A stretch of DNA of 64,000 bases. Origin: Cellulomonas fimi. GTDB taxonomy: Bacteria; Actinomycetota; Actinomycetes; Actinomycetales; Cellulomonadaceae. The position numbers and the translations under genes are program-made. The stretch covers positions 682,001-746,000 of the forward strand of contig NZ_CP110680.1 in the NCBI RefSeq assembly GCF_028583725.1, read 5' to 3'. Shown here in pieces: positions 1 to 64,000 of the stretch (position 1 is the first letter of the stretch; each line of letters begins with the position of its first letter). The notes beneath the pieces are model-generated. The model ran no database searches and was not told the DNA's origin. It worked only from the letters and a program-made list of their open reading frames with translations.

Positions 1-330
1 GTCGATGTGGAGCGCGGCGAGCCCGGCGGCCTCGGTCTCGAGCAGGCGGCGGACGGCGTGGAACTCGGCGTCGTGCTGGAGGTCGGCGACGAACGAGACG
101 GGCGCGAGCAGGCGCGCGGGGTCGAGCGTCGTGACGTAGGTGCCGTCGCCGTGGCGGGAGTCGAGGATCCCGAGGGTGCCGAGGGCGCGGACGCCTTCGC
201 GCAGGGAGCCGCGGGAGACGCCGAGCGTGCCGGCGAGCTCCTTCTCCGCCGGCAGGCGGTCACCCGGCCCGAGCAGGCCGTCCAGGATCATCTGCTTGAT
301 GCCGTCGACGACATCCTCGGATCGGGACAC
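1..330 (-). CDS. GntR/FadR-type transcriptional regulator (partial, 3' end beyond window)
   Basis: Only the first 110 residues are in the window; the C-terminal ligand-binding part lies beyond position 1. Residues about 5-70 form a winged helix-turn-helix of the GntR class, with PAEKELAGTLGVSRGSL as the helix-turn-helix and HGDGTYVT as the wing. What follows (FHAVRRLLETEAAGLAAL) looks like the first helix of an FCD effector domain, which points to the FadR subfamily. GTG at 330 is chosen because the recognisable domain starts a few residues later and no ATG lies upstream in frame. It sits 43 bp downstream of the amidohydrolase on the same strand and could control it. The ligand is unknown. 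Confidence 0.85.
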   Translation of the reverse strand, partial: MSRSEDVVDGIKQMILDGLLGPGDRLPAEKELAGTLGVSRGSLREGVRALGTLGILDSRHGDGTYVTTLDPARLLAPVSFVADLQHDAEFHAVRRLLETEAAGLAALHID

Positions 331-373
331 GTCTGCAGTATTCCGTGTGGCGCGCCGTCGCGGGCGTGGTCGG

Positions 374-1243
374 TCAGAGGTCGTCGAGCGGGAGCCCGTA
401 GACGCGGTTGGCCGTCCCGCCGAGGACCAGGGCGCGCGCGTCGTCGGGGAGCTGGTCGACGGTGCTGCGCAGCCCGTGCCACACGCGGCCGTAGGAGTCG
501 CCGTCGACGAGCGCGTACGGCCAGTGGGAACCGAGCATGAGCCGGTCGGGTCCGAACAGCTCGAGCGCGCGGTCGACGGCCGGCTGCAGGTGCTCGGGTG
601 TCCAGCCGGGCCCGGCGGCGGCGCCGAGCCCGGAGAGCTTGGCGACGACGTTGGGGAGCTGGGCGACGGCGCCGATCATGGCGGACCAGTGCGTCCACGC
701 GTCGCGCTCGCCGTGCCGCAGGGCCGCGAGCGGGGGTGCGCCGAGGTGCTGCACGACGAACGTGAGCTTGGGGTGGGCCTCGGCGAGCGTCGCGACCTGG
801 CCGAGCAGGGTCGGCGTGTGCGCGGGCACGTCGAGGGTGAGGCGTCGTTCGGCGAGGAGGTCGAGCGACTCGTCGACCGCGGGCTGGAGCAGCCACTGCG
901 GGTCGGGCTCCTCGTGGACGCGGTGTCCGACGCCGACGACGGGCTCCATGCGCCAGGCGTCGAGCTGGGCGGCCGCGTCCTCGGGCTGGGTCAGCGGCAC
1001 CCAGGCGACGACGCCGGCGACGCGGGGGCACGAGAGGGCCTGGAAGAGCATGAGCTCGGAGTCCGCCCGGTTGTCCGCCGCCTGGACGAGGACGACCTTG
1101 CCGACGCCTTCGTCGACGAGGTCGGGTTCGACGTCCGGGACCCGGAAGGGGCGCTCGACGACGGCGACGTCCCCGGTCATCCAGGGGTAGTGGACGGCGT
1201 CGGGGTTCCACACCTGGAGATGAGCATCCACGACATCGTGCAT
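374..1243 (-). CDS. Amidohydrolase, COG3618 (lactonase-like) family
   Basis: A 289-residue TIM-barrel amidohydrolase resembling L-fucono-/L-rhamnono-lactonases and 2-pyrone-4,6-dicarboxylate lactonases. The family N-terminus normally carries a His-x-His pair; here it reads VDAHLQVWNP, so the second His is Gln10. The barrel residues FVVQHLGAPP and the C-terminal GSHWPYAL are recognisable, but the usual Asp of GSDWP is His240. The substrate cannot be assigned. ATG 1243 is chosen because the barrel starts at once and TAGCGT lies 7 nt upstream, the arrangement of a leaderless transcript. In-frame ATGs at 1289 and 1301, each preceded by a GAGG-type ribosome site, would add 15 or 19 residues. The neighbouring regulator and gamma-glutamyltransferase suggest a small catabolic unit, but this is weak. 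Confidence 0.8.
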   Translation of the reverse strand: MHDVVDAHLQVWNPDAVHYPWMTGDVAVVERPFRVPDVEPDLVDEGVGKVVLVQAADNRADSELMLFQALSCPRVAGVVAWVPLTQPEDAAAQLDAWRMEPVVGVGHRVHEEPDPQWLLQPAVDESLDLLAERRLTLDVPAHTPTLLGQVATLAEAHPKLTFVVQHLGAPPLAALRHGERDAWTHWSAMIGAVAQLPNVVAKLSGLGAAAGPGWTPEHLQPAVDRALELFGPDRLMLGSHWPYALVDGDSYGRVWHGLRSTVDQLPDDARALVLGGTANRVYGLPLDDL

Positions 1244-1431
1244 GGCTCGGACGCTAGCAGTGGTCGGACCTCTTGCCTCCGTACGCATGAAGATCCTCAT
1301 GGAACCCTCATGAACCTGCCGTACTGCCCGGTAGACATCGGACGACTTCCGCAGCGGGCGCACAGTCGCCGCACAGACACGCGTCCGGCGCCCGGGAGAC
1401 GTCGGACCTCCGGCGGCCCCGACGCGAGCGG

Positions 1432-3237
1432 TCAGCGGCCGACCGCGTACCCCTGCATGCCCCGCGGGTTGGCCGCGGCGACGAGGAACCCGTCGGCCCG
1501 CACGCCCGCGGCGCTGATCCGGCCGAGCGCCCACGGTCCGGCGTCCTGCACGGCGTGCCCGCGGTCGGTGAGCGCGGCGAGCACCTCGGCGCCCAGCCGC
1601 GACTCCGCGACGAGCCCGCGCGGGACGTGGGTGCGGGGGTAGAACGACTCGGGGACGTGCGACGAGTGCCACGACGGCTCGTCGATCGCGGCCTGCAGGT
1701 CGAGCCCGCCGAGCAGGTGGCGCAGCAGGAACGGCACGGTCCACTGGTCCTGCTGGTCCCCGCCGGGCGTCCCGAACGCGAAGCCGCGCCCGTCGTCGTC
1801 GAGCACCAGACCCGGGCTGAGCGTGGTGCGCGGCCGGCGGCCCGGTCCGAGCGAGCCGGGCAGCCCCGGCGCGAGCCAGAACATCTGCGCGCGGGTCGGC
1901 AGCGGGAAGCCGAGCCCGGGCACGACCGGGCTCGACTGCAGCCAGCCGCCCGACGGGGTCGCGGACACGCGGTTGCCCCAGCGGTCGACGACGTCGACGT
2001 GACAGGTGTCGCCCCGGGTCGCGCCGGTGGTCGACACGGTCGGCTCCCCGACGCCCGCGACCGCGGCGGGCCGCTCGACGCGGCGCAGCACGGGGGACAG
2101 CACGGCGTCGCGGCCGTCGGGCCGCCCCGGCCGCAGCCCGTCGGCGGCCTCGGCCCCGACGAGCCGCACGCGGTCCGCCGCGTACGCGGGCGACAGGAGC
2201 GCCGCGAGCGGCACGTCGGGGGTGTCGCCGTACCAGGCCTCCCGGTCGGCGAACGCGAGCTTCGCGACCTCGACGACGGTGTGCACGAGCTCGGTGACCG
2301 CGCCCGACGGCCGCGTGTCGCCGACGGTGGCCCGCACGAGCGGCGCGACGTCGAGCGCGTCGAGCATCGCGAGCTGCTGGAGCAGGACGGGACCCTGCCC
2401 CCACGCGGCGGTCTTGTGGACCGTCCGCCCGGCGAAGCGCAGCGTCGTGGTCGGCTCCTCCGTCGGGCGCCAGGCCGCGAGGTCCGACGCGGTGAGGAAG
2501 CCGGTGTGCGCGCGGCCCGACGAGTCGTGCACGGGTGTCCCGGTGACGAACGCGTCGACGGCCTCGGCGACGAACCCCTCGTAGAACGCGCGGCGGGCGG
2601 CCTCGATCTGCGCCTCCCGGTCGGCCCCGGCGGCCCGCGCCTCCGCGAGGATCCGGTCGAACGTGTCGGCGAGCGCGACGTTGCGGAAGCGCGCGCCCCC
2701 CTCGGGCACGGCGCCGCCCGGCAGGTACACCGCGGCCGACGTCGGCCAGTGCTCGGCGAACAGGTCACGGACCGTCGCGACGGTCCGCGCGGCCGTCGGC
2801 AGCAGCGGGAACCCGTCGCGCGCGTACGCCGCCGCGGGCGCGAGCACGTCCTCGAGCGTCATCGTCCCGTAGCGCGCGAGCAGGTCGAGCCATGCGCCGA
2901 ACGCCCCGGGGACGACAGCCGCGAGGTGCCCGGTCCCGGGCACGAGGTCGAGCCCTAGGTCGCGGTACGCGTCGATCGTCGCGCCGGCGGGGGCGGTGCC
3001 CTGACCGCACACGACGAAGGTGTGCCCGTCGGACGCGCGGTGGCCGATGATCGGCGCGTCGCCGCCCGGCCCGCACAGGTGCGGCTCGACGACGCTGACG
3101 ACGAACCCGGCGGCGACGGCCGCGTCGAACGCGTTCCCGCCGGCCTCCAGGACCCGCATCCCGACGCCGCTGGCGAGCCAGTGCGTCGAGGCGACCATGC
3201 CGAAGGTGCCGGTGAGCTCGGGGCGCGTCGTGAACAT
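1432..3237 (-). CDS. ggt: Gamma-glutamyltransferase family protein
   Basis: A 601-residue N-terminal-nucleophile hydrolase of the gamma-glutamyltransferase family (cleavage or transfer of gamma-glutamyl groups, or cephalosporin-acylase-type activity). The N-terminal half has VASTHWLASGVGMRVLEAGG and GGNAFDAAVAAGF. Autoprocessing is expected before Thr411 in GDTCHVDVVDRWGN, the match to the family's T-H-x-S-V-V-D-x-x-G-N. FGTPGGDQQDQW matches the oxyanion and substrate loop. No signal peptide is seen, so it is probably cytoplasmic, unlike classical secreted GGT. ATG 3237 is chosen over GTG 3255 because GGAGAGG lies 8 nt upstream of the ATG and inside the longer version. The substrate cannot be read from the sequence. 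Confidence 0.88.
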   Translation of the reverse strand: MFTTRPELTGTFGMVASTHWLASGVGMRVLEAGGNAFDAAVAAGFVVSVVEPHLCGPGGDAPIIGHRASDGHTFVVCGQGTAPAGATIDAYRDLGLDLVPGTGHLAAVVPGAFGAWLDLLARYGTMTLEDVLAPAAAYARDGFPLLPTAARTVATVRDLFAEHWPTSAAVYLPGGAVPEGGARFRNVALADTFDRILAEARAAGADREAQIEAARRAFYEGFVAEAVDAFVTGTPVHDSSGRAHTGFLTASDLAAWRPTEEPTTTLRFAGRTVHKTAAWGQGPVLLQQLAMLDALDVAPLVRATVGDTRPSGAVTELVHTVVEVAKLAFADREAWYGDTPDVPLAALLSPAYAADRVRLVGAEAADGLRPGRPDGRDAVLSPVLRRVERPAAVAGVGEPTVSTTGATRGDTCHVDVVDRWGNRVSATPSGGWLQSSPVVPGLGFPLPTRAQMFWLAPGLPGSLGPGRRPRTTLSPGLVLDDDGRGFAFGTPGGDQQDQWTVPFLLRHLLGGLDLQAAIDEPSWHSSHVPESFYPRTHVPRGLVAESRLGAEVLAALTDRGHAVQDAGPWALGRISAAGVRADGFLVAAANPRGMQGYAVGR

Positions 3238-3475
3238 CGACCGATCCTCTCCCACGCGGGGGTGCCGGGCACGCGGCGCGGCGGGGGACCGGATCTCGGG
3301 CCGCGCGTCGGCCTCGACCTCGACCCGGCGTCTCCCCGCGTGCGCGCCCGCGTCGCCCCGGGCGGCGTCGTCGCCCGACCGGCGGGGTGAACCGTCACCG
3401 AGCCCGCGGGGAACGGTCCGTGAACTTCCGGCGACGTGTCCGTTCTGCCCGCTGACCTGCGAGAATGATGCCCGG

Positions 3476-4510
3476 GTGGACGACGACCTGACGCTTCTCG
3501 CCGACCGGCTCCAGCACGCCCTGGGCGACTACCGGACCACCGCCGCCGCGACCGTGAAGGAGCTCGCGCGCGCCGTCGACGTGGTCGAGGCCGACATGCC
3601 GGTCTCGCGACTCGAGGTGCTGTTCCGCTCGCCGCACGTCACGACCGTCGCGGTCCGCGACCCCGTCGAGCCCGGCCGCATCGGACTCGTCACGAGGACC
3701 CGGTTCACCGCCGCGATGACCGGTCGCCTCGGCTACGGACGCGCCGTGCACGCGCGGCGCGAGACCGGCGAGATCGCCGACTGGGCGCCGCTCGTCGCAC
3801 CGCCGTCCGCGCCCGTCTCCGAGGTGGCCGTCCGGGCGATGGAGCGGCACGACGAGCGGAGGTACGACGACGTCGTCGTCGCCGGGGACGTGTGGGCGGT
3901 CGCGAGCACGTCGGACCTCGTGCACGCGCTGTCGACGCTGCTCGCCGTCCGGTCCCTGCACGACTCGCTCACGGGCCTCGAGCACCGCGCGATGCTCCAG
4001 CACCGGCTCGCGCAGCGGTGCGCGGACCTGCACGGGACCGCGGCACGTGTCGTCCTCGTGCTGCTCGACGTCCGGGGCTTCCGGAACCTCAACGCGACGC
4101 GCGGGCACGCGTTCGCGGACGTCGTGCTCGCCGCGCTCGGGGCCCGCCTGCGGGGGATCGCGCCCGTCCGGTCCGACGCCGCCCGCACCGGCGGTGACGA
4201 GCTCGCGCTCGCGGCGACGCTGCACGCGCGTGACGAGGAGCACGCCGCGCAGGTCGCCGAGGGTCTGCGGCAGCAGCTCGTCGAGCGGCTCGCGGTGCCG
4301 GCGTCGGGGATCGCACCCGCGGACTGGCCGTCCCTGCACGCGGTCGTCGTGTGGTCGGAGCCCGGTGGCGGTACACCGGACGAGCTGCTGCGGCTCGCGC
4401 TGCGCCGGCTCGGCGAGGCCAAGGACCGCTGGCGTCTGCGGGCGTCGGGCCTGCCGGAGGTCCGCTCGCTGCTCGGCGGCGACGAGCTCGTCGAGGTCGT
4501 CGACCTCTGA
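3476..4510 (+). CDS. CBS-like plus GGDEF domain protein (putative or degenerate diguanylate cyclase)
   Basis: A 344-residue cytoplasmic protein. Residues about 35-155 look like a CBS pair or similar sensor (VSRLEVLF, GRIGLVTRTRF, VVVAGDVWAVAS). Residues about 160-335 are a GGDEF domain: it starts with HDSLTGLEHRAML, has metal-site Asp in LLDVRGF, a GH turn (NATRGHAF), and ends in TGGDELAL where the family signature is GGDEF or GGEEF. GGDEL is unusual, so cyclase activity is uncertain. I see no EAL or HD-GYP domain. GTG 3476 is the first start after the upstream non-coding stretch; AATGAT lies 6 nt before it, as in a leaderless gene. It converges on trmL with 12 bp between stops. Confidence 0.75.
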   Translation: MDDDLTLLADRLQHALGDYRTTAAATVKELARAVDVVEADMPVSRLEVLFRSPHVTTVAVRDPVEPGRIGLVTRTRFTAAMTGRLGYGRAVHARRETGEIADWAPLVAPPSAPVSEVAVRAMERHDERRYDDVVVAGDVWAVASTSDLVHALSTLLAVRSLHDSLTGLEHRAMLQHRLAQRCADLHGTAARVVLVLLDVRGFRNLNATRGHAFADVVLAALGARLRGIAPVRSDAARTGGDELALAATLHARDEEHAAQVAEGLRQQLVERLAVPASGIAPADWPSLHAVVVWSEPGGGTPDELLRLALRRLGEAKDRWRLRASGLPEVRSLLGGDELVEVVDL

Positions 4511-4522
4511 CGTCGTCGTCCC

Positions 4523-4987
4523 TCAGGCGCCGCCCGGGAAGCCGAGCTGTCGCCACGCCTCGTACGTGGCGACGGCGGCGGCGTTCGAGAGGTTCATCGA
4601 GCGGCGGCCGGGCAGCATCGGGATCCGCAGCTGCGTGTCGACGCGGGGGTGCGCGAGCACGTCGGCGGGCAGCCCGGTCGGCTCGGGACCGAAGAGGAGC
4701 GCGTCGCCGTCGCGGTAGACGACGTCGGCGAAGGACGTCGTGGCCTGCGTCGTGAAGGCCAGCACGCGCGCGTCGGGCAGGGCGTCGAGCAGCGCGTCGA
4801 GGGACGCGTGGACGACGACGTGCGCGAGGTCGTGGTAGTCGAGCCCGGCCCGCTTGAGCCGCGCCTCGGACAGGTCGAACCCGAGGGGCTCGACGAGGTG
4901 CAGCGTCGCGCCCGTGCCCGCCGCCATGCGGATCGCGTTGCCGGTGTTCCCGGGGATGCGGGGCTCGAAGAACACGACGTGCAGCAC
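4523..4987 (-). CDS. trmL: tRNA (cytidine/uridine-34 2'-O)-methyltransferase TrmL
   Basis: A 154-residue SPOUT methyltransferase, full length for TrmL, which methylates the wobble-base ribose of tRNA-Leu using S-adenosylmethionine. It starts with the family pattern HVVFFEPRIPGNTGNAIR, has LLFGPEPTGLP as knot motif 2 and IPMLPGRRSMNLSNAAAV as motif 3. GTG 4987 is the start: TAGGAT lies 6 nt before it, the leaderless arrangement, and the protein begins exactly at the family's first strand. It is divergent from the aldo/keto reductase gene with about 100 bp between starts. Confidence 0.95.
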   Translation of the reverse strand: MLHVVFFEPRIPGNTGNAIRMAAGTGATLHLVEPLGFDLSEARLKRAGLDYHDLAHVVVHASLDALLDALPDARVLAFTTQATTSFADVVYRDGDALLFGPEPTGLPADVLAHPRVDTQLRIPMLPGRRSMNLSNAAAVATYEAWRQLGFPGGA

Positions 4988-4993
4988 GCGCCG

Positions 4994-4999
4994 ATCCTA
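4994..4999 (-). promoter_or_regulatory. Leaderless -10 hexamer of trmL
   Basis: TAGGAT on the minus strand with 6 nt to the GTG start of trmL, so transcription would begin at or next to the start codon. No good -35 is visible. Confidence 0.5.
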
Positions 5000-5090
5000 G
5001 GCGGCACCCGGATCGGATCGATTCGGCCGACCGGCGCCGCGCGGGCTAGCGTGGCGACGCACGCTCCCACCGCCGAGAGGACGCCCCGCG

Positions 5091-6128
5091 ATGCCCACCG
5101 AGCCCGTCTACCGCGCCGCGGACGAGCGGTACGACGCCATGACCTACCGTCGCTCCGGGCACAGCGGCCTCGACCTGCCCGCGCTGTCGCTCGGCCTGTG
5201 GCACAACTTCGGCGACACGACGCCGCTCGAGACGCAGCGGGCCGTCCTGCGCCGCGCGTTCGACCTGGGCATCACGCACTTCGACCTCGCCAACAACTAC
5301 GGCCCGCCGTACGGCTCGGCGGAGGCGAACTTCGGCCGCATCCTGCAGCGCGACCTCAAGCCGTACCGCGACGAGCTCGTCATCTCGTCCAAGGCCGGCT
5401 ACGACATGTGGCCCGGACCGTACGGCGACGGCGGGTCGCGCAAGTACCTGCTCGCGTCGCTCGACCAGTCGCTCGCGCGCATCGGGGTCGACTACGTCGA
5501 CGTCTTCTACTCGCACCGCCCCGACCCGAGCGTCCCGATCGAGGAGACGATGGGTGCGCTGCACACCGCGGTCACCAGCGGCAGGGCGCTGTACGCGGGC
5601 ATCTCGAACTACTCGCCCTCGCAGACGCGCACCGCGCAGCGCGTGCTCGCGGACCTCGGCACGCCGCTGCTCATCCACCAGCCGTCGTACTCGATGTTCA
5701 ACCGGCACGTCGAGAACGTCGCCGAGGGGGAGTCGGAGTCGCTGCTCGACGTCGTCGGGGACCTCGGCATCGGCACGATCGTGTTCTCGCCGCTCGCGCA
5801 GGGCCTGCTCACCGGCCGCTACCTGTCGGGCGACGTGCCGTCCGACTCGCGCGCGGCCGTCGGACACTTCCTCAAGCCGTCGGCGCTGTCCGAGACGTAC
5901 CTGGCCCGGGCCCGGGCGCTGAACGAGATCGCCGCCGGTCGCGGGCAGTCCCTCGCGCAGCTCGCGCTCACGTGGGTCCTGCGCGACTCCCGGATCACGT
6001 CCGCGCTGGTCGGGGCGTCATCGGTCGCGCAGCTCGAGGACAACGTCGCCGCGCTGTCCGCGCCGCCGCTGACCGACGACGAGATCGCCGCGATCGAGCC
6101 CCACGCGGTCGACGGCACCGGCCGGTGA
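5091..6128 (+). CDS. yghZ: Aldo/keto reductase, L-glyceraldehyde 3-phosphate reductase (YghZ/AKR14) type
   Basis: A 345-residue NADPH-dependent aldo/keto reductase. The catalytic tetrad is visible: Asp65 and Tyr70 in FDLANNYG, Lys in VISSKAGYDMW, and His in VFYSHRPDP. LANNYGPPYGSAE followed by KAGYDMWPGPYG is typical of the YghZ group, which reduces L-glyceraldehyde 3-phosphate and other toxic aldehydes. The C-terminal NADP-binding part has GASSVAQLEDN. ATG 5091 is preceded by a GAGAGGA ribosome site. TAGCGT at 5049-5054 could be its -10. Its stop overlaps the next start (GTGA), so the alpha/beta hydrolase is translationally coupled. Confidence 0.92.
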   Translation: MPTEPVYRAADERYDAMTYRRSGHSGLDLPALSLGLWHNFGDTTPLETQRAVLRRAFDLGITHFDLANNYGPPYGSAEANFGRILQRDLKPYRDELVISSKAGYDMWPGPYGDGGSRKYLLASLDQSLARIGVDYVDVFYSHRPDPSVPIEETMGALHTAVTSGRALYAGISNYSPSQTRTAQRVLADLGTPLLIHQPSYSMFNRHVENVAEGESESLLDVVGDLGIGTIVFSPLAQGLLTGRYLSGDVPSDSRAAVGHFLKPSALSETYLARARALNEIAAGRGQSLAQLALTWVLRDSRITSALVGASSVAQLEDNVAALSAPPLTDDEIAAIEPHAVDGTGR

Positions 6129-6868
6129 GCGCGCCGCTCGTCCTGCTGCACGGGCTGTCCGACTCGGGCGACTGCTGGCCCGGGGTCGTGGCGCACGTGC
6201 ACGACCGGCGGGTGCTGACGCCGACCGCGCTCGGGCACGGCGGCCGGCCGCTGCCCGACGTGTTCGCGGTCAGCGCCCTGGGCGCGGACGTGGTCGCGAC
6301 GCTGCGGGCCGATCCCGGCACCGAGCGCGTCGTCGTCGTCGGGCACTCGATGGGCGGGCTCGTGGCGCAGGAGGTCGCGCTGACCGCGCCCGAGCTCGTC
6401 GCGGCCGTCGTGCTCGTCGATCCGGCCTGGACCGCCGGCGACGTCCCGCCGCCCTGGCTCGCCGACGCCGTCGCCGCGCGGGACACCCCCGTCGAGGAGC
6501 TCGTCGCGCAGTCACGGCGCGACGACCCGACGTGGCCCGAGGACGAGCGCGCCCCCTGGGCCGCGGCCCGCGCCGGCCTGCACCCGCGGCTGGCCGCGGT
6601 CCCGCACCGGTGGGCCGAGCGGGACTGGCCGGCCGCGGTCGGCGAGATCACGGCGTCGGGCATCCCCGTCACGCTCGTCACGGGCGACCCGGACCGCACG
6701 ATCGTCGGCCCGCCCCTCGTGGCGCGTGCTCTCGCCGCCGTGACGGACGCCGGCCCCGACGCAGCGCGCCTGACGGTCGTCAACCTCCCCGGCACCGGCC
6801 ACAGCGTCCACCGCGACGCCCGCCCGGCGTTCCTCCGCACCCTCGACACGGTCCTCACCACGACCTGA
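6125..6868 (+). CDS. Alpha/beta hydrolase
   Basis: A 247-residue alpha/beta-fold hydrolase. The oxyanion HG motif (LVLLHGLSDSG), nucleophile elbow GHSMGG with Ser75, and late catalytic His in GTGHSVHRD are in the right order; the acid is probably an Asp in VTGDPDRT. A short lid segment (about 115-165) separates the halves. No signal peptide. GTG 6125 overlaps the preceding stop by four bases, so the two genes form an operon. The substrate is unknown; coupling to an aldehyde reductase suggests a shared detoxification or ester-metabolism role, but nothing specific shows it. Confidence 0.88.
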   Translation: MSAPLVLLHGLSDSGDCWPGVVAHVHDRRVLTPTALGHGGRPLPDVFAVSALGADVVATLRADPGTERVVVVGHSMGGLVAQEVALTAPELVAAVVLVDPAWTAGDVPPPWLADAVAARDTPVEELVAQSRRDDPTWPEDERAPWAAARAGLHPRLAAVPHRWAERDWPAAVGEITASGIPVTLVTGDPDRTIVGPPLVARALAAVTDAGPDAARLTVVNLPGTGHSVHRDARPAFLRTLDTVLTTT

Positions 6869-6905
6869 CCGTGCCACCCGCCGCCGCCCCCCGGGGGTTC
6901 CCGCG

Positions 6906-6970
6906 GCCGTCGAACGCAACATGACGCCCGCGGAACACCCGGCAGACGCGCCTGGTGTTGCGTTCGGCGG
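6906..6970. terminator. Long hairpin between convergent genes
   Basis: Left arm 6907-6921 contains CGAACGCAACA and right arm 6956-6970 contains TGTTGCGTTCG: 15 paired bases with one T-G wobble around a 34-nt apical loop. It lies between the alpha/beta hydrolase and the convergent esterase, so it may serve as a two-way terminator. There is no T-run and the loop is large, so a repeat element is also possible. Confidence 0.45.
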
Positions 6971-6990
6971 CGTGGGCCACGGGTTGAGCG

Positions 6991-7971
6991 TCAGAGGTGG
7001 GTCGCGAACCAGGTCAGGACGCGGCGGTGGTGGACGGCGTCGCCGTTCTCGTGGTGGTTGAACGGGTAGACGGCGATGTCGCGCGGCACGGACGGGTCGC
7101 CGTCGGCCCAGGCGTTGAACGCGGCGAACGCGGTCGACGGCGGGCACACGGTGTCGCGCAGGCCGGTGGCGAAGAGGGCGGCGGCGCGGGCGCGACGGGC
7201 CAGGTGCACGCCGTCGAGGTACGACAGCGTGCGGAAGACGTCGTCCTCGGCTCCACGGTGCACGGCGAGGTAGCGCACGATCTCGGCGTACGGCTCGGTG
7301 TCGACGAGCCCGACGGCCCGCTGCATGTGGCAGAGGAACGGGGCGCTCGCGGCGACCGCGGCGAGGTCGGGCACGAGCCCGGCGACCGCGATCGCGATGC
7401 CGCCGCCCTGGCTGTTGCCGAGCGCGGCGACCCGCGACGCGTCGACGCCGGGCAGCGCGCGCACCGCGTCGACGGCCCGTGCGGCGTCGGTGTAGAGCCG
7501 CCGGTAGTAGGCCGTCCCGGGCGACCGGATGCCGCGGGTGACGAAGCCGGGCGCGGCCGGGTCGGAGCCGACGGGGTCGGGCGTCACGCCGCCGTTGCCG
7601 TGCTGCCCGCCCTGCCCCCGGCTGTCCATGAGCAGGTGCGCGTACCCGGCGTTCGCCCAGGTCAGGCGCTCGATCGGCTCGCCGCGCCCGCGCCCGTACC
7701 CGAGGAACTCCACCACCGCGGGCAGGTCCCCGTCGACGCCCGCGGGACGCGTGTACCAGGCACGGATCGGGTGCCCGCCGAAGCCCGCGAACGTCACGTC
7801 CCACGTGTCGACGAGCGTCAGCCCGGTGTCGACGCGCGTGGCGGTCACCGCGAGGTCGTGCGTGCGCGCCTCGGCGAGCGTCGCGGACCAGAACGCGTCC
7901 AGGTCGTCGGGCTCGGGGAGGTCGGGGCGGTACGTGCGCAGCTCGGCGAGCGGCAGGTCGAACAGGGCCAC
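6991..7971 (-). CDS. axe: Acetyl xylan esterase / cephalosporin-C deacetylase (CE7)
   Basis: A 326-residue carbohydrate esterase family 7 protein that removes acetyl groups from short xylo-oligosaccharides. The family features are present: RGQGG (in LLMDSRGQGGQ), the nucleophile elbow GNSQGG with Ser187, Asp273 in GLRDTVCPPS, and His307 in FNHHENG. No signal peptide, so it acts on imported oligosaccharides, as CE7 enzymes usually do. The gene follows the LacI gene by 63 bp on the same strand and is probably co-transcribed with it. It is divergent from the GH3-ABC-GH42-GH39 operon, which fits de-acetylation before the cytoplasmic glycosidases act. Confidence 0.93.
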   Translation of the reverse strand: MALFDLPLAELRTYRPDLPEPDDLDAFWSATLAEARTHDLAVTATRVDTGLTLVDTWDVTFAGFGGHPIRAWYTRPAGVDGDLPAVVEFLGYGRGRGEPIERLTWANAGYAHLLMDSRGQGGQHGNGGVTPDPVGSDPAAPGFVTRGIRSPGTAYYRRLYTDAARAVDAVRALPGVDASRVAALGNSQGGGIAIAVAGLVPDLAAVAASAPFLCHMQRAVGLVDTEPYAEIVRYLAVHRGAEDDVFRTLSYLDGVHLARRARAAALFATGLRDTVCPPSTAFAAFNAWADGDPSVPRDIAVYPFNHHENGDAVHHRRVLTWFATHL

Positions 7972-8034
7972 GGTGGTCCTCCGGGTCGGGTCGCGTCGTC
8001 GCGACGGGTCGTCGGGCCGGCGGGCCGCGCGGCG

Positions 8035-9114
8035 TCAGACGGTGACGGGCGGCGGCGCGGTGCTCTCGCGCACGACGAGCTCGGTGGCGAGGTCGATGCG
8101 CTGGTTGGTCGGGGTCTCGCCGCGGGCCAGGGCGAGCACGAGGCGGGTCGCGGTCGCGGCCATCTCGTGCAGCGGCTGGTGGACGGTCGTGAGCGCGGGG
8201 CCGAGCCACTCGGTGACGGGCAGGTCGTCGAACCCGACGATCGAGACGTCCTCGGGGACGCGCAGGCCGAGCTCGCGGGCGGCGCGCATGACGCCGAGCG
8301 CCTGGAAGTCGGACCCGGCGAAGATCGCGGTGGGCCGGTCGGGCCGGGACAGCAGCTCGAGCCCGTGCCGGTAGCCGCCGTTGACGAAGAAGTCGCCGTA
8401 GCGGATCAGTGCGGGGTCGGTCGCGATGCCGGCCTCGTCGAGGGCGGACCGGTAACCGTCGATGCGGGCGCGCGAGCACAGCACGTCGACCGGGCCGGAG
8501 ATGACGGCGACGCGGCGGTGGCCGAGCCCGAGCAGGTGCCGCGTCGCGGCGAGGCCGCCGGCCCAGTTGGCGGAGCCGACGACGGGGACGCCGGGCGGCT
8601 GCTCGCCGGCGGTGTCGACGACGACGAAGGGGATCGAGCGGGTCTCGAGCTGGCGGCGCTGCGCGGGGTCGAGGTCGGACAGCACGAGGATGACGCCGCG
8701 CGGGCGGCGCGCGAGCACGTCGTCGAGCCACTCCTGCCGCGGGCGGTGCGCGCCGCCGAGCTCGGACAGGACGACGCCCACGCGCGCGGGGCCGGCGACC
8801 TCCTCGACGCCCTTGATGATCTGCGTGGCCCACGCGGAGTCGAGCTCGTGGAAGACGAGGTCGATGAGCCCGGGGCCGGTCGACGTGCGGCCGCGCCGGC
8901 GGCGGTACTGGTACCGGTCGATGACCTCCTCGACCCGCGCGCGCGTCACCGCGGCGACGTCGGTGCGGCCGTTGAGCACCTTGGAGACGGTGGGCACGGA
9001 CACGCCGGCCTCGGCGGCGATGAGGGCGATCGTCGCCGTCCCGCCCGCGGGCGGCACGGGCTCGTCGACGCCGTCGGTGGTCCCGGACGGCCCTGCGGCA
9101 TCCGTGCTGGTCAT
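8035..9114 (-). CDS. LacI-family transcriptional regulator (xylo-oligosaccharide locus, first)
   Basis: A 359-residue LacI/GalR repressor. After a 27-residue flexible tail comes the helix-turn-helix (TIALIAAEAGVSVPTVSKVL, hinge region with RRRRGRT) and a periplasmic-binding-protein-like effector domain (GLIDLVFHELDSAWA, GHRRVAVISG, SIVGFDDLPVTEWLGP). ATG 9114 is chosen for the GGAAGG site about 8 nt upstream; a start at 9162 would only extend the disordered tail. It is divergent from GH3 and shares the intergenic region holding a LacI-type operator at 9231-9246. It probably represses that operon until a xylo-oligosaccharide binds. The inducer is inferred from context. Confidence 0.92.
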   Translation of the reverse strand: MTSTDAAGPSGTTDGVDEPVPPAGGTATIALIAAEAGVSVPTVSKVLNGRTDVAAVTRARVEEVIDRYQYRRRRGRTSTGPGLIDLVFHELDSAWATQIIKGVEEVAGPARVGVVLSELGGAHRPRQEWLDDVLARRPRGVILVLSDLDPAQRRQLETRSIPFVVVDTAGEQPPGVPVVGSANWAGGLAATRHLLGLGHRRVAVISGPVDVLCSRARIDGYRSALDEAGIATDPALIRYGDFFVNGGYRHGLELLSRPDRPTAIFAGSDFQALGVMRAARELGLRVPEDVSIVGFDDLPVTEWLGPALTTVHQPLHEMAATATRLVLALARGETPTNQRIDLATELVVRESTAPPPVTV

Positions 9115-9218
9115 CCTCGCAACCTTCCCGCGAACCGCAAGTATCGCGTCCGAACGTAGCACCGCGAAGGGCGCATTCCGACGCTCTCCGGCAGGCCGTC
9201 CGGGTGAAGGCCGCGCAT

Positions 9219-9270
9219 CCTGGCAAGTTTTGGCAAACGATTGACACGCCTTGTCGGGAGTGTCTAGTTT
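9219..9270 (+). promoter_or_regulatory. Composite promoter/operator of the GH3-ABC-glycosidase operon
   Basis: Two TGGCAA boxes (9221-9226 and 9231-9236) are spaced one helical turn apart. The second belongs to an imperfect dyad with central CG, TGGCAAACGATTGACA at 9231-9246. The -35 TTGACA (9241-9246) overlaps this dyad; TCTAGT (9263-9268) follows after 16 bp. The same layout is found at 23544-23595 before the ManD-like gene. Repressor binding would block the -35. Confidence 0.7.
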
Positions 9271-9351
9271 CCGAGTCGTTGACCTTTCGCCAACGGTGGC
9301 GATAGTTGCGGACGCTCACGACGACGTGGGCACGGGAGGACGCCGACGACC

Positions 9352-11691
9352 ATGACGGACGCACCGCACGCCCCCTGGCGGGACGCGACCCGCACCCCGG
9401 ACGAGCGCGCCGCCGCCCTCGTGGCGGCCATGACGCTCGACGAGAAGGTGTCGCAGCTGGTCGGGCTCTGGGTCGGCGCCGACGCGTCGGGGGGCGGCGT
9501 CGCCCCGCACCAGGCGGACATGACCGGGGACCTCTCCTGGGCCGACGTCATCGCCGACGGCCTCGGGCAGCTCACGCGCCCGTTCGGCTCGGCGCCCGTG
9601 GACCCGGTCGCCGGCGCCCGCAGCCTCGCGGCGTCGCAGGAGCAGGTCGTCGCCGCCAACCGGTTCGGGATCCCGGCGCTCGTGCACGAGGAGTGCCTCA
9701 CGGGCTTCGCGGCCTGGCGGGCCACCGCGTACCCGGCGCCGCTGTCGTGGGGTGCGACGTTCGACCCGGCGCTCGTCGAGGCCATGGCCGCCCGGATCGG
9801 CGCGAGCATGCGGGCCGCGGGCGTGCACCAGGGCCTCGCACCCGTCCTCGACGTCACGCGCGACTACCGGTGGGGCCGCACGGAGGAGACGATCGGCGAG
9901 GACCCGTACCTCGTCGGTACGGTCGGCACCGCCTACGTGCGCGGGCTGGAGCAGTCCGGCGTCGTCGCGACGCTCAAGCACTTCGCCGGCTACTCGGCCA
10001 GCCGCGCGGGCCGCAACCTCGCGCCGGTCTCGATCGGGCGACGCGAGCTCGCCGACGTGATCCTGCCGCCGTTCGAGATGGCGGTCCGGGACGGCGGCGC
10101 GCGCTCGGTCATGCACTCGTACGCCGAGCTCGACGGCGTCCCGTCGGCCGCCGACGCGTGGCTGCTCACGACGCTGCTGCGCGACACGTGGGGCTTCGAC
10201 GGGACGCTCGTCGCTGACTACTACGGCATCCGCTTCCTGCACACCCTGCACGGGGTCGCCGCCGACGACGGCCACGCCGCCGCGCTGGCGCTGCGCGCGG
10301 GAGTCGACGTCGAGCTGCCGTCCGTGCACTGCTACGGCCGCCCGCTGCGCGACGCCGTGGCCCGTGGCGACGTCGACGAGGCGCTCGTCGACCGCGCACT
10401 GCACCGGGTGCTGCGGCAGAAGGCCGAGCTCGGCCTGCTCGACGAGGGCTGGGAGCCGCTGCCGGCGGACGTCGACACCCTGACGTTCGACGACGCCGAG
10501 AGCCAGGACGTCGCGCTCCGCCTGGCCCGCGAGGCGGTCGTCCTCCTGACCAACCCGCAGGCGGCGCTCCCGATCAGCGCCGGGCAGCGCGTCGCCGTCG
10601 TCGGACCGCTCGCCGACGACCCGTACGCGATGCTCGGCTGCTACTCGTTCCCCGCGCACGTCGGCGTGCACCACCCGGACCACGCGATCGGCCTCGACAT
10701 CCCGACGGTCCTCGACGGCCTGCGCACCGCGGGCGTCACGACGACGACCGCGCGCGGCTGCGACGTCACCGACCCCGACCGCAGCGGGTTCGCCGACGCG
10801 GTCGCGCAGGCCGAGGCCGCCGACGTCGTCGTCGCCGTCGTGGGCGACCGCGCCGGGCTCTTCGGCCGCGGCACGTCGGGCGAGGGCTGCGACGCGACCG
10901 ACCTGCACCTGCCGGGCGTCCAGGCCGACCTCGTCCGCGCGCTGCTCGACACGGGCACGCCCGTCGTGCTCGTCCTGCTCACGGGCCGCCCGTACGCGCT
11001 CGGCGACCTCGCGACCCGCGCGGCGGCCGTCGTGCAGGCGTTCTTCCCCGGGCAGCTCGGCGGTCAGGCGCTCGCCGAGGTGCTGACCGGCGCGACCAAC
11101 CCGTCGGGCCGCCTGCCCGTGAGCCTGCCCGCCGACGCGTCCGGCCAGCCCGGCACGTACCTGTCGCAGCCGCTCGGTCGCCGCACGCAGGTGTCGAACA
11201 TCGACCCGACGCACGCGTTCCCGTTCGGCCACGGGCTGTCGTACACGTCGTTCGACTGGGACGCGCGGCTCGCGACCGGCGACGTGTGGCCGGTCGACGG
11301 CGAGGCCGTCGTCGAGGTCGACGTCGCCAACACCGGTGACGCCGCCGGCGACGACGTCGTGCAGCTCTACCTGCACGACCCGGTCGCCCAGGTGACGCGG
11401 CCCGTCGTGCGCCTCGTCGGGTACGCCCGCGTCGACCTGGCCCCCGGCGAGCGGGCGCGTGTGACGTTCACCGTGCCCGCCGACGTCACCGCGTTCACCG
11501 GCACCGACGGCCGCCGCGTCGTCGAGCCGGGCGACGTCGAGCTGCGGGTCTCGCGCTCGAGCGCCGACCACCACACCACGCTGGCCGCGCGCCTCGACGG
11601 CCCGCTGCGGACCGTCGACCACACCCGCCGCCTCGTCACCGAGGTGGCCGTGCTCACCGGAGCCGACGCACCGGAGGTGGTGACCGCATGA
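9352..11691 (+). CDS. Glycoside hydrolase family 3 beta-glycosidase (probable beta-xylosidase/beta-glucosidase)
   Basis: A 779-residue GH3 enzyme that removes single beta-linked sugars from oligosaccharide ends. The (beta/alpha)8 domain (to about residue 330) contains KHFAGYS and the nucleophile Asp289 in LVADYYGI. The alpha/beta sandwich has FFPGQLGGQALAEVLTG and the likely acid/base Glu511 in GTSGEGCDATDL. A fibronectin III-like domain ends the protein (about 630-779). No signal peptide: cytoplasmic. It is the first gene of an operon whose next start overlaps its stop (ATGA). Xylosidase is favoured by context; glucosidase cannot be excluded. Confidence 0.9.
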   Translation: MTDAPHAPWRDATRTPDERAAALVAAMTLDEKVSQLVGLWVGADASGGGVAPHQADMTGDLSWADVIADGLGQLTRPFGSAPVDPVAGARSLAASQEQVVAANRFGIPALVHEECLTGFAAWRATAYPAPLSWGATFDPALVEAMAARIGASMRAAGVHQGLAPVLDVTRDYRWGRTEETIGEDPYLVGTVGTAYVRGLEQSGVVATLKHFAGYSASRAGRNLAPVSIGRRELADVILPPFEMAVRDGGARSVMHSYAELDGVPSAADAWLLTTLLRDTWGFDGTLVADYYGIRFLHTLHGVAADDGHAAALALRAGVDVELPSVHCYGRPLRDAVARGDVDEALVDRALHRVLRQKAELGLLDEGWEPLPADVDTLTFDDAESQDVALRLAREAVVLLTNPQAALPISAGQRVAVVGPLADDPYAMLGCYSFPAHVGVHHPDHAIGLDIPTVLDGLRTAGVTTTTARGCDVTDPDRSGFADAVAQAEAADVVVAVVGDRAGLFGRGTSGEGCDATDLHLPGVQADLVRALLDTGTPVVLVLLTGRPYALGDLATRAAAVVQAFFPGQLGGQALAEVLTGATNPSGRLPVSLPADASGQPGTYLSQPLGRRTQVSNIDPTHAFPFGHGLSYTSFDWDARLATGDVWPVDGEAVVEVDVANTGDAAGDDVVQLYLHDPVAQVTRPVVRLVGYARVDLAPGERARVTFTVPADVTAFTGTDGRRVVEPGDVELRVSRSSADHHTTLAARLDGPLRTVDHTRRLVTEVAVLTGADAPEVVTA

Positions 11692-12770
11692 GCAGCGTCC
11701 AGGAGCCCGTCGTCGCGGGCGTCGCGACGACCCCGGGCGCGCCGCCGCCCGTCGGGGTCGCCGACAACGCCCCGCCGCCGGCGGGCAGCCCCGCACCCCG
11801 CAAGGCGCGCGGCCCACGCCGCACGCAGACGTTCACGACCCCCGGCGGCACGGTCGTCCGCCCCAGCCGCACGACGTGGCGGCAGGCGCTCAAGCGGGAC
11901 TGGCGGCTGTACTCGTTCCTCGTCCTGCCGCTCGTGTTCCTGCTGGTGTTCCGGTACCTGCCGATCCTCGGCAACGTCGTCGCGTTCCGGCGGTTCCGGC
12001 CCGGGTCGAGCATCTTCGGCGACGAGTGGGTCGGCCTCTACTACGTCCGGATGTTCATCAACGACCAGCAGTTCTGGCACGCGTTCACCAACACGGTCGT
12101 GCTGGGCCTGCTGACGCTCGTCATCGTCTTCCCGCTGCCGATCCTGCTCGCGCTCATGCTCAACGAGGTCCGGTCGCGGCACTTCAAGCGGTCGGTGCAG
12201 ACGATCTCGTACCTGCCGCACTTCATGTCGGTCGTCATCGTCGCGGGCGTGGTGTTCCAGCTCACTTCCGTGAACGGCACGATCAACCAGATCATCACGG
12301 CACTCGGCGGGGACGCGATCACCTTCATGCAGGAGGCGTCGTGGTTCCGGACGATCTACCTGAGCTCCGAGGTCTGGCAGACCGTCGGGTGGGGCACGAT
12401 CCTCTACCTCGCGGCGCTCACGACGATCGACGACCAGCTCTACGAGGCCGCGCGCATCGACGGCGCCAACCGATGGCAGCAGACCTGGCACATCACGCTG
12501 CCGGGGATCCGCCCGACGATGATCGTGCTGCTCATCCTCAACGTCGGCACGTTCATGGCGGTCGGCTTCGAGAAGATCCTGCTGCTGCAGAACCCCCTCA
12601 TCTACTCGACGGCCGACGTCATCTCCACGTACCTGTACCGCGTCGGCATCGTCTCGAACAGCGTCTCCTACGCCACCGCAATCGGCCTGTTCGAGGCGAT
12701 CATCGGCGTGACGCTCGTCCTGTCCGCCAACGCGATCTCGCGCAAGACCGTAGGGGCGAGCCTGTGGTGA
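11688..12770 (+). CDS. ABC sugar transporter permease, LplB type
   Basis: A 360-residue inner-membrane permease of a carbohydrate (CUT1) ABC importer. A 70-residue Pro/Ala-rich cytoplasmic N-terminus precedes six predicted membrane helices, the first being LYSFLVLPLVFLLVFRYL. The EAA loop that contacts the ATPase is EAARIDGANRWQQTWHITLP near residue 255. LplB/YtcP pairs form the aldouronate importer in xylan-using Paenibacillus, which agrees with the glucuronidase nearby. ATG overlaps the GH3 stop; its own stop overlaps the next start (GTGA). Confidence 0.9.
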   Translation: MSSVQEPVVAGVATTPGAPPPVGVADNAPPPAGSPAPRKARGPRRTQTFTTPGGTVVRPSRTTWRQALKRDWRLYSFLVLPLVFLLVFRYLPILGNVVAFRRFRPGSSIFGDEWVGLYYVRMFINDQQFWHAFTNTVVLGLLTLVIVFPLPILLALMLNEVRSRHFKRSVQTISYLPHFMSVVIVAGVVFQLTSVNGTINQIITALGGDAITFMQEASWFRTIYLSSEVWQTVGWGTILYLAALTTIDDQLYEAARIDGANRWQQTWHITLPGIRPTMIVLLILNVGTFMAVGFEKILLLQNPLIYSTADVISTYLYRVGIVSNSVSYATAIGLFEAIIGVTLVLSANAISRKTVGASLW

Positions 12771-13693
12771 CCACCGACCTGTCGAAGCCCGCCGCGGCGG
12801 TGAGCACCAAGCCCCGCGTCGTCCAGGACTCCCGCGCGTACCGGTCCTTCCGGTTCGTCAACGCGGCGCTGCTGATCGTCGTCTGCGCGCTCGTGCTGTA
12901 CCCGTTCGTCAACATCGTCGCGCAGGCGTTCTCGTCCGAGGGCTACATCAACTCGGGGCAGGTGAACCTGATCCCGCGCGGGTTCAACGTCACGACGTTC
13001 GGCGTCGTCATGGGCGACGACATGTTCTGGCGGAACTACCGGAACACCGTCGTCTACACCGTGGTCGCGACGACGATCGCGATGGCGCTCACGACGACGT
13101 ACGCGTACGCGTTGTCGCGGCGGAACCTCAAGGGCCGCAAGTTCTTCATCGGGATCGCGGTCGCGACCATGTTCTTCAACGGCGGGCTCATCCCGAACTA
13201 CGTGCTCATCAGCGAGCTCGGGATGCGCAACACGATCTGGGCGATCGTGCTCCCGAACGCGATCAGCGTGTTCAACCTGCTGGTGATGAAGTCGTTCTTC
13301 GAGAACTTCCCGAGCGAGCTCGAGGAAGCGGCCGCGATCGACGGCATGACGACGTACGGCGTGTTCTTCCGCGTCGTCCTGCCGCTGTCCAAGGCGGTCG
13401 TCGCGACGATGCTGCTGTTCTACGCGGTGTCGTTCTGGAACGCCTGGTTCGCCGCATTCCTCTACATCGACGACCCGAAGCTCTACCCCGTGACGATGTA
13501 CCTGCGGAACCTGCTCGCGGGCGTGACGTCGGGGACGTCGATCCAGGGCGGCTCGACGGACAGCCTCACGCAGATCGCGGCGAACGTGCAGTCCGTGACG
13601 ATGCTCCTCACCGTGCTGCCGATCATCTGCCTCTACCCCTTCATCCAGAGGTACTTCGTGTCGGGCGTGATGCTCGGCGCGGTCAAGCAGTGA
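12767..13693 (+). CDS. ABC sugar transporter permease, YtcP type
   Basis: A 308-residue partner permease of the CUT1 importer. It has about six membrane helices, from LLIVVCALVLYPFVNIVAQA onward, and the EAA loop EEAAAIDGMTTYGVFFRVVL near residue 200. The periplasmic stretch SGTSIQGGSTDSLTQIAANV before the last helix is typical of YtcP-like proteins. GTG 12767 gives a four-base overlap with the LplB-type gene. No ATP-binding subunit is encoded in the operon, so a shared multi-sugar ATPase (MsiK type) elsewhere is expected. Confidence 0.9.
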   Translation: MTTDLSKPAAAVSTKPRVVQDSRAYRSFRFVNAALLIVVCALVLYPFVNIVAQAFSSEGYINSGQVNLIPRGFNVTTFGVVMGDDMFWRNYRNTVVYTVVATTIAMALTTTYAYALSRRNLKGRKFFIGIAVATMFFNGGLIPNYVLISELGMRNTIWAIVLPNAISVFNLLVMKSFFENFPSELEEAAAIDGMTTYGVFFRVVLPLSKAVVATMLLFYAVSFWNAWFAAFLYIDDPKLYPVTMYLRNLLAGVTSGTSIQGGSTDSLTQIAANVQSVTMLLTVLPIICLYPFIQRYFVSGVMLGAVKQ

Positions 13694-13767
13694 CCCCTTC
13701 TGGCTGACACACCGCATCACCCATCCCCTCCCGTGCAGGACGACGGAGTTCCACGAAAAGGAGAATC

Positions 13768-15435
13768 ATGAGGTCAGCACGAAAGCGCGCAGGCGCCGCG
13801 GCGTCGATCGCGGTCCTCGCCCTCGCCCTGACGGCGGCGTGCTCGTCCGGCGACGGCGCGACGGCCGAGGAGACGGGCGGCGACGCCGGCATCCCGGACG
13901 CGAACCGCGTCGGCGCGATGGAGGACTTCGCGGCCGGCACGGAGTTCGTCGCGACGGAGCCCGTGGAGTTCGGGCTGCTGTACCGCGACCACCCGAACTA
14001 CCCGCTCAACGAGGACTGGCTGTTCTTCTCGGAGATGAAGGACAAGCACAACGTCACGTTCGACATCACGAGCGCGCCGCTGTCCGACTGGGACCAGAAG
14101 AAGTCGCTCATCATCTCGTCGGGCGACGCGCCGGAGTTCATCCCGGTGACGTACAAGGGCCAGGAGACGCAGTTCGTCTCGGGCGGCGCGATCCTGCCGC
14201 TGAGCGACTACGTCGAGTACATGCCGAACTTCCAGCAGAAGATCGAGGAGTGGGGGCTGCAGGACTACCTCGACTCGCTGGAGCAGGCCGACGGCAAGTA
14301 CTACATGCTCCCCGGGCTGTACGAGTCGCCGCAGCCGCAGTACTCGATCGCGGTCCGCAAGGACCTGTGGGACGCGGCAGGCATCACGGAGGACCCGGAG
14401 ACCTGGGACGACTTCCGGGACGCCCTCGAGAAGCTCAAGGCGGCGAACCCGGGCGTGTGGCCGATGTCGGACCGCTGGTCGACGACGAACAACAGCCCGC
14501 TGGGCGCGACGCTCAACATCGCCGCGCCGAACTTCGACACGATCGCCGGCTGGGGCTTCGGCCAGGGTCTGTGGTTCGACGAGGACGAGGAGAAGTTCGT
14601 CTACGCGCCGACGACCGACGGCTACAAGGAGCTCGTCGAGTACTTCGCGAGCCTGGTGGCGGACGGCCTGCTCGACCCCGAGTCGCTGACGCAGGACGAC
14701 GACACCGCGATCCAGAAGTTCGGCTCCGGCCAGTCGCTCGCGATCTCCGGCAACACGCAGGAGATCACGACGTACCGCAAGACGTTCACCGACGCGGGCA
14801 ACACCGCCGCCGACGTCAAGCTCATCCGCGTCCCCGCCGGCCCGGCCGGTGACTACGTCGCCTCGGGCTCGCGCATCGCGTCGGGCTTCATGCTCTCGTC
14901 GGCCGCGAAGGACTCGCCGCACTTCCTCGCGCTGCTGCAGTGGATCGACTGGCTGTACTACTCCGACGAGGGCATCGAGTTCGCGCAGTGGGGCGTCGAG
15001 GGCACGACGTACACGAAGGACGGCGACACCCGCACGCTCGCCGCGGACGTCGACTGGAACGGCCTCAACCCGGCCGGCACCAAGAAGCTCAACGCCGACT
15101 TCGGGTTCAGCAACGGCGTGTTCATGTTCGCGAACGGCACGACCGACGAGCTCATCGGCTCGATGCAGACCGAGACGACCCGGGCGTTCGTCGAGTCGAT
15201 GGCGGACAAGGAGGAGCTGCCGCTCGCGCCGACCGCGCCGCTCGACGAGATGCAGCAGGAGCAGGTCACGCTCTGGCAGTCCGCGCTCAACGACTCGGTG
15301 CTGCAGAACACCGCGGCGTTCATCCTCGGGACGCGCCCGCTCTCGGAGTGGGACGCGTGGATGACCGAGCTCAAGGGCCTCAACGTCGACCAGTACGTCG
15401 AGACCTACAACCAGGCGCTGGCCGCGAAGGGCTGA
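13768..15435 (+). CDS. Extracellular solute-binding lipoprotein of the oligosaccharide importer
   Basis: A 555-residue lipoprotein. The signal peptide ends in the lipobox LTAAC with Cys25; mature residues begin SSGDGAT. The size and the aromatic-rich body (PLNEDWLFFSEMKDKHNVTF, YYMLPGLYESPQPQYS) match LplA/YtcQ-type binding proteins, which carry large oligosaccharides such as aldouronates. It should capture the substrate outside the membrane for the two permeases upstream. The start has a strong AAAAGGAG site at 13756-13763. A stable hairpin follows the stop, which may favour higher amounts of this protein than of downstream enzymes. Confidence 0.92.
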   Translation: MRSARKRAGAAASIAVLALALTAACSSGDGATAEETGGDAGIPDANRVGAMEDFAAGTEFVATEPVEFGLLYRDHPNYPLNEDWLFFSEMKDKHNVTFDITSAPLSDWDQKKSLIISSGDAPEFIPVTYKGQETQFVSGGAILPLSDYVEYMPNFQQKIEEWGLQDYLDSLEQADGKYYMLPGLYESPQPQYSIAVRKDLWDAAGITEDPETWDDFRDALEKLKAANPGVWPMSDRWSTTNNSPLGATLNIAAPNFDTIAGWGFGQGLWFDEDEEKFVYAPTTDGYKELVEYFASLVADGLLDPESLTQDDDTAIQKFGSGQSLAISGNTQEITTYRKTFTDAGNTAADVKLIRVPAGPAGDYVASGSRIASGFMLSSAAKDSPHFLALLQWIDWLYYSDEGIEFAQWGVEGTTYTKDGDTRTLAADVDWNGLNPAGTKKLNADFGFSNGVFMFANGTTDELIGSMQTETTRAFVESMADKEELPLAPTAPLDEMQQEQVTLWQSALNDSVLQNTAAFILGTRPLSEWDAWMTELKGLNVDQYVETYNQALAAKG

Positions 15436-15442
15436 CGCCACC

Positions 15443-15490
15443 CGGACCCGGCCGCTCCCGCGTCGCTGCGCGCGGGACCGGCCGGGTCCG
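15443..15490 (+). terminator. Intra-operon hairpin after the binding-protein gene
   Basis: A 12-bp perfect outer stem (15443-15454 with 15479-15490) continues, after one mismatch, into a 7-bp inner stem (15456-15462 with 15471-15477) and an 8-nt loop. No T-run follows. It begins 7 nt after the stop and ends 36 nt before the GH42 start. I infer partial termination or 3'-end protection of the upstream message. Confidence 0.65.
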
Positions 15491-15526
15491 CCGTTCCACC
15501 CCTGTGTCCCGGGAGACGTGCCGATC

Positions 15527-17584
15527 GTGAGCAACCAGGTCCGCTACGGCGGCGACTACAACCCCGAGCAGTGGCCGAAGGACGTGTGGGAGGACGACCA
15601 CCGCGCGTTCGACGAGGCCGGCATCACGACGGTCACGGTCGGGGTGTTCGCGTGGGCGCACCTGCAGCCCGCCGAGGACCGGTACGACTTCTCGACGCTC
15701 GACGCGATCGTCGACCGGGCCGCGCAGGCCGGGCGTGAGGTCGTGCTCGCGACGCCGTCGGGGGCGATGCCGCCGTGGCTCGCGCGGGCCTACCCGGACG
15801 CCTGCCGCGTCGACCTCGAGGGCCGCCGGCACGTGTACGGGCAGCGCCACAACCACTGCCCGTCGTCGCCGGACTTCCGCCGGCTCTCGGTGGCGCTCGC
15901 GTCGCAGCTCGCGCAGCGGTACGCGGGCCACCCCGCGGTCGTCGCGTGGCACGTCGGCAACGAGTACGGCGGCGCGTGCTACTGCGACCTGTGTGCGGCG
16001 GGGTTCCGTGACTGGCTGCGCGCGCGGTACGGCACGCTCGACCGGCTCAACGACGCGTGGAACGCGACGTTCTGGTCCCACACGTACACCGACTGGGACG
16101 AGATCCAGCCGCCGACGATGCTGTCCGAGCACTGGCGCGGGCCGAACCACACCGCGTTCCAGGGCACGACGCTCGACTACCGCCGCTTCATGTCGGACGC
16201 GCTGCTCGGCGGGTTCGTCGCGGAGAAGGCCGCGATCCGCGCGCACGACGCGACGACGCCCGTGACGACCAACTTCATGGGCCTCTACCAGCCGGTCGAC
16301 TACCACCGCTGGGCGCCGCACCTCGACCTCGTGACGTGGGACAACTACCCGCCCGCGGACACCCCGCTGCGCACGGCGGCCCGGATGGCGGCGACGCACG
16401 CCGCGATGCGCGGGGTCGGCGGGGGCGCCCCGATCTGGGTCATGGAGCAGACGCCCTCGATCACCGCGTCGCGCGACGTGAACCCGGTGAAGCGGCCCGG
16501 CGTCCTCGCGCTGTGGACCTGGCAGTCCGTCGCGCACGGCGCCGACGCGACGCTCTTCTTCCAGCTCCGCCAGTCGAAGGGCGCGTGCGAGAAGTACCAC
16601 GGCGCCGTGATCGACCACTCGGGGCGGACCGACACGCGCGTGTTCCGCGAGGCGTCGGCCCTGGGTGCGTCGCTCCGCACGGTGGGCGACGGCGTCCTCG
16701 GTGCGCGCACCCCCGCCCGGGTCGCGCTGCTCCTCGACTGGGACTCGTGGTGGGCCGTCGAGATGACCGACGGCTACAACCGGCACGTCTCCTACGTCCA
16801 GACGCTGCTCCAGTACCACCGGGCGCTGTGGTCGGCGAACGCCGCCGTGGACGTCGTACCCGTGACCGCGGACCTGGCGGGGTACGACGTCGTCGTCGCG
16901 CCGCTGCTCCACCTGCTCAAGGGCGACGTCGTCGAGCGGCTCACCGCGTTCGTGCACCGCGGCGGCTCGCTCGTCACCACCTTCTACGGCGGCCGGGTCG
17001 ACGAGGACGACAACGCGTTCCTCGGGGAGCCGCCGCTCGACGCGCTGCTCGGCGTCCGCGTCGAGGAGACCGACTCCGCCGCGCCCGACGTCGCGAACCC
17101 CGTGACGCTGCGCCTCGGCGGTCCCGGCACCGACGGCGCGATCGACTGGAACGGCTCCACGACCCACCCGGCGACGCTCGTCTTCGAGCTCCTCGTCCCG
17201 CACGACGGCACCGAGGTCGTCGGCACGTACGGCGCCGACTTCTACGCGGGCACGCCGGCGGTCACGCGTGCCGCCCGCGGCGAGGGCGCCGCCTGGCACG
17301 TCGGCACCGGCCTCGACGACGACGGGGTCGCACGCGTCCTGCGGCACGTGCTCGACCAGCACGGGCTCATGGGTCCGCACGCCGACGAGCCCGCGCTCGA
17401 GGTCGTCGACCGCGTGCAGCCCGACGGCACCCGGTACCGCTTCGTGCTGCACCATGGAAGCACGCCGCTCACGGTGACGTCCGAGGTGGAGGGCACGGAC
17501 GCCCTCACCGGACGCGTCGTCCGCCGCGGTGACGCCCTGACCCTCGCGCCCGCCGACGTGCTCGTCCTCCAGGAGGCCCCGTGA
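15527..17584 (+). CDS. Glycoside hydrolase family 42 beta-galactosidase
   Basis: A 685-residue GH42 enzyme. It begins with the family hallmark YGGDYNPEQWP. Acid/base Glu146 lies in HVGNEYGGACYC and nucleophile Glu307 in WVMEQTPS. Domain order is TIM barrel (to about 385), trimerisation domain (about 395-600, LLLDWDSWWAVE) and a small C-terminal beta domain. The CYCDLCAAGF segment with clustered Cys resembles the zinc site of some GH42 enzymes. No signal peptide. Here it probably removes beta-galactosyl or alpha-L-arabinopyranosyl decorations of imported oligosaccharides. GTG 15527 is chosen over GTG 15518 because GGGAGA (15511-15516) is correctly spaced only from 15527. Confidence 0.92.
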   Translation: MSNQVRYGGDYNPEQWPKDVWEDDHRAFDEAGITTVTVGVFAWAHLQPAEDRYDFSTLDAIVDRAAQAGREVVLATPSGAMPPWLARAYPDACRVDLEGRRHVYGQRHNHCPSSPDFRRLSVALASQLAQRYAGHPAVVAWHVGNEYGGACYCDLCAAGFRDWLRARYGTLDRLNDAWNATFWSHTYTDWDEIQPPTMLSEHWRGPNHTAFQGTTLDYRRFMSDALLGGFVAEKAAIRAHDATTPVTTNFMGLYQPVDYHRWAPHLDLVTWDNYPPADTPLRTAARMAATHAAMRGVGGGAPIWVMEQTPSITASRDVNPVKRPGVLALWTWQSVAHGADATLFFQLRQSKGACEKYHGAVIDHSGRTDTRVFREASALGASLRTVGDGVLGARTPARVALLLDWDSWWAVEMTDGYNRHVSYVQTLLQYHRALWSANAAVDVVPVTADLAGYDVVVAPLLHLLKGDVVERLTAFVHRGGSLVTTFYGGRVDEDDNAFLGEPPLDALLGVRVEETDSAAPDVANPVTLRLGGPGTDGAIDWNGSTTHPATLVFELLVPHDGTEVVGTYGADFYAGTPAVTRAARGEGAAWHVGTGLDDDGVARVLRHVLDQHGLMGPHADEPALEVVDRVQPDGTRYRFVLHHGSTPLTVTSEVEGTDALTGRVVRRGDALTLAPADVLVLQEAP

Positions 17585-19254
17585 CCCGCGTCGTCGTCCC
17601 CGCCACCCCGCTCGGCCCGCTGTCCGACGCGTGGCGGCACTGTGTCGGCACCGGCCGGCTCAACCTCGCGCTGCGCGCCGACTACCGCGACTCGCTCGCC
17701 CTGGTGCAGCGCGACATCGGGTTCCGGCACGTCCGCGGGCACGGGCTGCTGTCCGACGACGTGGGCGTGCTGCGCCCCTGGTCGATCGGCGACCGGTCCG
17801 GGCTCCGGCACTCCTTCACCTACGTCGACCAGGTGCACGACGCGTTCCTGTCGCTCGGCATCCGCCCGTTCGTCGAGCTCGGCTTCATGCCGTCGGCGCT
17901 CGCGTCGGGGGACCAGACGGTGTTCTGGTGGAAGGGGAACGTGACCCCGCCGGCCTCGCACGCCGACTGGGCGGACCTCGTGACCGCCCTCGTGCGGCAC
18001 CTGGTCGACCGCTACGGCATCGACGAGGTCCGGCAGTGGCCGGTCGAGGTGTGGAACGAGCCGAACCTCCCGCAGTTCTGGAAGGACGCCGACCAGGACG
18101 CGTACCTGCGGCTGTACGAGGTCACGGCGCGCGCGATCAAGGACGTCGACGCCTCGCTGCAGGTCGGCGGTCCGGCCATCTCGCCCGGGGCCGACGAGTG
18201 GTGGCAGCCGTTCGCCGACTTCGTGACGAGCCGCGACGTGCCGTGCGACTTCCTCAGCGTGCACGCCTACGCGTCCGGCCCCGCGCAGCACGTCCCGTTC
18301 GGCAGCTACCAGACGCTCAAGCCGCCGCAGGACCTGCTCGACCAGTTCGCGACCCCGCGCCGCCTGCTCTCCGGCAACCCGCTCGCGGACCTGCCCGTGC
18401 ACGTCACGGAGTTCAACACCTCCTACTGCCCGGACAACCCGATCCACGACACCGCGTACAACGCGGCCTACCTCGCGCCCGTCCTGGTCGGCGGTGGCGA
18501 CCACGTCGACTCGTTCTCCTACTGGACGTTCTGCGACGTGTTCGAGGAGGCGTGGATCCCCACGTCGTTCTTCCACGGCGGGTTCGGGCTGCTCACGCAC
18601 CGGCAGGTGCCCAAGCCGACCTACCACCTGTTCGCGTTCCTGGCCCGCATGGGCCGGCACGTCCTCGCGCGCGGCGACGACCACCTCGTGTGCGCCGACG
18701 ACGACGGGCGCGTCACCGTGCTCGCCTGGCAGCCCGTCGGCGGGAGCGACGGTGCGCCCGCCGACGAGCGGCACGAGCTGCGGCTGTCGGTCCCGGTCGG
18801 CGGCGGTGCGGGTCCCGGGGTCGACGGGGGAGGACCGGCGACGGCGTTCGTCGTGCGCGAGCGCGTCAACGAGCACGAGGGCAACGCCTTCGCCGCGTGG
18901 CGTGAGCTCGGCCGCCCGTTCTCGCCGACCGAACGCCAGGTCGACGTGCTGCGCGACCTCGCCCGCCCGTCGTCGACGCACGCCGCCTACCCGGTCCTCG
19001 ACGGCCGCATCGCGCTCGACCTGTCCCTCGCGCGCCACGAGGTGACGTTCGTCGAGGTCACGCCCGTCGTCGACACGTTCCACGAGGGCCTCGACGACCG
19101 CCGGCTGCTCGGCGTCGCCGACGACCGGCTCGTCGCCGACCCGCCCGGGACGGGCCGCGCGGTCGCGCTGCTCAGCGGGGCGCGCGCCCACGTCGACGCG
19201 GGGGCTCCGGAGCTGCCGACGCCGCGCACGCCCGACGACGGCCCGGCGGAGTGA
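17581..19254 (+). CDS. xynB: Glycoside hydrolase family 39 beta-xylosidase
   Basis: A 557-residue GH39 enzyme that releases xylose from xylo-oligosaccharide non-reducing ends. RGHGLLSDDVGV is the conserved first-strand loop. Acid/base Glu160 is in VEVWNEPNLPQFW and nucleophile Glu277 in VTEFNTSY; these are the same residue numbers as in the well-studied Thermoanaerobacterium enzyme. The C-terminal beta-sandwich runs from about residue 350. No signal peptide. GTG 17581 overlaps the GH42 stop by four bases, and its own stop overlaps the DUF624 start, so the set is translated as a chain. Confidence 0.94.
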   Translation: MTRVVVPATPLGPLSDAWRHCVGTGRLNLALRADYRDSLALVQRDIGFRHVRGHGLLSDDVGVLRPWSIGDRSGLRHSFTYVDQVHDAFLSLGIRPFVELGFMPSALASGDQTVFWWKGNVTPPASHADWADLVTALVRHLVDRYGIDEVRQWPVEVWNEPNLPQFWKDADQDAYLRLYEVTARAIKDVDASLQVGGPAISPGADEWWQPFADFVTSRDVPCDFLSVHAYASGPAQHVPFGSYQTLKPPQDLLDQFATPRRLLSGNPLADLPVHVTEFNTSYCPDNPIHDTAYNAAYLAPVLVGGGDHVDSFSYWTFCDVFEEAWIPTSFFHGGFGLLTHRQVPKPTYHLFAFLARMGRHVLARGDDHLVCADDDGRVTVLAWQPVGGSDGAPADERHELRLSVPVGGGAGPGVDGGGPATAFVVRERVNEHEGNAFAAWRELGRPFSPTERQVDVLRDLARPSSTHAAYPVLDGRIALDLSLARHEVTFVEVTPVVDTFHEGLDDRRLLGVADDRLVADPPGTGRAVALLSGARAHVDAGAPELPTPRTPDDGPAE

Positions 19255-19961
19255 GCGTCGTGAGCGCGGACGCCGAGCGGTTCTCCGAGGTCGGCCGCGG
19301 ACCGTTCTCCCGCGGGTCCGCGGCGGTCTACTGGGCCGTCGTGATCGAGGGGCTCCTGGTGCTCACGTCGTTGCCGACCCTCCTGGCGTTCGTGCTGCTC
19401 GACCGCGCGCCCGGCAACGCGCCGCTGTTCGCGCTCGCGGCCGTGCCGCTCGGACCGTCGCTCGCCGCCGCGGTGTTCGCGTGGCGCGACTGGCTCACGA
19501 CGCCGCCCGGCGACCGCGACCTGTCACCGGCGCGGCACTACTGGCGCGGGTACCGGCTCAACTGGCGCGACGTGCTGCGGTGGTGGGTGCCGACGCTCGT
19601 CGTGCTGACGGTGCTCGCCGTCAACGTCGCGGGCGCCGGAGCGCTGGGCGGGTCCGGCGGGGCTTTCGCGACCGTGTCCCTCGTGGTCGCCGTCGCCGTG
19701 CTCGTGTGGGCGGGGAACGCGCTCGTCCTGTCGTCGCTGTTCGCGTTCCGCACGCGCGACGTCGCCCGGCTGTCCGCGCACTACCTCGCGGCCAAGCCGG
19801 TCAGCGGCCTCGGGGTGCTCGCGCTCGTCGTCGTCGCCGTCGGCATCGCGCTGCTCGCGACCGACTGGCTCCTCGTCCTGCTCGCGTCCCCGCTCGTCGC
19901 CCTCCTGGTCCGCAACGCCACCCCGGTGATCGCCGACGCGACCGCCCGCTTCACCACCTGA
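19251..19961 (+). CDS. DUF624 (YesL-like) membrane protein
   Basis: A 236-residue membrane protein. GPFSRGSAAVYWAVVIEGLL followed by TSLPTLLAFVLL is the start pattern of the DUF624/YesL family, found next to sugar ABC importers and glycosidases in Firmicutes and Actinobacteria. About five to six hydrophobic segments are visible, with a loop containing HYWRGYRLNWRDVLRWW. Its function is unknown; association with oligosaccharide importers suggests an accessory or sensing role. GTG 19251 overlaps the GH39 stop. It is the last gene of the operon. Confidence 0.75.
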   Translation: MSVVSADAERFSEVGRGPFSRGSAAVYWAVVIEGLLVLTSLPTLLAFVLLDRAPGNAPLFALAAVPLGPSLAAAVFAWRDWLTTPPGDRDLSPARHYWRGYRLNWRDVLRWWVPTLVVLTVLAVNVAGAGALGGSGGAFATVSLVVAVAVLVWAGNALVLSSLFAFRTRDVARLSAHYLAAKPVSGLGVLALVVVAVGIALLATDWLLVLLASPLVALLVRNATPVIADATARFTT

Positions 19962-20074
19962 CCTGAGGAACGCGGGCGTGCCCCGGGACGCCGAGCCGGA
20001 CCGTGCTCAGGCGGGCGGCGGGCCACCCACGAGCGTGAGCGCGTCCTCATAGCCCGCGACGCGTGGATATCGGG

Positions 20075-22075
20075 TCAGTACACCGTTCGGCCGGTCGCGT
20101 CCGGGATGCCGCTGTGGCGGAAGACGTAGGTGCGGAGCTGGTCGCGCCACTCGTGGGCGCTGCGGACCTGCTCGGCGAGGCGTTCCGCAACGCGTGCGTG
20201 CAGGTCGGCGGGGACCTGACCCGCGATCGCGTCCCACGCGGCGGCGTTCTCGACCGTGCGGGCGGCGCCGTCCCCGTGGGTGTCGTACACGTGCTGAGCG
20301 ACCGAGACGCCGCTGTGCAGCACGTGCGACCACGGCACGTGGTGGAAGAACAGCAGCAGCTCGTCGGGGCACGTCGTGACGTCCTCGTAGACGTCGCGCC
20401 AGGGCGCCGGGAACTGGCCCGTGAACCCCGTACCGGTCGCGCGCGTGCGGTCGACGCCGATGCCGTCGCGGTCGGCGAAGTGGTACGTGCCCCACGGGGT
20501 GTACTCGTAGCCGTCGACGTCCGGGCCGTAGTGGTGCCCGGGCCGGACCATGAAGCCGACGCCGAGCGGGGCGGTGTAGTCCTCGTAGGTCCGCCACGAG
20601 TCGTCGAGGACGCGGTGCAGGGTCTCGCCGACGACGGGGTCGGTGCCCGGGAACGTGAGCCCGATCCACTCGTCGAGCAGCGCTCCGGGGTCCGCGTCGG
20701 GCGACCACGCGAGACGTGCGAACGTGTAGAGGTTCGCCTGCGCGAGCGGGTGGCCGGTCCAGAAGTCGTCGTCGCCGACGTTCGACACGGCGACGAGCCC
20801 GGCGCGGGGCGCGTCGTCGGCCCCGGTCCCGGCCGCGACGTCGGCGACGGTCCGGCCGCCCTCGCCCCACGGGCGGAAGCGCAGGATCTCCGACCACTGC
20901 GGCCCCAGCCAGACGGCGTGCTTCTGCTGACCGGTGTACTCCTGCGTGACCTGGAGCTCGACGGCGAGGCGGGTGTGCGGCATCGCGGCGATCACGGGGG
21001 AGACGGGCTCGCGCGTCTGGAAGTCCATCGGTCCGTACTTCACCTGGAGCACGACGTTGTCGTCGAAGCGCCCGTCGAGCGGCGCGAAGTGGTCGTGCGC
21101 GGCGCGGGCGCGGTCCGTCGAGCGGTCGCGCCAGTCCTGCCGATGGTCGTAGACGAACGCACGCCAGAACACCGTGCCGCCGAACGGCTTGAGCGCCCGG
21201 GCCAGCAGGTTCGCCCCGTCGGCGTGGTCGCGCCCGTACGCGAACGGGCCGGGCTGGCCCTCGGAGTCGGCCTTCACGACGAACCCGCCGAAGTCCGGGA
21301 CCGCGTCGTAGACGTCGGCGACCCGCGCCGCCCACCAGGCCTGCACGTCGGCGTCGAGCGGGTCCGACGTGGGCAGGCCGCCGACCGTCATCGGCGCCGC
21401 GAACGACACCGACAGGTGCACGCGGATGCCGTGCGGGCGGAACAGGGCCGCGAGGCGGGCGACGTCGGGCAGGCCGTCGGTGAGCAGGCGCGCCTCGGTG
21501 CGGTGCACGTTGACGTTGTTGACCGACACGGCGTTGATGCCGACGGACCCGAGCAGCCGCGCGTAGGCGGCGACGCGGGACAGGTCGTCGCGCACACGGC
21601 CGTCGGCGTAGAAGATCGACCCGCCCGCGTAGCCGCGCTCGACCTGCCCCATCACGGGGTGCACGTCGACGTTGTCCCAGTGGTCGAGCATCCGGATCCC
21701 GTTGACCGGCACCACGCGGCGCTCGTCGAGGTCGTCCGCGAAGGCCGCCTCGCCGAGCCGGACGACGTGGTGCAGCCCGTGGAGCAACCCCGCCGGACTA
21801 CCCGCGCGCACGTTCGTGACGGCGTCGTGCCGCCCGACGACGAAGCCGTCGGCGGGTGCGTCGGACGTGAGCGTGAGGGCGAGGTCGCCGGTCGTCGCGT
21901 CCGGTCCGCCGACGAGCGCGCCGCCGAACCGGTGCGTCGCCGCCGTCACCTCGTCGTGCACGGTGCGCAGGACGACGTCGTCCGTGCCAGCGACGTCGAG
22001 GCGGACGCGTCGGCTGCCGAGCGGGCGGAACACCTCGTCGGGCAGCCACATCGGGTGGGCGTCGGTGCTGGTCAC
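20075..22075 (-). CDS. aguA: Alpha-glucuronidase, glycoside hydrolase family 67
   Basis: A 666-residue GH67 enzyme that removes (4-O-methyl-)glucuronic acid from the non-reducing end of aldouronic acids. The family's triad is present with correct spacing: acid Glu272 in KADSEGQPGP, Asp351 in KYGPMDFQ and Glu379 in LQVTQEYTGQ; the last two are 28 apart as in the Geobacillus enzyme. The start region RMLDHWDNVDVHPVMGQVERG is diagnostic. No signal peptide, so substrates must be imported first. It lies 40 bp downstream of the ManD-like gene and converges on the xylosidase operon. Confidence 0.96.
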   Translation of the reverse strand: MTSTDAHPMWLPDEVFRPLGSRRVRLDVAGTDDVVLRTVHDEVTAATHRFGGALVGGPDATTGDLALTLTSDAPADGFVVGRHDAVTNVRAGSPAGLLHGLHHVVRLGEAAFADDLDERRVVPVNGIRMLDHWDNVDVHPVMGQVERGYAGGSIFYADGRVRDDLSRVAAYARLLGSVGINAVSVNNVNVHRTEARLLTDGLPDVARLAALFRPHGIRVHLSVSFAAPMTVGGLPTSDPLDADVQAWWAARVADVYDAVPDFGGFVVKADSEGQPGPFAYGRDHADGANLLARALKPFGGTVFWRAFVYDHRQDWRDRSTDRARAAHDHFAPLDGRFDDNVVLQVKYGPMDFQTREPVSPVIAAMPHTRLAVELQVTQEYTGQQKHAVWLGPQWSEILRFRPWGEGGRTVADVAAGTGADDAPRAGLVAVSNVGDDDFWTGHPLAQANLYTFARLAWSPDADPGALLDEWIGLTFPGTDPVVGETLHRVLDDSWRTYEDYTAPLGVGFMVRPGHHYGPDVDGYEYTPWGTYHFADRDGIGVDRTRATGTGFTGQFPAPWRDVYEDVTTCPDELLLFFHHVPWSHVLHSGVSVAQHVYDTHGDGAARTVENAAAWDAIAGQVPADLHARVAERLAEQVRSAHEWRDQLRTYVFRHSGIPDATGRTVY

Positions 22076-22115
22076 GCGGGTCCTTCCGTGGTGCGGGCGG
22101 TCGGCGCGGAGCGCA

Positions 22116-23489
22116 TCACCAGTCGTGGACGGTCCCGTCCTTCAGTCGGTTGAACGGCAGGTACGCGGGCTGGTACGCGAAGCGGTCGGCGACCTCGTCG
22201 TCGTAGACGACGCCCAGCCCGGGCTCGTCGCCGGGGTGCAGGAACCCGTCGGTGAACGTGAACGACTGCCGGAACACCTCGTCGGTGCGGCTGCCGTGCT
22301 GCATGTACTCCTGGATGCCGAAGTTGTGGATCGCGAGGTCGAGGTGCAGCGCGGCGGCCATCCCGACGGGGGAGATGTCCGTGGGCCCGTGGATGCCGGA
22401 CTTGATCTGGTACTGCGCGGCGAAGTCGAGGATGCGCCGCAGCGCGGTGATCCCGCCGGTGTGCGTGACGGCGGACCGGACGTAGTCGATGAGCTGCTCG
22501 CGGATGATCCTCTGGTAGTCCCAGACGGTGTTGAACACCTCGCCGATCGCGAGCGGCGTGGTGGTGTGTTGCCGCACGAGCCGCAGCGCCTCCTGGTTCT
22601 CCGCGGGCGTGCAGTCCTCGAGCCAGAACAGGTCGTACGGCTCGAGGTCCTTGCCGAGCCGCGCGGCCTGGATCGGGGTCATGCGGTGGTGGCCGTCGTG
22701 CAGCAGCGGCAGCTCGGGACCGAACTCGTTCCGCACGGCCTCGAACACGCGGGGGACGTGCCGCAGGTACGCGCGCGTGTCCCAGTCCTCCTCGGCCGGC
22801 AGCGGGGCGCGCTGCGCGGGCTCGTAGTCGTACCGGCCGCCGCTGCTCGGCTGCGCCGCGACCCCGTAGACCGCGTCGATGCCGGGCACCGACGTCTGCA
22901 CGCGGATCGAGCGGAAGCCGAGCTCCTGGTGGTGGCGGATCGAGTCGAAGAGCTCGGGCAGGTCGCGGCCCGACGCGTGCCCGTACGCCATGATCCCGGT
23001 CCGGCTCGCGCCGCCCAGCAGCTGGTACAGCGGCATGCCCGCGTAGCGCGCCTTGATGTCCCACAGTGCGACGTCGACCGCCGCGATCGCGGCCATCGTC
23101 ACCGGGCCGCGCCGCCAGTACGCCGACCGGTAGAGGAACTGCCACGTGTCCTCGATGCGGTGCGCGTCGCGGCCGATCAGCAGCGGCACGACGTGGTCCT
23201 GCAGGTAGGAGACGACGGACAGCTCGCGGCCGTTGAGCGTCGCGTCGCCGAGGCCGACGACGCCGTCCTCGGTCGTGAGCCGCAGCGTGACGAAGTTGCG
23301 GTCCGGGCTGCTGACCAGCACCTCCGCGGACCGGATCGCGCTGCCGGACGGCCGGGTCGCCGGCCGGGTCACCGGTCGGGCGCCGTCGGCGGGCGCCGGC
23401 GTCACGTCGCGCGGGTCGGCGGCGCCGGTGGACCGCGTCGGCGGGGCGGCCGGGGCGTCGGTCGTGGGCTCGGGGTGCTGACTCGTCAT
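22116..23489 (-). CDS. manD: Enolase-superfamily sugar-acid dehydratase, D-mannonate dehydratase (ManD) type
   Basis: A 457-residue mandelate-racemase/enolase family protein. Magnesium ligands Asp265, Glu291 and Glu317 ([23 protein letters not shown]) are exactly 26 residues apart, as in characterised ManD. The ManD Arg-Tyr dyad is at Arg196 and Tyr208, 12 apart, and His267 matches the second catalytic His. The C-terminus [11 protein letters not shown] is typical. It would turn D-mannonate (or D-gluconate) into 2-keto-3-deoxygluconate, downstream of glucuronate release by AguA; the isomerase and oxidoreductase between them are not in this window. The first 45 residues are an extra Pro/Thr/Ala-rich tail. 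ATG 23489 has a GGGAGC ribosome site. Confidence 0.88.
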
Positions 23490-23543
23490 CGGTGCTCCCG
23501 TCGTGCGCGGCTCCGTCGCCGCGTGCGGTCCGTTCCGACGCCG

Positions 23544-23595
23544 AGCCTAGACACGGCGACCGGAATGCGGCAATCGCTTGCCAGATATTGCCAGG
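23544..23595 (-). promoter_or_regulatory. Composite promoter/operator of the ManD-like/aguA operon
   Basis: On the minus strand, two TGGCAA boxes a helical turn apart lead into a dyad, GGCAAGCGATTGCC (23569-23582), with 6 of 7 pairs matching and a central CG. TTGCCG (23568-23573) is the -35 and TCTAGG (23546-23551) the -10, with 16 bp between. The first 25 bases match the promoter at 9219 at 21 positions, and GTGTCTAG is identical. It also lies upstream of the divergent LacI gene. Confidence 0.7.
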
Positions 23596-23681
23596 CGCGC
23601 GTCGCGTGGACCAGCATGGACACCACCGCCGGACCCCGGACGACGACGACCGGCCGCCGCGCGGACGAGAGGAGACCCCCG

Positions 23682-24707
23682 ATGCCGGGCACCCGGCCCA
23701 CCCTCCGCGACGTCGCCGACGCCGCGGGCGTCGCGGTCTCGACCGCGTCGCGCGCCCTCACCCGTCCCGGCCGCATCACCGAGGACACCGCCGCTCGCGT
23801 CCGCGCCGCCGCCGAGGAGCTCGGCTACGTCCCCAGCGCATCCGGCCGGGCGCTCAGCTCCGGGCGCACCGGCACCGTCGCGCTCGTCCTGCCCGACGTC
23901 ACCAACCCGTTCTTCTTCGGGATCGTGCGCGGCGTGCAGTCCCGGCTGCGGGTCGACGGGTACACCCACGTCCTGGTCGACACCGAGGAGTCCGTCCCGG
24001 CCGAGGAGCGCGCGCTGCGCATGATCCGGTCCTCGGCCGACGGGGCGATCCTCGCCGCACCCCGGCTCGACGACTCCACCCTGGCCCGCTGGGCGCGCGA
24101 CATGCCGCTCGTCACCATCAACCGGCCCGTCGACGGCGACGGCATCGTGCTCGACACCCCCGGCGGCGCCGTCCAGGCCCTCGAGCACCTCGCCTCCCTC
24201 GGCCACCGCCGGGTCGCCTACGCCTCCGGCCCGCGCACGTCGTGGTCCGACCGCCACCGCCGTGCCGCCCTGCGCCCGGCTGCGCGTCGGCTCGGCGTGG
24301 ACCTGGTCGTCCTCGGGCCCTACGCCCCGCAGCGCGAGGCCGGAGCCGCCGCCGCCGACGCCGCGTGCGGTGCCGGTGTCTCGGGCCTGCTCGCGTTCAA
24401 CGACCTGCTCGCCTTCGGCATCCTCGACCGCCTCGCGGCACGCGGTCTCGACGTCCCGGGCGACCTGAGCGTCGTCGGGTGCGACGACGTGTTCGGCGCC
24501 GATCTCGTCCGCCCCGGCCTCACGACCGTCGCCGCACCGCTCGAACGTGCCGGTCAGCGCGCCGCCGACCTGCTGCTCGCCCGCATCGACCGCCCCCGCC
24601 GACCCGACGGCCGGGCCGCCGGCGACGGGATCCCGCCGACCGTCGACCTGCTGCCCACGCACCTCGTCGTCCGCGGGACGACGGGCCCGGCGCGACCCGC
24701 GCCCTGA
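23682..24707 (+). CDS. LacI-family transcriptional regulator (xylo-oligosaccharide locus, second)
   Basis: A 341-residue LacI/GalR regulator. The helix-turn-helix is LRDVADAAGVAVSTASRALT (residues about 7-26), followed by the hinge SASGRALSSGRT and a full effector domain (VALVLPDVTNPFFFGIVRG, GHRRVAYASG, SVVGCDDVFGADLVRPGLT). ATG 23682 has the ribosome site GAGAGGAG. It is divergent from the ManD-like/aguA operon over a palindrome at 23569-23582 and is the best candidate for binding it. The near-identical site at 9231-9246 suggests overlap with the other LacI. The strong hairpin at 24726-24760 ends the transcript. Confidence 0.92.
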   Translation: MPGTRPTLRDVADAAGVAVSTASRALTRPGRITEDTAARVRAAAEELGYVPSASGRALSSGRTGTVALVLPDVTNPFFFGIVRGVQSRLRVDGYTHVLVDTEESVPAEERALRMIRSSADGAILAAPRLDDSTLARWARDMPLVTINRPVDGDGIVLDTPGGAVQALEHLASLGHRRVAYASGPRTSWSDRHRRAALRPAARRLGVDLVVLGPYAPQREAGAAAADAACGAGVSGLLAFNDLLAFGILDRLAARGLDVPGDLSVVGCDDVFGADLVRPGLTTVAAPLERAGQRAADLLLARIDRPRRPDGRAAGDGIPPTVDLLPTHLVVRGTTGPARPAP

Positions 24708-24725
24708 CGCCCTGCCCCCGGACGA

Positions 24726-24760
24726 CGACGGGGGTGCCGCGGACCGCAGCACCCCCGTCG
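24726..24760. terminator. Bidirectional terminator hairpin
   Basis: A perfect 12-bp stem, CGACGGGGGTGC at 24726-24737 with its complement at 24749-24760, and an 11-nt loop. It lies between the stops of the convergent LacI and TM2-protein genes. No T-run follows, which is usual in such GC-rich genomes. Confidence 0.85.
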
Positions 24761-24771
24761 GTCGTGCTGGC

Positions 24772-25305
24772 TCAGATGGCGACGTCCTCCACGACGACGA
24801 CGACCGCCGACGACGTGTCGAACTGCTCGGTGATCGTCGCCTGGTTCGCCGCGCTGCCCGCGAAGCCCAGCACGAAGCCGATCGCCGTGATGATCCACGC
24901 GAGCTTCTTGTGCTGCTCGTACCCGGCGAGCGGCCGACCCGCCTTGTCCCGCTGCACGCCCGCGAGCACCAGGATGATGTCGACGAGCGCCCAGATGCCC
25001 AGGCCACCGCACGTCACGAGCTTGAGGATGCCGGTGCCGACCTTCCCCAGGTAGAACCGGTCGACGCCGAGCACGCCGAGGAACCACGCGAGCAGCCACG
25101 TCGCGACGAACGACTTGCCCGACTCCGCGGCGACGCCGTAGCCGGACTGGTCGCCGTACGCCGGCGCACCGTAGGCCGGAGCGCCGTACGCGGGTGCCGG
25201 CGGCGCCGCGGGCGGCGGCGGCGCGACGGGCGGCTGCGGCTTCGACAGGTCCGTCGGGTCGACCGGCTCGGCCGGTCCGGTGCCCTCGGGCGGGGTGGTC
25301 GACAT
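24772..25305 (-). CDS. TM2-domain membrane protein (small paralogue)
   Basis: A 177-residue protein. Residues 1-60 are Pro/Ala-rich with three APAYG repeats. Residues about 65-125 are a TM2 domain: a first helix ([20 protein letters not shown]), the hallmark [11 protein letters not shown], and a second helix ([18 protein letters not shown]). A third helix ([16 protein letters not shown]) follows, then a short tail. TM2 proteins are small membrane proteins of unknown biochemical role. The membrane part is very similar to the product at 26306-27808, so the two are paralogues that flank an acetyltransferase gene. Confidence 0.88.
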
Positions 25306-25471
25306 CAGTGACTCCGTTCGACGTGCAGGATGGGCCTCTCACCAGGCGCGACGCCGCAGCGCCGCACCCGGTCGCCACGCTAGGGCCCCGCGACGGTTCT
25401 GCGCAGCGGTACGCGCCGTCGTCTCGCGCGCCGCTGCGGCGACCACCCGGACGGGGGGCAGGATCGGTCCC

Positions 25472-26221
25472 GTGGCCACGCGCGAGTCGATCGCCCGCAC
25501 CGTGCACGCCGACGCCTGGGAGCAGCACGGCCTGCTCCGGGCCGGGCGCGGGGGCCGCACTGGCGTGCTCCCCGGTATCCGGCTCATGGCGAGCGGACTG
25601 CCGCACCCGCAGTGGAACAACGGTGACGTCACCGATCCCGCCGCCGTGGACCTCGCCGCGGTGCGCGCCTGGTACCAGCCGCTCGGAGTCCCGTGGGGCG
25701 TCCGCGTCCCCGCCGGCGTGCCGTGGCCGCACGGCCGGTTCCTGTTCCGCAAGCGGCTCGTCCTGCGCGACGCCGGGACCGTCGACGCCCCGCCCGTCCC
25801 CGGCCTGGTGGTCAGCACGGCGCGCACCGACGACCTCGTCGCGGTCGCGGCGGTCGCCGCCGCGGCGTTCGACGGCGACCCCGCCCTCGAGGCCGCCTGG
25901 ATCGACCCGCTCCTGCGGGCACCCGAGCACGCGACCGTGGCGCTCGCGACCCTGGACGGCACACCGGTCGCGACCGGCTCCGTGCTGCGCACGGCCGGGC
26001 ATGCCGGTCCCGCGGCCGCTCTCGCGGGCGTGGCGGTGCTGCCGGACGCGCCCGAGGAGGCCGTGCGGGCCGTCGTCGGGTCCTGGCTCCTGCGGCACGC
26101 GTTCGCGACCGGCGCGCGCCTCGCGCTCGCGCACCCCGACACCGACGCGGAGGCGGCGACCCTCGCGACCCTCGGCCTCACGCCGGCCGGAGCGCTCGAC
26201 GTGTACGTCGACCTCGCCTGA
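25472..26221 (+). CDS. GNAT-like acetyltransferase
   Basis: A 249-residue protein resembling GNAT N-acetyltransferases. The N-terminal third (residues 1-105, with PHPQWNNGDV) resembles the partner half of double-GNAT proteins. The C-terminal part (about 110-249) contains DDLVAVAAVAAAAF, VATGSVLRTAG and LAGVAVLPDAPEEAVRAVV where acetyl-CoA would bind; the usual Q/R-x-x-G-x-G/A loop is not clear. GTG 25472 follows CAGGAT by 7 nt, consistent with a leaderless transcript. Substrate unknown. It lies between, and is divergent from or convergent with, the two TM2 genes. Confidence 0.7.
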   Translation: MATRESIARTVHADAWEQHGLLRAGRGGRTGVLPGIRLMASGLPHPQWNNGDVTDPAAVDLAAVRAWYQPLGVPWGVRVPAGVPWPHGRFLFRKRLVLRDAGTVDAPPVPGLVVSTARTDDLVAVAAVAAAAFDGDPALEAAWIDPLLRAPEHATVALATLDGTPVATGSVLRTAGHAGPAAALAGVAVLPDAPEEAVRAVVGSWLLRHAFATGARLALAHPDTDAEAATLATLGLTPAGALDVYVDLA

Positions 26222-26226
26222 CCCGT

Positions 26227-26268
26227 CCGAGCGGACCGGCCCGAGCGCACCCGGGCCGGCCCGCTCGG
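26227..26268. terminator. Bidirectional terminator hairpin
   Basis: CCGAGCGG (26227-26234) pairs with CCGCTCGG (26261-26268) and CCGGCCC (26236-26242) with GGGCCGG (26253-26259), with one A-C mismatch and a 10-nt loop: 15 pairs in all. It lies 5 nt after the acetyltransferase stop, facing the convergent TM2 gene. Confidence 0.8.
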
Positions 26269-26301
26269 TGGCGGGTAGCCGGCCCGCTCGGTGGCGGGTA
26301 G
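26256..26301. repeat. Perfect 23-bp tandem duplication
   Basis: Positions 26256-26278 are repeated exactly at 26279-26301 (unit begins CCGGCCCGCTCGGTGG). The unit carries the right arm of the terminator hairpin, so the left arm at 26227-26242 could pair with either copy. Confidence 0.9.
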
Positions 26302-26305
26302 GTCG

Positions 26306-27808
26306 TCAGCCGACCGTGAGCGTCCAGCCCCCGTTCGCCGTGACGTCGACCACCGACGGCCCCGCGCTCAGCGGGACGGTCCCCGAGTACGGCCCGATCT
26401 CGTTGATCAGCAGACCGAACTCGAACACCGCGCCCGTGTTCTCGGAGACCGCGAAGTTGCCGTCACCGTCGTGCGTCGCCGTGAGCGTGCCGACCGGGCC
26501 GTCGTACAGGAACACGCCGTCGCCCGCGCCCGCGGGAGCCAGCGGCGGTGCGGCCGAGATCGGCGCGACGGTGATCGACCACGCGCCGTCCGCGCTGACC
26601 TGCAGCGTCGTCCCCTCGCCGAACGCGCGCAGACCGAACACCGTCGACCCCGCGTAGGCGCCGATCGTGTTCACGAGGAGCTCGCCCGTCGACTGGTTCG
26701 CGGCGTCGAGGACCTGCACCGCGAAGTTCGCCGCGCCGTCGTGCGTCGCCGTGACGATCCCGGCGGTCGCACCCGCCGGCAGCGGCACGACCGCGTCGCC
26801 CGTGCCCGTCACCGTCGCCGGGGTGAACGTGCCGAACGTCTCGTCGGCCCACGCCTGCGGGGTGAGCGCCTGCTCCGCGGGCTCCTCGGGAGTCTCCTCC
26901 TCGGCGGCCTCGCTCGCCTGCTGCTGCGCGTCCTCGAGCGCCTCCGACACGACCGCGGCCGGGTCCTCGACGGTGTCGAGCGCGTTCTGCAGGCGGATCG
27001 TGTTGCTGATCGCCCCCACGACGAGCCCGACCGCGACGCCGATCGCCGTGATGATCCACGCGGGCCGCTTGAACTGGTCGTAGCCGGCGAGCGGACGCCC
27101 GAACCTGTCGCGCTGTGCCCCCACGAGCACGAGGATCAGGTCGACGAGCGACCAGATGCCGAACCCCCCGCAGGTCAGCAGCTTCGCGATGCCCGTCCCG
27201 ACCTTGCCGAGGTAGAACCGGTCGACGCCGAGGAACCCGAGGAACCACGCGAACAGCCACGTCGCGATGAACGACTTGTCCGACACCCCGTCCGGTCCCG
27301 GCGCCCCGAGCGCGCTGACGGGTGCCGCCGCAGCGCCCGAGGGGCCGTAGGGGCGCGCGGGCGGCACGGGCCCGTAGCCCGGTGCCGCCCCTGGCGGCGG
27401 TCCGTAACCGGGTGCCGCGGCCGGCGGCGGTCCGTACCCGGGTGCCGCTCCCGGCGGTGGCCCGTACCCGGGTGGTTGCCCGGCCCCGGCCGGGGATGAC
27501 CCGTACCCGGGCGGCGGCCCGGACGCGGCGGGCGGCTGCGGCTGCCCGACCGCCGGTGGCGGTGAGCCGGCCGGCGGGTGCGGCGGCGCGCTCGCCGGCG
27601 GCGCAGGCGCGGCAGGTGGCCGCGCGTCACCGGCGGCCGGTGGCGGCTCGGCGGGTGACCGCTCGGGCTTCGAGGCGCCCACCGCGTCGGGCGCGGCGGG
27701 TGGCTCGGGAGGTGGTGCGGTGGCCTCGGCATCCGGCCGTCCTGCGGGCGTGGCACCCGCAGCCTGGCCTGCTGCGTCGGGTTCGTCGTCCGGTGGGTTC
27801 GTCGACAT
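26306..27808 (-). CDS. TM2-domain membrane protein with proline-rich N-terminus and two C-terminal beta-repeats
   Basis: A 500-residue protein. Residues 1-170 are low-complexity Pro/Ala/Gly with a 10-residue repeat ([10 protein letters not shown] type) at about 113-148. Residues about 178-262 hold the TM2 domain ([20 protein letters not shown]) and a further helix. An acidic Gln/Glu linker (about 283-325) leads to two similar domains of about 65 residues, each with an ATHDG(A/D)xNFAV motif and a closing W(S/T)(I/L)TV. If the membrane part is oriented with a periplasmic C-terminus, the repeats face outward. Function unknown. ATG 27808 has GGAG 6 nt upstream; a start at 27850 is less likely. 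Confidence 0.82.
27365..27472 (-). repeat. 30-bp coding repeats (GYGPPP decapeptides)
   Basis: About three and a half in-frame copies of a 30-bp unit encode the Gly-Tyr-Gly-Pro-rich decapeptide in the N-terminal part of the large TM2 protein. They form a flexible linker and are prone to length change. Confidence 0.75.
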
Positions 27809-27946
27809 CACGGCTCCGTCTCGTCGCAACGGGGGCCGGCGCGGCACCACGGAGGGATGCGCTGCCCCCCGAACGCACCCTCGCGACTCCCACGGTAGGA
27901 CCGCGACATTCCGGGCGCGAGCAACTTCACCCGCAGGCGGGGACGG

Positions 27947-30094
27947 CTACTCGGCGGTGTCGAGCGCGGCGAGGACCCCCTCGCCGTAGCGGTCGAGCTT
28001 GGTCGCACCGACACCGCTGATCGTGCCGAGCGCCTCGATGCTGGTCGGCTGCTGGGTCGCGATCTCCCGGAGCGTCGCGTCGTGGAACACGACGTAGGCG
28101 GGCACGCCCTGCTCCTTCGCGGCTCCGGCGCGCCAGGCGCGCAGCCGCTCGAACCGCTCGGCGGCGTCGTCGGTGAGGTCGGCGGCGACGGAGGCCCGGC
28201 GGTCGCGGCCGGACGAGCCGCCGCGGGAGCGTCCGGCGCGCTCGGGCTCGCGGCGCAGCCGCACCTCGCGGTCGCCGCGGAGCACGTCGGCGGACGCGGG
28301 GGCGAGGCGCAGGGTGCCGTAGCCGTCGGAGTCCACGGCGAGCAGCTCGAGCGCGAGGAGCTGCCGGACCACCCCGCGCCACTCGCCCTCGGACAGGTCG
28401 GTGCCGACCCCGAACGTGCTGAGCGCGGAGTGCCCGAGCTGCTGGACCCGCGGCGTCGTCTTGCCGCGCAGGATGTCGACGAGGTGCCCGACGCCGTACC
28501 GCTGGTTGCGCTGGTCGAGCCGCACGATCGTCGACAGGAGCTTCTGCGCCGCGACGGTGCCGTCCCACGACTCGGGCGGCGTCAGGCAGGTGTCGCAGTT
28601 GCCGCACGGCTCGGCGGACTGGCCGAAGTAGTTGAGCAGCTGGACGCGCCGGCACGACACCGTCTCGCACAGCGCGAGCATCGCGTCGAGGTGCTGCGTG
28701 AGGCGTCGCCGGTGCGCGGCGTCGCCGTCGGACGTGTCGATGAGCCGGCGCTGCTGCACGACGTCGGCGAGCCCGTACGCGAGCCACGCGGTCGACGGCA
28801 GCCCGTCACGCCCCGCGCGGCCGGTCTCCTGGTAGTAGCCCTCGACGGACTTGGGCAGGTCGAGGTGCGCGACGAACCGCACGTCGGGCTTGTCGATCCC
28901 CATGCCGAACGCGATGGTCGCGACCATCACGAGCCCGTCCTCGCGCAGGAACCGCGCCTGGTTGCGCGCACGGACCAGGCGGTCGAGGCCCGCGTGGTAC
29001 GGCAGCGCCGGGATGCCGTTCGCGACGAGGTGCTCCGCGGTCTGCTCGACGGAGTTCCGCGACAGGCAGTAGACGATCCCCGCGTCGCCGGCGTGCTCGG
29101 TCCGCAGCAGGTCGAGCAGCTGCGCGCGCGGGTTGTCCTTCGGCGCGATCCGGTACTGGATGTTGGGCCGGTCGAAGCTCGCGACGAAGTGCCGGGCGTC
29201 CTCGAGCTGGAGGCGCTGCGCGATCTCGGCGTGCGTCGCGGCGGTCGCCGTCGCGGTCAGGGCGATGCGCGGCACGTCGGGCCAGCGCTCGTGCAGCATC
29301 GAGAGCTGCAGGTAGTCGGGCCGGAAGTCGTGACCCCACTGCGACACGCAGTGCGCCTCGTCGATCGCGAACAGCGCGATGCGGCCCTGGTCGAGCAGGT
29401 CGACCGTGTCCGGCACGCGCAGCCGCTCGGGGGCGAGGTAGAGGAGGTCGAGCTCGCCGTCGAGGAACGCCTGCTCGACGGCGCGGCGCTCGTGCGGCTG
29501 CTGGGTCGAGTTGAGGAACCCGGCGCGCACGCCGAGCGCGGACAGCGCGTCGACCTGGTCCTGCATGAGCGCGATGAGCGGCGACACGACGACGCCGGTC
29601 CCGGGGCGGACCAGCGCGGGCACCTGGTAGCAGAGCGACTTGCCCCCGCCGGTCGGCATGAGGACGAGCGCGTCGCCGCCGTTCACGACGGTGTCGATGA
29701 TCTCGGCCTGCTCGCCGCGGAACGCGTCGTACCCCCACACGCGCTGCAGCACCTCGTGCGGCGTGGGACGCGGGCCGTCGTCGGGCTCGGGGACCGCTCG
29801 CGGGCGGCTGCGGCCCGGGACCGGCGCCCCGTGCGCGGCCTCGTCGCGCGCCCTCCGGTCCAGGTCGCCGGACCGACCGGCCGACGCACCGCGCGCGGGG
29901 CCGCTGCCGCGCGCGGGACGGTCGGGCGGCGCCGCGTCGTACGCCGGGTCGAACGGCGGCTCGTCGAAGGCCGGGTCGTACGGCGGCTCGTCGTACGACG
30001 GGTCGAAGGGGGGCTCGTCGGGCAGCGGGACGTCGTCCGTCCACACCGCCGACGCGTCGGTACGGGGGCGGGGGCGGGCGGGTCCGGCAGGCAC
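27947..30094 (-). CDS. recQ: ATP-dependent DNA helicase RecQ
   Basis: A 715-residue 3'-5' DNA helicase for recombination and fork repair. Walker A MPTGGGKS is at residues 146-153; the DEAH box is [20 protein letters not shown]. Helicase motif VI is [12 protein letters not shown]. The RQC domain carries the zinc cysteines [11 protein letters not shown] and CGNCDTC. An HRDC domain ([20 protein letters not shown]) closes the protein. Compared with E. coli RecQ there is an extra N-terminus of about 110 residues, acidic and Pro-rich, with three 9-residue repeats DEPP(F/Y)DP(S/A)(Y/F) at 26-52. GTG 30094 is the only start that includes these repeats; a later start cannot be excluded. Confidence 0.96.
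29939..30019 (-). repeat. Three 27-bp coding repeats in recQ
   Basis: Three in-frame copies of a 27-bp unit encode [13 protein letters not shown] nonapeptides (residues 26-52) in the N-terminal extension of RecQ. Confidence 0.85.
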
Positions 30095-30216
30095 CCGCCC
30101 ACCCTACGAGCCGCGGCCCACACCGCGGAGCCACCCGGACGACCCGTGGACGGCCCGACGAACCGCCGGGCTGGGGACGGCTCGCCGAAGCGCTGCGACA
30201 GGGCCGGGACGGTCCG

Positions 30217-30222
30217 TAGGGT
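30217..30222 (+). promoter_or_regulatory. Leaderless -10 hexamer of the dehydrogenase gene
   Basis: TAGGGT with exactly 6 nt to the ATG at 30229. Confidence 0.5.
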
Positions 30223-30228
30223 GGCCGC

Positions 30229-31023
30229 ATGGGAACCGCACTCGTCACGGGCGCCAGCGCCGGTCTCGGCCTCGAGTTCGCCTGGCAGCTCGCCACCGCC
30301 AAGCACGACGTCGTCCTCGTCGCCCGCGACGAGGAGCGCCTCACGCGCCTCGCCGCCCAGCTCGAGGCCGCCGCGGGCATCCGCGCCGAGGTGCTGGTCG
30401 CGGACCTCACGAAGCCCGACGACGTGACCCGCGTGGCCGACCGGCTGCGCAGCGACGAGAACCCGGTCGGCCTGCTGGTCAACAACGCGGGCTTCGGGAT
30501 CAACCAGGAGTTCGTCGGCGGCGACCTGGAGCGCGAGCTCACGGCGCTCGACGTCATGGTGCGCGCGGTCCTCGTGCTGTCGCACGCGGCCGCCGAGGCG
30601 ATGGTCGCGCGCGGGCGTGGCGCGATCCTCAACGTCGGGTCGGTCGCGGCGCTCATGGCGTCCGGGACGTACTCGGCGCACAAGGCGTGGGTGCGGTCGT
30701 TCACCGAGGGCCTCGCCGTCGAGCTCAAGGACAGCGGCGTCACCGCGACCGTCGTGAACCCGGGCTTCACGCACACCGAGTTCCACGAGCGCGGCCGCAT
30801 CGACATGAGCGGCTACCCGGAGATCGTCTGGCTCAACGCCGAGGACGTCGTCGCGACCGCCCTCGCCGACGTGCGCCGCGGCGTCGTCATCTCGACCCCG
30901 AGCACGCGCTACCGCACGATGTCGGCCCTCGCCCGCATCGCTCCGCGCTCCGCGATCCGCGCGATCGGCCGCTACCGCCGCGCGATCGAGGACGCCCCGG
31001 CCGACGCGGACGCCGACGCCTGA
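30229..31023 (+). CDS. Short-chain dehydrogenase/reductase
   Basis: A 264-residue classical SDR oxidoreductase. The nucleotide-binding motif is TGASAGLGLEFA, the NNAG motif is present (LLVNNAGFGIN), and the catalytic residues are Ser in ILNVGSVAAL, Tyr148 and Lys152 in YSAHK. VVNPGFTHTEF is the substrate/cofactor segment. ATG 30229 directly follows a TAGGGT-N6 leaderless promoter. It is divergent from recQ. The substrate is unknown; the C-terminal basic helix (RSAIRAIGRYRR) resembles SDRs that act on lipidic or keto substrates. Confidence 0.9.
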   Translation: MGTALVTGASAGLGLEFAWQLATAKHDVVLVARDEERLTRLAAQLEAAAGIRAEVLVADLTKPDDVTRVADRLRSDENPVGLLVNNAGFGINQEFVGGDLERELTALDVMVRAVLVLSHAAAEAMVARGRGAILNVGSVAALMASGTYSAHKAWVRSFTEGLAVELKDSGVTATVVNPGFTHTEFHERGRIDMSGYPEIVWLNAEDVVATALADVRRGVVISTPSTRYRTMSALARIAPRSAIRAIGRYRRAIEDAPADADADA

Positions 31024-31061
31024 CGGACGAGACGGCGCCCGTCCACCCGTCGGGCACGCAC

Positions 31062-31067
31062 TAGCCT
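31062..31067 (+). promoter_or_regulatory. Leaderless -10 hexamer of pyrE
   Basis: TAGCCT with 7 nt to the GTG start of pyrE at 31075. Confidence 0.5.
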
Positions 31068-31074
31068 CGGTGGC

Positions 31075-31650
31075 GTGACCCACGACCTGTCGCCGACGCC
31101 CCGCGAGCAGCTGCTCGCCCTCATCCAGGACCTCGCGGTCGTGCACGGGAAGGTCACGCTGTCGTCGGGCCGCGAGGCCGACTACTACGTCGACCTGCGC
31201 CGCGTCACGCTGCACCACCGCGCGGCACCGCTGATCGGCCACCTCATGCTCGACATGCTCGAGGAGGTCGGGCTGGGCACCGCCGAGGTCGACGCCGTCG
31301 GCGGCCTGACGCTCGGTGCGGACCCGGTCGCGACGTCCCTGCTGCACGCGGCGGCGTCGCGCGGGCAGGACCTCGACGCGTTCGTCGTCCGCAAGGAGGC
31401 GAAGGCGCACGGCATGCAGCGGCGCATCGAGGGGCCGGAGATCGCCGGTCGCCGCGTCGTCGTCCTCGAGGACACGTCCACGACCGGCGGCTCGCCGATC
31501 ACGGCGGTCGAGGCCGCGCGCGAGGCCGGCGCCGAGGTGCTGGGCGTCGCGGTGATCGTGGACCGCGCGACGGGCGCCCAGGCGAAGATCGAGGCGCTCG
31601 GCGTGCCGTACCACTACCTGTTCACCCTGGCCGACCTCGGCCTGGCCTGA
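31075..31650 (+). CDS. pyrE: Orotate phosphoribosyltransferase
   Basis: A 191-residue type I phosphoribosyltransferase that joins orotate and PRPP to give orotidine 5'-phosphate in pyrimidine synthesis. SSGREADYYVDLRRVTL is the family N-terminal pattern; KEAKAHGMQRRIEG is the catalytic loop; VVVLEDTSTTGGSPI is the PRPP-binding motif. GTG 31075 sits 7 nt after TAGCCT. The gene stands alone here, away from other pyrimidine genes, as is common in Actinobacteria. Confidence 0.96.
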   Translation: MTHDLSPTPREQLLALIQDLAVVHGKVTLSSGREADYYVDLRRVTLHHRAAPLIGHLMLDMLEEVGLGTAEVDAVGGLTLGADPVATSLLHAAASRGQDLDAFVVRKEAKAHGMQRRIEGPEIAGRRVVVLEDTSTTGGSPITAVEAAREAGAEVLGVAVIVDRATGAQAKIEALGVPYHYLFTLADLGLA

Positions 31651-31666
31651 CACGAGGGCGTCGGCC

Positions 31667-31691
31667 GCGGCCCCGGTCGACGGGGTTCCGC
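31667..31691. terminator. Probable terminator between pyrE and the YwiC-like gene
   Basis: CCCCG (31671-31675) pairs with CGGGG (31681-31685) around GTCGA, and GCGG (31667-31670) with CCGC (31688-31691) past a two-base bulge. It lies between convergent genes. Confidence 0.5.
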
Positions 31692-31710
31692 AGCGCCGGT
31701 GGCGCGGACC

Positions 31711-32520
31711 TCAGACGACCGCGAGGGTCGCGGCGGTGACGACGACCGTCGCGACGATCTCGCCCACGCCGATCGCCTTCGCGGACGGCCACGGCCGGCG
31801 CCGGGGTACCAGGACCGCGCGTGCGAGCAGCCCGAGCGCGACGACCGCGCACACGACGGCACCGCGCACGGCGGGCGCGGCCAGCACGGCGGCCCCCACC
31901 GCACCGGCGACGAGCGCCCCGTGGAACCCGACGGACACCGCGAGCACCGTGCGGTCGCCGCGGTCGCGGATCAGCGACTTCACGTAGGGCACCGTGCCGA
32001 GGAAGTACGCGGCGAGCAGCCCGGTCGCGGCCCACGTGCGCGGGTCGTCGGCTCCCGGCAGCGGGCCGGGCGACCCCAGGCCGGCGGAGACGACGGTCAT
32101 GAGCATCGCCGCGACGACCGTCACGCCGTCGTTGAGCCACGAGCGGTCGGCACGGCGCGCCGAGCACACGAGGCTCACCGCGAGGAGGACGCCGAAGACG
32201 GGCGCCCACCAGAGCAGCGACGGTGCGGACGCGACGAGCCCGGCCCCGAGCACGGCCGTCGCGACCCCGTACGCCCGCACCGGCGGCAGGTAGCGCGGCC
32301 GCCGGGACGCCTTGAGCCACAGCCCCGCCGCGTTGTACGCGAGGAACGCGACGAGCCAGGCGACGAGCAACAGCGCGTGTCGCCACGTCGGCCCGACGAG
32401 CGCCGCACCCACGACGACGGGGACGACGAGCATCGCCCACGCGCCGTGCTGCTGCGGCACCCAGCCGGGTCCGCGGCGGCGGCGCGCCGGGGCGACGCGG
32501 TGCGGGGCGGTCGTCGGCAC
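31711..32520 (-). CDS. YwiC-like membrane protein
   Basis: A 269-residue membrane protein with about eight hydrophobic helices. The opening WVPQQHGAWAMLVVPVVVG is the hallmark of the YwiC-like family; in Bacillus the namesake lies near nitrate-respiration genes, but its function is unknown. WWAPVFGVLLAVSLVCSARRADRSWLNDG and AAYFLGTVPYVKSLIRDRGD are further conserved parts. GTG 32520 follows CATGCT by 6 nt, consistent with leaderless expression. It converges on pyrE. Confidence 0.85.
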   Translation of the reverse strand: MPTTAPHRVAPARRRRGPGWVPQQHGAWAMLVVPVVVGAALVGPTWRHALLLVAWLVAFLAYNAAGLWLKASRRPRYLPPVRAYGVATAVLGAGLVASAPSLLWWAPVFGVLLAVSLVCSARRADRSWLNDGVTVVAAMLMTVVSAGLGSPGPLPGADDPRTWAATGLLAAYFLGTVPYVKSLIRDRGDRTVLAVSVGFHGALVAGAVGAAVLAAPAVRGAVVCAVVALGLLARAVLVPRRRPWPSAKAIGVGEIVATVVVTAATLAVV

Positions 32521-32641
32521 GCGGCGAGCATGACCCGCGGACCCCGTCGCGCGGCCGGGACCTTGGTCCCGGGTCGAGGTCCGGCGGACCGAGCTCGACG
32601 CGTCCGGAGCCGCAGCCGGCGCGCGGTGCCGGCGGGACGCG

Positions 32642-33415
32642 TCAGACGCGGTCGACGAGGTCCTGGACGGAGTCCGCGATCTCGCTCGGGCGGAACGGGA
32701 AGCGCTCGACGTCTTCCCGCCGGGTGGACCCGGACAGCACGAGGATGGTCCGCAGTCCCGCCTCGATCCCGGCGACGACGTCGGTGTCCATCCGGTCGCC
32801 GACCATGACGGTCGTCTCGGAGTGCGCGTCGATCCGGTTGAGCGCGGACCGGATCATCATCGGGTTGGGCTTGCCGACGAAGTAGGGCTGGCGGCCGGTC
32901 GCGGCGGAGATCATCGCGGCGACGGCACCCGTCGCGGGCAGGTCGCCCTCGGCGGACGGGCCGGTCACGTCGGGGTTGGTCGCGATGAACCGCGCGCCGC
33001 CCTGGATGAGCCGGATGGCCTGCGTGATCGCCTCGAACGAGTACGTGCGCGTCTCCCCGAGGACGACGAAGTCGGGGTCCGACGACGTGAGCGTGTAGCC
33101 GGCCTCGTACAGCGCGGTCGTGAGCCCGGCCTCGCCGATCGTGTACGCGGACCCGCCGGGCATCTGGTCGGTGAGGAACTGCGCGGTCGCGAGCGCGGAC
33201 GTCCAGATGGCGCGCTCGGGGACGTCGATGCCGCTGGCCCGCAGGCGCGCGGCGAGGTCGCGCGGCGTGAAGATCGAGTTGTTCGTGAGGACGAGGAACG
33301 GGCGGTCCCCGTCGCGCAGCGCGGTGACGAACTCGGCGGCGCCCGGCAGCGCGGTGCCCTCGTGCACGAGGACGCCGTCCATGTCGGACAGCCAGGAGCG
33401 GATCTCCCGCGTCAC
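32642..33415 (-). CDS. HAD-IIA family sugar-phosphatase (NagD-like)
   Basis: A 257-residue HAD phosphatase of the NagD subclass. Motif I is WLSDMDGVLVHEGTALPGA with the nucleophile Asp and acid Asp; motif II is LVLTNNS; the cap contains FVVLGETRTYSFEAIT; motif III Lys is in FVGKPNPMMI; motif IV is MVGDRMDTDVVAGIEAGL. NagD-like enzymes remove phosphate from small sugar phosphates or nucleotides; the exact substrate is unknown. GTG 33415 overlaps the DedA stop by four bases, so the two are coupled. Confidence 0.92.
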   Translation of the reverse strand: MTREIRSWLSDMDGVLVHEGTALPGAAEFVTALRDGDRPFLVLTNNSIFTPRDLAARLRASGIDVPERAIWTSALATAQFLTDQMPGGSAYTIGEAGLTTALYEAGYTLTSSDPDFVVLGETRTYSFEAITQAIRLIQGGARFIATNPDVTGPSAEGDLPATGAVAAMISAATGRQPYFVGKPNPMMIRSALNRIDAHSETTVMVGDRMDTDVVAGIEAGLRTILVLSGSTRREDVERFPFRPSEIADSVQDLVDRV

Positions 33416-34173
33416 TCGCCGAACGCCTTGCGCTCGACCGCCTCGCGCTCGGACTGCTCGTCGTAGCGGGTGTCGCGGCCGTCCGCGTCGAGGGGCGCCT
33501 TGGCCCGCTCGCGGCGCGCGCGCCACATCTCGACGCCGATCGGGATGACGGAGAAGAGCACGATGAGGACGAGCAGCGGCTCGATGTTCTCGCGCACGAA
33601 GGGGATGTTGCCGAGCAGGTAGCCGAGCATCGTCACGCCGACGCCCCACAGCAGCGCCCCGACGGCGTTGTAGGAGACGAAGGTGCGGTAGCGCATGTTG
33701 CCGACGCCCGCGGCGACGGGGGCGTACGTCCGGACGATCGGCACGAAGCGCGCCACGATGATCGTGCGGCCGCCGTACTTGTCGAAGTACGCGTACGTCT
33801 GGTCGATGTACGACTTCTTGAAGAAGCGCGAGTCGGGCTTGTTGAAGACGCGCGGGCCGAGCCGTCGTCCGATGAAGAACGCGGTCTGGTCGCCCAGGAA
33901 CGCGGCGAGGAACAGCAGCCCGCACAGCGCCCAGATGTTGATGTGCACGGGGAACGTGTCCTGCGCGACGAGCGCGCCCGCCGTGAACAGCAGCGAGTCC
34001 CCGGGCAGGATGGGGAACAGCAGGCCGGTCTCGATGAAGATGACGGCGACGATGCCGATGACGACCGCGGTCCCGAACGAGGAGATCATGTGGTCCGGGT
34101 CGAGGAAGTCCGGCCCGAGCGTGGCGACGGGGCCGGCGGCGTGCAGGGCGGCCCCGAGGGTCGTCGTCAGCAT
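33412..34173 (-). CDS. DedA-family membrane protein
   Basis: A 253-residue inner-membrane protein of the DedA/SNARE-associated superfamily, linked to envelope homeostasis and undecaprenyl-phosphate flipping. FIETGLLFPILPGDSLLFTAG and FLGDQTAFFIGRRLG are the family motifs, and RFVPIVRTYAPVAAGVGNMRY is the conserved Arg-containing loop. A charged C-terminal tail follows. ATG 34173 is chosen: TACCCT lies 7 nt upstream (leaderless pattern), and a longer reading from 34272 has no membrane protein character. The HAD gene overlaps its end. Confidence 0.93.
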   Translation of the reverse strand: MLTTTLGAALHAAGPVATLGPDFLDPDHMISSFGTAVVIGIVAVIFIETGLLFPILPGDSLLFTAGALVAQDTFPVHINIWALCGLLFLAAFLGDQTAFFIGRRLGPRVFNKPDSRFFKKSYIDQTYAYFDKYGGRTIIVARFVPIVRTYAPVAAGVGNMRYRTFVSYNAVGALLWGVGVTMLGYLLGNIPFVRENIEPLLVLIVLFSVIPIGVEMWRARRERAKAPLDADGRDTRYDEQSEREAVERKAFGE

Positions 34174-34180
34174 GGCGTCC

Positions 34181-34186
34181 AGGGTA
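34181..34186 (-). promoter_or_regulatory. Leaderless -10 hexamer of the dedA-HAD operon
   Basis: TACCCT on the minus strand with 7 nt to the ATG at 34173. Confidence 0.45.
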
Positions 34187-34295
34187 CGTGCCCGGTCGTG
34201 CCCCGGACGTGCGTCCCTGTGTGGGAACGGTGTGGACCGCGACGCGAGGCCGCCGGGACAATGAGCGCCCACCGGCGCCCGAGGAGAGGTCGACG

Positions 34296-35321
34296 ATGCG
34301 GTCCACCGTGAAGGACGTCGCGCTGCGCGCGGGCGTGTCCCCGAAGACGGTGTCGAACGTCATCAACGGCACCGCGTTCGTCCGGCCGGAGACGCGGGCC
34401 CGCGTCGAGGCGGCGCTCGCGGAGCTCGACTACGTGCCCAACCTCGGCGCGCGCGGCCTGCGCAACGGCCGGTACGGGCTCATCGCGCTCGCGCTCCCCG
34501 ACCTGTCGACCGCGTACTCGGCGGAGGTCGCGCACCACTTCGTCGAGGAGGGCCACGCGCGCGGCTGGAGCGTGCAGATCGAGGAGACGGCCGCCGAGCC
34601 GCAACGCGAGCGTGCGCTGTTGTCGCGGGCCCGCTCGCACCTCGTCGACGGGCTCGTGCTCAACCCGGTCTCGCTCGCGGACTCGGTCGTCGACGAGCAC
34701 GTGGCCCGCGGACCGCTGCCGCCCACCGTGCTGATCGGCGAGGTCGAGCAGGACCGGACCGACCAGGTGGGTGTCGACTCCGTCGCGGGTGCCCGGGACA
34801 TGACGGAGCACCTGCTCGCGACCGGCTTCCGGCGCATCGCCGTCGTGGGGGCTCCCGGGCACGCGGAGACCGCCGCGGCGCGGCAGCGGACCGAGGGGTA
34901 CCGGCGCGCGCTCGCGGACGCGGGCGTCGCGCACGACCCCGCGCTCGAGCTGTCGACGGCGCGGTGGACGGCCGACGAGGCGCGCGACGCCGTGCGGGCG
35001 TTCCTCGACGAGCACGCGACGCCCGAGGCCTTCTTCTGCTTCACGGACTCCATGGCCCTCGCGGTCGTCCACGTCCTGTGGGAGCGCGGGCTGCGGGTGC
35101 CCGACGACGTGGCCGTCGCGGGCTTCGACGACGTCGAGCCGAGCCGGTACGCGGTGCCGCCGCTGACGACCGTGTCGTTCGACCTGCGGGCGTTCGCCGC
35201 GACGGCCCTGGACCTGCTGCGCGACCGCATCGACGATCCCCACCGCGCACCCCGCCGCCTCACCGTCCCGCACCGCGTGGTCGTCCGCGCGAGCACGACG
35301 CGCTCCGCGACCACGCGCTGA
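34296..35321 (+). CDS. LacI-family transcriptional regulator (arabinoside operon)
   Basis: A 341-residue LacI/GalR regulator. The helix-turn-helix is VKDVALRAGVSPKTVSNVIN (residues 5-24) with VRPETRARVEAALAELDYVPN after it; the effector domain includes YGLIALALPDLSTAYSAEV, IAVVGAPGHAETAAARQRTEGY and AVAGFDDVEPSRYAVPPLTT. ATG 34296 has GAGGAGAGG upstream. It precedes a binding protein, two permeases and GH51, so an arabinose-containing oligosaccharide is the likely inducer. A hairpin after its stop and a separate promoter with a LacI-type dyad before the next gene suggest it is transcribed apart from its targets. Confidence 0.92.
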   Translation: MRSTVKDVALRAGVSPKTVSNVINGTAFVRPETRARVEAALAELDYVPNLGARGLRNGRYGLIALALPDLSTAYSAEVAHHFVEEGHARGWSVQIEETAAEPQRERALLSRARSHLVDGLVLNPVSLADSVVDEHVARGPLPPTVLIGEVEQDRTDQVGVDSVAGARDMTEHLLATGFRRIAVVGAPGHAETAAARQRTEGYRRALADAGVAHDPALELSTARWTADEARDAVRAFLDEHATPEAFFCFTDSMALAVVHVLWERGLRVPDDVAVAGFDDVEPSRYAVPPLTTVSFDLRAFAATALDLLRDRIDDPHRAPRRLTVPHRVVVRASTTRSATTR

Positions 35322-35338
35322 CGTCGGGTCCGGGCGAC

Positions 35339-35369
35339 GGCCGCGGGAGGTCTCCACGTGCCCGCGGCC
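35339..35369 (+). terminator. Terminator hairpin after the LacI gene
   Basis: GGCCGCGGG (35339-35347) pairs perfectly with CCCGCGGCC (35361-35369) around a 13-nt loop, 18 nt after the stop. Confidence 0.7.
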
Positions 35370-35431
35370 CGCGCGCGAGGGGCCTCGGCGATGTGTCCGG
35401 TTCACGGCGTGGCGTCCCGCTTGCCGAGGCG

Positions 35432-35445
35432 TTTCAACGATGTAA
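35432..35445 (+). promoter_or_regulatory. LacI-type operator before the arabinoside ABC operon
   Basis: TTTCAACGATGTAA is an imperfect dyad with a central CG (5 of 7 pairs). It sits in a locally AT-rich stretch and overlaps TGTAAT (35441-35446), a likely -10. The first gene starts 105 bp downstream. Confidence 0.55.
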
Positions 35446-35550
35446 TGCTCACGACTGGTCCTGCCACGGCCAATCCCGCGGACGGCGTCGAGCCGTCCCC
35501 GAGCCGACGGTGGCAGGACCTCGACACGTGTCTCACGAAGGAGTGACGGC

Positions 35551-36954
35551 ATGACCGATCGCCACGGGCCCCCGCGCGGCCCGGTCCCCTCCACCCCCGC
35601 GCTCGACCGCGCCGGGTTCGTCGTCCCCGGCCGCTCCGGACCGCCCGGCATGACGCGTCGGCAGATGCTGCTCGGCTCCCTCGCGGCGATCGGCGGTGTC
35701 GCGGCCGCCGGCGCGCTCGCGGGCTGCGCGTCACCCACCGCCGCCGCGGACGGTGTGCGCGAGCTCGCGTTCTGGCACCTGCTGTCCGGCGGCGACGGCA
35801 TCAACATGGCCGGCCTGGTCGACGACGTGAACGGCCTCGACCATGGCTACCGAGCGACCCAGACCGTGCTGGCCTGGGGTGCGCCGTACTACACCAAGCT
35901 CGCGATGGCGAGCGTCGGCGGGCGTGCCCCGGACACCGCGATCATGCACGCGTCGCGCATCGCCGGGTACGCGCCCGGCGGCCTGCTCGACCCGTGGGAC
36001 CTCGACCTGCTCGCCGAGTTCGACGTCACCGAGCAGGACTTCCTGCCGCGCGTCTGGGAGAAGGGTGGGCTCGACGGGACGCAGTACTCGATCGCGCTCG
36101 ACTCGCACCCGTTCGTGATGTTCTACAACACCGACGTCGCCGAGCAGGCCGGCGTGCTCGGGACCGACGGCCAGCTCGCGCCGATCGAGGACGCCGACCA
36201 GTTCCTCGAGGTCGCGCGGGCCATGCAGGGCGTCACCGGCAAGCACGGCCTGTCGTACGGGTACCTCGGCGACGGCGCGCAGATGTGGCGGCTCTTCTAC
36301 ACGCTCTACAAGCAGCACGACGCGCCGTTCGACCTGTCCGGCAGCCGTGCGGAGGTCGACACCGACGCCGCGGTCGAGTCGCTGGAGTACATCCAGACCC
36401 TGCTCGACGGCACGATCTGCGCGCCCGACGGCGACTACGGGACGGCCGTCGCGGAGTTCATGTCGGGGGAGAGCGGCATGTTCTTCACCGGTGTGTGGGA
36501 GCTGCCGACCGCCAAGAAGGCCGGCCTCCCGTTCGACGCGATGCCGATCCCGACGCTGTTCGGCACGCCCGCCGCGTACGCGGACTCGCACGCGTTCACG
36601 TTGCCCCACCAGTCGGACCCCGACCCGGAGCAGCGCCGCGCCACGTACCGGTTCGTCGCGGACATCCTGCAGAGCTCGTTCGCGTGGGCCGAGGCCGGGC
36701 ACATCCCCGCGTACCAGCCGGTCGTGCAGAGCCCCGAGTACCAGGACCTCGTCCCGCAGGCGCACTACGCGCCCGCCGCCGAGATCCTCAACTACGACCC
36801 CGAGGCCTGGTTCACCGGATCCGGCAGCGACTTCCAGAACTACTTCCTCGAGACGGTGCAGAACGTGTACCTGAACGGCGCCGACCCGGCCGAGGGCTTC
36901 GGCGCCTTCGTGCGACGCGTCGACGTGCAGCTCTCCAAGCCGAACCCGGTCTGA
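35551..36954 (+). CDS. Sugar-binding lipoprotein with Tat-type signal
   Basis: A 467-residue extracellular solute-binding protein (CUT1 type). The signal has twin arginines (TRRQMLLG, Arg36-Arg37), a hydrophobic core and the lipobox LAGC with Cys59. The body (FWHLLSGGDGINMAGLVDDVN, MFFTGVWELPTAKKAGLPFD) is that of maltose/arabino-oligosaccharide binding proteins. ATG 35551 has a clear GAAGGAG site, which leaves an unusually long 33-residue region before the twin-arginine motif; Met34 is an alternative. It should deliver substrate to the permeases at 37003 and 37947 for the GH51 enzyme. Confidence 0.9.
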   Translation: MTDRHGPPRGPVPSTPALDRAGFVVPGRSGPPGMTRRQMLLGSLAAIGGVAAAGALAGCASPTAAADGVRELAFWHLLSGGDGINMAGLVDDVNGLDHGYRATQTVLAWGAPYYTKLAMASVGGRAPDTAIMHASRIAGYAPGGLLDPWDLDLLAEFDVTEQDFLPRVWEKGGLDGTQYSIALDSHPFVMFYNTDVAEQAGVLGTDGQLAPIEDADQFLEVARAMQGVTGKHGLSYGYLGDGAQMWRLFYTLYKQHDAPFDLSGSRAEVDTDAAVESLEYIQTLLDGTICAPDGDYGTAVAEFMSGESGMFFTGVWELPTAKKAGLPFDAMPIPTLFGTPAAYADSHAFTLPHQSDPDPEQRRATYRFVADILQSSFAWAEAGHIPAYQPVVQSPEYQDLVPQAHYAPAAEILNYDPEAWFTGSGSDFQNYFLETVQNVYLNGADPAEGFGAFVRRVDVQLSKPNPV

Positions 36955-37002
36955 CGCCCGTCCTGCCGACCTGACCGCCCGATCCGACGAAGGAGTCCGA
37001 TC

Positions 37003-37950
37003 GTGTCCTCTGCCGCAACCGCCGCCCCCGGCCGCACCCGGCCCGGGTCGACGACGTCCGAACGGTCGGTGACCCGCGCGCAACGGTCGCGCGACACCCG
37101 CATCGGTTGGCTGTTCGTCGCGCCGTTCGTCGTCGTCTTCGCGATGTTCCTGCTCTGGCCCCTCCTGCACGGGTTCTACCTGTCGTTCACCGGTGAGTCG
37201 ATCACCGGCTCCGGCGGCGCGTTCCTCGGCCTCGACAACTACGCCGAGGCCCTGCGTGACCCGATCATGTGGCGCTCCATGCTCAACACGCTGTGGTTCA
37301 CCGTGCTCTCCACGGTGCCGCTCGTGCTCGTGGCGCTCGTCATGGCGCTGCTCGTGTTCCAGGGCCTGCCCGGCCAGTGGCTGTGGCGGCTGTCGTTCTT
37401 CATGTCGTTCCTGCTGGCGTCGACCGTCGCCGCGCAGTTCTGGATCTGGATGTACAACCCGCAGCTCGGGCTCGTGAACTACCTGCTGAGCGGCCTGGGG
37501 ATCGAGGGACAGGCCTGGTTGCAGGACACGAAGTGGGCGATGCTCGCGGTCGTCGTCGAGACGCTGTGGTGGACCGTCGGGTTCAACTTCCTGCTCTACC
37601 TGACGGCGCTGCAGAACATCCCCGAGCAGCAGTACGAGGCGTCCGCGCTCGACGGCGCCGGCCGCTGGCGGCAGCTGTGGTCCATCACGATCCCGCAGCT
37701 CGGGCCCACCACCGTGCTCATCGTGATCCTGCAGATCCTCGCGTCGCTCAAGGTCTTCGACCAGATCTACATCATGACGCAGGGCGGCCCCGGCGGTGTG
37801 ACCCGCCCCGTCGTCCAGTACATCTTCGAGTCCGGCTTCACCGGCTACCGGTTCGGCTACGCGTCGGCGATCGCGTACATCTTCTTCGCGGTCATCATCA
37901 TCGTGTCGCTGGCGCAGGTCGGGTTCACGTCGCGGAGGAACGCCCGATGA
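37003..37950 (+). CDS. ABC sugar transporter permease (MalF/UgpA type)
   Basis: A 315-residue CUT1 permease with six membrane helices after a 35-residue cytoplasmic N-terminus (RIGWLFVAPFVVVFAMFLLW is the first). The EAA loop is YEASALDGAGRWRQLWSITIP near residue 215, followed by DQIYIMTQGGPGG, a typical MalF-like segment. GTG 37003 has GAAGGAG. Its stop overlaps the next start (ATGA). No ATPase gene accompanies it. Confidence 0.92.
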   Translation: MSSAATAAPGRTRPGSTTSERSVTRAQRSRDTRIGWLFVAPFVVVFAMFLLWPLLHGFYLSFTGESITGSGGAFLGLDNYAEALRDPIMWRSMLNTLWFTVLSTVPLVLVALVMALLVFQGLPGQWLWRLSFFMSFLLASTVAAQFWIWMYNPQLGLVNYLLSGLGIEGQAWLQDTKWAMLAVVVETLWWTVGFNFLLYLTALQNIPEQQYEASALDGAGRWRQLWSITIPQLGPTTVLIVILQILASLKVFDQIYIMTQGGPGGVTRPVVQYIFESGFTGYRFGYASAIAYIFFAVIIIVSLAQVGFTSRRNAR

Positions 37951-38888
37951 CCACCACCGTCGCCCCCCAGCCCAACGCCGGAGCCGCCGGCGTCGTCGGT
38001 GGCCGTCGCCGCCGCCCCCAGGGACGCTTCGCGCACGCCGCCGGGCTGCGCGTCGGCGAGCGGTTCGCGAGCCCCGGTCGCATCCTCGCGATCCTCGCGC
38101 TCCTCGTGCTGGCCGTGTTCTGGCTCCTGCCGTTCCTGTGGGCCGTGTTCACGTCGTTCAAGTCGGAGACGTCCGCCGCGGCCACGCCCGTGTCCTGGTT
38201 CCCGCCCGACGGCTTCACCGCCGACGCGTACGCGAGCGTGCTGCGCGAGGGGAACATCCCGCTCTGGACGTGGAACAGCCTGCTCACGGCGGTCGCGATC
38301 ACCGTCGTCACGCTGGTCGTGTCGTCGCTCGCGGCCTACGCGCTCGCGCGCATCGACTTCCGCGGCCGTAGGTGGCTGTTCTGGGTGATCATCGCGTCGA
38401 TCATCGTGCCGCCGCCGGTGCTGATCGTCCCGCTGTTCTACGAGATGCTCGCGCTCAACCTCGTCGACACGTACTGGGCGATCATCCTGCCGCAGGTCGT
38501 CCACCCGGCCATGGTGTTCGTGCTCAAGAAGTTCTTCGAGCAGGTGCCCGTGGAGCTCGAGGACGCGGCCCGGATCGACGGCGCGGGACGCCTGCGGGTG
38601 TTCTGGTCGATCGTGCTGCCGCTGTCGCGGCCCATCCTCGCGGCCGTGTCGATCTTCGTGTTCATCGCCGCGTGGAACAACTTCCTGTGGCCGTTCATCA
38701 TCACGAGCGACTCCTCGCTCATGACCCTGCCCGTCGGTCTGCAGACGGTGAAGAGCGCGTACGGCCTGCAGTACGCGCAGACGATGGCGTCCGCCGTGCT
38801 CGCGGCGCTCCCGCTGATCGTCGTCTTCCTGTTCTTCCAGCGGCAGATCATCAAGGGCTTCTCGACCACCGGCTTCGGCGGTCAGTGA
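37947..38888 (+). CDS. ABC sugar transporter permease (MalG/UgpE type)
   Basis: A 313-residue CUT1 partner permease. Six helices follow a 45-residue basic N-terminus (ILALLVLAVFWLLPFLWAVF first). The EAA loop is EDAARIDGAGRLRVFWSIVL near residue 205, and the end FFQRQIIKGFSTTGFGG is the standard MalG-type C-terminus. Coupled to the previous gene by a four-base overlap. A strong hairpin separates it from the arabinofuranosidase gene. Confidence 0.92.
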   Translation: MTTTVAPQPNAGAAGVVGGRRRRPQGRFAHAAGLRVGERFASPGRILAILALLVLAVFWLLPFLWAVFTSFKSETSAAATPVSWFPPDGFTADAYASVLREGNIPLWTWNSLLTAVAITVVTLVVSSLAAYALARIDFRGRRWLFWVIIASIIVPPPVLIVPLFYEMLALNLVDTYWAIILPQVVHPAMVFVLKKFFEQVPVELEDAARIDGAGRLRVFWSIVLPLSRPILAAVSIFVFIAAWNNFLWPFIITSDSSLMTLPVGLQTVKSAYGLQYAQTMASAVLAALPLIVVFLFFQRQIIKGFSTTGFGGQ

Positions 38889-38895
38889 CGTCCGC

Positions 38896-38929
38896 GGCGG
38901 CGGCCCGGTCCACCCGCCGGGCCGCCGCC
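38896..38929 (+). terminator. Intra-operon hairpin before the GH51 gene
   Basis: A perfect 13-bp GC-only stem (38896-38908 with 38917-38929) and an 8-nt loop, 8 nt after the permease stop. It may partly end or protect the transporter message. Confidence 0.65.
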
Positions 38930-38973
38930 CTTCCCGCACCGCACGCACGACCCGCAGCACCCTGAGGAGACCC

Positions 38974-40515
38974 ATGACCCAGGCACGACTCGTCCTCGAC
39001 CGCGACTTCACCGTCGGGGAGGTGCCCCGCCGGATCTTCGGCTCGTTCGTCGAGCACATGGGCCGCTGCGTGTACACGGGCATCTACGAGCCCGGGCACC
39101 CCGCGGCCGACGCGCAGGGGTTCCGCACCGACGTGCTCGACCTCGTCCGCGAGATGGGCGTGACCGTCGTGCGCTACCCGGGCGGCAACTTCGTGTCCGG
39201 CTACCGGTGGGAGGACGGCGTCGGGCCCGTCGACCAGCGGCCCCGGCGGCTCGACGGCGCGTGGCACACCGTCGAGACCAACGCGTTCGGGCTGCACGAG
39301 TTCGTCGACTGGGCGCGTGTCGCGGGCGTCGAGGTCATGGAGGCCGTCAACCTCGGCACGCGCGGCGTCGAGGCCGCCCGGCAGCTCGTCGAGTACGCCA
39401 ACCACCCCGGCGGCACCGCGCTGTCCGACCTGCGCGCCGCGAACGGCCACCCCGAGCCGTTCGACATCAAGCTCTGGTGCCTGGGCAACGAGATGGACGG
39501 CCCGTGGCAGATGGGCGCCAAGACGCCCGACGAGTACGGCCGGCTCGCGCAGGAGGCCGCCAAGGCCATGCGGCTCGTCGACCCGACGATCGAGCTCGTC
39601 GCGTGCGGGTCGTCGAACTCCGGCATGCCGACGTTCGGCACGTGGGAGCAGACCGTCCTGCGGCACGCGTACGAGTACGTCGACTACGTGTCGCTGCACG
39701 CGTACTACCAGGAGGACGAGGGCGACCACGCGTCGTTCCTCGCGTCCGCGGTCGACATGGACCACTTCATCGAGTCCGTGGTCGCGACTGCCGACGCCGT
39801 GCGCGCCGCGGGCAAGCACACCAAGCGCATCAACCTCTCGTTCGACGAGTGGAACGTCTGGTACCAGCGCGGCAAGGACACGCCCGACCAGCCGCACGTC
39901 ATCGAGCGCGAAGGCGTCTGGCAGGAGCACCCGCGGATCATCGAGGACGAGTACAACGTCACCGACGCGGTCGTCGTCGGGACGTTCCTCAACTCGCTGC
40001 TGCGGCACGGCGACCGCGTGAAGGTCGCGAACCAGGCGCAGCTCGTCAACGTCATCGCGCCCATCCGCTCCGAGCCCGGGGGGCCCGCGTGGCGGCAGTC
40101 GATCTTCTGGCCCTTCGCCCGGATGTCGGCGCTGGCCCGGGGTTCGATCCTGCGCGTGGCGGCGACCTCCGACCAGTACGACGCCGGGAAGTTCGGTGAC
40201 ACCGACCTCGTCGACGCCTCCGCCACCTGGGACGAGGAGCACGGGCGCGTCGCTCTGTTCCTCGCGCACCGTGGCCTCGACGCGGCCGCCGACGTGACCG
40301 TCGACCTGCGCGGCTGGACGGGTGCCCGCGTGACCCGCGCCGAGGTGCTCACCGTCCCCGAGGGCGGCGACCGGTTCACCGCGAGCACGCAGGACCGCCC
40401 GGACGCGGTCGGCCTGGCGCCGCTCGACGGCGTGACGGTCGACGGCTCGACCGCGACGGTCCGCCTGCCCGCGCTGTCGTGGGCGGTCGTCGAGCTCGAC
40501 GTGACAGCGGCCTGA
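38974..40515 (+). CDS. abfA: Alpha-L-arabinofuranosidase, glycoside hydrolase family 51
   Basis: A 513-residue GH51 enzyme that frees arabinofuranose from arabinoxylan or arabinan oligosaccharides. RRIFGSFVEHMGRCVYTGIY is the family N-terminus. Acid/base Glu173 is in CLGNEMDGPW and nucleophile Glu292 in SFDEWNVWY, within two residues of their positions in the Geobacillus enzyme. A TIM barrel is followed by a jelly-roll C-terminal domain. No signal peptide: acts in the cytoplasm on substrates imported by the upstream transporter. ATG 38974 is preceded by GAGGAG. Confidence 0.96.
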   Translation: MTQARLVLDRDFTVGEVPRRIFGSFVEHMGRCVYTGIYEPGHPAADAQGFRTDVLDLVREMGVTVVRYPGGNFVSGYRWEDGVGPVDQRPRRLDGAWHTVETNAFGLHEFVDWARVAGVEVMEAVNLGTRGVEAARQLVEYANHPGGTALSDLRAANGHPEPFDIKLWCLGNEMDGPWQMGAKTPDEYGRLAQEAAKAMRLVDPTIELVACGSSNSGMPTFGTWEQTVLRHAYEYVDYVSLHAYYQEDEGDHASFLASAVDMDHFIESVVATADAVRAAGKHTKRINLSFDEWNVWYQRGKDTPDQPHVIEREGVWQEHPRIIEDEYNVTDAVVVGTFLNSLLRHGDRVKVANQAQLVNVIAPIRSEPGGPAWRQSIFWPFARMSALARGSILRVAATSDQYDAGKFGDTDLVDASATWDEEHGRVALFLAHRGLDAAADVTVDLRGWTGARVTRAEVLTVPEGGDRFTASTQDRPDAVGLAPLDGVTVDGSTATVRLPALSWAVVELDVTAA

Positions 40516-40582
40516 CGCGCCGCGCCCGCACCCGTCCCGCTGCTGGTCGTCGGCGGGGGGAGGGCAGCGGCATGATCGGGGC

Positions 40583-41437
40583 ATGACGCAGCGGACGGTC
40601 GTGGTCGTGGGAGGGACGGGGCTCGCGGGGCGGGCCGTCGTCGAGGAGGCGCTCCGGCGCGGTCACCGCGTGCGGTCCGTGTCGCGGCACGTCCCGCCGG
40701 CGGCCCGTCAGGTCGTGGGGGCCGAGTACGTCGCCGCCGACGCGGTCGCGGCCGACGCACCCGAGCGGCTCGGCGCCGCGTTCGACGGGGCGGACGTCGT
40801 CGTGGACACCGTCAACGGCGAGACGCCCGCGACCGTGAAGGTGCTGACGGCCGGGGCCGCGTCGATCGCGCTCGCGGCGCGCGACGCGGGGGTCGGCCTC
40901 GCGGTCGTGCTGTCCATCGTCAACGTCGACCGCGGCACCGCGATCGGGTACTACCGCACCAAGGTCGCGCAGGAGCGCGTCTACCAGGCGAGCGCCGTCC
41001 CGACGACCCTGCTGCGCGCGGCCCAGTTCCACGACTTCTTCGACCGGTTCTTCGGCCGCCCCACGCTCCTGGGCGCGCTCAGCCGCGTCGGCACCGTGCC
41101 CTACCTGCGGGGCGCCCGGCTCCAGCCGATCGACGTCGCCGACGTCGCCCGCGCGGTCGTCGACGTGTCCGCGGGCCTGGACGCGCCCCTTGACGGGGAG
41201 GCGCGCGACGAGGGCGAGCCGGGGCGCCGCACGGTCACCGTCGCCGGCCCGGAGGAGCTCGACGGCGCCGACCTCGCACGCCGCTGGGCCGCCGCGCACC
41301 ACAGCCGACGCGTTCCGGTCGGCGTCCCCCTGTGGGGCTGGGGCGCGTTGTTCGCGTCCGGCGACGCGACCGCCCCCGACGGGCGCTACGGGCGCGTGAC
41401 CTACGACCAGTGGCTCGCCCGGACGGCCGGGGCATGA
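40583..41437 (+). CDS. NmrA-like NAD(P)-binding protein
   Basis: A 284-residue atypical short-chain dehydrogenase. The Rossmann motif is VVVGGTGLAGRAVVEEALRRGH; an Asp-Val-Val strand (DVVVDTVNGETPA) and the segment IGYYRTKVAQERVYQASAVPTTLLRAAQF match NmrA/NAD-dependent epimerase-like proteins. The classical SDR Tyr-x-x-x-Lys is present as YYRTK. Role unknown; such proteins act as redox sensors or quinone/sugar reductases. ATG 40583 lies 6 nt after CATGAT, a leaderless-type arrangement. The acetyltransferase start overlaps its stop. Confidence 0.82.
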   Translation: MTQRTVVVVGGTGLAGRAVVEEALRRGHRVRSVSRHVPPAARQVVGAEYVAADAVAADAPERLGAAFDGADVVVDTVNGETPATVKVLTAGAASIALAARDAGVGLAVVLSIVNVDRGTAIGYYRTKVAQERVYQASAVPTTLLRAAQFHDFFDRFFGRPTLLGALSRVGTVPYLRGARLQPIDVADVARAVVDVSAGLDAPLDGEARDEGEPGRRTVTVAGPEELDGADLARRWAAAHHSRRVPVGVPLWGWGALFASGDATAPDGRYGRVTYDQWLARTAGA

Positions 41438-42126
41438 GCCACGGCCCGCGTGGCCCGCTCCACGACGCGCCCCCTGGCGACGAGCGCAACACCGTCGCGC
41501 CGCACGACCCGGCGCGCGGTGACGGCCCGCGCGCGCCGCACGACGCGGTCCCCGGCGAGGCGGGTGCCCACGTCGTGCTCCGCGACGCGGTGCCGGGCGA
41601 CGCGACGCGACTGGCGCAGATCTGGTCGACCGGGTGGCACGACGGCCACGACGGGCACGTCCCCGACGAGCTGGCCCGACTCCGCACCGCGCAGTCGTTC
41701 GTCGACCGCGCCCCCGGCCTCGTGCTCGACACCCGGGTCGCGGTGCTGAGCGGGGAGGTCGTGGGGTTCGCCACCACGGTCGGCGACCAGGTCGACCAGG
41801 TGTACGTCGACGCGAGCGCGCGGGGGACCGGTGTCGCCGCGGCGCTGCTCGCCGACGCGGCCCGCGTCGCGGCCGAGGCCGGGCACGCGCACCCGTGGCT
41901 CGCCGTCGTCCCCGGCAACGCGCGCGCCCGTCGCTTCTACGAGCGTCACGGCTGGACCGACGAGGGGCCCTTCGACCACCGCGTCGAGGTCGCGCCCGGC
42001 GTGACCGTCGACGTGCCGTGCCGGCGCTACCGCCTGACCGGGGGCGGCGCTCCCACGTCGGCCGCCGCGACGGCCACGTCGCCCACCGCGACCACGGTCC
42101 CCGGCACGGGCACGGGCGACGCGTGA
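41434..42126 (+). CDS. GNAT family N-acetyltransferase
   Basis: A 230-residue acetyltransferase. A 45-residue low-complexity tail precedes the GNAT domain (about 47-185): DATRLAQIWSTGWHDGHDG, the acetyl-CoA loop ARGTGVAAALLADAARVA, and the C-terminal signature NARARRFYERHGW. ATG 41434 overlaps the NmrA-like stop (ATGA); its own stop overlaps the next start (GTGA). Substrate unknown. Confidence 0.88.
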   Translation: MSHGPRGPLHDAPPGDERNTVAPHDPARGDGPRAPHDAVPGEAGAHVVLRDAVPGDATRLAQIWSTGWHDGHDGHVPDELARLRTAQSFVDRAPGLVLDTRVAVLSGEVVGFATTVGDQVDQVYVDASARGTGVAAALLADAARVAAEAGHAHPWLAVVPGNARARRFYERHGWTDEGPFDHRVEVAPGVTVDVPCRRYRLTGGGAPTSAAATATSPTATTVPGTGTGDA

Positions 42127-42821
42127 CGCACCACGACGAGCCCGCCGACGACCGCCCGGCGGACGCCGCCGCGGACGTCGGTGTCGGACCCTGGCCGGGC
42201 GGCCCGGACGCGTGGCCGCGCGACCCCGCGACGGGCCGTCTCGACCCGCGCTACGACGTCGACCTGCTCGCGCACGGCGACCGGCGCAACGTCGTCGACC
42301 GGTACCGCTACTGGACGGTCGAGGCGGTGGTCGCGGACCTCGACACCCGGCGGCACCCGTTCCACGTCGCGATCGAGAACTGGCAGCACGACCTCAACAT
42401 CGGCTCGGTCGTGCGCACCGCGAACGCGTTCCTCGCGGCCGAGGTGCACGTCGTCGGGCGCCGCCGCTGGAACCGCCGCGGCGCGATGGTCACGGACCGC
42501 TACCAGCACGTCCGCCACCACGCGACCGTCGACGACCTGCTCGACTGGGCGGCCACGGCCGGCCCGGACGGCGGGCAGCTGCCGGTGCTGGGGGTCGACA
42601 ACCTGCCCGGCTCGGTGCCGCTCGAGGGCTACCCGCTGCCACGCGCGTGCGTGCTCCTGTTCGGGCAGGAGTCCGTCGGCCTGTCCGACGCCGCCCGCGC
42701 CGCCGCGCAGGACGTCCTGCACATCGCCCAGTTCGGCTCGACGCGCTCGATCAACGCGGGCGCTGCCGCCGCGATCGCGATGCACGCGTGGGTCGCGCAG
42801 CACGCGGGGAGCGCGTCCTGA
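42123..42821 (+). CDS. TrmH/SpoU-family RNA 2'-O-methyltransferase
   Basis: A 232-residue SPOUT methyltransferase. All three knot motifs are clear: ENWQHDLNIGSVVRTANAF, CVLLFGQESVGLSDAA and FGSTRSINAGAAAAIAMHAW. The first 70 residues are an acidic extension. It should methylate a ribose 2'-OH in tRNA or rRNA; the exact position is not evident. GTG 42123 overlaps the acetyltransferase stop, so all three genes form a coupled operon. Confidence 0.9.
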   Translation: MTHHDEPADDRPADAAADVGVGPWPGGPDAWPRDPATGRLDPRYDVDLLAHGDRRNVVDRYRYWTVEAVVADLDTRRHPFHVAIENWQHDLNIGSVVRTANAFLAAEVHVVGRRRWNRRGAMVTDRYQHVRHHATVDDLLDWAATAGPDGGQLPVLGVDNLPGSVPLEGYPLPRACVLLFGQESVGLSDAARAAAQDVLHIAQFGSTRSINAGAAAAIAMHAWVAQHAGSAS

Positions 42822-42826
42822 CGCGA

Positions 42827-42865
42827 CGAGCCCGACCCGGCCCGACCGGGCGGCGGCGCGGCTCG
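42827..42865. terminator. Possible compound terminator hairpin
   Basis: CCCGG (42836-42840) pairs with CCGGG (42846-42850), and CGAGCC (42827-42832) with GGCTCG (42860-42865). It lies between the convergent methyltransferase and response-regulator genes. Confidence 0.4.
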
Positions 42866-42881
42866 CGGTCCGGGCGCCCCG

Positions 42882-43535
42882 TCAGTCGACGAGGCCCGCG
42901 CGCAGCGTGAGGATCGCGACCTGGACGCGGTTCGTCACGCCGAGCTTCTCGAACAGGTGCGTGACGTGGCTCTTCACGGTCGCCTCCCGCAGGTCCAGGA
43001 GGGTCCCGATCTCGGCGTTGGACCGTCCGCGCCCGATCTCCACGGCGACCTCCCGCTCACGTGCGGTGAGCGCGTCGAGTCGCTCGAGCGACTCGGCCCG
43101 GCTCCGCGACCGCTCGTGCGTCACGACCCGGGCCAGGACCCGGGGGACGACGGTCGGCGAGAGCATCGCGTCGCCCGCCGCGGCGCGTCGGACGGCCTCG
43201 ACGAGGTCGTGGGGCGGGGTGTCCTTCAGCAGGAACCCCGACGCCCCGGCTGCGAGCGCGCCGAACACGTCGTCGTCGGTGTCGAAGGTGGTGAGCACGA
43301 CGACCGCGGGCGGCGCGTCGAGCGCGTGGATCGCCGCGGTCGCGGCTGTGCCGTCGAGACGCGGCATGTGCAGGTCCATGAGCACGACGTCGGGGCGGTC
43401 CCGGCGGACGGCGTCGAGCGCGGCCCGCCCGTCGGCGGCCTCGCCCACCACGGTCAGGTCGGGTGCGGTCTCCAGGATCATGCGGAGACCGGCGCGCACG
43501 AGGTGCTCGTCGTCCACGAGCAGCACCGTCGTCAT
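42882..43535 (-). CDS. NarL/LuxR-type response regulator
   Basis: A 217-residue response regulator. The receiver domain has acidic pair Asp8-Asp9, phospho-acceptor Asp54 in VVLMDLHMPRLDG, Thr in VVVLTTFDTDDD and Lys in FLLKDTPP. The C-terminal LuxR helix-turn-helix is LTAREREVAVEIGRGRSNAE through EATVKSHVTHLFEKLGV. ATG 43535 overlaps the kinase stop by four bases, so the pair is coupled. Likely targets are the paired dyads at 44686-44735 between the kinase gene and the beta-lactamase-like gene. Confidence 0.95.
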   Translation of the reverse strand: MTTVLLVDDEHLVRAGLRMILETAPDLTVVGEAADGRAALDAVRRDRPDVVLMDLHMPRLDGTAATAAIHALDAPPAVVVLTTFDTDDDVFGALAAGASGFLLKDTPPHDLVEAVRRAAAGDAMLSPTVVPRVLARVVTHERSRSRAESLERLDALTAREREVAVEIGRGRSNAEIGTLLDLREATVKSHVTHLFEKLGVTNRVQVAILTLRAGLVD

Positions 43536-44650
43536 CTCGACGGTTCCCCGGTGCGCTCGTCGAGCCACGGGACGACGGCCCGGACGCGCCAGCCGCCGCC
43601 CGGGTCGGGCCCCGCGTCGAGCGTGCCGCCGACGAGCCGCACGCGTTCCGCGAGGCCGGCGAGCCCCGACCCGGAGCCGGGCAGGTCGAGTGCCGGTCGC
43701 TGCGGCCCGGAGTCGTCGACGGTCACCGTGACCTGCCCGTCGTCCCGGCGGACGGACACGGTCGCCCGACCGCCGGGCGCGTGCTTGCGGGCGTTCGTCA
43801 ACGCCTCTCGGGCGACGCGGTGCACGACGCGCGCGGTCGGGGCCGGCAGCGTCCCCGCGTCGTCGTGCAGCGTCACGAGCTGGCCCGCCCGGACCGCCTC
43901 GGCGACGACCGCGGCGAGGTCGCCGGGCGGCTCGTCGTCGGCGCCGCGCAGCACGCCGAGGACGGCGCGCAGGTCGTCGAGCGCCTCGCGGGCGGTGACG
44001 CGGATCAGCACGGCGCCGTCCCGGACCTGGTCGGCCTCCGCGCCGGGCCCGACCTCGAGCGCGCCCGCGTGCAGGGCGATCAGGCTCACCTTGTGCGCGA
44101 GGACGTCGTGCATCTCCCGCGCGATGCGGGCCCGCTCGTCCGCGCGCGCCTGCTCCGTGCGCAGCTCCTGCTCGACCGCCCGCTGCCGGGCCTCTCGGGC
44201 GGACTCCGCGTCGCGTGCGGCCCGCAGGTCGCGTCGGGTTGCGACCGCGGCACCGACCCCGGCCACGGCGGCGGTCACGAGGAGCGCCGTGAGGGCGTCG
44301 TCGACGTCGAGCCGCCCTTCGTCGATCCACCACCAGCCGACGAGACCGGCCCACGCGACCGCGACCGACGCCACCAGACGCCGCGCGGACGTGGACGCCG
44401 CGGCCGCCCAGAGGCCGACGGCGAGCGGCAGGGGGTTCCCCGAGAGCGCGTAGGCGGCGGCCGCGACGGACACGGCGGTCGTCGGGTGCGTGCGGCGCAG
44501 CGGGACGGCCGCGGACCCGAGCGTCCCCGCGACCGCGACCACCCCGGCCGGCACGGCCGACCAGCCGCCGCGCACGGCCATCACGGTCAGCGCGAGCGAC
44601 ACCACGACGAGGACGGTGTCGACCAGCACGCGGACGCGGGACGGTGACAT
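43532..44650 (-). CDS. Sensor histidine kinase (HisKA_3 type)
   Basis: A 372-residue membrane kinase. About four to five hydrophobic helices fill residues 8-135. A coiled-coil (about 138-172) leads to the HisKA_3 helix with phospho-His181 in RIAREMHDVLAHKVSLIALH. The ATPase domain has the N box VAREALTNARKHAPGG and G box SGSGLAGLAERVRLVGG. The periplasmic loops are short, so it probably senses a membrane or envelope signal. ATG 44650 follows TAGATT by 6 nt (leaderless). Divergent from the serine hydrolase gene. Confidence 0.93.
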   Translation of the reverse strand: MSPSRVRVLVDTVLVVVSLALTVMAVRGGWSAVPAGVVAVAGTLGSAAVPLRRTHPTTAVSVAAAAYALSGNPLPLAVGLWAAAASTSARRLVASVAVAWAGLVGWWWIDEGRLDVDDALTALLVTAAVAGVGAAVATRRDLRAARDAESAREARQRAVEQELRTEQARADERARIAREMHDVLAHKVSLIALHAGALEVGPGAEADQVRDGAVLIRVTAREALDDLRAVLGVLRGADDEPPGDLAAVVAEAVRAGQLVTLHDDAGTLPAPTARVVHRVAREALTNARKHAPGGRATVSVRRDDGQVTVTVDDSGPQRPALDLPGSGSGLAGLAERVRLVGGTLDAGPDPGGGWRVRAVVPWLDERTGEPSR

Positions 44651-44656
44651 GGGCCC

Positions 44657-44662
44657 AATCTA
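44657..44662 (-). promoter_or_regulatory. Leaderless -10 hexamer of the kinase-regulator operon
   Basis: TAGATT on the minus strand with 6 nt to the ATG at 44650. Confidence 0.55.
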
Positions 44663-44685
44663 GGGACGCCCCGGCCGGGGTGGGT

Positions 44686-44735
44686 CCGACCGTCGTCGGT
44701 CGTCCGTGCCGGCGCGCACCGACTTTCGTCGGTCG
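44686..44735 (+). promoter_or_regulatory. Paired dyads, likely response-regulator sites
   Basis: Two 17-bp copies, CCGACCGTCGTCGGTCG at 44686-44702 and CCGACTTTCGTCGGTCG at 44719-44735, match at 15 positions. Each holds an inverted repeat around 4 nt. Starts are 33 bp apart, three helical turns. A further palindrome TTCGTCGGTCGACGAA spans 44725-44740. Confidence 0.6.
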
Positions 44736-44791
44736 ACGAACCCTCCGACGCTCCGACGCGGCCGGCACGCACCGCCGCGGACGCTGGAGGC

Positions 44792-46771
44792 ATGCGCTCG
44801 CTCCTGCCCCTCGTCCTCGTGTCCGCCACGGCGGCTGCCGTGGTGGCGGCCGGCCCGTCCGCCGCTGCGCCGCCGTCCGCCATGCCGCACGACCCGGCCG
44901 TCACTGCGCCGCCGTCGGCCGTCCCGCACGCCCCGGCCGTCGCCCCGGCCGCGACCCGCGCGGCGCTGGCCGAGCAGGCGTGCGCGCCCGTCACCGACGA
45001 CGCCCTCGACGCCGTGCTCGGCGGGCTCCCTGCGGAGCTCGCCCGTGACGGTGTCCCCGGAGCGGTCGTGTCCGTCGTCGCGGGTGGGCGCACCGTGCGG
45101 GCGGAGGGGTTCGGCGTCGCCGACACCGCGACCGGCGCGCCGATGGACGCCGACCGCTCGCTGGTCCGCATCGCGTCGATCACGAAGCTCTTCACCGCGA
45201 CCGCGGTCATGCAGCAGGTCGAGGCGGGGCGGCTCGCCCTCGACGACGACGTCAACGCGCACCTCACGGCGTTCACGGTCCCGACGGCGTTCGGCGAGCC
45301 CGTCACGGTCCGGGACCTGCTCGACCACACCGCGGGCTTCGAGGAGCGCGGGATCGTCATCGGGGCGCGCGCGGCGGCGGACGTGCGGCCCCTCGGCGAG
45401 ACCCTCCGGCGCCACCTGCCCGCCCGCATCTACCCGCCCGGCGAGGTCGCCGCCTACTCCAACTGGGGTGCGGCGCTCGCGGGCCACCTGGTCGAGCAGG
45501 TCAGCGGGGAGCCCTACGACCGGTACGTGCGAGCGCACGTCCTGGAGCCGCTGGGCATGACGCGGACCACGGCTGCCGAACCCGTCCCGGACGGGCTCGC
45601 CGCCGACCTCGCGCACAGCTACGACTCGGAGGTCGTCCCGCCCGAGGCGATCCCGTTCACGTTCGACCGCCTGCCCCCCGACGGCTCGGTGAGCGCGACC
45701 GCGGCCGACATGGCGCGCTTCGTGCAGGCGCACCTCGACGGCGGTGGTCCGGTCCTCGGGGAGCGCACGACCGCGCTCATGCACACGCGCTCGTTCACCG
45801 CCGACGACCGTCTCCCCGGCTCCGCGCACGGGTTCCAGGAGCGGTTCGTGCGGGGCCACCGGCTCCTCGTCCACGACGGGAGCTGGGAAGGGTTCCAGTC
45901 GGCGCTGGTCCTGGTGCCCGCGTGCGGGCTCGGCATGTTCGTGTCGTTCAACGCGACCGGTGGGGCGCGCACGCTCCCGGACGTCGTCGAACGCTTCACC
46001 GACCGCTTCCTGCCCACGCTCGACGGAGCGACGCCGTCGCCCCCAGCCGCGGCGTCGGCGCTGCCCGCGCACCCGGCTCCGCTGCTGCGCGCAGGTTTCT
46101 ACACCCGGACCCGGCACAACGAGTCGAGCGTCGAGCGGCTCCTCGTGCTGCTCGACCAGTCCCGGCTCCGCGTCGCGGACGACGGGACGGTCGCGTTCGC
46201 GGGGACGACGTGGACGGCCACGGCCGACGGGCTGCACCGCTCGCCCGACGGCGGGATGCTCGTGCCCGTCGACGGTCGCACCGGGCGCCACTACGTGGTG
46301 ACCGACGGCCCGGACCACGTCCTGCTGGCCGCGGCGGACACCCTGCCGGTGAACCTCGCGGTCCTGGCCGTCGCGGTGGTCGTCTCCCTGAGCGCCCCCG
46401 CCGTCGTGGGCGTGCGCCGGCGGGCGCGCCGACGCCGGTCCGCGACCGCGCCGCGGTGGCGTGCGGCACGGTTCCTGACGGCGGCGGCGAGCCTCGGCGG
46501 GACCGCGTTCCTCGTGGCGCTCGGCGCGGAGCTCGTCGGAGACTCGTCGGAGTTCCTGTACGAGGTCCCGGCGTCCTTCCGCGTCCTGCTCGGCGGGGGC
46601 GTCGCCGTGCTCGCGACGGCGGCCGCCGGCGCGGTGCTCACGGCCCTGGCATGGCGGGGGTCCGGCGCGACGCGCGCCGCTCGCGTCCACCAGGTCGTGC
46701 TGCTCACCGGGCTCGTGGCGCTGACCTGGTTCCTCGCCCGCTGGAACCTCGTCGGCTGGCAGCTCGGCTGA
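44792..46771 (+). CDS. Membrane-anchored beta-lactamase/esterase-like serine hydrolase
   Basis: A 659-residue protein. The signal peptide is MRSLLPLVLVSATAAAVVAA followed by an Ala/Pro linker with two similar repeats (PPSAMPHDPAV, PPSAVPHAPAV). The class C beta-lactamase/D-Ala-D-Ala peptidase fold (about 75-410) has Ser129-x-x-Lys132 in RIASITKLF and Tyr222-x-Asn224 in AYSNWG. A second beta domain (about 430-500) and three to four C-terminal membrane helices follow. So the catalytic part is outside the membrane and tethered. Possible roles are peptidoglycan peptidase, esterase or beta-lactam response; none is proven. It is divergent from the two-component operon. Confidence 0.85.
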   Translation: MRSLLPLVLVSATAAAVVAAGPSAAAPPSAMPHDPAVTAPPSAVPHAPAVAPAATRAALAEQACAPVTDDALDAVLGGLPAELARDGVPGAVVSVVAGGRTVRAEGFGVADTATGAPMDADRSLVRIASITKLFTATAVMQQVEAGRLALDDDVNAHLTAFTVPTAFGEPVTVRDLLDHTAGFEERGIVIGARAAADVRPLGETLRRHLPARIYPPGEVAAYSNWGAALAGHLVEQVSGEPYDRYVRAHVLEPLGMTRTTAAEPVPDGLAADLAHSYDSEVVPPEAIPFTFDRLPPDGSVSATAADMARFVQAHLDGGGPVLGERTTALMHTRSFTADDRLPGSAHGFQERFVRGHRLLVHDGSWEGFQSALVLVPACGLGMFVSFNATGGARTLPDVVERFTDRFLPTLDGATPSPPAAASALPAHPAPLLRAGFYTRTRHNESSVERLLVLLDQSRLRVADDGTVAFAGTTWTATADGLHRSPDGGMLVPVDGRTGRHYVVTDGPDHVLLAAADTLPVNLAVLAVAVVVSLSAPAVVGVRRRARRRRSATAPRWRAARFLTAAASLGGTAFLVALGAELVGDSSEFLYEVPASFRVLLGGGVAVLATAAAGAVLTALAWRGSGATRAARVHQVVLLTGLVALTWFLARWNLVGWQLG

Positions 46772-46831
46772 CGCGGGTGGCGCGAGCGTGCGCGGGGGGC
46801 CGTCCCGTGGGTAGGACGTCCCGACCGGCCC

Positions 46832-46850
46832 TTTGCCGAACGGTGGCAAA
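46832..46850 (+). promoter_or_regulatory. Palindrome upstream of fba
   Basis: TTTGCC (46832-46837) and GGCAAA (46845-46850) form an inverted repeat around 7 nt, 40 bp before the fba start. It could be an operator; the factor is unknown. Confidence 0.45.
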
Positions 46851-46890
46851 CTGTGGGCGACACCGCCCTACGAACGCAGGAGTGCTGCAG

Positions 46891-47910
46891 ATGGCCATCG
46901 CCACCCCCGAGGTCTACGCCGAGATGATCGACCGGGCGAAGGCGGGCAAGTTCGCCTACCCGGCCGTGAACGTCACGTCGTCCCAGACCGTCACCGCCGC
47001 GCTGCAGGGCTTCGCGGAGGCCGAGTCGGACGGCATCCTCCAGGTCTCCGTCGGCGGCGCGGAGTACGCGTCGGGCGCGACGGTCAAGGACCGCGTCGCC
47101 GGCTCGATCGCGCTCGCCGCGTACGCGGCCGAGGTCGCCAAGGGCTACGGCATCACCGTCGCCCTGCACACCGACCACTGCGTCAAGAAGAACCTCGACT
47201 CGTGGGTCCGCCCGCTGCTCGCACTGGAGGCCGAGCAGGTCAAGCGCGGCGAGAACCCGACCTTCCAGTCGCACATGTTCGACGGCTCGGACATCCCACT
47301 GGACGAGAACCTCGTCATCGCCGCGGAGCTCCTCGAGCTCTCGCAGGCAGCCCGCACGATCCTCGAGATCGAGGTCGGCGTCGTCGGCGGCGAGGAGGAC
47401 GGCCACGAGGCCGAGATCAACGAGAAGCTCTACACGACGGCCGAGGACGGTCTCGCGACGGTCCGCGCGCTCGGCGTCGGTGAGAAGGGCCGCTACCTGA
47501 CGGCCCTCACGTTCGGCAACGTGCACGGCGTCTACAAGCCGGGTGCGGTCAAGCTGCGCCCGTCGATCCTCGCGGACATCCAGAAGGCCGTCGGCGCCGA
47601 GGTCGGCAAGGAGTCGCCGTTCGACCTCGTGTTCCACGGTGGTTCGGGCTCGACGGCCGAGGAGATCGCCGAGGCGGTCGACAACGGCGTCATCAAGATG
47701 AACATCGACACGGACACGCAGTACGCGTTCAGCCGTCCGGTGGCCGACCACTTCTTCAAGAACTACGACGGCGTCCTGAAGGTCGACGGCGAGGTCGGCA
47801 ACAAGAAGGCCTACGACCCGCGCGCGTGGGGCAAGCTCGCCGAGGCGGGCATGGCGCAGCGCATCGTCGAGGCGGCGCAGCAGCTCCGCTCGGCCGGTCA
47901 CAAGCTCTGA
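46891..47910 (+). CDS. fba: Class II fructose-bisphosphate aldolase
   Basis: A 339-residue zinc aldolase (class IIA) of glycolysis and gluconeogenesis, splitting fructose 1,6-bisphosphate into two triose phosphates. Zinc/active-site motifs are ALHTDHC, the SHMFDGSDIPLDEN loop, EIEVGVVGGEEDGHE, FGNVHGVY, FHGGSGST and MNIDTDTQYAF. Length and sequence are normal. GCAGGAG precedes ATG 46891. A strong terminator follows, so the gene is monocistronic. Confidence 0.98.
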   Translation: MAIATPEVYAEMIDRAKAGKFAYPAVNVTSSQTVTAALQGFAEAESDGILQVSVGGAEYASGATVKDRVAGSIALAAYAAEVAKGYGITVALHTDHCVKKNLDSWVRPLLALEAEQVKRGENPTFQSHMFDGSDIPLDENLVIAAELLELSQAARTILEIEVGVVGGEEDGHEAEINEKLYTTAEDGLATVRALGVGEKGRYLTALTFGNVHGVYKPGAVKLRPSILADIQKAVGAEVGKESPFDLVFHGGSGSTAEEIAEAVDNGVIKMNIDTDTQYAFSRPVADHFFKNYDGVLKVDGEVGNKKAYDPRAWGKLAEAGMAQRIVEAAQQLRSAGHKL

Positions 47911-47921
47911 CGCACTGACGA

Positions 47922-47960
47922 CGACGGGCCCCGACCACGCGTGGTGGTCGGGGCCCGTCG
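47922..47960 (+). terminator. Strong terminator of fba
   Basis: A perfect 17-bp stem, 47922-47938 with 47944-47960, and a 5-nt loop (GCGTG), starting 12 nt after the stop. There is no T-run. Confidence 0.9.
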
Positions 47961-48035
47961 GGCGTTCGGGGGACGTGCCGACGTGTTGGGCGCGGTGCGT
48001 CGAGGACCCGTGCGCGGGGCGCCGGCGCGGCCCGG

Positions 48036-48473
48036 TCAGGCCGTCGTCGGCCCGTTCGTCACGGGGGCGTCGCCGACGGGCTGGAAGTCCGAGTCGTCGG
48101 CGTCCTCGACCACGTCGAGCAGCTCGCCGATGCGCGTGACCTCGAGGAGGAAGCGCACGGTCGGCGGGACGCGCAGCAGGCGCACCCGGTGCTGGCTGCG
48201 GATCGACAGCCGGGCGAGGAAGGCCACGCCCGACGAGTCCATGAACGTCACGTGGTGGGCGTCGACCTCGATCGGCAGACCCACCTGCTCGGCCTCGGCC
48301 GTCGCCTCCTGCAGCTCCGGCCCGAGGTCGGCGTCGACCTCGCCCGAGAGCACGATCCGCGTCCGGTCGGTGCCGACGATCACGTGGACCGCACCGGGTT
48401 CACCCACGACGCGACCGGCCACGTCGTCGGGCGTCGCCGACTCGTCCGGGTTGCTGCTGTTACCGTCGCGCAC
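48036..48473 (-). CDS. STAS-domain anti-sigma factor antagonist (first)
   Basis: A 145-residue protein with a STAS domain at about 28-120. The phospho-site loop is HHVTFMDSSGVAFLARL, as in SpoIIAA/RsbV proteins, where the first Ser is the regulated residue. Acidic tails flank it. GTG 48473 has AGAAGGAG just upstream. It is divergent from the SpoIIE-type phosphatase gene, which should dephosphorylate it in a partner-switching pathway. Its anti-sigma partner may be the kinase-like domain of that protein or lie elsewhere. Confidence 0.9.
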   Translation of the reverse strand: MRDGNSSNPDESATPDDVAGRVVGEPGAVHVIVGTDRTRIVLSGEVDADLGPELQEATAEAEQVGLPIEVDAHHVTFMDSSGVAFLARLSIRSQHRVRLLRVPPTVRFLLEVTRIGELLDVVEDADDSDFQPVGDAPVTNGPTTA

Positions 48474-48562
48474 AGTGCTCCTTCTGGTGCCGGCCTCGAA
48501 GGCGCGCCATCGACTGCCTCGACGGTTCGCCCGTTCGGCACGCTAGACGATCGGAGGTGGTG

Positions 48563-50716
48563 GTGGTCAACTCCCACGCGGATCCGATGTCGGGCGGACT
48601 GCCCGCCACGGCACCGTCCGGGACGCTCGACCTGCACGCCCGCGCCCTGGCCGCGACGGTCGTGCCGATGGGCCTCTTCGAGTCCCGGGACGCGGTGCTC
48701 ACCGCGGTCTGGGTGAACGCGGCGTTCGAGCGGTCGGTCGGGTACGGGCTGGAGGGTGCGCACGACCGCGAGCCGGCCATCCGCACCGAGCTCGCGCGCG
48801 ACCCGGTGCGGGCGGCACAGCTCGCGGAGGCCCTGCTCGCCCGGCAGCCCTTCTCACCGACGTTCGAGCTGGACCGCGGCGACGGCACACGGTTCGTCTG
48901 CCAGGTCCACCTGTCGCCCGTGCCGGTCGCGCACGACGAGCCCGAGTACTGGGTCGCGGCGTTCCAGGACATGACCGAGCAGCTGTCGCACGACGCCGAG
49001 CAGGCCGCGCTCGTCGAGGCGGAGCGTCGCGAGCGCCGCAGCCTCGGCCTCATCGCCCAGGTGTCGGACCTGCTGATGGACGTCGACGACCCGCACGCGC
49101 TGCGCGAGATCGCGATGGTCCTGCGGCACGCCGTCGTCGGCTGGGCGGGCTTCTACCTCAACGACCGCGGGCTGCGGGCCGCGGACGGCATCGACGGCGG
49201 GCCGGGGCGTGGTCACCGCGGGGACGCGTTCCGCACCGCCGCCCGCGGGCCGCGCCCCGACGCGCCCGACGTCGTCCAGATGCTGCTCGACGGCGAGCGC
49301 GACCGGCCCGTCGAGCTGGCGCTCGACGCCGGGTACGCGTGCGGCAGCGCGTCCGAGTGGCTCGCCCAGCACGTGCGCGCCGGGGCGCTGCACCCGGACG
49401 GCGGGGCGCCGGCGTCCGAGGGGGCGCACGCGGTTGTCTTCCCCGTGCCGGGGCGTCGACGGGTGCTCGGCCTCATGGCGGTCGTCCCGCGCGACGAGGG
49501 CGGCCTGCGCGCCGTCGAGCCGTCGGCGATGACGATCCTCGAGCTGACCGCACGACGCGTCGGGCTCGTGCTCGACAACGCGCGCCTGTACGACCGCGAG
49601 CACCGGCTCGCCGAGACGCTGCAACGGTCGATGCTCCCCGAGCAGGCCGAGGTCGACGGGCTCGACGTGTGGACCTACTACGCACCCAACTCCGAGAACG
49701 TCCAGGTCGGCGGTGACTGGTACGACGTCCTGCAGATCTCGCCGGACGTCGCGGGGGTCGTCATCGGCGACGTCGTGGGGCACGACGTGGAGGCCGCGGC
49801 GGCCATGGGCCAGCTGCGGTCGGTCGTGCGCTCCTACACGTTCGACATCACGACGCCCGGGCCGGTGCTGGAGCGCGTCGACCAGCTCGTCACGGGCATG
49901 CGGATCCCGCGCTCGGCGGGTCTCGTCCTGTCGACCCTGACCCGCCGCGCGCAGGGCTGGCAGCTCGCGTGGTCCCGAGCCGGTCACCTGCCCGTGCTGC
50001 ACGTGCGCGACGGCGTCGCCACCGAGCTGCGGGACGCCGGCGGCGCGCTCATCGGGTTCGGCGACGGGGTCCGCACGACGAGCACGCTCGACCTCGCCGA
50101 GGGCGACGTCCTCGTGTACTACACCGACGGGCTCATCGAACGACGCGACCGCGGCCTGCGGGACGGTCTCGCAGCGCTCGCGGGCGTGGCGTCCCGCATC
50201 ACGGCGCGCGACGCCGCGGGCATCGGCGAGGAGCTCCTGTCCCGGCTCGCGGACCACCCCGAGGACGACGTGGCCGTCGTGGTCGTGCGCGTCCCCGACC
50301 CGCGCGACCACCTGGAGCGCGCGCGCAGCCCGCGGCGGCGGCGCTGGTCGCTGCCGAACGAGCCGGCGTCGATCGGGCGGGCCCGCCACGCCGTCGTGCG
50401 CACCTGCCAGGCGTGGGAGATCCCCGACGCGGCCAACGCCGAGCTCGTCGTGTCCGAGCTCGTCGCCAACGCCGTGCTGCACGGGTACGGCCACGTGTCG
50501 CTGCAGCTCTACGACACGGGCGACGGCCTGCGCATCGAGGTGGAGGACGGCAACCCGGCCCCGCCCGTCGCGACCGACGGCCACCCCGGGCGCGTCGGCG
50601 GCTTCGGCATGCAGATCGTCGAGCGGCTCGCCGACTGGGGCTGGCGGCAGTCGCGCGGCGGCAAGCTCGTGTGGGCGAAGGTGCGGCCGGGAAGCCTGCC
50701 GGCCACGGGTCGCTGA
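48563..50716 (+). CDS. PAS-GAF-SpoIIE phosphatase with C-terminal RsbW-like ATPase domain
   Basis: A 717-residue cytoplasmic regulator. A PAS domain (about 25-135, VWVNAAFERSVGYGLEGA) and a GAF domain (about 170-345, ending ARRVGLVLDNARLYDREHR) sense a signal. A PP2C/SpoIIE phosphatase follows (about 350-575): VGGDWYDV, VIGDVVGHDVEAAA, YYTDGLIERR and DDVAVVVV hold the metal-binding Asp residues. The end is an anti-sigma-like HATPase (about 585-715): AELVVSELVANAVLHG and GGFGMQIVERLADWGW. It can therefore both dephosphorylate STAS proteins and phosphorylate or bind partners. GTG 48563 is chosen because GGAGG at 48553-48557 overlaps the earlier GTG codons. Confidence 0.92.
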   Translation: MVNSHADPMSGGLPATAPSGTLDLHARALAATVVPMGLFESRDAVLTAVWVNAAFERSVGYGLEGAHDREPAIRTELARDPVRAAQLAEALLARQPFSPTFELDRGDGTRFVCQVHLSPVPVAHDEPEYWVAAFQDMTEQLSHDAEQAALVEAERRERRSLGLIAQVSDLLMDVDDPHALREIAMVLRHAVVGWAGFYLNDRGLRAADGIDGGPGRGHRGDAFRTAARGPRPDAPDVVQMLLDGERDRPVELALDAGYACGSASEWLAQHVRAGALHPDGGAPASEGAHAVVFPVPGRRRVLGLMAVVPRDEGGLRAVEPSAMTILELTARRVGLVLDNARLYDREHRLAETLQRSMLPEQAEVDGLDVWTYYAPNSENVQVGGDWYDVLQISPDVAGVVIGDVVGHDVEAAAAMGQLRSVVRSYTFDITTPGPVLERVDQLVTGMRIPRSAGLVLSTLTRRAQGWQLAWSRAGHLPVLHVRDGVATELRDAGGALIGFGDGVRTTSTLDLAEGDVLVYYTDGLIERRDRGLRDGLAALAGVASRITARDAAGIGEELLSRLADHPEDDVAVVVVRVPDPRDHLERARSPRRRRWSLPNEPASIGRARHAVVRTCQAWEIPDAANAELVVSELVANAVLHGYGHVSLQLYDTGDGLRIEVEDGNPAPPVATDGHPGRVGGFGMQIVERLADWGWRQSRGGKLVWAKVRPGSLPATGR

Positions 50717-50830
50717 CGCGCGTGGCACAGCCGCGTCGGGTCGCTGACGCGCGTGCGCAGCCCCGCGAGGTCGCTGACGCGGCGGCGCAGGGCGCGCGAG
50801 GTCGCTGGCGCGAGTGGCGGGGCGCGGTGG
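50707..50830. repeat. Imperfect 30-31 bp tandem repeat, four copies
   Basis: GTCGCTG recurs at 50709, 50740, 50770 and 50801 (spacing 31, 30, 31), each followed by (A/G)CGCG(C/G)(C/G/A) and a CGCAG-like segment. The first copy is the 3' end of the SpoIIE-type gene including its stop codon; the rest are non-coding and degrade with distance. Confidence 0.8.
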
Positions 50831-50848
50831 GCCGTGCGCCGCGAGAGG

Positions 50849-51214
50849 TCAGTGCGCGGGGGCGCCGTCGGGCTGGACGACGTCCGGCTCGGTGCCGTGC
50901 GCGCAGCGGTGGTCGCCGTCGATGCGGAACAGCTCGGTCGCGCCGCAGATCTCGATGACGAACAGGTCGCGCGAGTCCGCTCCGCGCAGCACCGTCGCGC
51001 CGCCGCGCTTGCGGCTCGCGTCGGCGAGCGAGATGAGGAACGCGGCCCCCGTCGAGTCCATGAAGGTGACGCCGCACATGTCGATCACGAGCAGCTGCCG
51101 GCGGAGCCCGACGACACGGGCGGCCACCTCGGGGAACTGGTCGCGTTCCGCGAGGTCGAGGTCGCCGGTGATGACGAGCGTGGTCGTCGTCGCCGACGTG
51201 GAGATCTCGATCAT
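50849..51214 (-). CDS. STAS-domain anti-sigma factor antagonist (second)
   Basis: A 121-residue STAS protein (domain about 3-95): LVITGDLDLAERDQFPEVA, the phospho-loop CGVTFMDSTGAAFLISLAD, and a C-terminal strand with LFVIEICGATELF. The last 25 residues are hydrophilic. ATG 51214 is preferred over ATG 51220 because the GGTGG box is 6 nt before the former and touches the latter. It converges on the SpoIIE-type phosphatase gene and is a second likely substrate. Confidence 0.88.
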   Translation of the reverse strand: MIEISTSATTTTLVITGDLDLAERDQFPEVAARVVGLRRQLLVIDMCGVTFMDSTGAAFLISLADASRKRGGATVLRGADSRDLFVIEICGATELFRIDGDHRCAHGTEPDVVQPDGAPAH

Positions 51215-51406
51215 GGACATCCACCGGGTTCGGGGGGTCACCCAGCTCCTGCGGGGCGCCGGGAGGGGGTCCGGCGGCTCGACTGTAGTTGCGCTCCCAC
51301 GGTCCCGCATCCGCAGCACCTGGACGCGCGACCGGTTCGCCCCGTCCGGGCGGGGATGTCCCCCGGACGGACCACACCGCACGCCCGTCGGGGAGAGACT
51401 GGCCCC

Positions 51407-51835
51407 ATGAGCCACGAGAACCTCCTCGACGGACCCGCCCCGACGCACCTGCCCGAGGACGGCCCCGACGCGGACGCCCGCGCCGCGCTCGCGGCGGGCT
51501 CGGCGCCGCGCGACGTCGTCGGCGTCGCGCCCGCGTCGTCGCTCGTGTGGGCGCTGCTCGCCGAGCGTGCGCTCGCCGACGAGGGCGACCCCGTCGCCGC
51601 GTACGCCTACGCCCGCACCGGGTACCACCGGGGCCTCGACGCGCTGCGCCGGGCGGGCTGGCGCGGCCGCGGTCCCGTGCCCGTCGACCACGCCCCGAAC
51701 CAGGGGTTCCTGCGGGCGCTGCTCGCGCTCGCGGAGGCGGCCGAGGCGATCGGCGAGACCGACGAGGCGCAGCGGTGCGCGCAGTTCCTGGTCGACTCGG
51801 GGACGTCGGTCGAGGAGGTCGCCGGGCTGCGCTGA
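51407..51835 (+). CDS. DUF3151 family protein
   Basis: A 142-residue protein of the actinobacterial DUF3151 family. It begins ENLLDGPAPTHLPED, then APASSLVWALLAERAL, DPVAAYAYARTGYHRGLDALRRAGW and HAPNQGFLRALLALAEAAEAIGE, in an all-helical TPR-like arrangement. Function unknown. A GGGGAGAG site lies 10 nt upstream. It stands between the STAS gene and purA; in many Actinobacteria this family lies next to purA, so a link with purine supply is possible but unproven. Confidence 0.85.
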   Translation: MSHENLLDGPAPTHLPEDGPDADARAALAAGSAPRDVVGVAPASSLVWALLAERALADEGDPVAAYAYARTGYHRGLDALRRAGWRGRGPVPVDHAPNQGFLRALLALAEAAEAIGETDEAQRCAQFLVDSGTSVEEVAGLR

Positions 51836-52011
51836 CACCGCACCGGGCACGTCCCGGGTGACGGCCCGGCCATGACCGTTCCTTGACCGTCCGGTACCCT
51901 CTCGGAGGTACCGGGTCACTGCCGCCCGTGCCCGGGTCCACGTGCAAGCGCCGCCCTCGTCGGTCGGTCTCCGCCGTGCGTCCCCGCATCGCAGGCAGGT
52001 AGGAGTGGTGA

Positions 52012-53301
<1,290 letters not shown>

Positions 53302-53345
53302 CGTCCCCGCCGCCGCGTCGTCGCGGTCGGCTCGCAGGACGCACG

Positions 53346-53385
53346 CCGACGGCACCCGCCCCTTCCCGTGGCCGGGTGCCGTCGG
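53346..53385. terminator. Bidirectional terminator between purA and the MFS gene
   Basis: A perfect 13-bp stem, CCGACGGCACCCG at 53346-53358 with its complement at 53373-53385, around a 14-nt loop, between convergent stops. Confidence 0.8.
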
Positions 53386-53396
53386 TGTCTCCGGCG

Positions 53397-54854
53397 TCAG
53401 GCGGTGGCCTGTGCGAGGGATCGGGGGGCCGGGTCGGCCTCGGTGACCGCCCGGGTGCCGGTCGCGGTGCGCGCGGACGACGGTCGGGCCTCGGCGTCGT
53501 CCGCGGCGGTCGTGACGGTCCCGTCGAGGTCGTCGTCGGAGCCCGGGCGGTCGTCGTCGCGCGCGTCGTCCTGCTCGGCGGCGGCGAGGACCGCGGCCTC
53601 GGCGGCATCCACCATCCGCTGGCGGACGACGGCCATCGAGCCGAGCGTCGCGAGCACGGCGACCACGGTGCCGCCGACGAACACGGCCTCGAGGCCCCAG
53701 GTCTCGGCGACGAACCCGGCGAGCAGCGCGCCGACCGGCATGAGGCCGTAGCCGAGGGTCCGGCCGGCGCCGCCGACGCGGCCGAGCATGGTCGCGGGGA
53801 CGATCCGCTGGCGCATCGACATCGAGATGACGTTGCCGATGGTGTTGGTGAAGCCGAGCAGGAACAGGGTGACGGCGACGGCGCCGACGCTGCGCACGAG
53901 GACGGGCACGATGAGCAGCAGGCTGTTGGCGAGCCAGCAGCCGAGCATGAGCCGCACCTCGCCGACGTGGCGCGTGATCGCCTCGGCGACGACCGAGCCG
54001 AGCACGGCGCCGACGGCGAGCGTGGCGGCGAGCAGCGTGTAGTGCTCGGCGCGCATCCCCAGCTGCGAGCCGGGGCCGACGGCCCAGAGGACGAAGACCG
54101 CGAAGTAGCCGGTGCTGGCCATGTTCATGAGCGAGCCGGAGACGAGGAGCGGGCCGAGGACGCGGTGCTTGGCGAGGAACGTGATGCCCTCGACGACCTC
54201 GCGGCCCGCGCGCTTCCGCTCGGTGGGCGCGTGGCGGTACCGGCCGGGGATGCCGCGCCACAGCAGCACGGCGGCGGCGACGGCGAGCGCGGCGGGCACG
54301 CCGAAGACCCAGCCCGTGCCGAGCGTGAGGACCGCGCCCGCGATCGGTGCGCCGACGAACGAGTTGGTGACGGTCTGGACCGCGAGCGTGCGGCCGTTGG
54401 CGGCGCCGAGCCGCGAGCGGGGCACGAGGTCGGGGACCAGCGCGCCGGCGGCGAGGTCGGCGAACACCTCGGTCGCGCCGTAGACGAGGGCGATCACCAC
54501 GAGCGCGGTCATGGTGAGGCGGTCGGTCGCGATGAGCGCGACGGCGGTGGCGAGGACCGCGGCCCGGACGAGCATCGCGACGATCTGGACGACGCGACGG
54601 TCCTGCCGGTCGACGAGCACGCCCGCGACGAGGCCCAGCAGCAGCCAGGGGAGCCAGGCGGCCGCGGTGATGAGGGCGATCTGCCCGGGCGAGCGGGTCA
54701 GCGTGAGCGCGACGAGCGGGACGCCCATGCCGAGGACGCCGTCGGCGAGGTTCGCGGCGCCCGTGGCGCCGAGGGCGGCGGTGAACCGGCGACCCAACGG
54801 CTCGACCGGCGGCTCGACGGGTGCGGCTGCGGCGGGGGAGTGCTGCGTGCTCAT
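53397..54854 (-). CDS. MFS transporter (enterobactin/macrolide-exporter-like)
   Basis: A 485-residue major facilitator with about 12 membrane helices. DGVLGMGVPLVALTLTRSPG and LLGLVAGVLVDRQDRRVVQI (loop 2-3 motif) resemble the EntS/MefA-type drug efflux group; VPRSRLGAANGRTLAVQTVTN is its cytoplasmic loop. The last 60 residues are an acidic, disordered tail. ATG 54854 lies 6 nt after TAGGGG, with TTGCAG 17 bp further up. It is divergent from an ArsR-like regulator over the TGCA-repeat operator, so its expression is very probably controlled by that protein. Substrate unknown. Confidence 0.9.
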   Translation of the reverse strand: MSTQHSPAAAAPVEPPVEPLGRRFTAALGATGAANLADGVLGMGVPLVALTLTRSPGQIALITAAAWLPWLLLGLVAGVLVDRQDRRVVQIVAMLVRAAVLATAVALIATDRLTMTALVVIALVYGATEVFADLAAGALVPDLVPRSRLGAANGRTLAVQTVTNSFVGAPIAGAVLTLGTGWVFGVPAALAVAAAVLLWRGIPGRYRHAPTERKRAGREVVEGITFLAKHRVLGPLLVSGSLMNMASTGYFAVFVLWAVGPGSQLGMRAEHYTLLAATLAVGAVLGSVVAEAITRHVGEVRLMLGCWLANSLLLIVPVLVRSVGAVAVTLFLLGFTNTIGNVISMSMRQRIVPATMLGRVGGAGRTLGYGLMPVGALLAGFVAETWGLEAVFVGGTVVAVLATLGSMAVVRQRMVDAAEAAVLAAAEQDDARDDDRPGSDDDLDGTVTTAADDAEARPSSARTATGTRAVTEADPAPRSLAQATA

Positions 54855-54860
54855 CGTGCG

Positions 54861-54930
54861 CCCCTAGGATCGAAGAGGAAGTTCTGCAAAGAGTTCTTTG
54901 CAGAGAAGACTTTGCAAAGGTATCTCTGCA
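54861..54930. promoter_or_regulatory. Divergent promoters and TGCA-repeat operator
   Basis: TGCA occurs at 54885, 54899, 54913 and 54927, exactly 14 bp apart. CTGCAAAG-AGTT-CTTTGCAG (54884-54903) is a perfect 8+8 inverted repeat and CTTTGCAAAG (54910-54919) a 10-bp palindrome. The inverted repeat supplies a TTGCAG -35 to each side: 17 bp to TAGGGG for the MFS gene and 17 bp to TATCTC (54921-54926) for the regulator. The region is far more AT-rich than its surroundings. Confidence 0.8.
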
Positions 54931-54931
54931 T

Positions 54932-55675
54932 ATGGCCGAGCGCAAGACCCCTGCCGACCCGGCGTCCCTCGACGCGACCGAGACCGCGACCGGGACCGCG
55001 CCCGAGACCGCGCTCGACGCGCGCGCGGACGCGCCCGACGCGACCGCGGGCCGTGACTCGGCGGCCGGTGACGCCGCGGGGAAGCCGTCGATCTTCGCCG
55101 AGCGCCCGATCGGCCCCGAGGCCCTCAAGGCGCTCGCGCACCCGCTGCGGATCGCGATGTACAACCTCCTGGGCGAGATGGGCTCCTCGACGGCCAGCCG
55201 GCTCGGGCGCGTGCTCGGGGAGAGCAGCGGTCAGACGAGCTACCACCTGCGTCAGCTCGAGCGGTTCGGCTTCGTCGAGGACGACCCCGCGCACACCGGC
55301 GGTCGCGAGCGGTGGTGGAAGCCCGTCGGGTTCAGCCTCGACGGCAAGATGCTCGAGGACCCCGCGACGGCGCCCGCGGCCCGGATGATGCTCCAGTCCG
55401 TCGTGGCCGACCGTGCCGACGTCCTCACCCGCTGGATGAACAGCCCGCGCGAGCCCGAGTGGGAGGACGCGCAGATCAACGACCGCGTCACCACCGAGCT
55501 GACGCCGGCCGAGGCGCACGACCTCATCGCCGCGGTGCAGGCCGTCATGGACGAGCACGTCGAGGCCGCGAAGGCCCGGAAGGACGCGGGCGAGACGACC
55601 GGTCGACGCCGTTACCGCATCTACCTCGACGCGCTCCCGCTCCCGGCCGACGACCCGGAGCCCCCGACCGCCTGA
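54932..55675 (+). CDS. ArsR-like winged-helix transcriptional regulator
   Basis: A 247-residue regulator. Residues 1-58 are Ala/Asp/Thr-rich and disordered. The winged helix lies at about 64-135: EALKALAHPLRIAMYNLLGE, recognition helix SSGQTSYHLRQLERFGFVED and wing HTGGRERWWKPVG. The C-terminal half (about 140-225) is helical with an acidic linker (EPEWEDAQINDRVTTELTP), as in ArsR-like proteins controlling transporters; no metal-binding Cys motif is present, so a metal inducer is unlikely. ATG 54932 lies 5 nt after the -10 and overlaps the fourth TGCA repeat, so it should repress itself and the MFS gene. Confidence 0.88.
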   Translation: MAERKTPADPASLDATETATGTAPETALDARADAPDATAGRDSAAGDAAGKPSIFAERPIGPEALKALAHPLRIAMYNLLGEMGSSTASRLGRVLGESSGQTSYHLRQLERFGFVEDDPAHTGGRERWWKPVGFSLDGKMLEDPATAPAARMMLQSVVADRADVLTRWMNSPREPEWEDAQINDRVTTELTPAEAHDLIAAVQAVMDEHVEAAKARKDAGETTGRRRYRIYLDALPLPADDPEPPTA

Positions 55676-55757
55676 CACCGGAGCCCCCGCCCGACGTGCA
55701 CCGCCCGTGCGGCGGGGCGACGCGGGCCTCGTCGCCCCCCTCGCGTGATGCCGCCGG

Positions 55758-55812
55758 CGACCCGGGTCCGGTGACCGCTGAAAGGCCCCCGCCGGTCACA
55801 GGACCCGGGTCG
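55758..55812. terminator. Long hairpin downstream of the ArsR-like gene
   Basis: Arms 55758-55777 and 55793-55812 pair at 19 of 20 positions around a 15-nt loop (arm contains GACCCGGGTCC). It lies 82 nt after the stop and 128 nt before purD. Likely a terminator isolating purD; its length is unusual. Confidence 0.7.
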
Positions 55813-55926
55813 TCGCGCGGGGGCGGGGTTGTGGCGACGTGATTCCGCACGGGAGGCCGTGGCCGGGCGGGGCCGGGCGGGGCGACCGGTCGTCGGACGG
55901 GTGGTCGGCCGCCGCGGACGGCTCGG

Positions 55927-55932
55927 TAGGCT
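55927..55932 (+). promoter_or_regulatory. Leaderless -10 hexamer of purD
   Basis: TAGGCT with 8 nt to the GTG start of purD at 55941. Confidence 0.45.
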
Positions 55933-55940
55933 CGGCGCCC

Positions 55941-57236
55941 GTGAAGATCCTCGTCGTCGGCACCGGTGCCCGTGAGCACGCCCTTGTCCGCGCACTGTCC
56001 CTCGACCCGGCCGTGACGGCGCTGCACGCCGCCCCGGGCAACCCCGGCGTCGGGGCGCTCGCGACGCTGCACGCGGTCGACCAGCTCGACGGGTCCGCGG
56101 TCGCCGCGCTCGCCACGGAGCTGGCCGCGGACCTCGTGGTCGTCGGCCCCGAGGCCCCGCTGGTCGCGGGCGTCGCCGACGCGGTCCGCGCCGCCGGCAT
56201 CCCCGTCTTCGGGCCCTCGGCCGAGGCGGCCCGCCTGGAGGGGTCGAAGGCGTTCGCCAAGGAGGTCATGGCCGCTGCAGGCGTGCCGACCGCCGAGCCG
56301 CGCGTCGCGTCGACGGTCGACGAGGTCGAGGCCGCGCTCGACGCGTTCGGCGCGCCGTACGTCGTCAAGGAGGACGGGCTCGCCGCGGGCAAGGGCGTCG
56401 TCGTGACGGACGACCGCGCGGTCGCGCTCGAGCACGGGCGCGCGTGCGTCGAGAAGGAGGGCGGCCGGGTCGTCGTCGAGGAGTACCTCGACGGCCCCGA
56501 GGTGTCGCTGTTCGTGCTGTCCGACGGTGCGACGGTCGTCCCGCTGGTCCCCGCGCAGGACTTCAAGCGCGCGCTCGACGGCGACGCCGGCCCGAACACC
56601 GGCGGCATGGGCGCGTACTCGCCGCTGCCGTGGGCGCCCGACGGCCTGGTCGACGAGGTCCTCGACCGCGTGGCGCGCCCGACGGTCGACGAGATGGCCC
56701 GTCGCGGAACGCCGTTCGTCGGCGTCCTGTACTGCGGCCTCGCGCTGACGTCGAAGGGCACGCGCGTCGTCGAGTTCAACGCGCGGTTCGGCGACCCGGA
56801 GACGCAGGTCGTCCTCCCGCGCCTGGCGACGCCGCTCGCGGGTGTGCTGCTCGCCGCGGCGACCGGCGCGCTCGCCGACCTGCCGCCGCTGGAGTGGCGC
56901 GACGAGGCCGCCGTGACGGTCGTCGTCGCGTCGCACGGCTACCCGGGCACGGTCCGTGGCGGCGACCCGATCACCGGGATCGACGACGCCGAGGCGCTCC
57001 CGGGCGTGCACGTCCTGCACGCGGGCACCGCGCTCCGGCAGAACCCCGCGGGCGACGACGACGCGCAGGTCGACGGCGCGCACCTCGTCTCGAACGGCGG
57101 GCGCGTCCTGTCCGTCGTCGGGGTCGGCGCCGATCTGGCGGCGGCCCGCGAGGCCGCGTACGCGGGCGTCGCGCAGATCGAGCTCGACGGCTCGCACCAC
57201 CGCACCGACATCGCCGCGGCAGCCGCCGCGCGCTGA
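55941..57236 (+). CDS. purD: Phosphoribosylamine-glycine ligase
   Basis: A 431-residue ATP-grasp enzyme, second step of purine synthesis (GAR formation). [17 protein letters not shown] is the N-terminal Rossmann part; [54 protein letters not shown] and [12 protein letters not shown] are the ATP-grasp motifs with Mg-binding Glu and Asn. GTG 55941 directly starts the first strand and follows TAGGCT by 8 nt. purC lies 2.2 kb downstream, with two other genes between. Confidence 0.97.
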
Positions 57237-57278
57237 CGCGACACCGATGACCGCGACCGCACGACCGGAGGACCAGCG

Positions 57279-57953
57279 ATGACCGCGACGACGCCCCGCA
57301 CCGAGTCCGTCGGTCCGCCCACGCTCCCGCCGCTCGCCGCGCAGGCGGAACGGCTCGCGACCCTCGGCGTGCTCGAGCTCGCCGGGCTCGACGCCGCGCG
57401 CGTGCGGGACGCCGTGGCGACCGTCGACCTCCCGGGCCTGCTCGTGGTCGACCGTGCCCTGGCCCCCGCCTCCGCGCTCGCTCCGCTGCTGCGGCTGGGC
57501 GACCGGCCAGGCTTCGTCGTCGAGGACATGACGGACGTCGACGCGTTCGCACCGACCGAGGGCCTCGACGTCCCGGACTCGCCCGTCTACGTCGTGACCG
57601 CACCGGACCGCGGCGACGACCTGGGCAACTGGTCGCCCGAGGAGGCGCTGCCGGAGCTCGCCGCGCGCGGCCGCTCGCCCATGCTGCTGACCGAGGGGAT
57701 GCACTGGGCGCTCCAGGTCCCCGAGGTCGTCGAACGCAGCTTCTGCTACATGACGATCGGCTCGCGGCTGCGCAGGGCGAACGGCACGTACGACGCACGC
57801 ACGCCCGCGGTGTGGATCTCGCTCGGCACGGGCCGCGACGGCCGCGAGCGCCGCGGGGCGCCGAAGGTCGGCTGGTGCTGGTGGCGCAACCGGCACACGT
57901 GGCTGGGTTTCGCGTCGGGCGTCGACCGCGTCGCGGTGCCGCTCGACGCCTGA
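57279..57953 (+). CDS. DUF5701 family protein
   Basis: A 224-residue protein of an actinobacterial family of unknown function. Conserved stretches are LGNWSPEEALPELAARGRSP, LLTEGMHWALQVPEVVE, SFCYMTIGSRLRRANGTYD, RTPAVWISLGTGRDGRE and KVGWCWWRNRHTWLGFAS. The Trp/Arg-rich end with GWCWWRNRHTW suggests a nucleotide or zinc-binding fold but no known catalytic motif is evident. It is 42 bp after purD on the same strand, so probably co-transcribed. ATG 57279 has GGAGGACC upstream. Confidence 0.8.
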   Translation: MTATTPRTESVGPPTLPPLAAQAERLATLGVLELAGLDAARVRDAVATVDLPGLLVVDRALAPASALAPLLRLGDRPGFVVEDMTDVDAFAPTEGLDVPDSPVYVVTAPDRGDDLGNWSPEEALPELAARGRSPMLLTEGMHWALQVPEVVERSFCYMTIGSRLRRANGTYDARTPAVWISLGTGRDGRERRGAPKVGWCWWRNRHTWLGFASGVDRVAVPLDA

Positions 57954-57962
57954 CGCTGCGGC

Positions 57963-59384
57963 TCAGGACGCGCCGGCCCCGAGCACGTCGTCCGGGCGGA
58001 CCGGCCCCGCGCCCAGCAACGAGCGCGTGACGCGCTCGGAGTCGTGGAGCATCTCGTCGACCGCCGCGGCGAGGTCACCGTCTCCGACCGGGCGCCCGAC
58101 CTCGGCGGCCATCAGGACCGCGCGTCGCGCCGCCTCCTTGACGAACGACGCCGTGACACCGGACGTGCGGGTGGTCGCCCGATCGAGCGCCTCGTCGCCG
58201 AAGGGCAGGCCGCGCGTGTAGAGCGCGAACAGGCGGCGGCGGGCCTCGTCGTCGGGCAGCGGGATCTCGACGGCCAGGTCGACGCGGCCGGGCCGCTGCG
58301 AGAGCGCGCGTTCCAGCAGGTCGGCGCGGTTGGTGGTCAGCAGGAACGTCACGTCCGCGTCGGACGCGAGCCCGTCGAGCGCGTCGAGCACCTCGAACAG
58401 CAGGGGCTGCGGGCCGTGGCTGAACGACCGGTCCTCGGCGACGAGGTCGCAGTCCTCCAGGACGACGATCGCGGGCTGGAGCGCGCGGGCGGTCTCGGCG
58501 GCGAGCGACACGAGCGCGAGCGAGGGTCCCGCGAGCAGGATCACGGTCGTGCCCTCGGCGGCGCCGACGAGGTGCCGGACGGTGTGCGTCTTGCCGGTGC
58601 CGGGCGGGCCGTACAGCAGGACGCCGCGCTTGAGGTGCTGGCCCGCGCCGCGCAGGGTGTCGCGGTGCCGGGCGACGGCGAGCACCTGCCGCTCGACCCG
58701 GTCGAGGGTGCCGTCGGGCAGGACGACGTCGGCACGCGGCACGACCTCGCGTCGCACGAACGTCACGCCCGCCGCGCCGGGCTGGTAGGGCGAGCCGTTG
58801 AACGTCACGACCTGCCCGCGGAGCACCGAGCGCTCCGTCATGGCGGCGCGGACCTCGGCGAGCAGCGTCCCCGCGACGTCGTCGTCGGCGCACAGGACCT
58901 CGATCGTGCCCTGGCCCTCGTGACGCGGGCTCGCGAGGCGCTGCCCGAGGACGACAGGCTCGTCGCCGACGTGGAGCAGGTGCAGCCCGAACGCGACGAC
59001 CCGCCGCTCGCTGTCGGGTCCGGTCGCGGTGCGCTCGTAGTCGACGGCGCCGACGGGGAAGTGCGCGGCCCACTGCCCGGCGGTGTTGAGGATCTCCGAG
59101 AGCGACGAGTGCATGCGCTGCTCACCGCCGCCGACCCCGAGCAGGCGCCCGCCGCCGTGGGCCTCGACGACGGCGGCGACCGCGACGTCGGCGTCGACCC
59201 GCCGCAGCAGGGGGACGACCTCGGTCAGCACCGGAAGCCCGCGCGGGTCGCGTCCGAGGTGCTCCCGCAGCACGGGCACGAGCGGTGTGATCTCACCCGC
59301 GGCCTGCGCCTGGGCGGCCGCGTGGGCGGCGTCGGCGAGCGTGCGGAAGGCGCGGAGGAAGTCGTCCAGCCGGTCGTCGGGCAT
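57963..59384 (-). CDS. AAA-family ATPase with uncharacterised N-terminal domain
   Basis: A 473-residue protein. Residues 1-230 form a domain I do not recognise, with [20 protein letters not shown] and a beta-rich middle. Residues about 235-440 are a single AAA module: Walker A GPPGTGKT at 259-266, Walker [14 protein letters not shown], sensor 1 LLTTNRAD and arginine finger [17 protein letters not shown], in the CDC48/FtsH clade. No protease site and no membrane helix. A role as an unfoldase or remodeller is likely; the target is unknown. ATG 59384 has GGAGAG upstream. It is convergent with the DUF5701 gene (9 bp apart) and divergent from purC. Confidence 0.85.
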
Positions 59385-59475
59385 GCGCGGGCTCTCCTGC
59401 CAGGCGGGCCACGGCGGTGGCGTCGTCAGGTGGACTGGTGCACGGCGTCGGTGCCGCGCACGTCACACTAGGCCG

Positions 59476-60408
59476 GTGACCACCGCCGTCGTGCCCGAAC
59501 CGTCCGTCGCGCTCCCCGGTTGGGTGCACACGTACTCCGGCAAGGTGCGGGACCTGTACGTCCCGGACGACTCGGCCGCGGGTGCGGCGATCACCGCGGA
59601 GCACGGCGACGTCGTGCTGGTCGTCGCGAGCGACCGGGTCTCGGCGTACGACCACGTGCTGTCGCCCGGCATCCCGGGCAAGGGCGTGGTGCTCACGCAG
59701 CTGAGCCTGTGGTGGTTCGAGCAGCTCGCCGACCTGGTGCCGAACCACGTCGTCTCGACGGACGTGCCCGACGCGGTCGCGGGCCGCGCGATGGTGTGCC
59801 GCCGCCTGTCGATGTTCCCCGTCGAGTGCGTCGCGCGCGGCTACCTGACGGGGTCGGGCCTGGCCGAGTACCGCGCGTCGGGCGAGGTCACGGGCATCCC
59901 GCTGCCGGCCGGCCTGGTCGACGGGTCGCGGCTGCCGGAGCCGATCTTCACGCCGGCGACGAAGGCGGAGCTCGGCGACCACGACGAGAACGTGCCGTTC
60001 TCGGCGGTCGTGGCGCAGGTCGGGCGGGACGCCGCGACGACGCTGCGGGACCTCACGCTGGCCGTCTACGCGCGGGCCGAGGCGGTCGCGCGCGAGCGGG
60101 GCGTCATCCTCGCGGACACCAAGCTCGAGTTCGGCACGGACCCGACGACGGGCGCCGTCACGCTGGGCGACGAGGTGCTGACGCCGGACTCGTCGCGGTT
60201 CTGGCCCGCCGACGCGTGGGAGCCGGGGCGCGCGCAGCCGAGCTTCGACAAGCAGTTCGTGCGCGACTGGCTGACGTCGCCCGCGTCCGGGTGGGACCGC
60301 GAGTCGGACACGCCGCCGCCCGCGCTGCCCGCCGACGTGGTGGAGCGCACGCGCGACCGCTACCTGGAGGCGTACGAGCGGCTCACGGGCACCCCGCTGC
60401 CGCTCTGA
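59476..60408 (+). CDS. purC: SAICAR synthetase (phosphoribosylaminoimidazole-succinocarboxamide synthase)
   Basis: A 310-residue purine-synthesis enzyme joining CAIR and aspartate with [17 protein letters not shown] is the ATP-binding start, [20 protein letters not shown] and [19 protein letters not shown] follow, and [13 protein letters not shown] with [20 protein letters not shown] carries the Mg and substrate residues. Length is that of the longer actinobacterial form. GTG 59476 follows a CACTAGG sequence and starts at the first conserved strand region. Divergent from the AAA gene. Confidence 0.97.
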
Positions 60409-60509
60409 ACGGGTCGCGGGGACGGGGAGCACCGGCGGGGCGACCACGTGACGGGGCGTCCACCGGTGTGAGCAGGACGACACCGCGGTCCCGACTGCGC
60501 GACGGGGCC

Positions 60510-60528
60510 TGAGGTTAGGCTTGCCTCA
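60510..60528 (+). promoter_or_regulatory. DtxR/IdeR-type iron box
   Basis: TGAGGTTAGGCTTGCCTCA matches the mycobacterial IdeR consensus at 15 of 19 positions and is itself dyad-symmetric at its ends. TAGGCT inside it could be the -10. It lies 62 bp before the siderophore-binding-protein start, so iron-loaded repressor would block this operon. Confidence 0.85.
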
Positions 60529-60590
60529 TCCGCCGGCCGTGACGGGATCACTCGCGTCGGCCCGCCCCCGAACCCGATGGGAGTACCCCC

Positions 60591-61649
60591 GTGCGCCACC
60601 TGCGCCGCTCCGCCGTCGCCGTCGCCGCGACCGCGCTGACCCTCGCGCTCGCCGCGTGCGCCGGCTCGACCGACGACGACGCCGCCACGCCCGAGCCCGG
60701 CAGCACCGAGAGCGACGGCACGACGTTCCCGGTCACCATCGAGTCGGCGCTCGGCGAGGCCGTCATCGAGCAGAAGCCCGAGCGCGTCGTGACGCTCGGC
60801 TGGGGTGCGGACGACATCGCGCTCTCGCTCGGCACGGTGCCCGTGGGCATCGAGGCCGACACGTGGGGCGGCGACGAGGACGGCTACCACCCGTGGTTCC
60901 GCGACGCGATCGAGGAGCGGGACGCCGAGCTTCCCGAGGCGATCGCCGCGTACCCGCTCGACGTCGACGCGATCGTCGCGCTCGAGCCCGACCTGGTCCT
61001 CGCCCCGCAGTCGGGCCTCGAGCAGGACGTCTTCGACCAGCTCTCCGAGGTCGTGCCCGTCGTGGCGTACCCGGAGAAGCCGTGGCAGACGACGATCGAG
61101 GAGCAGGTCGAGATCATCGCGACCGCCCTCGGTGTCCCGGAGCAGGCCGAGCCGCTGCTGCAGACGCGTCAGGACGCGATCGACGCGGCCGCGCTCGCGA
61201 ACCCCGAGCTCGCCGGGGTCTCGTTCGCCTACGTCTACGCCGGCACGCCGGGCAGCCTCGACGTGTACCTGCCGGGCGACCCGCGCGTCGACCTGCTCAC
61301 CGACCTCGGCCTGGAGCTCGCGCCGTCCGTCGCGGACCTGAAGCCGTCGCCGAACACGTTCACGTCGAGCCTCGGGCTGGAGAACGCCGACCAGCTCGCC
61401 GACGTCCAGCTGCTGTTCACGTGGTTCGGGGACGAGGCCGAGCAGGCCGCGACCGAGGCGCAGCCGCTGTTCGCCCAGATCCCCGCGTTCGCCGCCGGTG
61501 CCTACGTGCCGATGCTCGACCGCTCGCTGGGCATGGCCGTCACGACCGCCACGCCGCTGTCGCTGCCGTGGGCGCTCGACGAGTACCTGCCGCTCATCAC
61601 CGCGGGCGCGGCGAACGTCGGACCCGGTCCGCCCGGCCGGTCCTCGTGA
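60591..61649 (+). CDS. Iron-siderophore ABC transporter substrate-binding lipoprotein
   Basis: A 352-residue lipoprotein. The signal peptide ends in LALAAC with Cys23. The class III binding-protein (FecB/FepB) fold is shown by KPERVVTLGWGADDIALSLG, IVALEPDLVLAPQSGLEQDV, PWQTTIEEQVEIIATALGVP and VYAGTPGSLDVYLPGDPRVD. Near the end, LDRSLGMAVTTATPLSLPWA is the usual C-terminal lobe. It should present ferric siderophore to the two permeases that follow. The iron box upstream indicates repression by iron. Confidence 0.93.
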   Translation: MRHLRRSAVAVAATALTLALAACAGSTDDDAATPEPGSTESDGTTFPVTIESALGEAVIEQKPERVVTLGWGADDIALSLGTVPVGIEADTWGGDEDGYHPWFRDAIEERDAELPEAIAAYPLDVDAIVALEPDLVLAPQSGLEQDVFDQLSEVVPVVAYPEKPWQTTIEEQVEIIATALGVPEQAEPLLQTRQDAIDAAALANPELAGVSFAYVYAGTPGSLDVYLPGDPRVDLLTDLGLELAPSVADLKPSPNTFTSSLGLENADQLADVQLLFTWFGDEAEQAATEAQPLFAQIPAFAAGAYVPMLDRSLGMAVTTATPLSLPWALDEYLPLITAGAANVGPGPPGRSS

Positions 61650-61654
61650 CCGGC
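61636..61654 (+). terminator. Small hairpin at the end of the binding-protein gene
   Basis: GCCGGTC (61636-61642) pairs with GACCGGC (61648-61654) around 5 nt; the stem includes the stop codon. A perfect 12-bp palindrome GGTGACGTCACC follows at 61683-61694. Together they may reduce read-through to the permeases. Confidence 0.45.
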
Positions 61655-61724
61655 GGGGCGCCCGCGGACACGGTCCCGTGCCGGTGACGTCACCCGCGAG
61701 GGACCCGTTCCGTACCGTGCACCC

Positions 61725-62768
61725 ATGAGCACCGTCGCCGACCACCGAGCCCCGGACGCGCCCGTCTCGCGCGTCCGGGGCTCGCGCGCGCTCGCGCTCA
61801 CGGTCGGCCTCGTCGCCGCGCTCGCCCTGCTCGCGCTCGCGGTCGGGCTCAGCCTGGCCGTCGGGGCGAAGTCCGTCCCGCTCGGCGACGTGTGGTCCGC
61901 GCTCCTGCACCCCGACGACTCGTACACCTCCAGCGTCGTGGCGTCGCGGGTCGACCGGACCCAGCTCGGGGTGCTCGTCGGCGCGGCGCTCGCGGTCGCG
62001 GGCGTCGTCATCCAGGGCCTGACCCGCAACCCGCTCGGCGACCCGGGGCTGCTCGGCGTCAACGCGGGTGCGTCCGCCTCGGTCGTGCTCGGCATCCTCG
62101 TGCTCGGCCCCGCGACCGGCCGGTCGGTGTGGACGGCGATGCCCGGGGCCCTGCTCGCGGCCGTCGCCGTCTACCTCATCGGGTCGGGCGGCCGGCGCGC
62201 GACCCCCGTCCGGCTGGTCCTCGCGGGTGCAGCCGTCTCCGCGGTGCTCGTCGCGCTCGTCGAGGCCGTGTCGCTCACGCAGCCGCAGGTCTTCGACTCG
62301 TACCGCGTGTGGGTCGTCGGGTCGCTCGCCGGACGGCCGCCCGGGCTCGTCGGTCAGGTGCTGCCGTTCGTCGTCGTCGGGCTCGTGCTGTGCGCGCTGC
62401 TCGCCCGGCCGCTCAACGCGCTCGCGCTCGGCGACGAGTCCGCGACGTCGCTGGGCCTGCACGCCGGCCGCACGCGGCTGCTCGGCGGTGCCGCCGCGAC
62501 GCTGCTGTGCGCCGCGGCCGTCGCGGCGGTCGGTCCCATCGCGTTCGTCGGGCTCGCGGTGCCGCACGTCGTCCGCTCGTTCACCGGGTCGGACCACCGC
62601 TGGCTGCTGCCGTACTGCGCGCTGCTCGGCCCCGTGCTGCTGCTGGTGTCCGACGTGGTCGGGCGGGTCGTCGCACGGCCGGGCGAGCTCATGGTCGGTG
62701 CCGTCACCGCGTTCGTCGGGGCACCGTTCCTCATCGCCGCCGTGCGCCGCGGCCGGATGGGGCTGTGA
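61725..62768 (+). CDS. Iron-siderophore ABC transporter permease (FecC/FepD type)
   Basis: A 347-residue FecCD permease with about ten membrane helices. Family signatures are RVDRTQLGVLVGAALAVAGV, IQGLTRNPLGDPGLLGVNAG, LGLHAGRTRLLGGAAATLLC and FVGLAVPHVVRSFTGSDHRW; the last holds the ATPase-coupling loop. It forms the membrane channel with the next gene product; the two reading frames overlap by one base (TGATG). Confidence 0.95.
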   Translation: MSTVADHRAPDAPVSRVRGSRALALTVGLVAALALLALAVGLSLAVGAKSVPLGDVWSALLHPDDSYTSSVVASRVDRTQLGVLVGAALAVAGVVIQGLTRNPLGDPGLLGVNAGASASVVLGILVLGPATGRSVWTAMPGALLAAVAVYLIGSGGRRATPVRLVLAGAAVSAVLVALVEAVSLTQPQVFDSYRVWVVGSLAGRPPGLVGQVLPFVVVGLVLCALLARPLNALALGDESATSLGLHAGRTRLLGGAAATLLCAAAVAAVGPIAFVGLAVPHVVRSFTGSDHRWLLPYCALLGPVLLLVSDVVGRVVARPGELMVGAVTAFVGAPFLIAAVRRGRMGL

Positions 62769-63820
62769 TGCTCCAGGGCCGTCCGCCGCGGGTGCTGCGC
62801 CTCGGGTCCGCCGAGCGCGGGCTCTCGCTGCGCTGGCGCGTCCGTCCGGTCGTCGTGGGCGTCGTCGCCCTGGTCGTCGCGGTCGTCGCGGCACTCGTGA
62901 CCGTCGGCGCGGGGCGGCTCGGCATCCCGCTCGCCGAGCTGCCGTCCGTGCTCGCGGGGGACGGCTCGCGCATCCAGGAGTGGGCGCTGTTCACCAAGGC
63001 GCTCCCGCGCCTCGCCGTCGCCGCGGCCGCCGGTGCCGCGTTCGCCGTCGCCGGCGCGCTGTTCCAGTCCGTCACGCGCAACCCGCTCGGCAGCCCCGAC
63101 GTCATCGGGCTCGGGACAGGCGCCGCCGCGGGCGCCGTCGCCGCCGGCCTCGTCTGGCCCGGCGTCCTGCCCGTGCCCGTCGGTGCGGTGCTCGGGGCGG
63201 TCGTCGCGGTCGTCGCCGTGTGGCTCGGCACCGGGCGCGGGTTCGCCGCCCCGCACCGCATGGTCGTCACGGGTATCGCCGTCGGCGCGATGGCCCTCGC
63301 GTTCGTCCAGCTCGCACTCGCGCGCGGCAACCGCGAGGACGCGCAGGAGGTCGCGATCTGGATCAACGGGTCGCTGCTCGCGCGCACCTGGACCGACGCG
63401 GCGATCGTCGGCGGCGCGCTGCTCGTGCTCCTGCCGCTCGCACTCGTCCTGAGCCGCCCCCTGCAGGTCGTCGAGATGGGCGACGAGGCCGCGACCGCGG
63501 TCGGCGCGCGCCCGTCGACCGTCCGCACCGCGGCCGTCGTCGTCGGCGTGCTCGCGACCGGCGCGGCCGTGAGCGTCTGCGGGCCCATCGCGTTCGTCGC
63601 GCTCACCGCGCCGCAGATCGCCCGACGGCTCACGCGCTCGACCGGTCCGGGCGTCGCGGCCGCGGCCTGCACCGGGGCGGCGGTGCTGGTCGTCGCGGAC
63701 CTCGTCGCGCAGTACGCCGTGCCGGGGCAGCAGTTCCCCGTCGGTGTCGTCACCGCCGCCCTCGGTGGCGTCTACCTCGCGTTCCTGCTGGTGCGCGAGT
63801 GGAGGAGGAGTGCCGCATGA
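62768..63820 (+). CDS. Iron-siderophore ABC transporter permease (FecD/FepG type)
   Basis: A 350-residue partner FecCD permease. LPRLAVAAAAGAAFAVAGAL, FQSVTRNPLGSPDVIGLGTG, AVGARPSTVRTAAVVVGVLA and GPIAFVALTAPQIARRLTR are the matching motifs. About ten helices. ATG 62768 overlaps the preceding stop by one base; its stop overlaps the ATPase start by four (ATGA), preceded by GGAGGAG. Confidence 0.95.
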   Translation: MLQGRPPRVLRLGSAERGLSLRWRVRPVVVGVVALVVAVVAALVTVGAGRLGIPLAELPSVLAGDGSRIQEWALFTKALPRLAVAAAAGAAFAVAGALFQSVTRNPLGSPDVIGLGTGAAAGAVAAGLVWPGVLPVPVGAVLGAVVAVVAVWLGTGRGFAAPHRMVVTGIAVGAMALAFVQLALARGNREDAQEVAIWINGSLLARTWTDAAIVGGALLVLLPLALVLSRPLQVVEMGDEAATAVGARPSTVRTAAVVVGVLATGAAVSVCGPIAFVALTAPQIARRLTRSTGPGVAAAACTGAAVLVVADLVAQYAVPGQQFPVGVVTAALGGVYLAFLLVREWRRSAA

Positions 63821-64000
63821 GCCCCGCACCCGCCGCACCGGCGACCCCCGACGACCCGGCCGGCGCGCCCGGCACGCCCGGCACGCTCGCCGCGTCGCCG
63901 CTCGCCGCGCGCGACGTGACGCTCGCGTACGACCAGCTCGTCGTCGCGCGCGACCTGTCCGTCGCGATCCCGCGCGCGTCGTTCACCGTCATCATCGGCC
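63817..64000 (+). CDS. Iron-siderophore ABC transporter ATP-binding protein (partial)
   Basis: The first 61 residues of an ABC ATPase; the Walker A lysine lies beyond the window. A 28-residue Pro/Ala-rich tail precedes LAARDVTLAYDQLVVARDLSVAIPRASFTVIIG, the A-loop Tyr and strand leading into Walker A. By position it energises the two FecCD permeases. ATG 63817 has GGAGGAG upstream and a four-base overlap with the permease stop. Confidence 0.9.
   Translation, partial: MSPAPAAPATPDDPAGAPGTPGTLAASPLAARDVTLAYDQLVVARDLSVAIPRASFTVIIG

Follow-up and report, generated by a model that had tools for sequence, protein, structure and literature searches.

The window analysed here is a stretch of 64,000 nucleotides from Cellulomonas fimi (positions 682,001-746,000 of a genome of 4,486,221 bp in one contig, all of which was searched). 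Two LacI-family genes lie in this part of the window, each divergent to genes for sugar breakdown: lacI-A faces an operon led by a GH3 gene, and lacI-B faces the ManD-GH67 genes (Table 1). The sugar setting first proposed for both operons is supported, and we read it as that of glucuronoxylan. A domain scan of LacI-B, run on the in-frame stretch 23547-24700, found an N-terminal LacI helix-turn-helix followed by a periplasmic-binding-protein-like domain. LacI-B is 44% identical to a paralogue encoded elsewhere in the genome, LacI-C, and 29% identical to LacI-A; its relatives include proteins of C. septica (99% identity over residues 1-214) and C. biazotea (86%). A further LacI paralogue lies to the left of the window (genome 673,582-674,502; L318:5582-6502), divergent to a second UxaC gene and near Mannitol_dh and PfkB genes (genome about 671.8-678.1 kb). 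Its intergenic region contains AATCGATT/TTCGATT-like elements, not TGGCAA.

Table 1. Genes, promoter elements and predicted operators. Positions are those of the window unless a locus (L315, L316) is named.
Feature	Position	Strand	Remarks
AXE1 acetyl xylan esterase	6991..7971	-	downstream of lacI-A
LacI-A, LacI-family regulator	8035..9114	-	predicted xylan regulator; Pfam PF00356/PF13377
Predicted LacI-A operator CGCAAGTATCG	9136..9146	+	near lacI-A
Site A third half-site (H1) TGGCAA	9221..9226	+	promoter-distal
Site A LacI-type palindrome TGGCAAACGATTGACA	9231..9246	+	H2 9231-9236; H3 9241-9246
Site A -35 box TTGACA	9241-9246	+	same bases as H3
Site A -10 box TAGTTT	9265-9270	+	GH3 operon promoter; 18 bp past -35
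Predicted LacI-A operator CGCAACTATCG	9300..9310	-	between -10 and GH3
GH3 beta-xylosidase/alpha-L-arabinosidase	9352..11691	+	first in operon A; NF052329 above cut-off
ABC sugar permease	11688..12770	+	
ABC sugar permease	12812..13693	+	
ABC solute-binding protein	13768..15435	+	
GH42	15518..17584	+	
GH39	17581..19254	+	
DUF624 protein	19251..19961	+	
GH67 alpha-glucuronidase (aguA)	20075..22075	-	
D-mannonate dehydratase ManD	22116..23489	-	NF043051 above cut-off
Site B -10 box TAGGCT	23544-23549	-	ManD-GH67 promoter
Site B palindrome TGGCAAGCGATTGCCG	23568..23583	-	
Site B -35 box TTGCCG	23573-23568	-	same bases as H3
Site B third half-site (H1) TGGCAA	23588..23593	-	
LacI-B, LacI-family regulator	23682..24707	+	hinge GRAL; predicted binder of sites A and B; PF00356, PF13377 above gathering
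CGMAASTWTCG at xylanase loci	L315:7625 and 7756		
CGMAASTWTCG at xylanase loci	L315:14438 and 14582		
CGMAASTWTCG at xylanase loci	L316:5528		

The 52 bp before GH3 (9219-9270, forward strand) and the 52 bp before ManD-GH67 (23595-23544, reverse strand) align without gaps and share 34 bases, 21 of them among the first 25, in agreement with the count in the first-pass annotation. When both intergenic regions were shuffled 1000 times with dinucleotides preserved, the best ungapped 52-mer had at most 32 identities (mean 27.3); together with the genome-wide pattern counts, this rules out a chance likeness of sites A and B. The pattern TGGCAA-N4-TGGCAA-N-CGATTG is indeed present at both places and has no other exact copy in the genome. 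Searched as TGGCAANNNNTGGCAANCGATTG with up to 3 mismatches, it gave 2 matches in the window, sites A and B with 0 mismatches each (shuffle mean 0.00, n=100). The first-pass annotation had allowed for many hits in unrelated places, and a search of the whole genome added just two, one with 2 mismatches and one with 3, against 0 for the reversed pattern as control. The proposal that a single operator/promoter module stands before both operons and faces its targets in the same way is supported, and the module is conserved in orthologs.

Outside the specified operator bases, sites A and B agree at only 16 of 34 positions, and in the spacer (positions 27-43) at 6 of 17, so the likeness resides mostly in the operator and the -10 box. 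The promoter itself has to be redrawn. A 16-bp distance between the -35 and -10 boxes had been given for both copies; we prefer 18 bp (TTGACA/TTGCCG to TAGTTT/TAGGCT), because related promoters favour TANNNT at that distance downstream of the same half-site. Among 77 related sites it was found at 18 bp in 14, 17 bp in 2, 16 bp in 1 and 10 bp in 1, and at none of the remaining spacings between 8 and 59 bp.

The element had been described as a single motif, and it resolves instead into a palindrome overlapping the -35 box and an extra half-site 10 bp upstream. At both sites TGGCAANCGNTTGNCN forms an even palindrome with a central CG that overlaps the -35 box. Its core, TGGCAANCGNTTGNC, reads as a CG-centred LacI palindrome of two half-sites (H2 and H3), the downstream of which coincides with the -35 box. 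Exact copies of this core occur at four places in the genome, all of them glucuronoxylan loci: before the GH3/ABC operon (site A), before ManD-GH67 (site B), before a uxuB-like gene and a second ManD gene, and before uidA-GPH-gnd-uxaC. The last two flank the LacI-C gene on either side (genome 1,658.6-1,659.7 kb). On the uxuB side, the first gene encodes a protein whose best family match is fructuronate reductase, at a score below the NCBIfam cut-off; on the other side are genes for beta-glucuronidase, a glucuronide transporter, phosphogluconate dehydrogenase and glucuronate isomerase. Operators thus precede uxaC, uxuB-like, ManD and uidA genes, as in a hexuronate regulon, and the genes at the four core sites place the breakdown of glucuronate and mannonate, together with the xylo-oligosaccharide operon, in one predicted regulon. 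The first-pass annotation had looked to xylanase, uxaC, uxuB and xylAB genes for further copies; exact cores do precede the uxuB-like and uxaC operons, but xylanase genes bear a different motif (see below) and xylAB is not among the annotated genes at the four loci.

The 15-base core with its two half-sites is by itself a weak signal. With up to 1 mismatch it gave 8 matches in this genome, against 13 for the reversed control; with 0 mismatches there were 5 strand matches against 1. Over 200 genomes of the family it was enriched within the genus (70 matches vs 27 for the control) and not in the family outside the genus (72 vs 69). It is the third half-site that sets real sites above chance. One single-mismatch core, at genome position 3,272,382 (L014), lies between two divergent unidentified ORFs and is followed by an AT-rich stretch with TTGACTTACTTTATTCAG. 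By eye it looks like the site of another regulator, and the core match there is probably fortuitous.

At each of the four core sites a half-site in direct orientation (TGGCAA or GACAA) lies 10 bp upstream; we call it H1. Among 98 sites, namely the distinct cores in the stretches retrieved for part of the family matches, TTG[CT]C stood exactly four bases from the palindrome on 46 flanks and on at most 4 flanks at each of 33 other offsets. After clustering of similar flanks, 74 sites were left, with 31 at N4 and again at most 4 at any other offset. These operators accordingly consist of more than the two half-sites of a CG-centred palindrome. The tripartite pattern RNCAANNNNTGGCAANCGNTTGNC gave 41 matches in 30 of 396 genomes of the order, distributed over 18 genera and 10 families (reversed control 0), and a stricter form, GGCAANNNNTGGCAANCGNTTGNC, was found in 1 of 385 genomes sampled from the phylum outside the order. 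The fetched loci contained 77 distinct tripartite sites, 54 of them with a relative of LacI-A, LacI-B or LacI-C in the same stretch. Forty-four could be scored for orientation, having the start of a panel target gene within 300 bp on one side only (the other 33 had no such gene), and H1 was on the side far from the target at 43 of these and on the near side at 1 (L218).

The third half-site also follows the regulator. We surveyed 80 named loci of LacI-B relatives with flanks of up to 5 kb, using a slightly looser form of the tripartite pattern (reversed control 0/80). It was present at 6 of 12 loci where the relative was at least 60% identical to LacI-B, at 9 of 27 with 40-59% identity and at none of 41 below 40%. 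Since this amounts to 15 of 39 loci at 40% identity or more against 0 of 41 below, the third half-site goes with the LacI-B subgroup. Within the genus, H1 was seen by eye at 19 of 28 LacI-B ortholog loci. The nine loci without H1 at site B belong to the same nine genomes that are without it at site A, so in these related genomes it is dispensable.

Several variants were recorded during this comparison. In the nine genomes without H1 (L034-L037, L039-L043), sites A and B depart jointly from those of the other groups: the operator lies inside the -35/-10 spacer, as judged by eye, and the best match adjoining lacI-A is a permease gene rather than GH3. At site A, GGCAA is kept in three orthologous loci (G013, G008 and G050), while the N4 that follows it is altered in G008 and G050; in six other genomes (G030, G022, G052, G055, G018, G024) the best strand is reversed and there is no third half-site at N4. 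One operator (L217; G425:C1 about 3,211,091-3,211,124) is symmetrical, with four half-sites, N4 half-sites being present on both sides of the palindrome. By eye, six loci (L204, L208, L213-L216) have extra TTGCC/TTGCA-type half-sites inside the promoter spacer, 10-12 bp (start to start) downstream of the second half of the palindrome. The TGGGAGCGCTCCCA operator was matched in 3 of 60 genomes, too few for a comparison of third half-sites.

LacI-A is associated with a different conserved element. Upstream of lacI-A orthologs we found CGMAASTWTCG, present with at most 1 mismatch beside 34 of 37 of them and in two copies in 22. The C. fimi genome has eight exact matches (control 0): two flank site A, two pairs are at two GH10 genes, a GH11 gene has one at its start, and another lies just before a GH10-CBM2 gene. 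Judged by ORF start, the element falls in the first codons of the two GH10 genes and the GH11 gene, and the second copies at the two GH10 genes lie 131 and 144 bp upstream. The protein also differs in its hinge and recognition helix: LacI-A has the hinge YRRRRGR and a Lys at the position of the recognition-helix Arg, and at the 29 of 30 ortholog loci that could be read the hinge is of the RRRR type without A-x-L and the recognition helix likewise has Lys. By contrast, the hinge is GRAL or ARAL with the recognition-helix Arg at 28 of 28 LacI-B ortholog loci, and ARAL or AQAL with Arg at 13 of 18 LacI-C loci, the other 5 being unreadable. In the part of PMC2329647 consulted, loss of the hinge Leu is tied to loss of the central CG in operators. 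LacI-A lacks the A-x-L hinge, which in binders of CG-centred operators intercalates at the central CG.

The distribution of site A was scored as a core with at least 10 of 12 bases beside lacI-A at 37 lacI-A loci. Where LacI-B accompanies a divergent GH3 or permease operon, 20 of 24 genomes had such a core; it was present in 0 of 6 with the operon and no LacI-B, in 0 of 2 with LacI-B where no operon was found, and in 0 of 5 with neither. The four genomes with LacI-B and the GH3 operon that have no good site A are G051, G020, G011 and G006. As the genomes share ancestry, and the six with the operon and no LacI-B look like one clade, these counts represent fewer independent events than their number. 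Based on the LacI-A motif, the hinge and the co-occurrence with LacI-B, we assign site A to LacI-B or LacI-C as its most likely owner and not to LacI-A, although the sequence does not separate LacI-B from LacI-C as the binder. LacI-A itself is most likely a xylan repressor with CGMAASTWTCG as its own operator. BxlR is a xylan regulator of actinobacteria, and LacI-A resembles it as a LacI-family protein encoded beside a GH3 xylosidase and an ABC transporter. Here it is the other regulator, to which sites A and B probably do not belong.

Taken together, we consider it likely that sites A and B are two of four operator copies for LacI-B, a repressor of the hexuronate type, joined by its paralogue LacI-C, which is encoded at the uidA/uxuB-like locus, and that the GH3 operon is under glucuronate control in addition to control by LacI-A. 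The arrangement of the genes invites a simpler reading, in which each LacI protein binds the adjoining copy (LacI-A at site A, LacI-B at site B) and the operators have converged. Each lacI gene is in fact divergent to one site, as the first-pass annotation had noted, and LacI-family regulators often act as local autoregulators (72% of those studied, in the portion of PMC4052901 consulted). We nevertheless regard this as unlikely, given the CGMAASTWTCG element at nearly all lacI-A promoters, the hinge of LacI-A and the fact that the 11 of 37 genomes without LacI-B have no good TGGCAA core beside lacI-A. The same three observations led us to disfavour LacI-A as owner of site A. A recent duplication of the promoter region, with no regulator in common, would account for the shared orientation and the ungapped 52-bp match, but it is very improbable: the spacer has drifted while the operator bases and the -10 box were kept, orthologous loci have both sites too, the genome has copies at two more places, and the tripartite pattern extends to 10 families of the order.

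Two other explanations concern H1. Some activators typically bind direct repeats spaced by one turn upstream of the -35 box, and H1 could be read by another factor recognizing the 10-bp direct repeat, such as an activator touching RNA polymerase from about -55. The promoter-distal position of H1 at nearly all scorable sites fits such a factor. We find this rather unlikely, as the sequence of H1 is that of a LacI half-site and the tripartite pattern tracks close relatives of LacI-B over the 80 loci surveyed. H1 might also serve only the divergent lacI promoter, whose -35 box would be H2 read in reverse: at 15 of 77 sites there is a TANNNT 17-18 bp away from reversed H2, and the spacer so formed contains H1. 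This is improbable, because H1 is kept where the lacI gene is codirectional, both at the uxuB-side site next to LacI-C (11 of 12 close LacI-C loci, by eye) and at uxaC operons (L134, L138, L204, L209, L210, L212, L221), and because no TAnnnT was seen by eye after reversed H2 at site A or site B. Finally, H1 and H2 are unlikely to form a canonical second operator, since few of the N4 spacers between them have a central CG (by eye), as a normal second dimer site would.

LacI-family operators are textbook palindromes. In the sections of PMC4052901 consulted, the motifs of the family are described as palindromes that are nearly all even with a central CG. Sites A and B resemble CcpA-like operators, as presented in the parts of PMC4052901 and PMC2329647 consulted, in their 16-bp even palindrome with a central CG, their position upstream of sugar genes and their overlap with the promoter, but differ from them in having a third, directly oriented half-site whose distance is constant at N4 (10-bp period). 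Neither paper uses the words "half-site" or "direct repeat" anywhere in its main text. For CytR of E. coli, another member of the LacI family, half-sites in direct repeat are described, with variable spacing, a weak motif and CRP partner sites (consulted part of PMC3454398) and, from a title cited there, a flexible linker. Unlike CytR, the sites studied here have a fixed spacing, the palindrome is intact and the direct half-site comes in addition to it, and the hinge motif of LacI-B and LacI-C is ordinary. In its targets, glucuronate and mannonate catabolism, the regulon is similar to those of the LacI-type hexuronate regulators UxuR, UxaR, ExuR and KdgR listed in the part of PMC4052901 consulted; these are from Bacteroides or of unstated lineage, whereas the present regulon belongs to Cellulomonas and its relatives and reaches a beta-xylosidase operon. 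We found no description of a fixed third half-site added to a LacI palindrome in the parts of the open-licence literature consulted, and within these it is a variant not previously described.

In the mechanism that we propose for LacI-B and LacI-C, a repressor dimer would sit on the CG-centred palindrome TGGCAANCGNTTGNCA and, as the downstream half of the palindrome is the -35 box, would exclude RNA polymerase from the promoter until a ligand, presumably a uronate or aldouronate, releases it. The third half-site, direct and exactly 10 bp (one turn) upstream, would be part of the operator. Because TGGCAA matches TTGCCA in four of its six bases, H1/H2 could act as a second register that keeps the dimer near the promoter, and raising local occupancy in this way is the role that we think most likely for H1. 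A bistable form of this idea, in which the dimer sits either on H2/H3, covering the -35 box, or one turn upstream on H1/H2, is rather doubtful. If it were true, the dimer would wait next to the open promoter, from where it could repress again or contact RNA polymerase, and the operator would be a built-in sliding switch of a kind not described for LacI-family operators in the portions of the literature consulted. Site A would add glucuronate control by LacI-B or LacI-C to the operon of the GH3 beta-xylosidase and ABC transporter, while LacI-A, responding to xylan fragments, would use the pair of CGMAASTWTCG elements on either side of site A, giving control by two inputs.

A third half-site fixed at a distance of one helical turn and recurring in ten families of the order suggests a mode of binding, or a promoter logic, that would escape motif searches for palindromes. 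The GH3 operon offers a testable case in which a sugar operon may respond both to xylan and to glucuronate, each through a LacI paralogue with an operator of its own, and it bears on how Cellulomonas breaks down glucuronoxylan.
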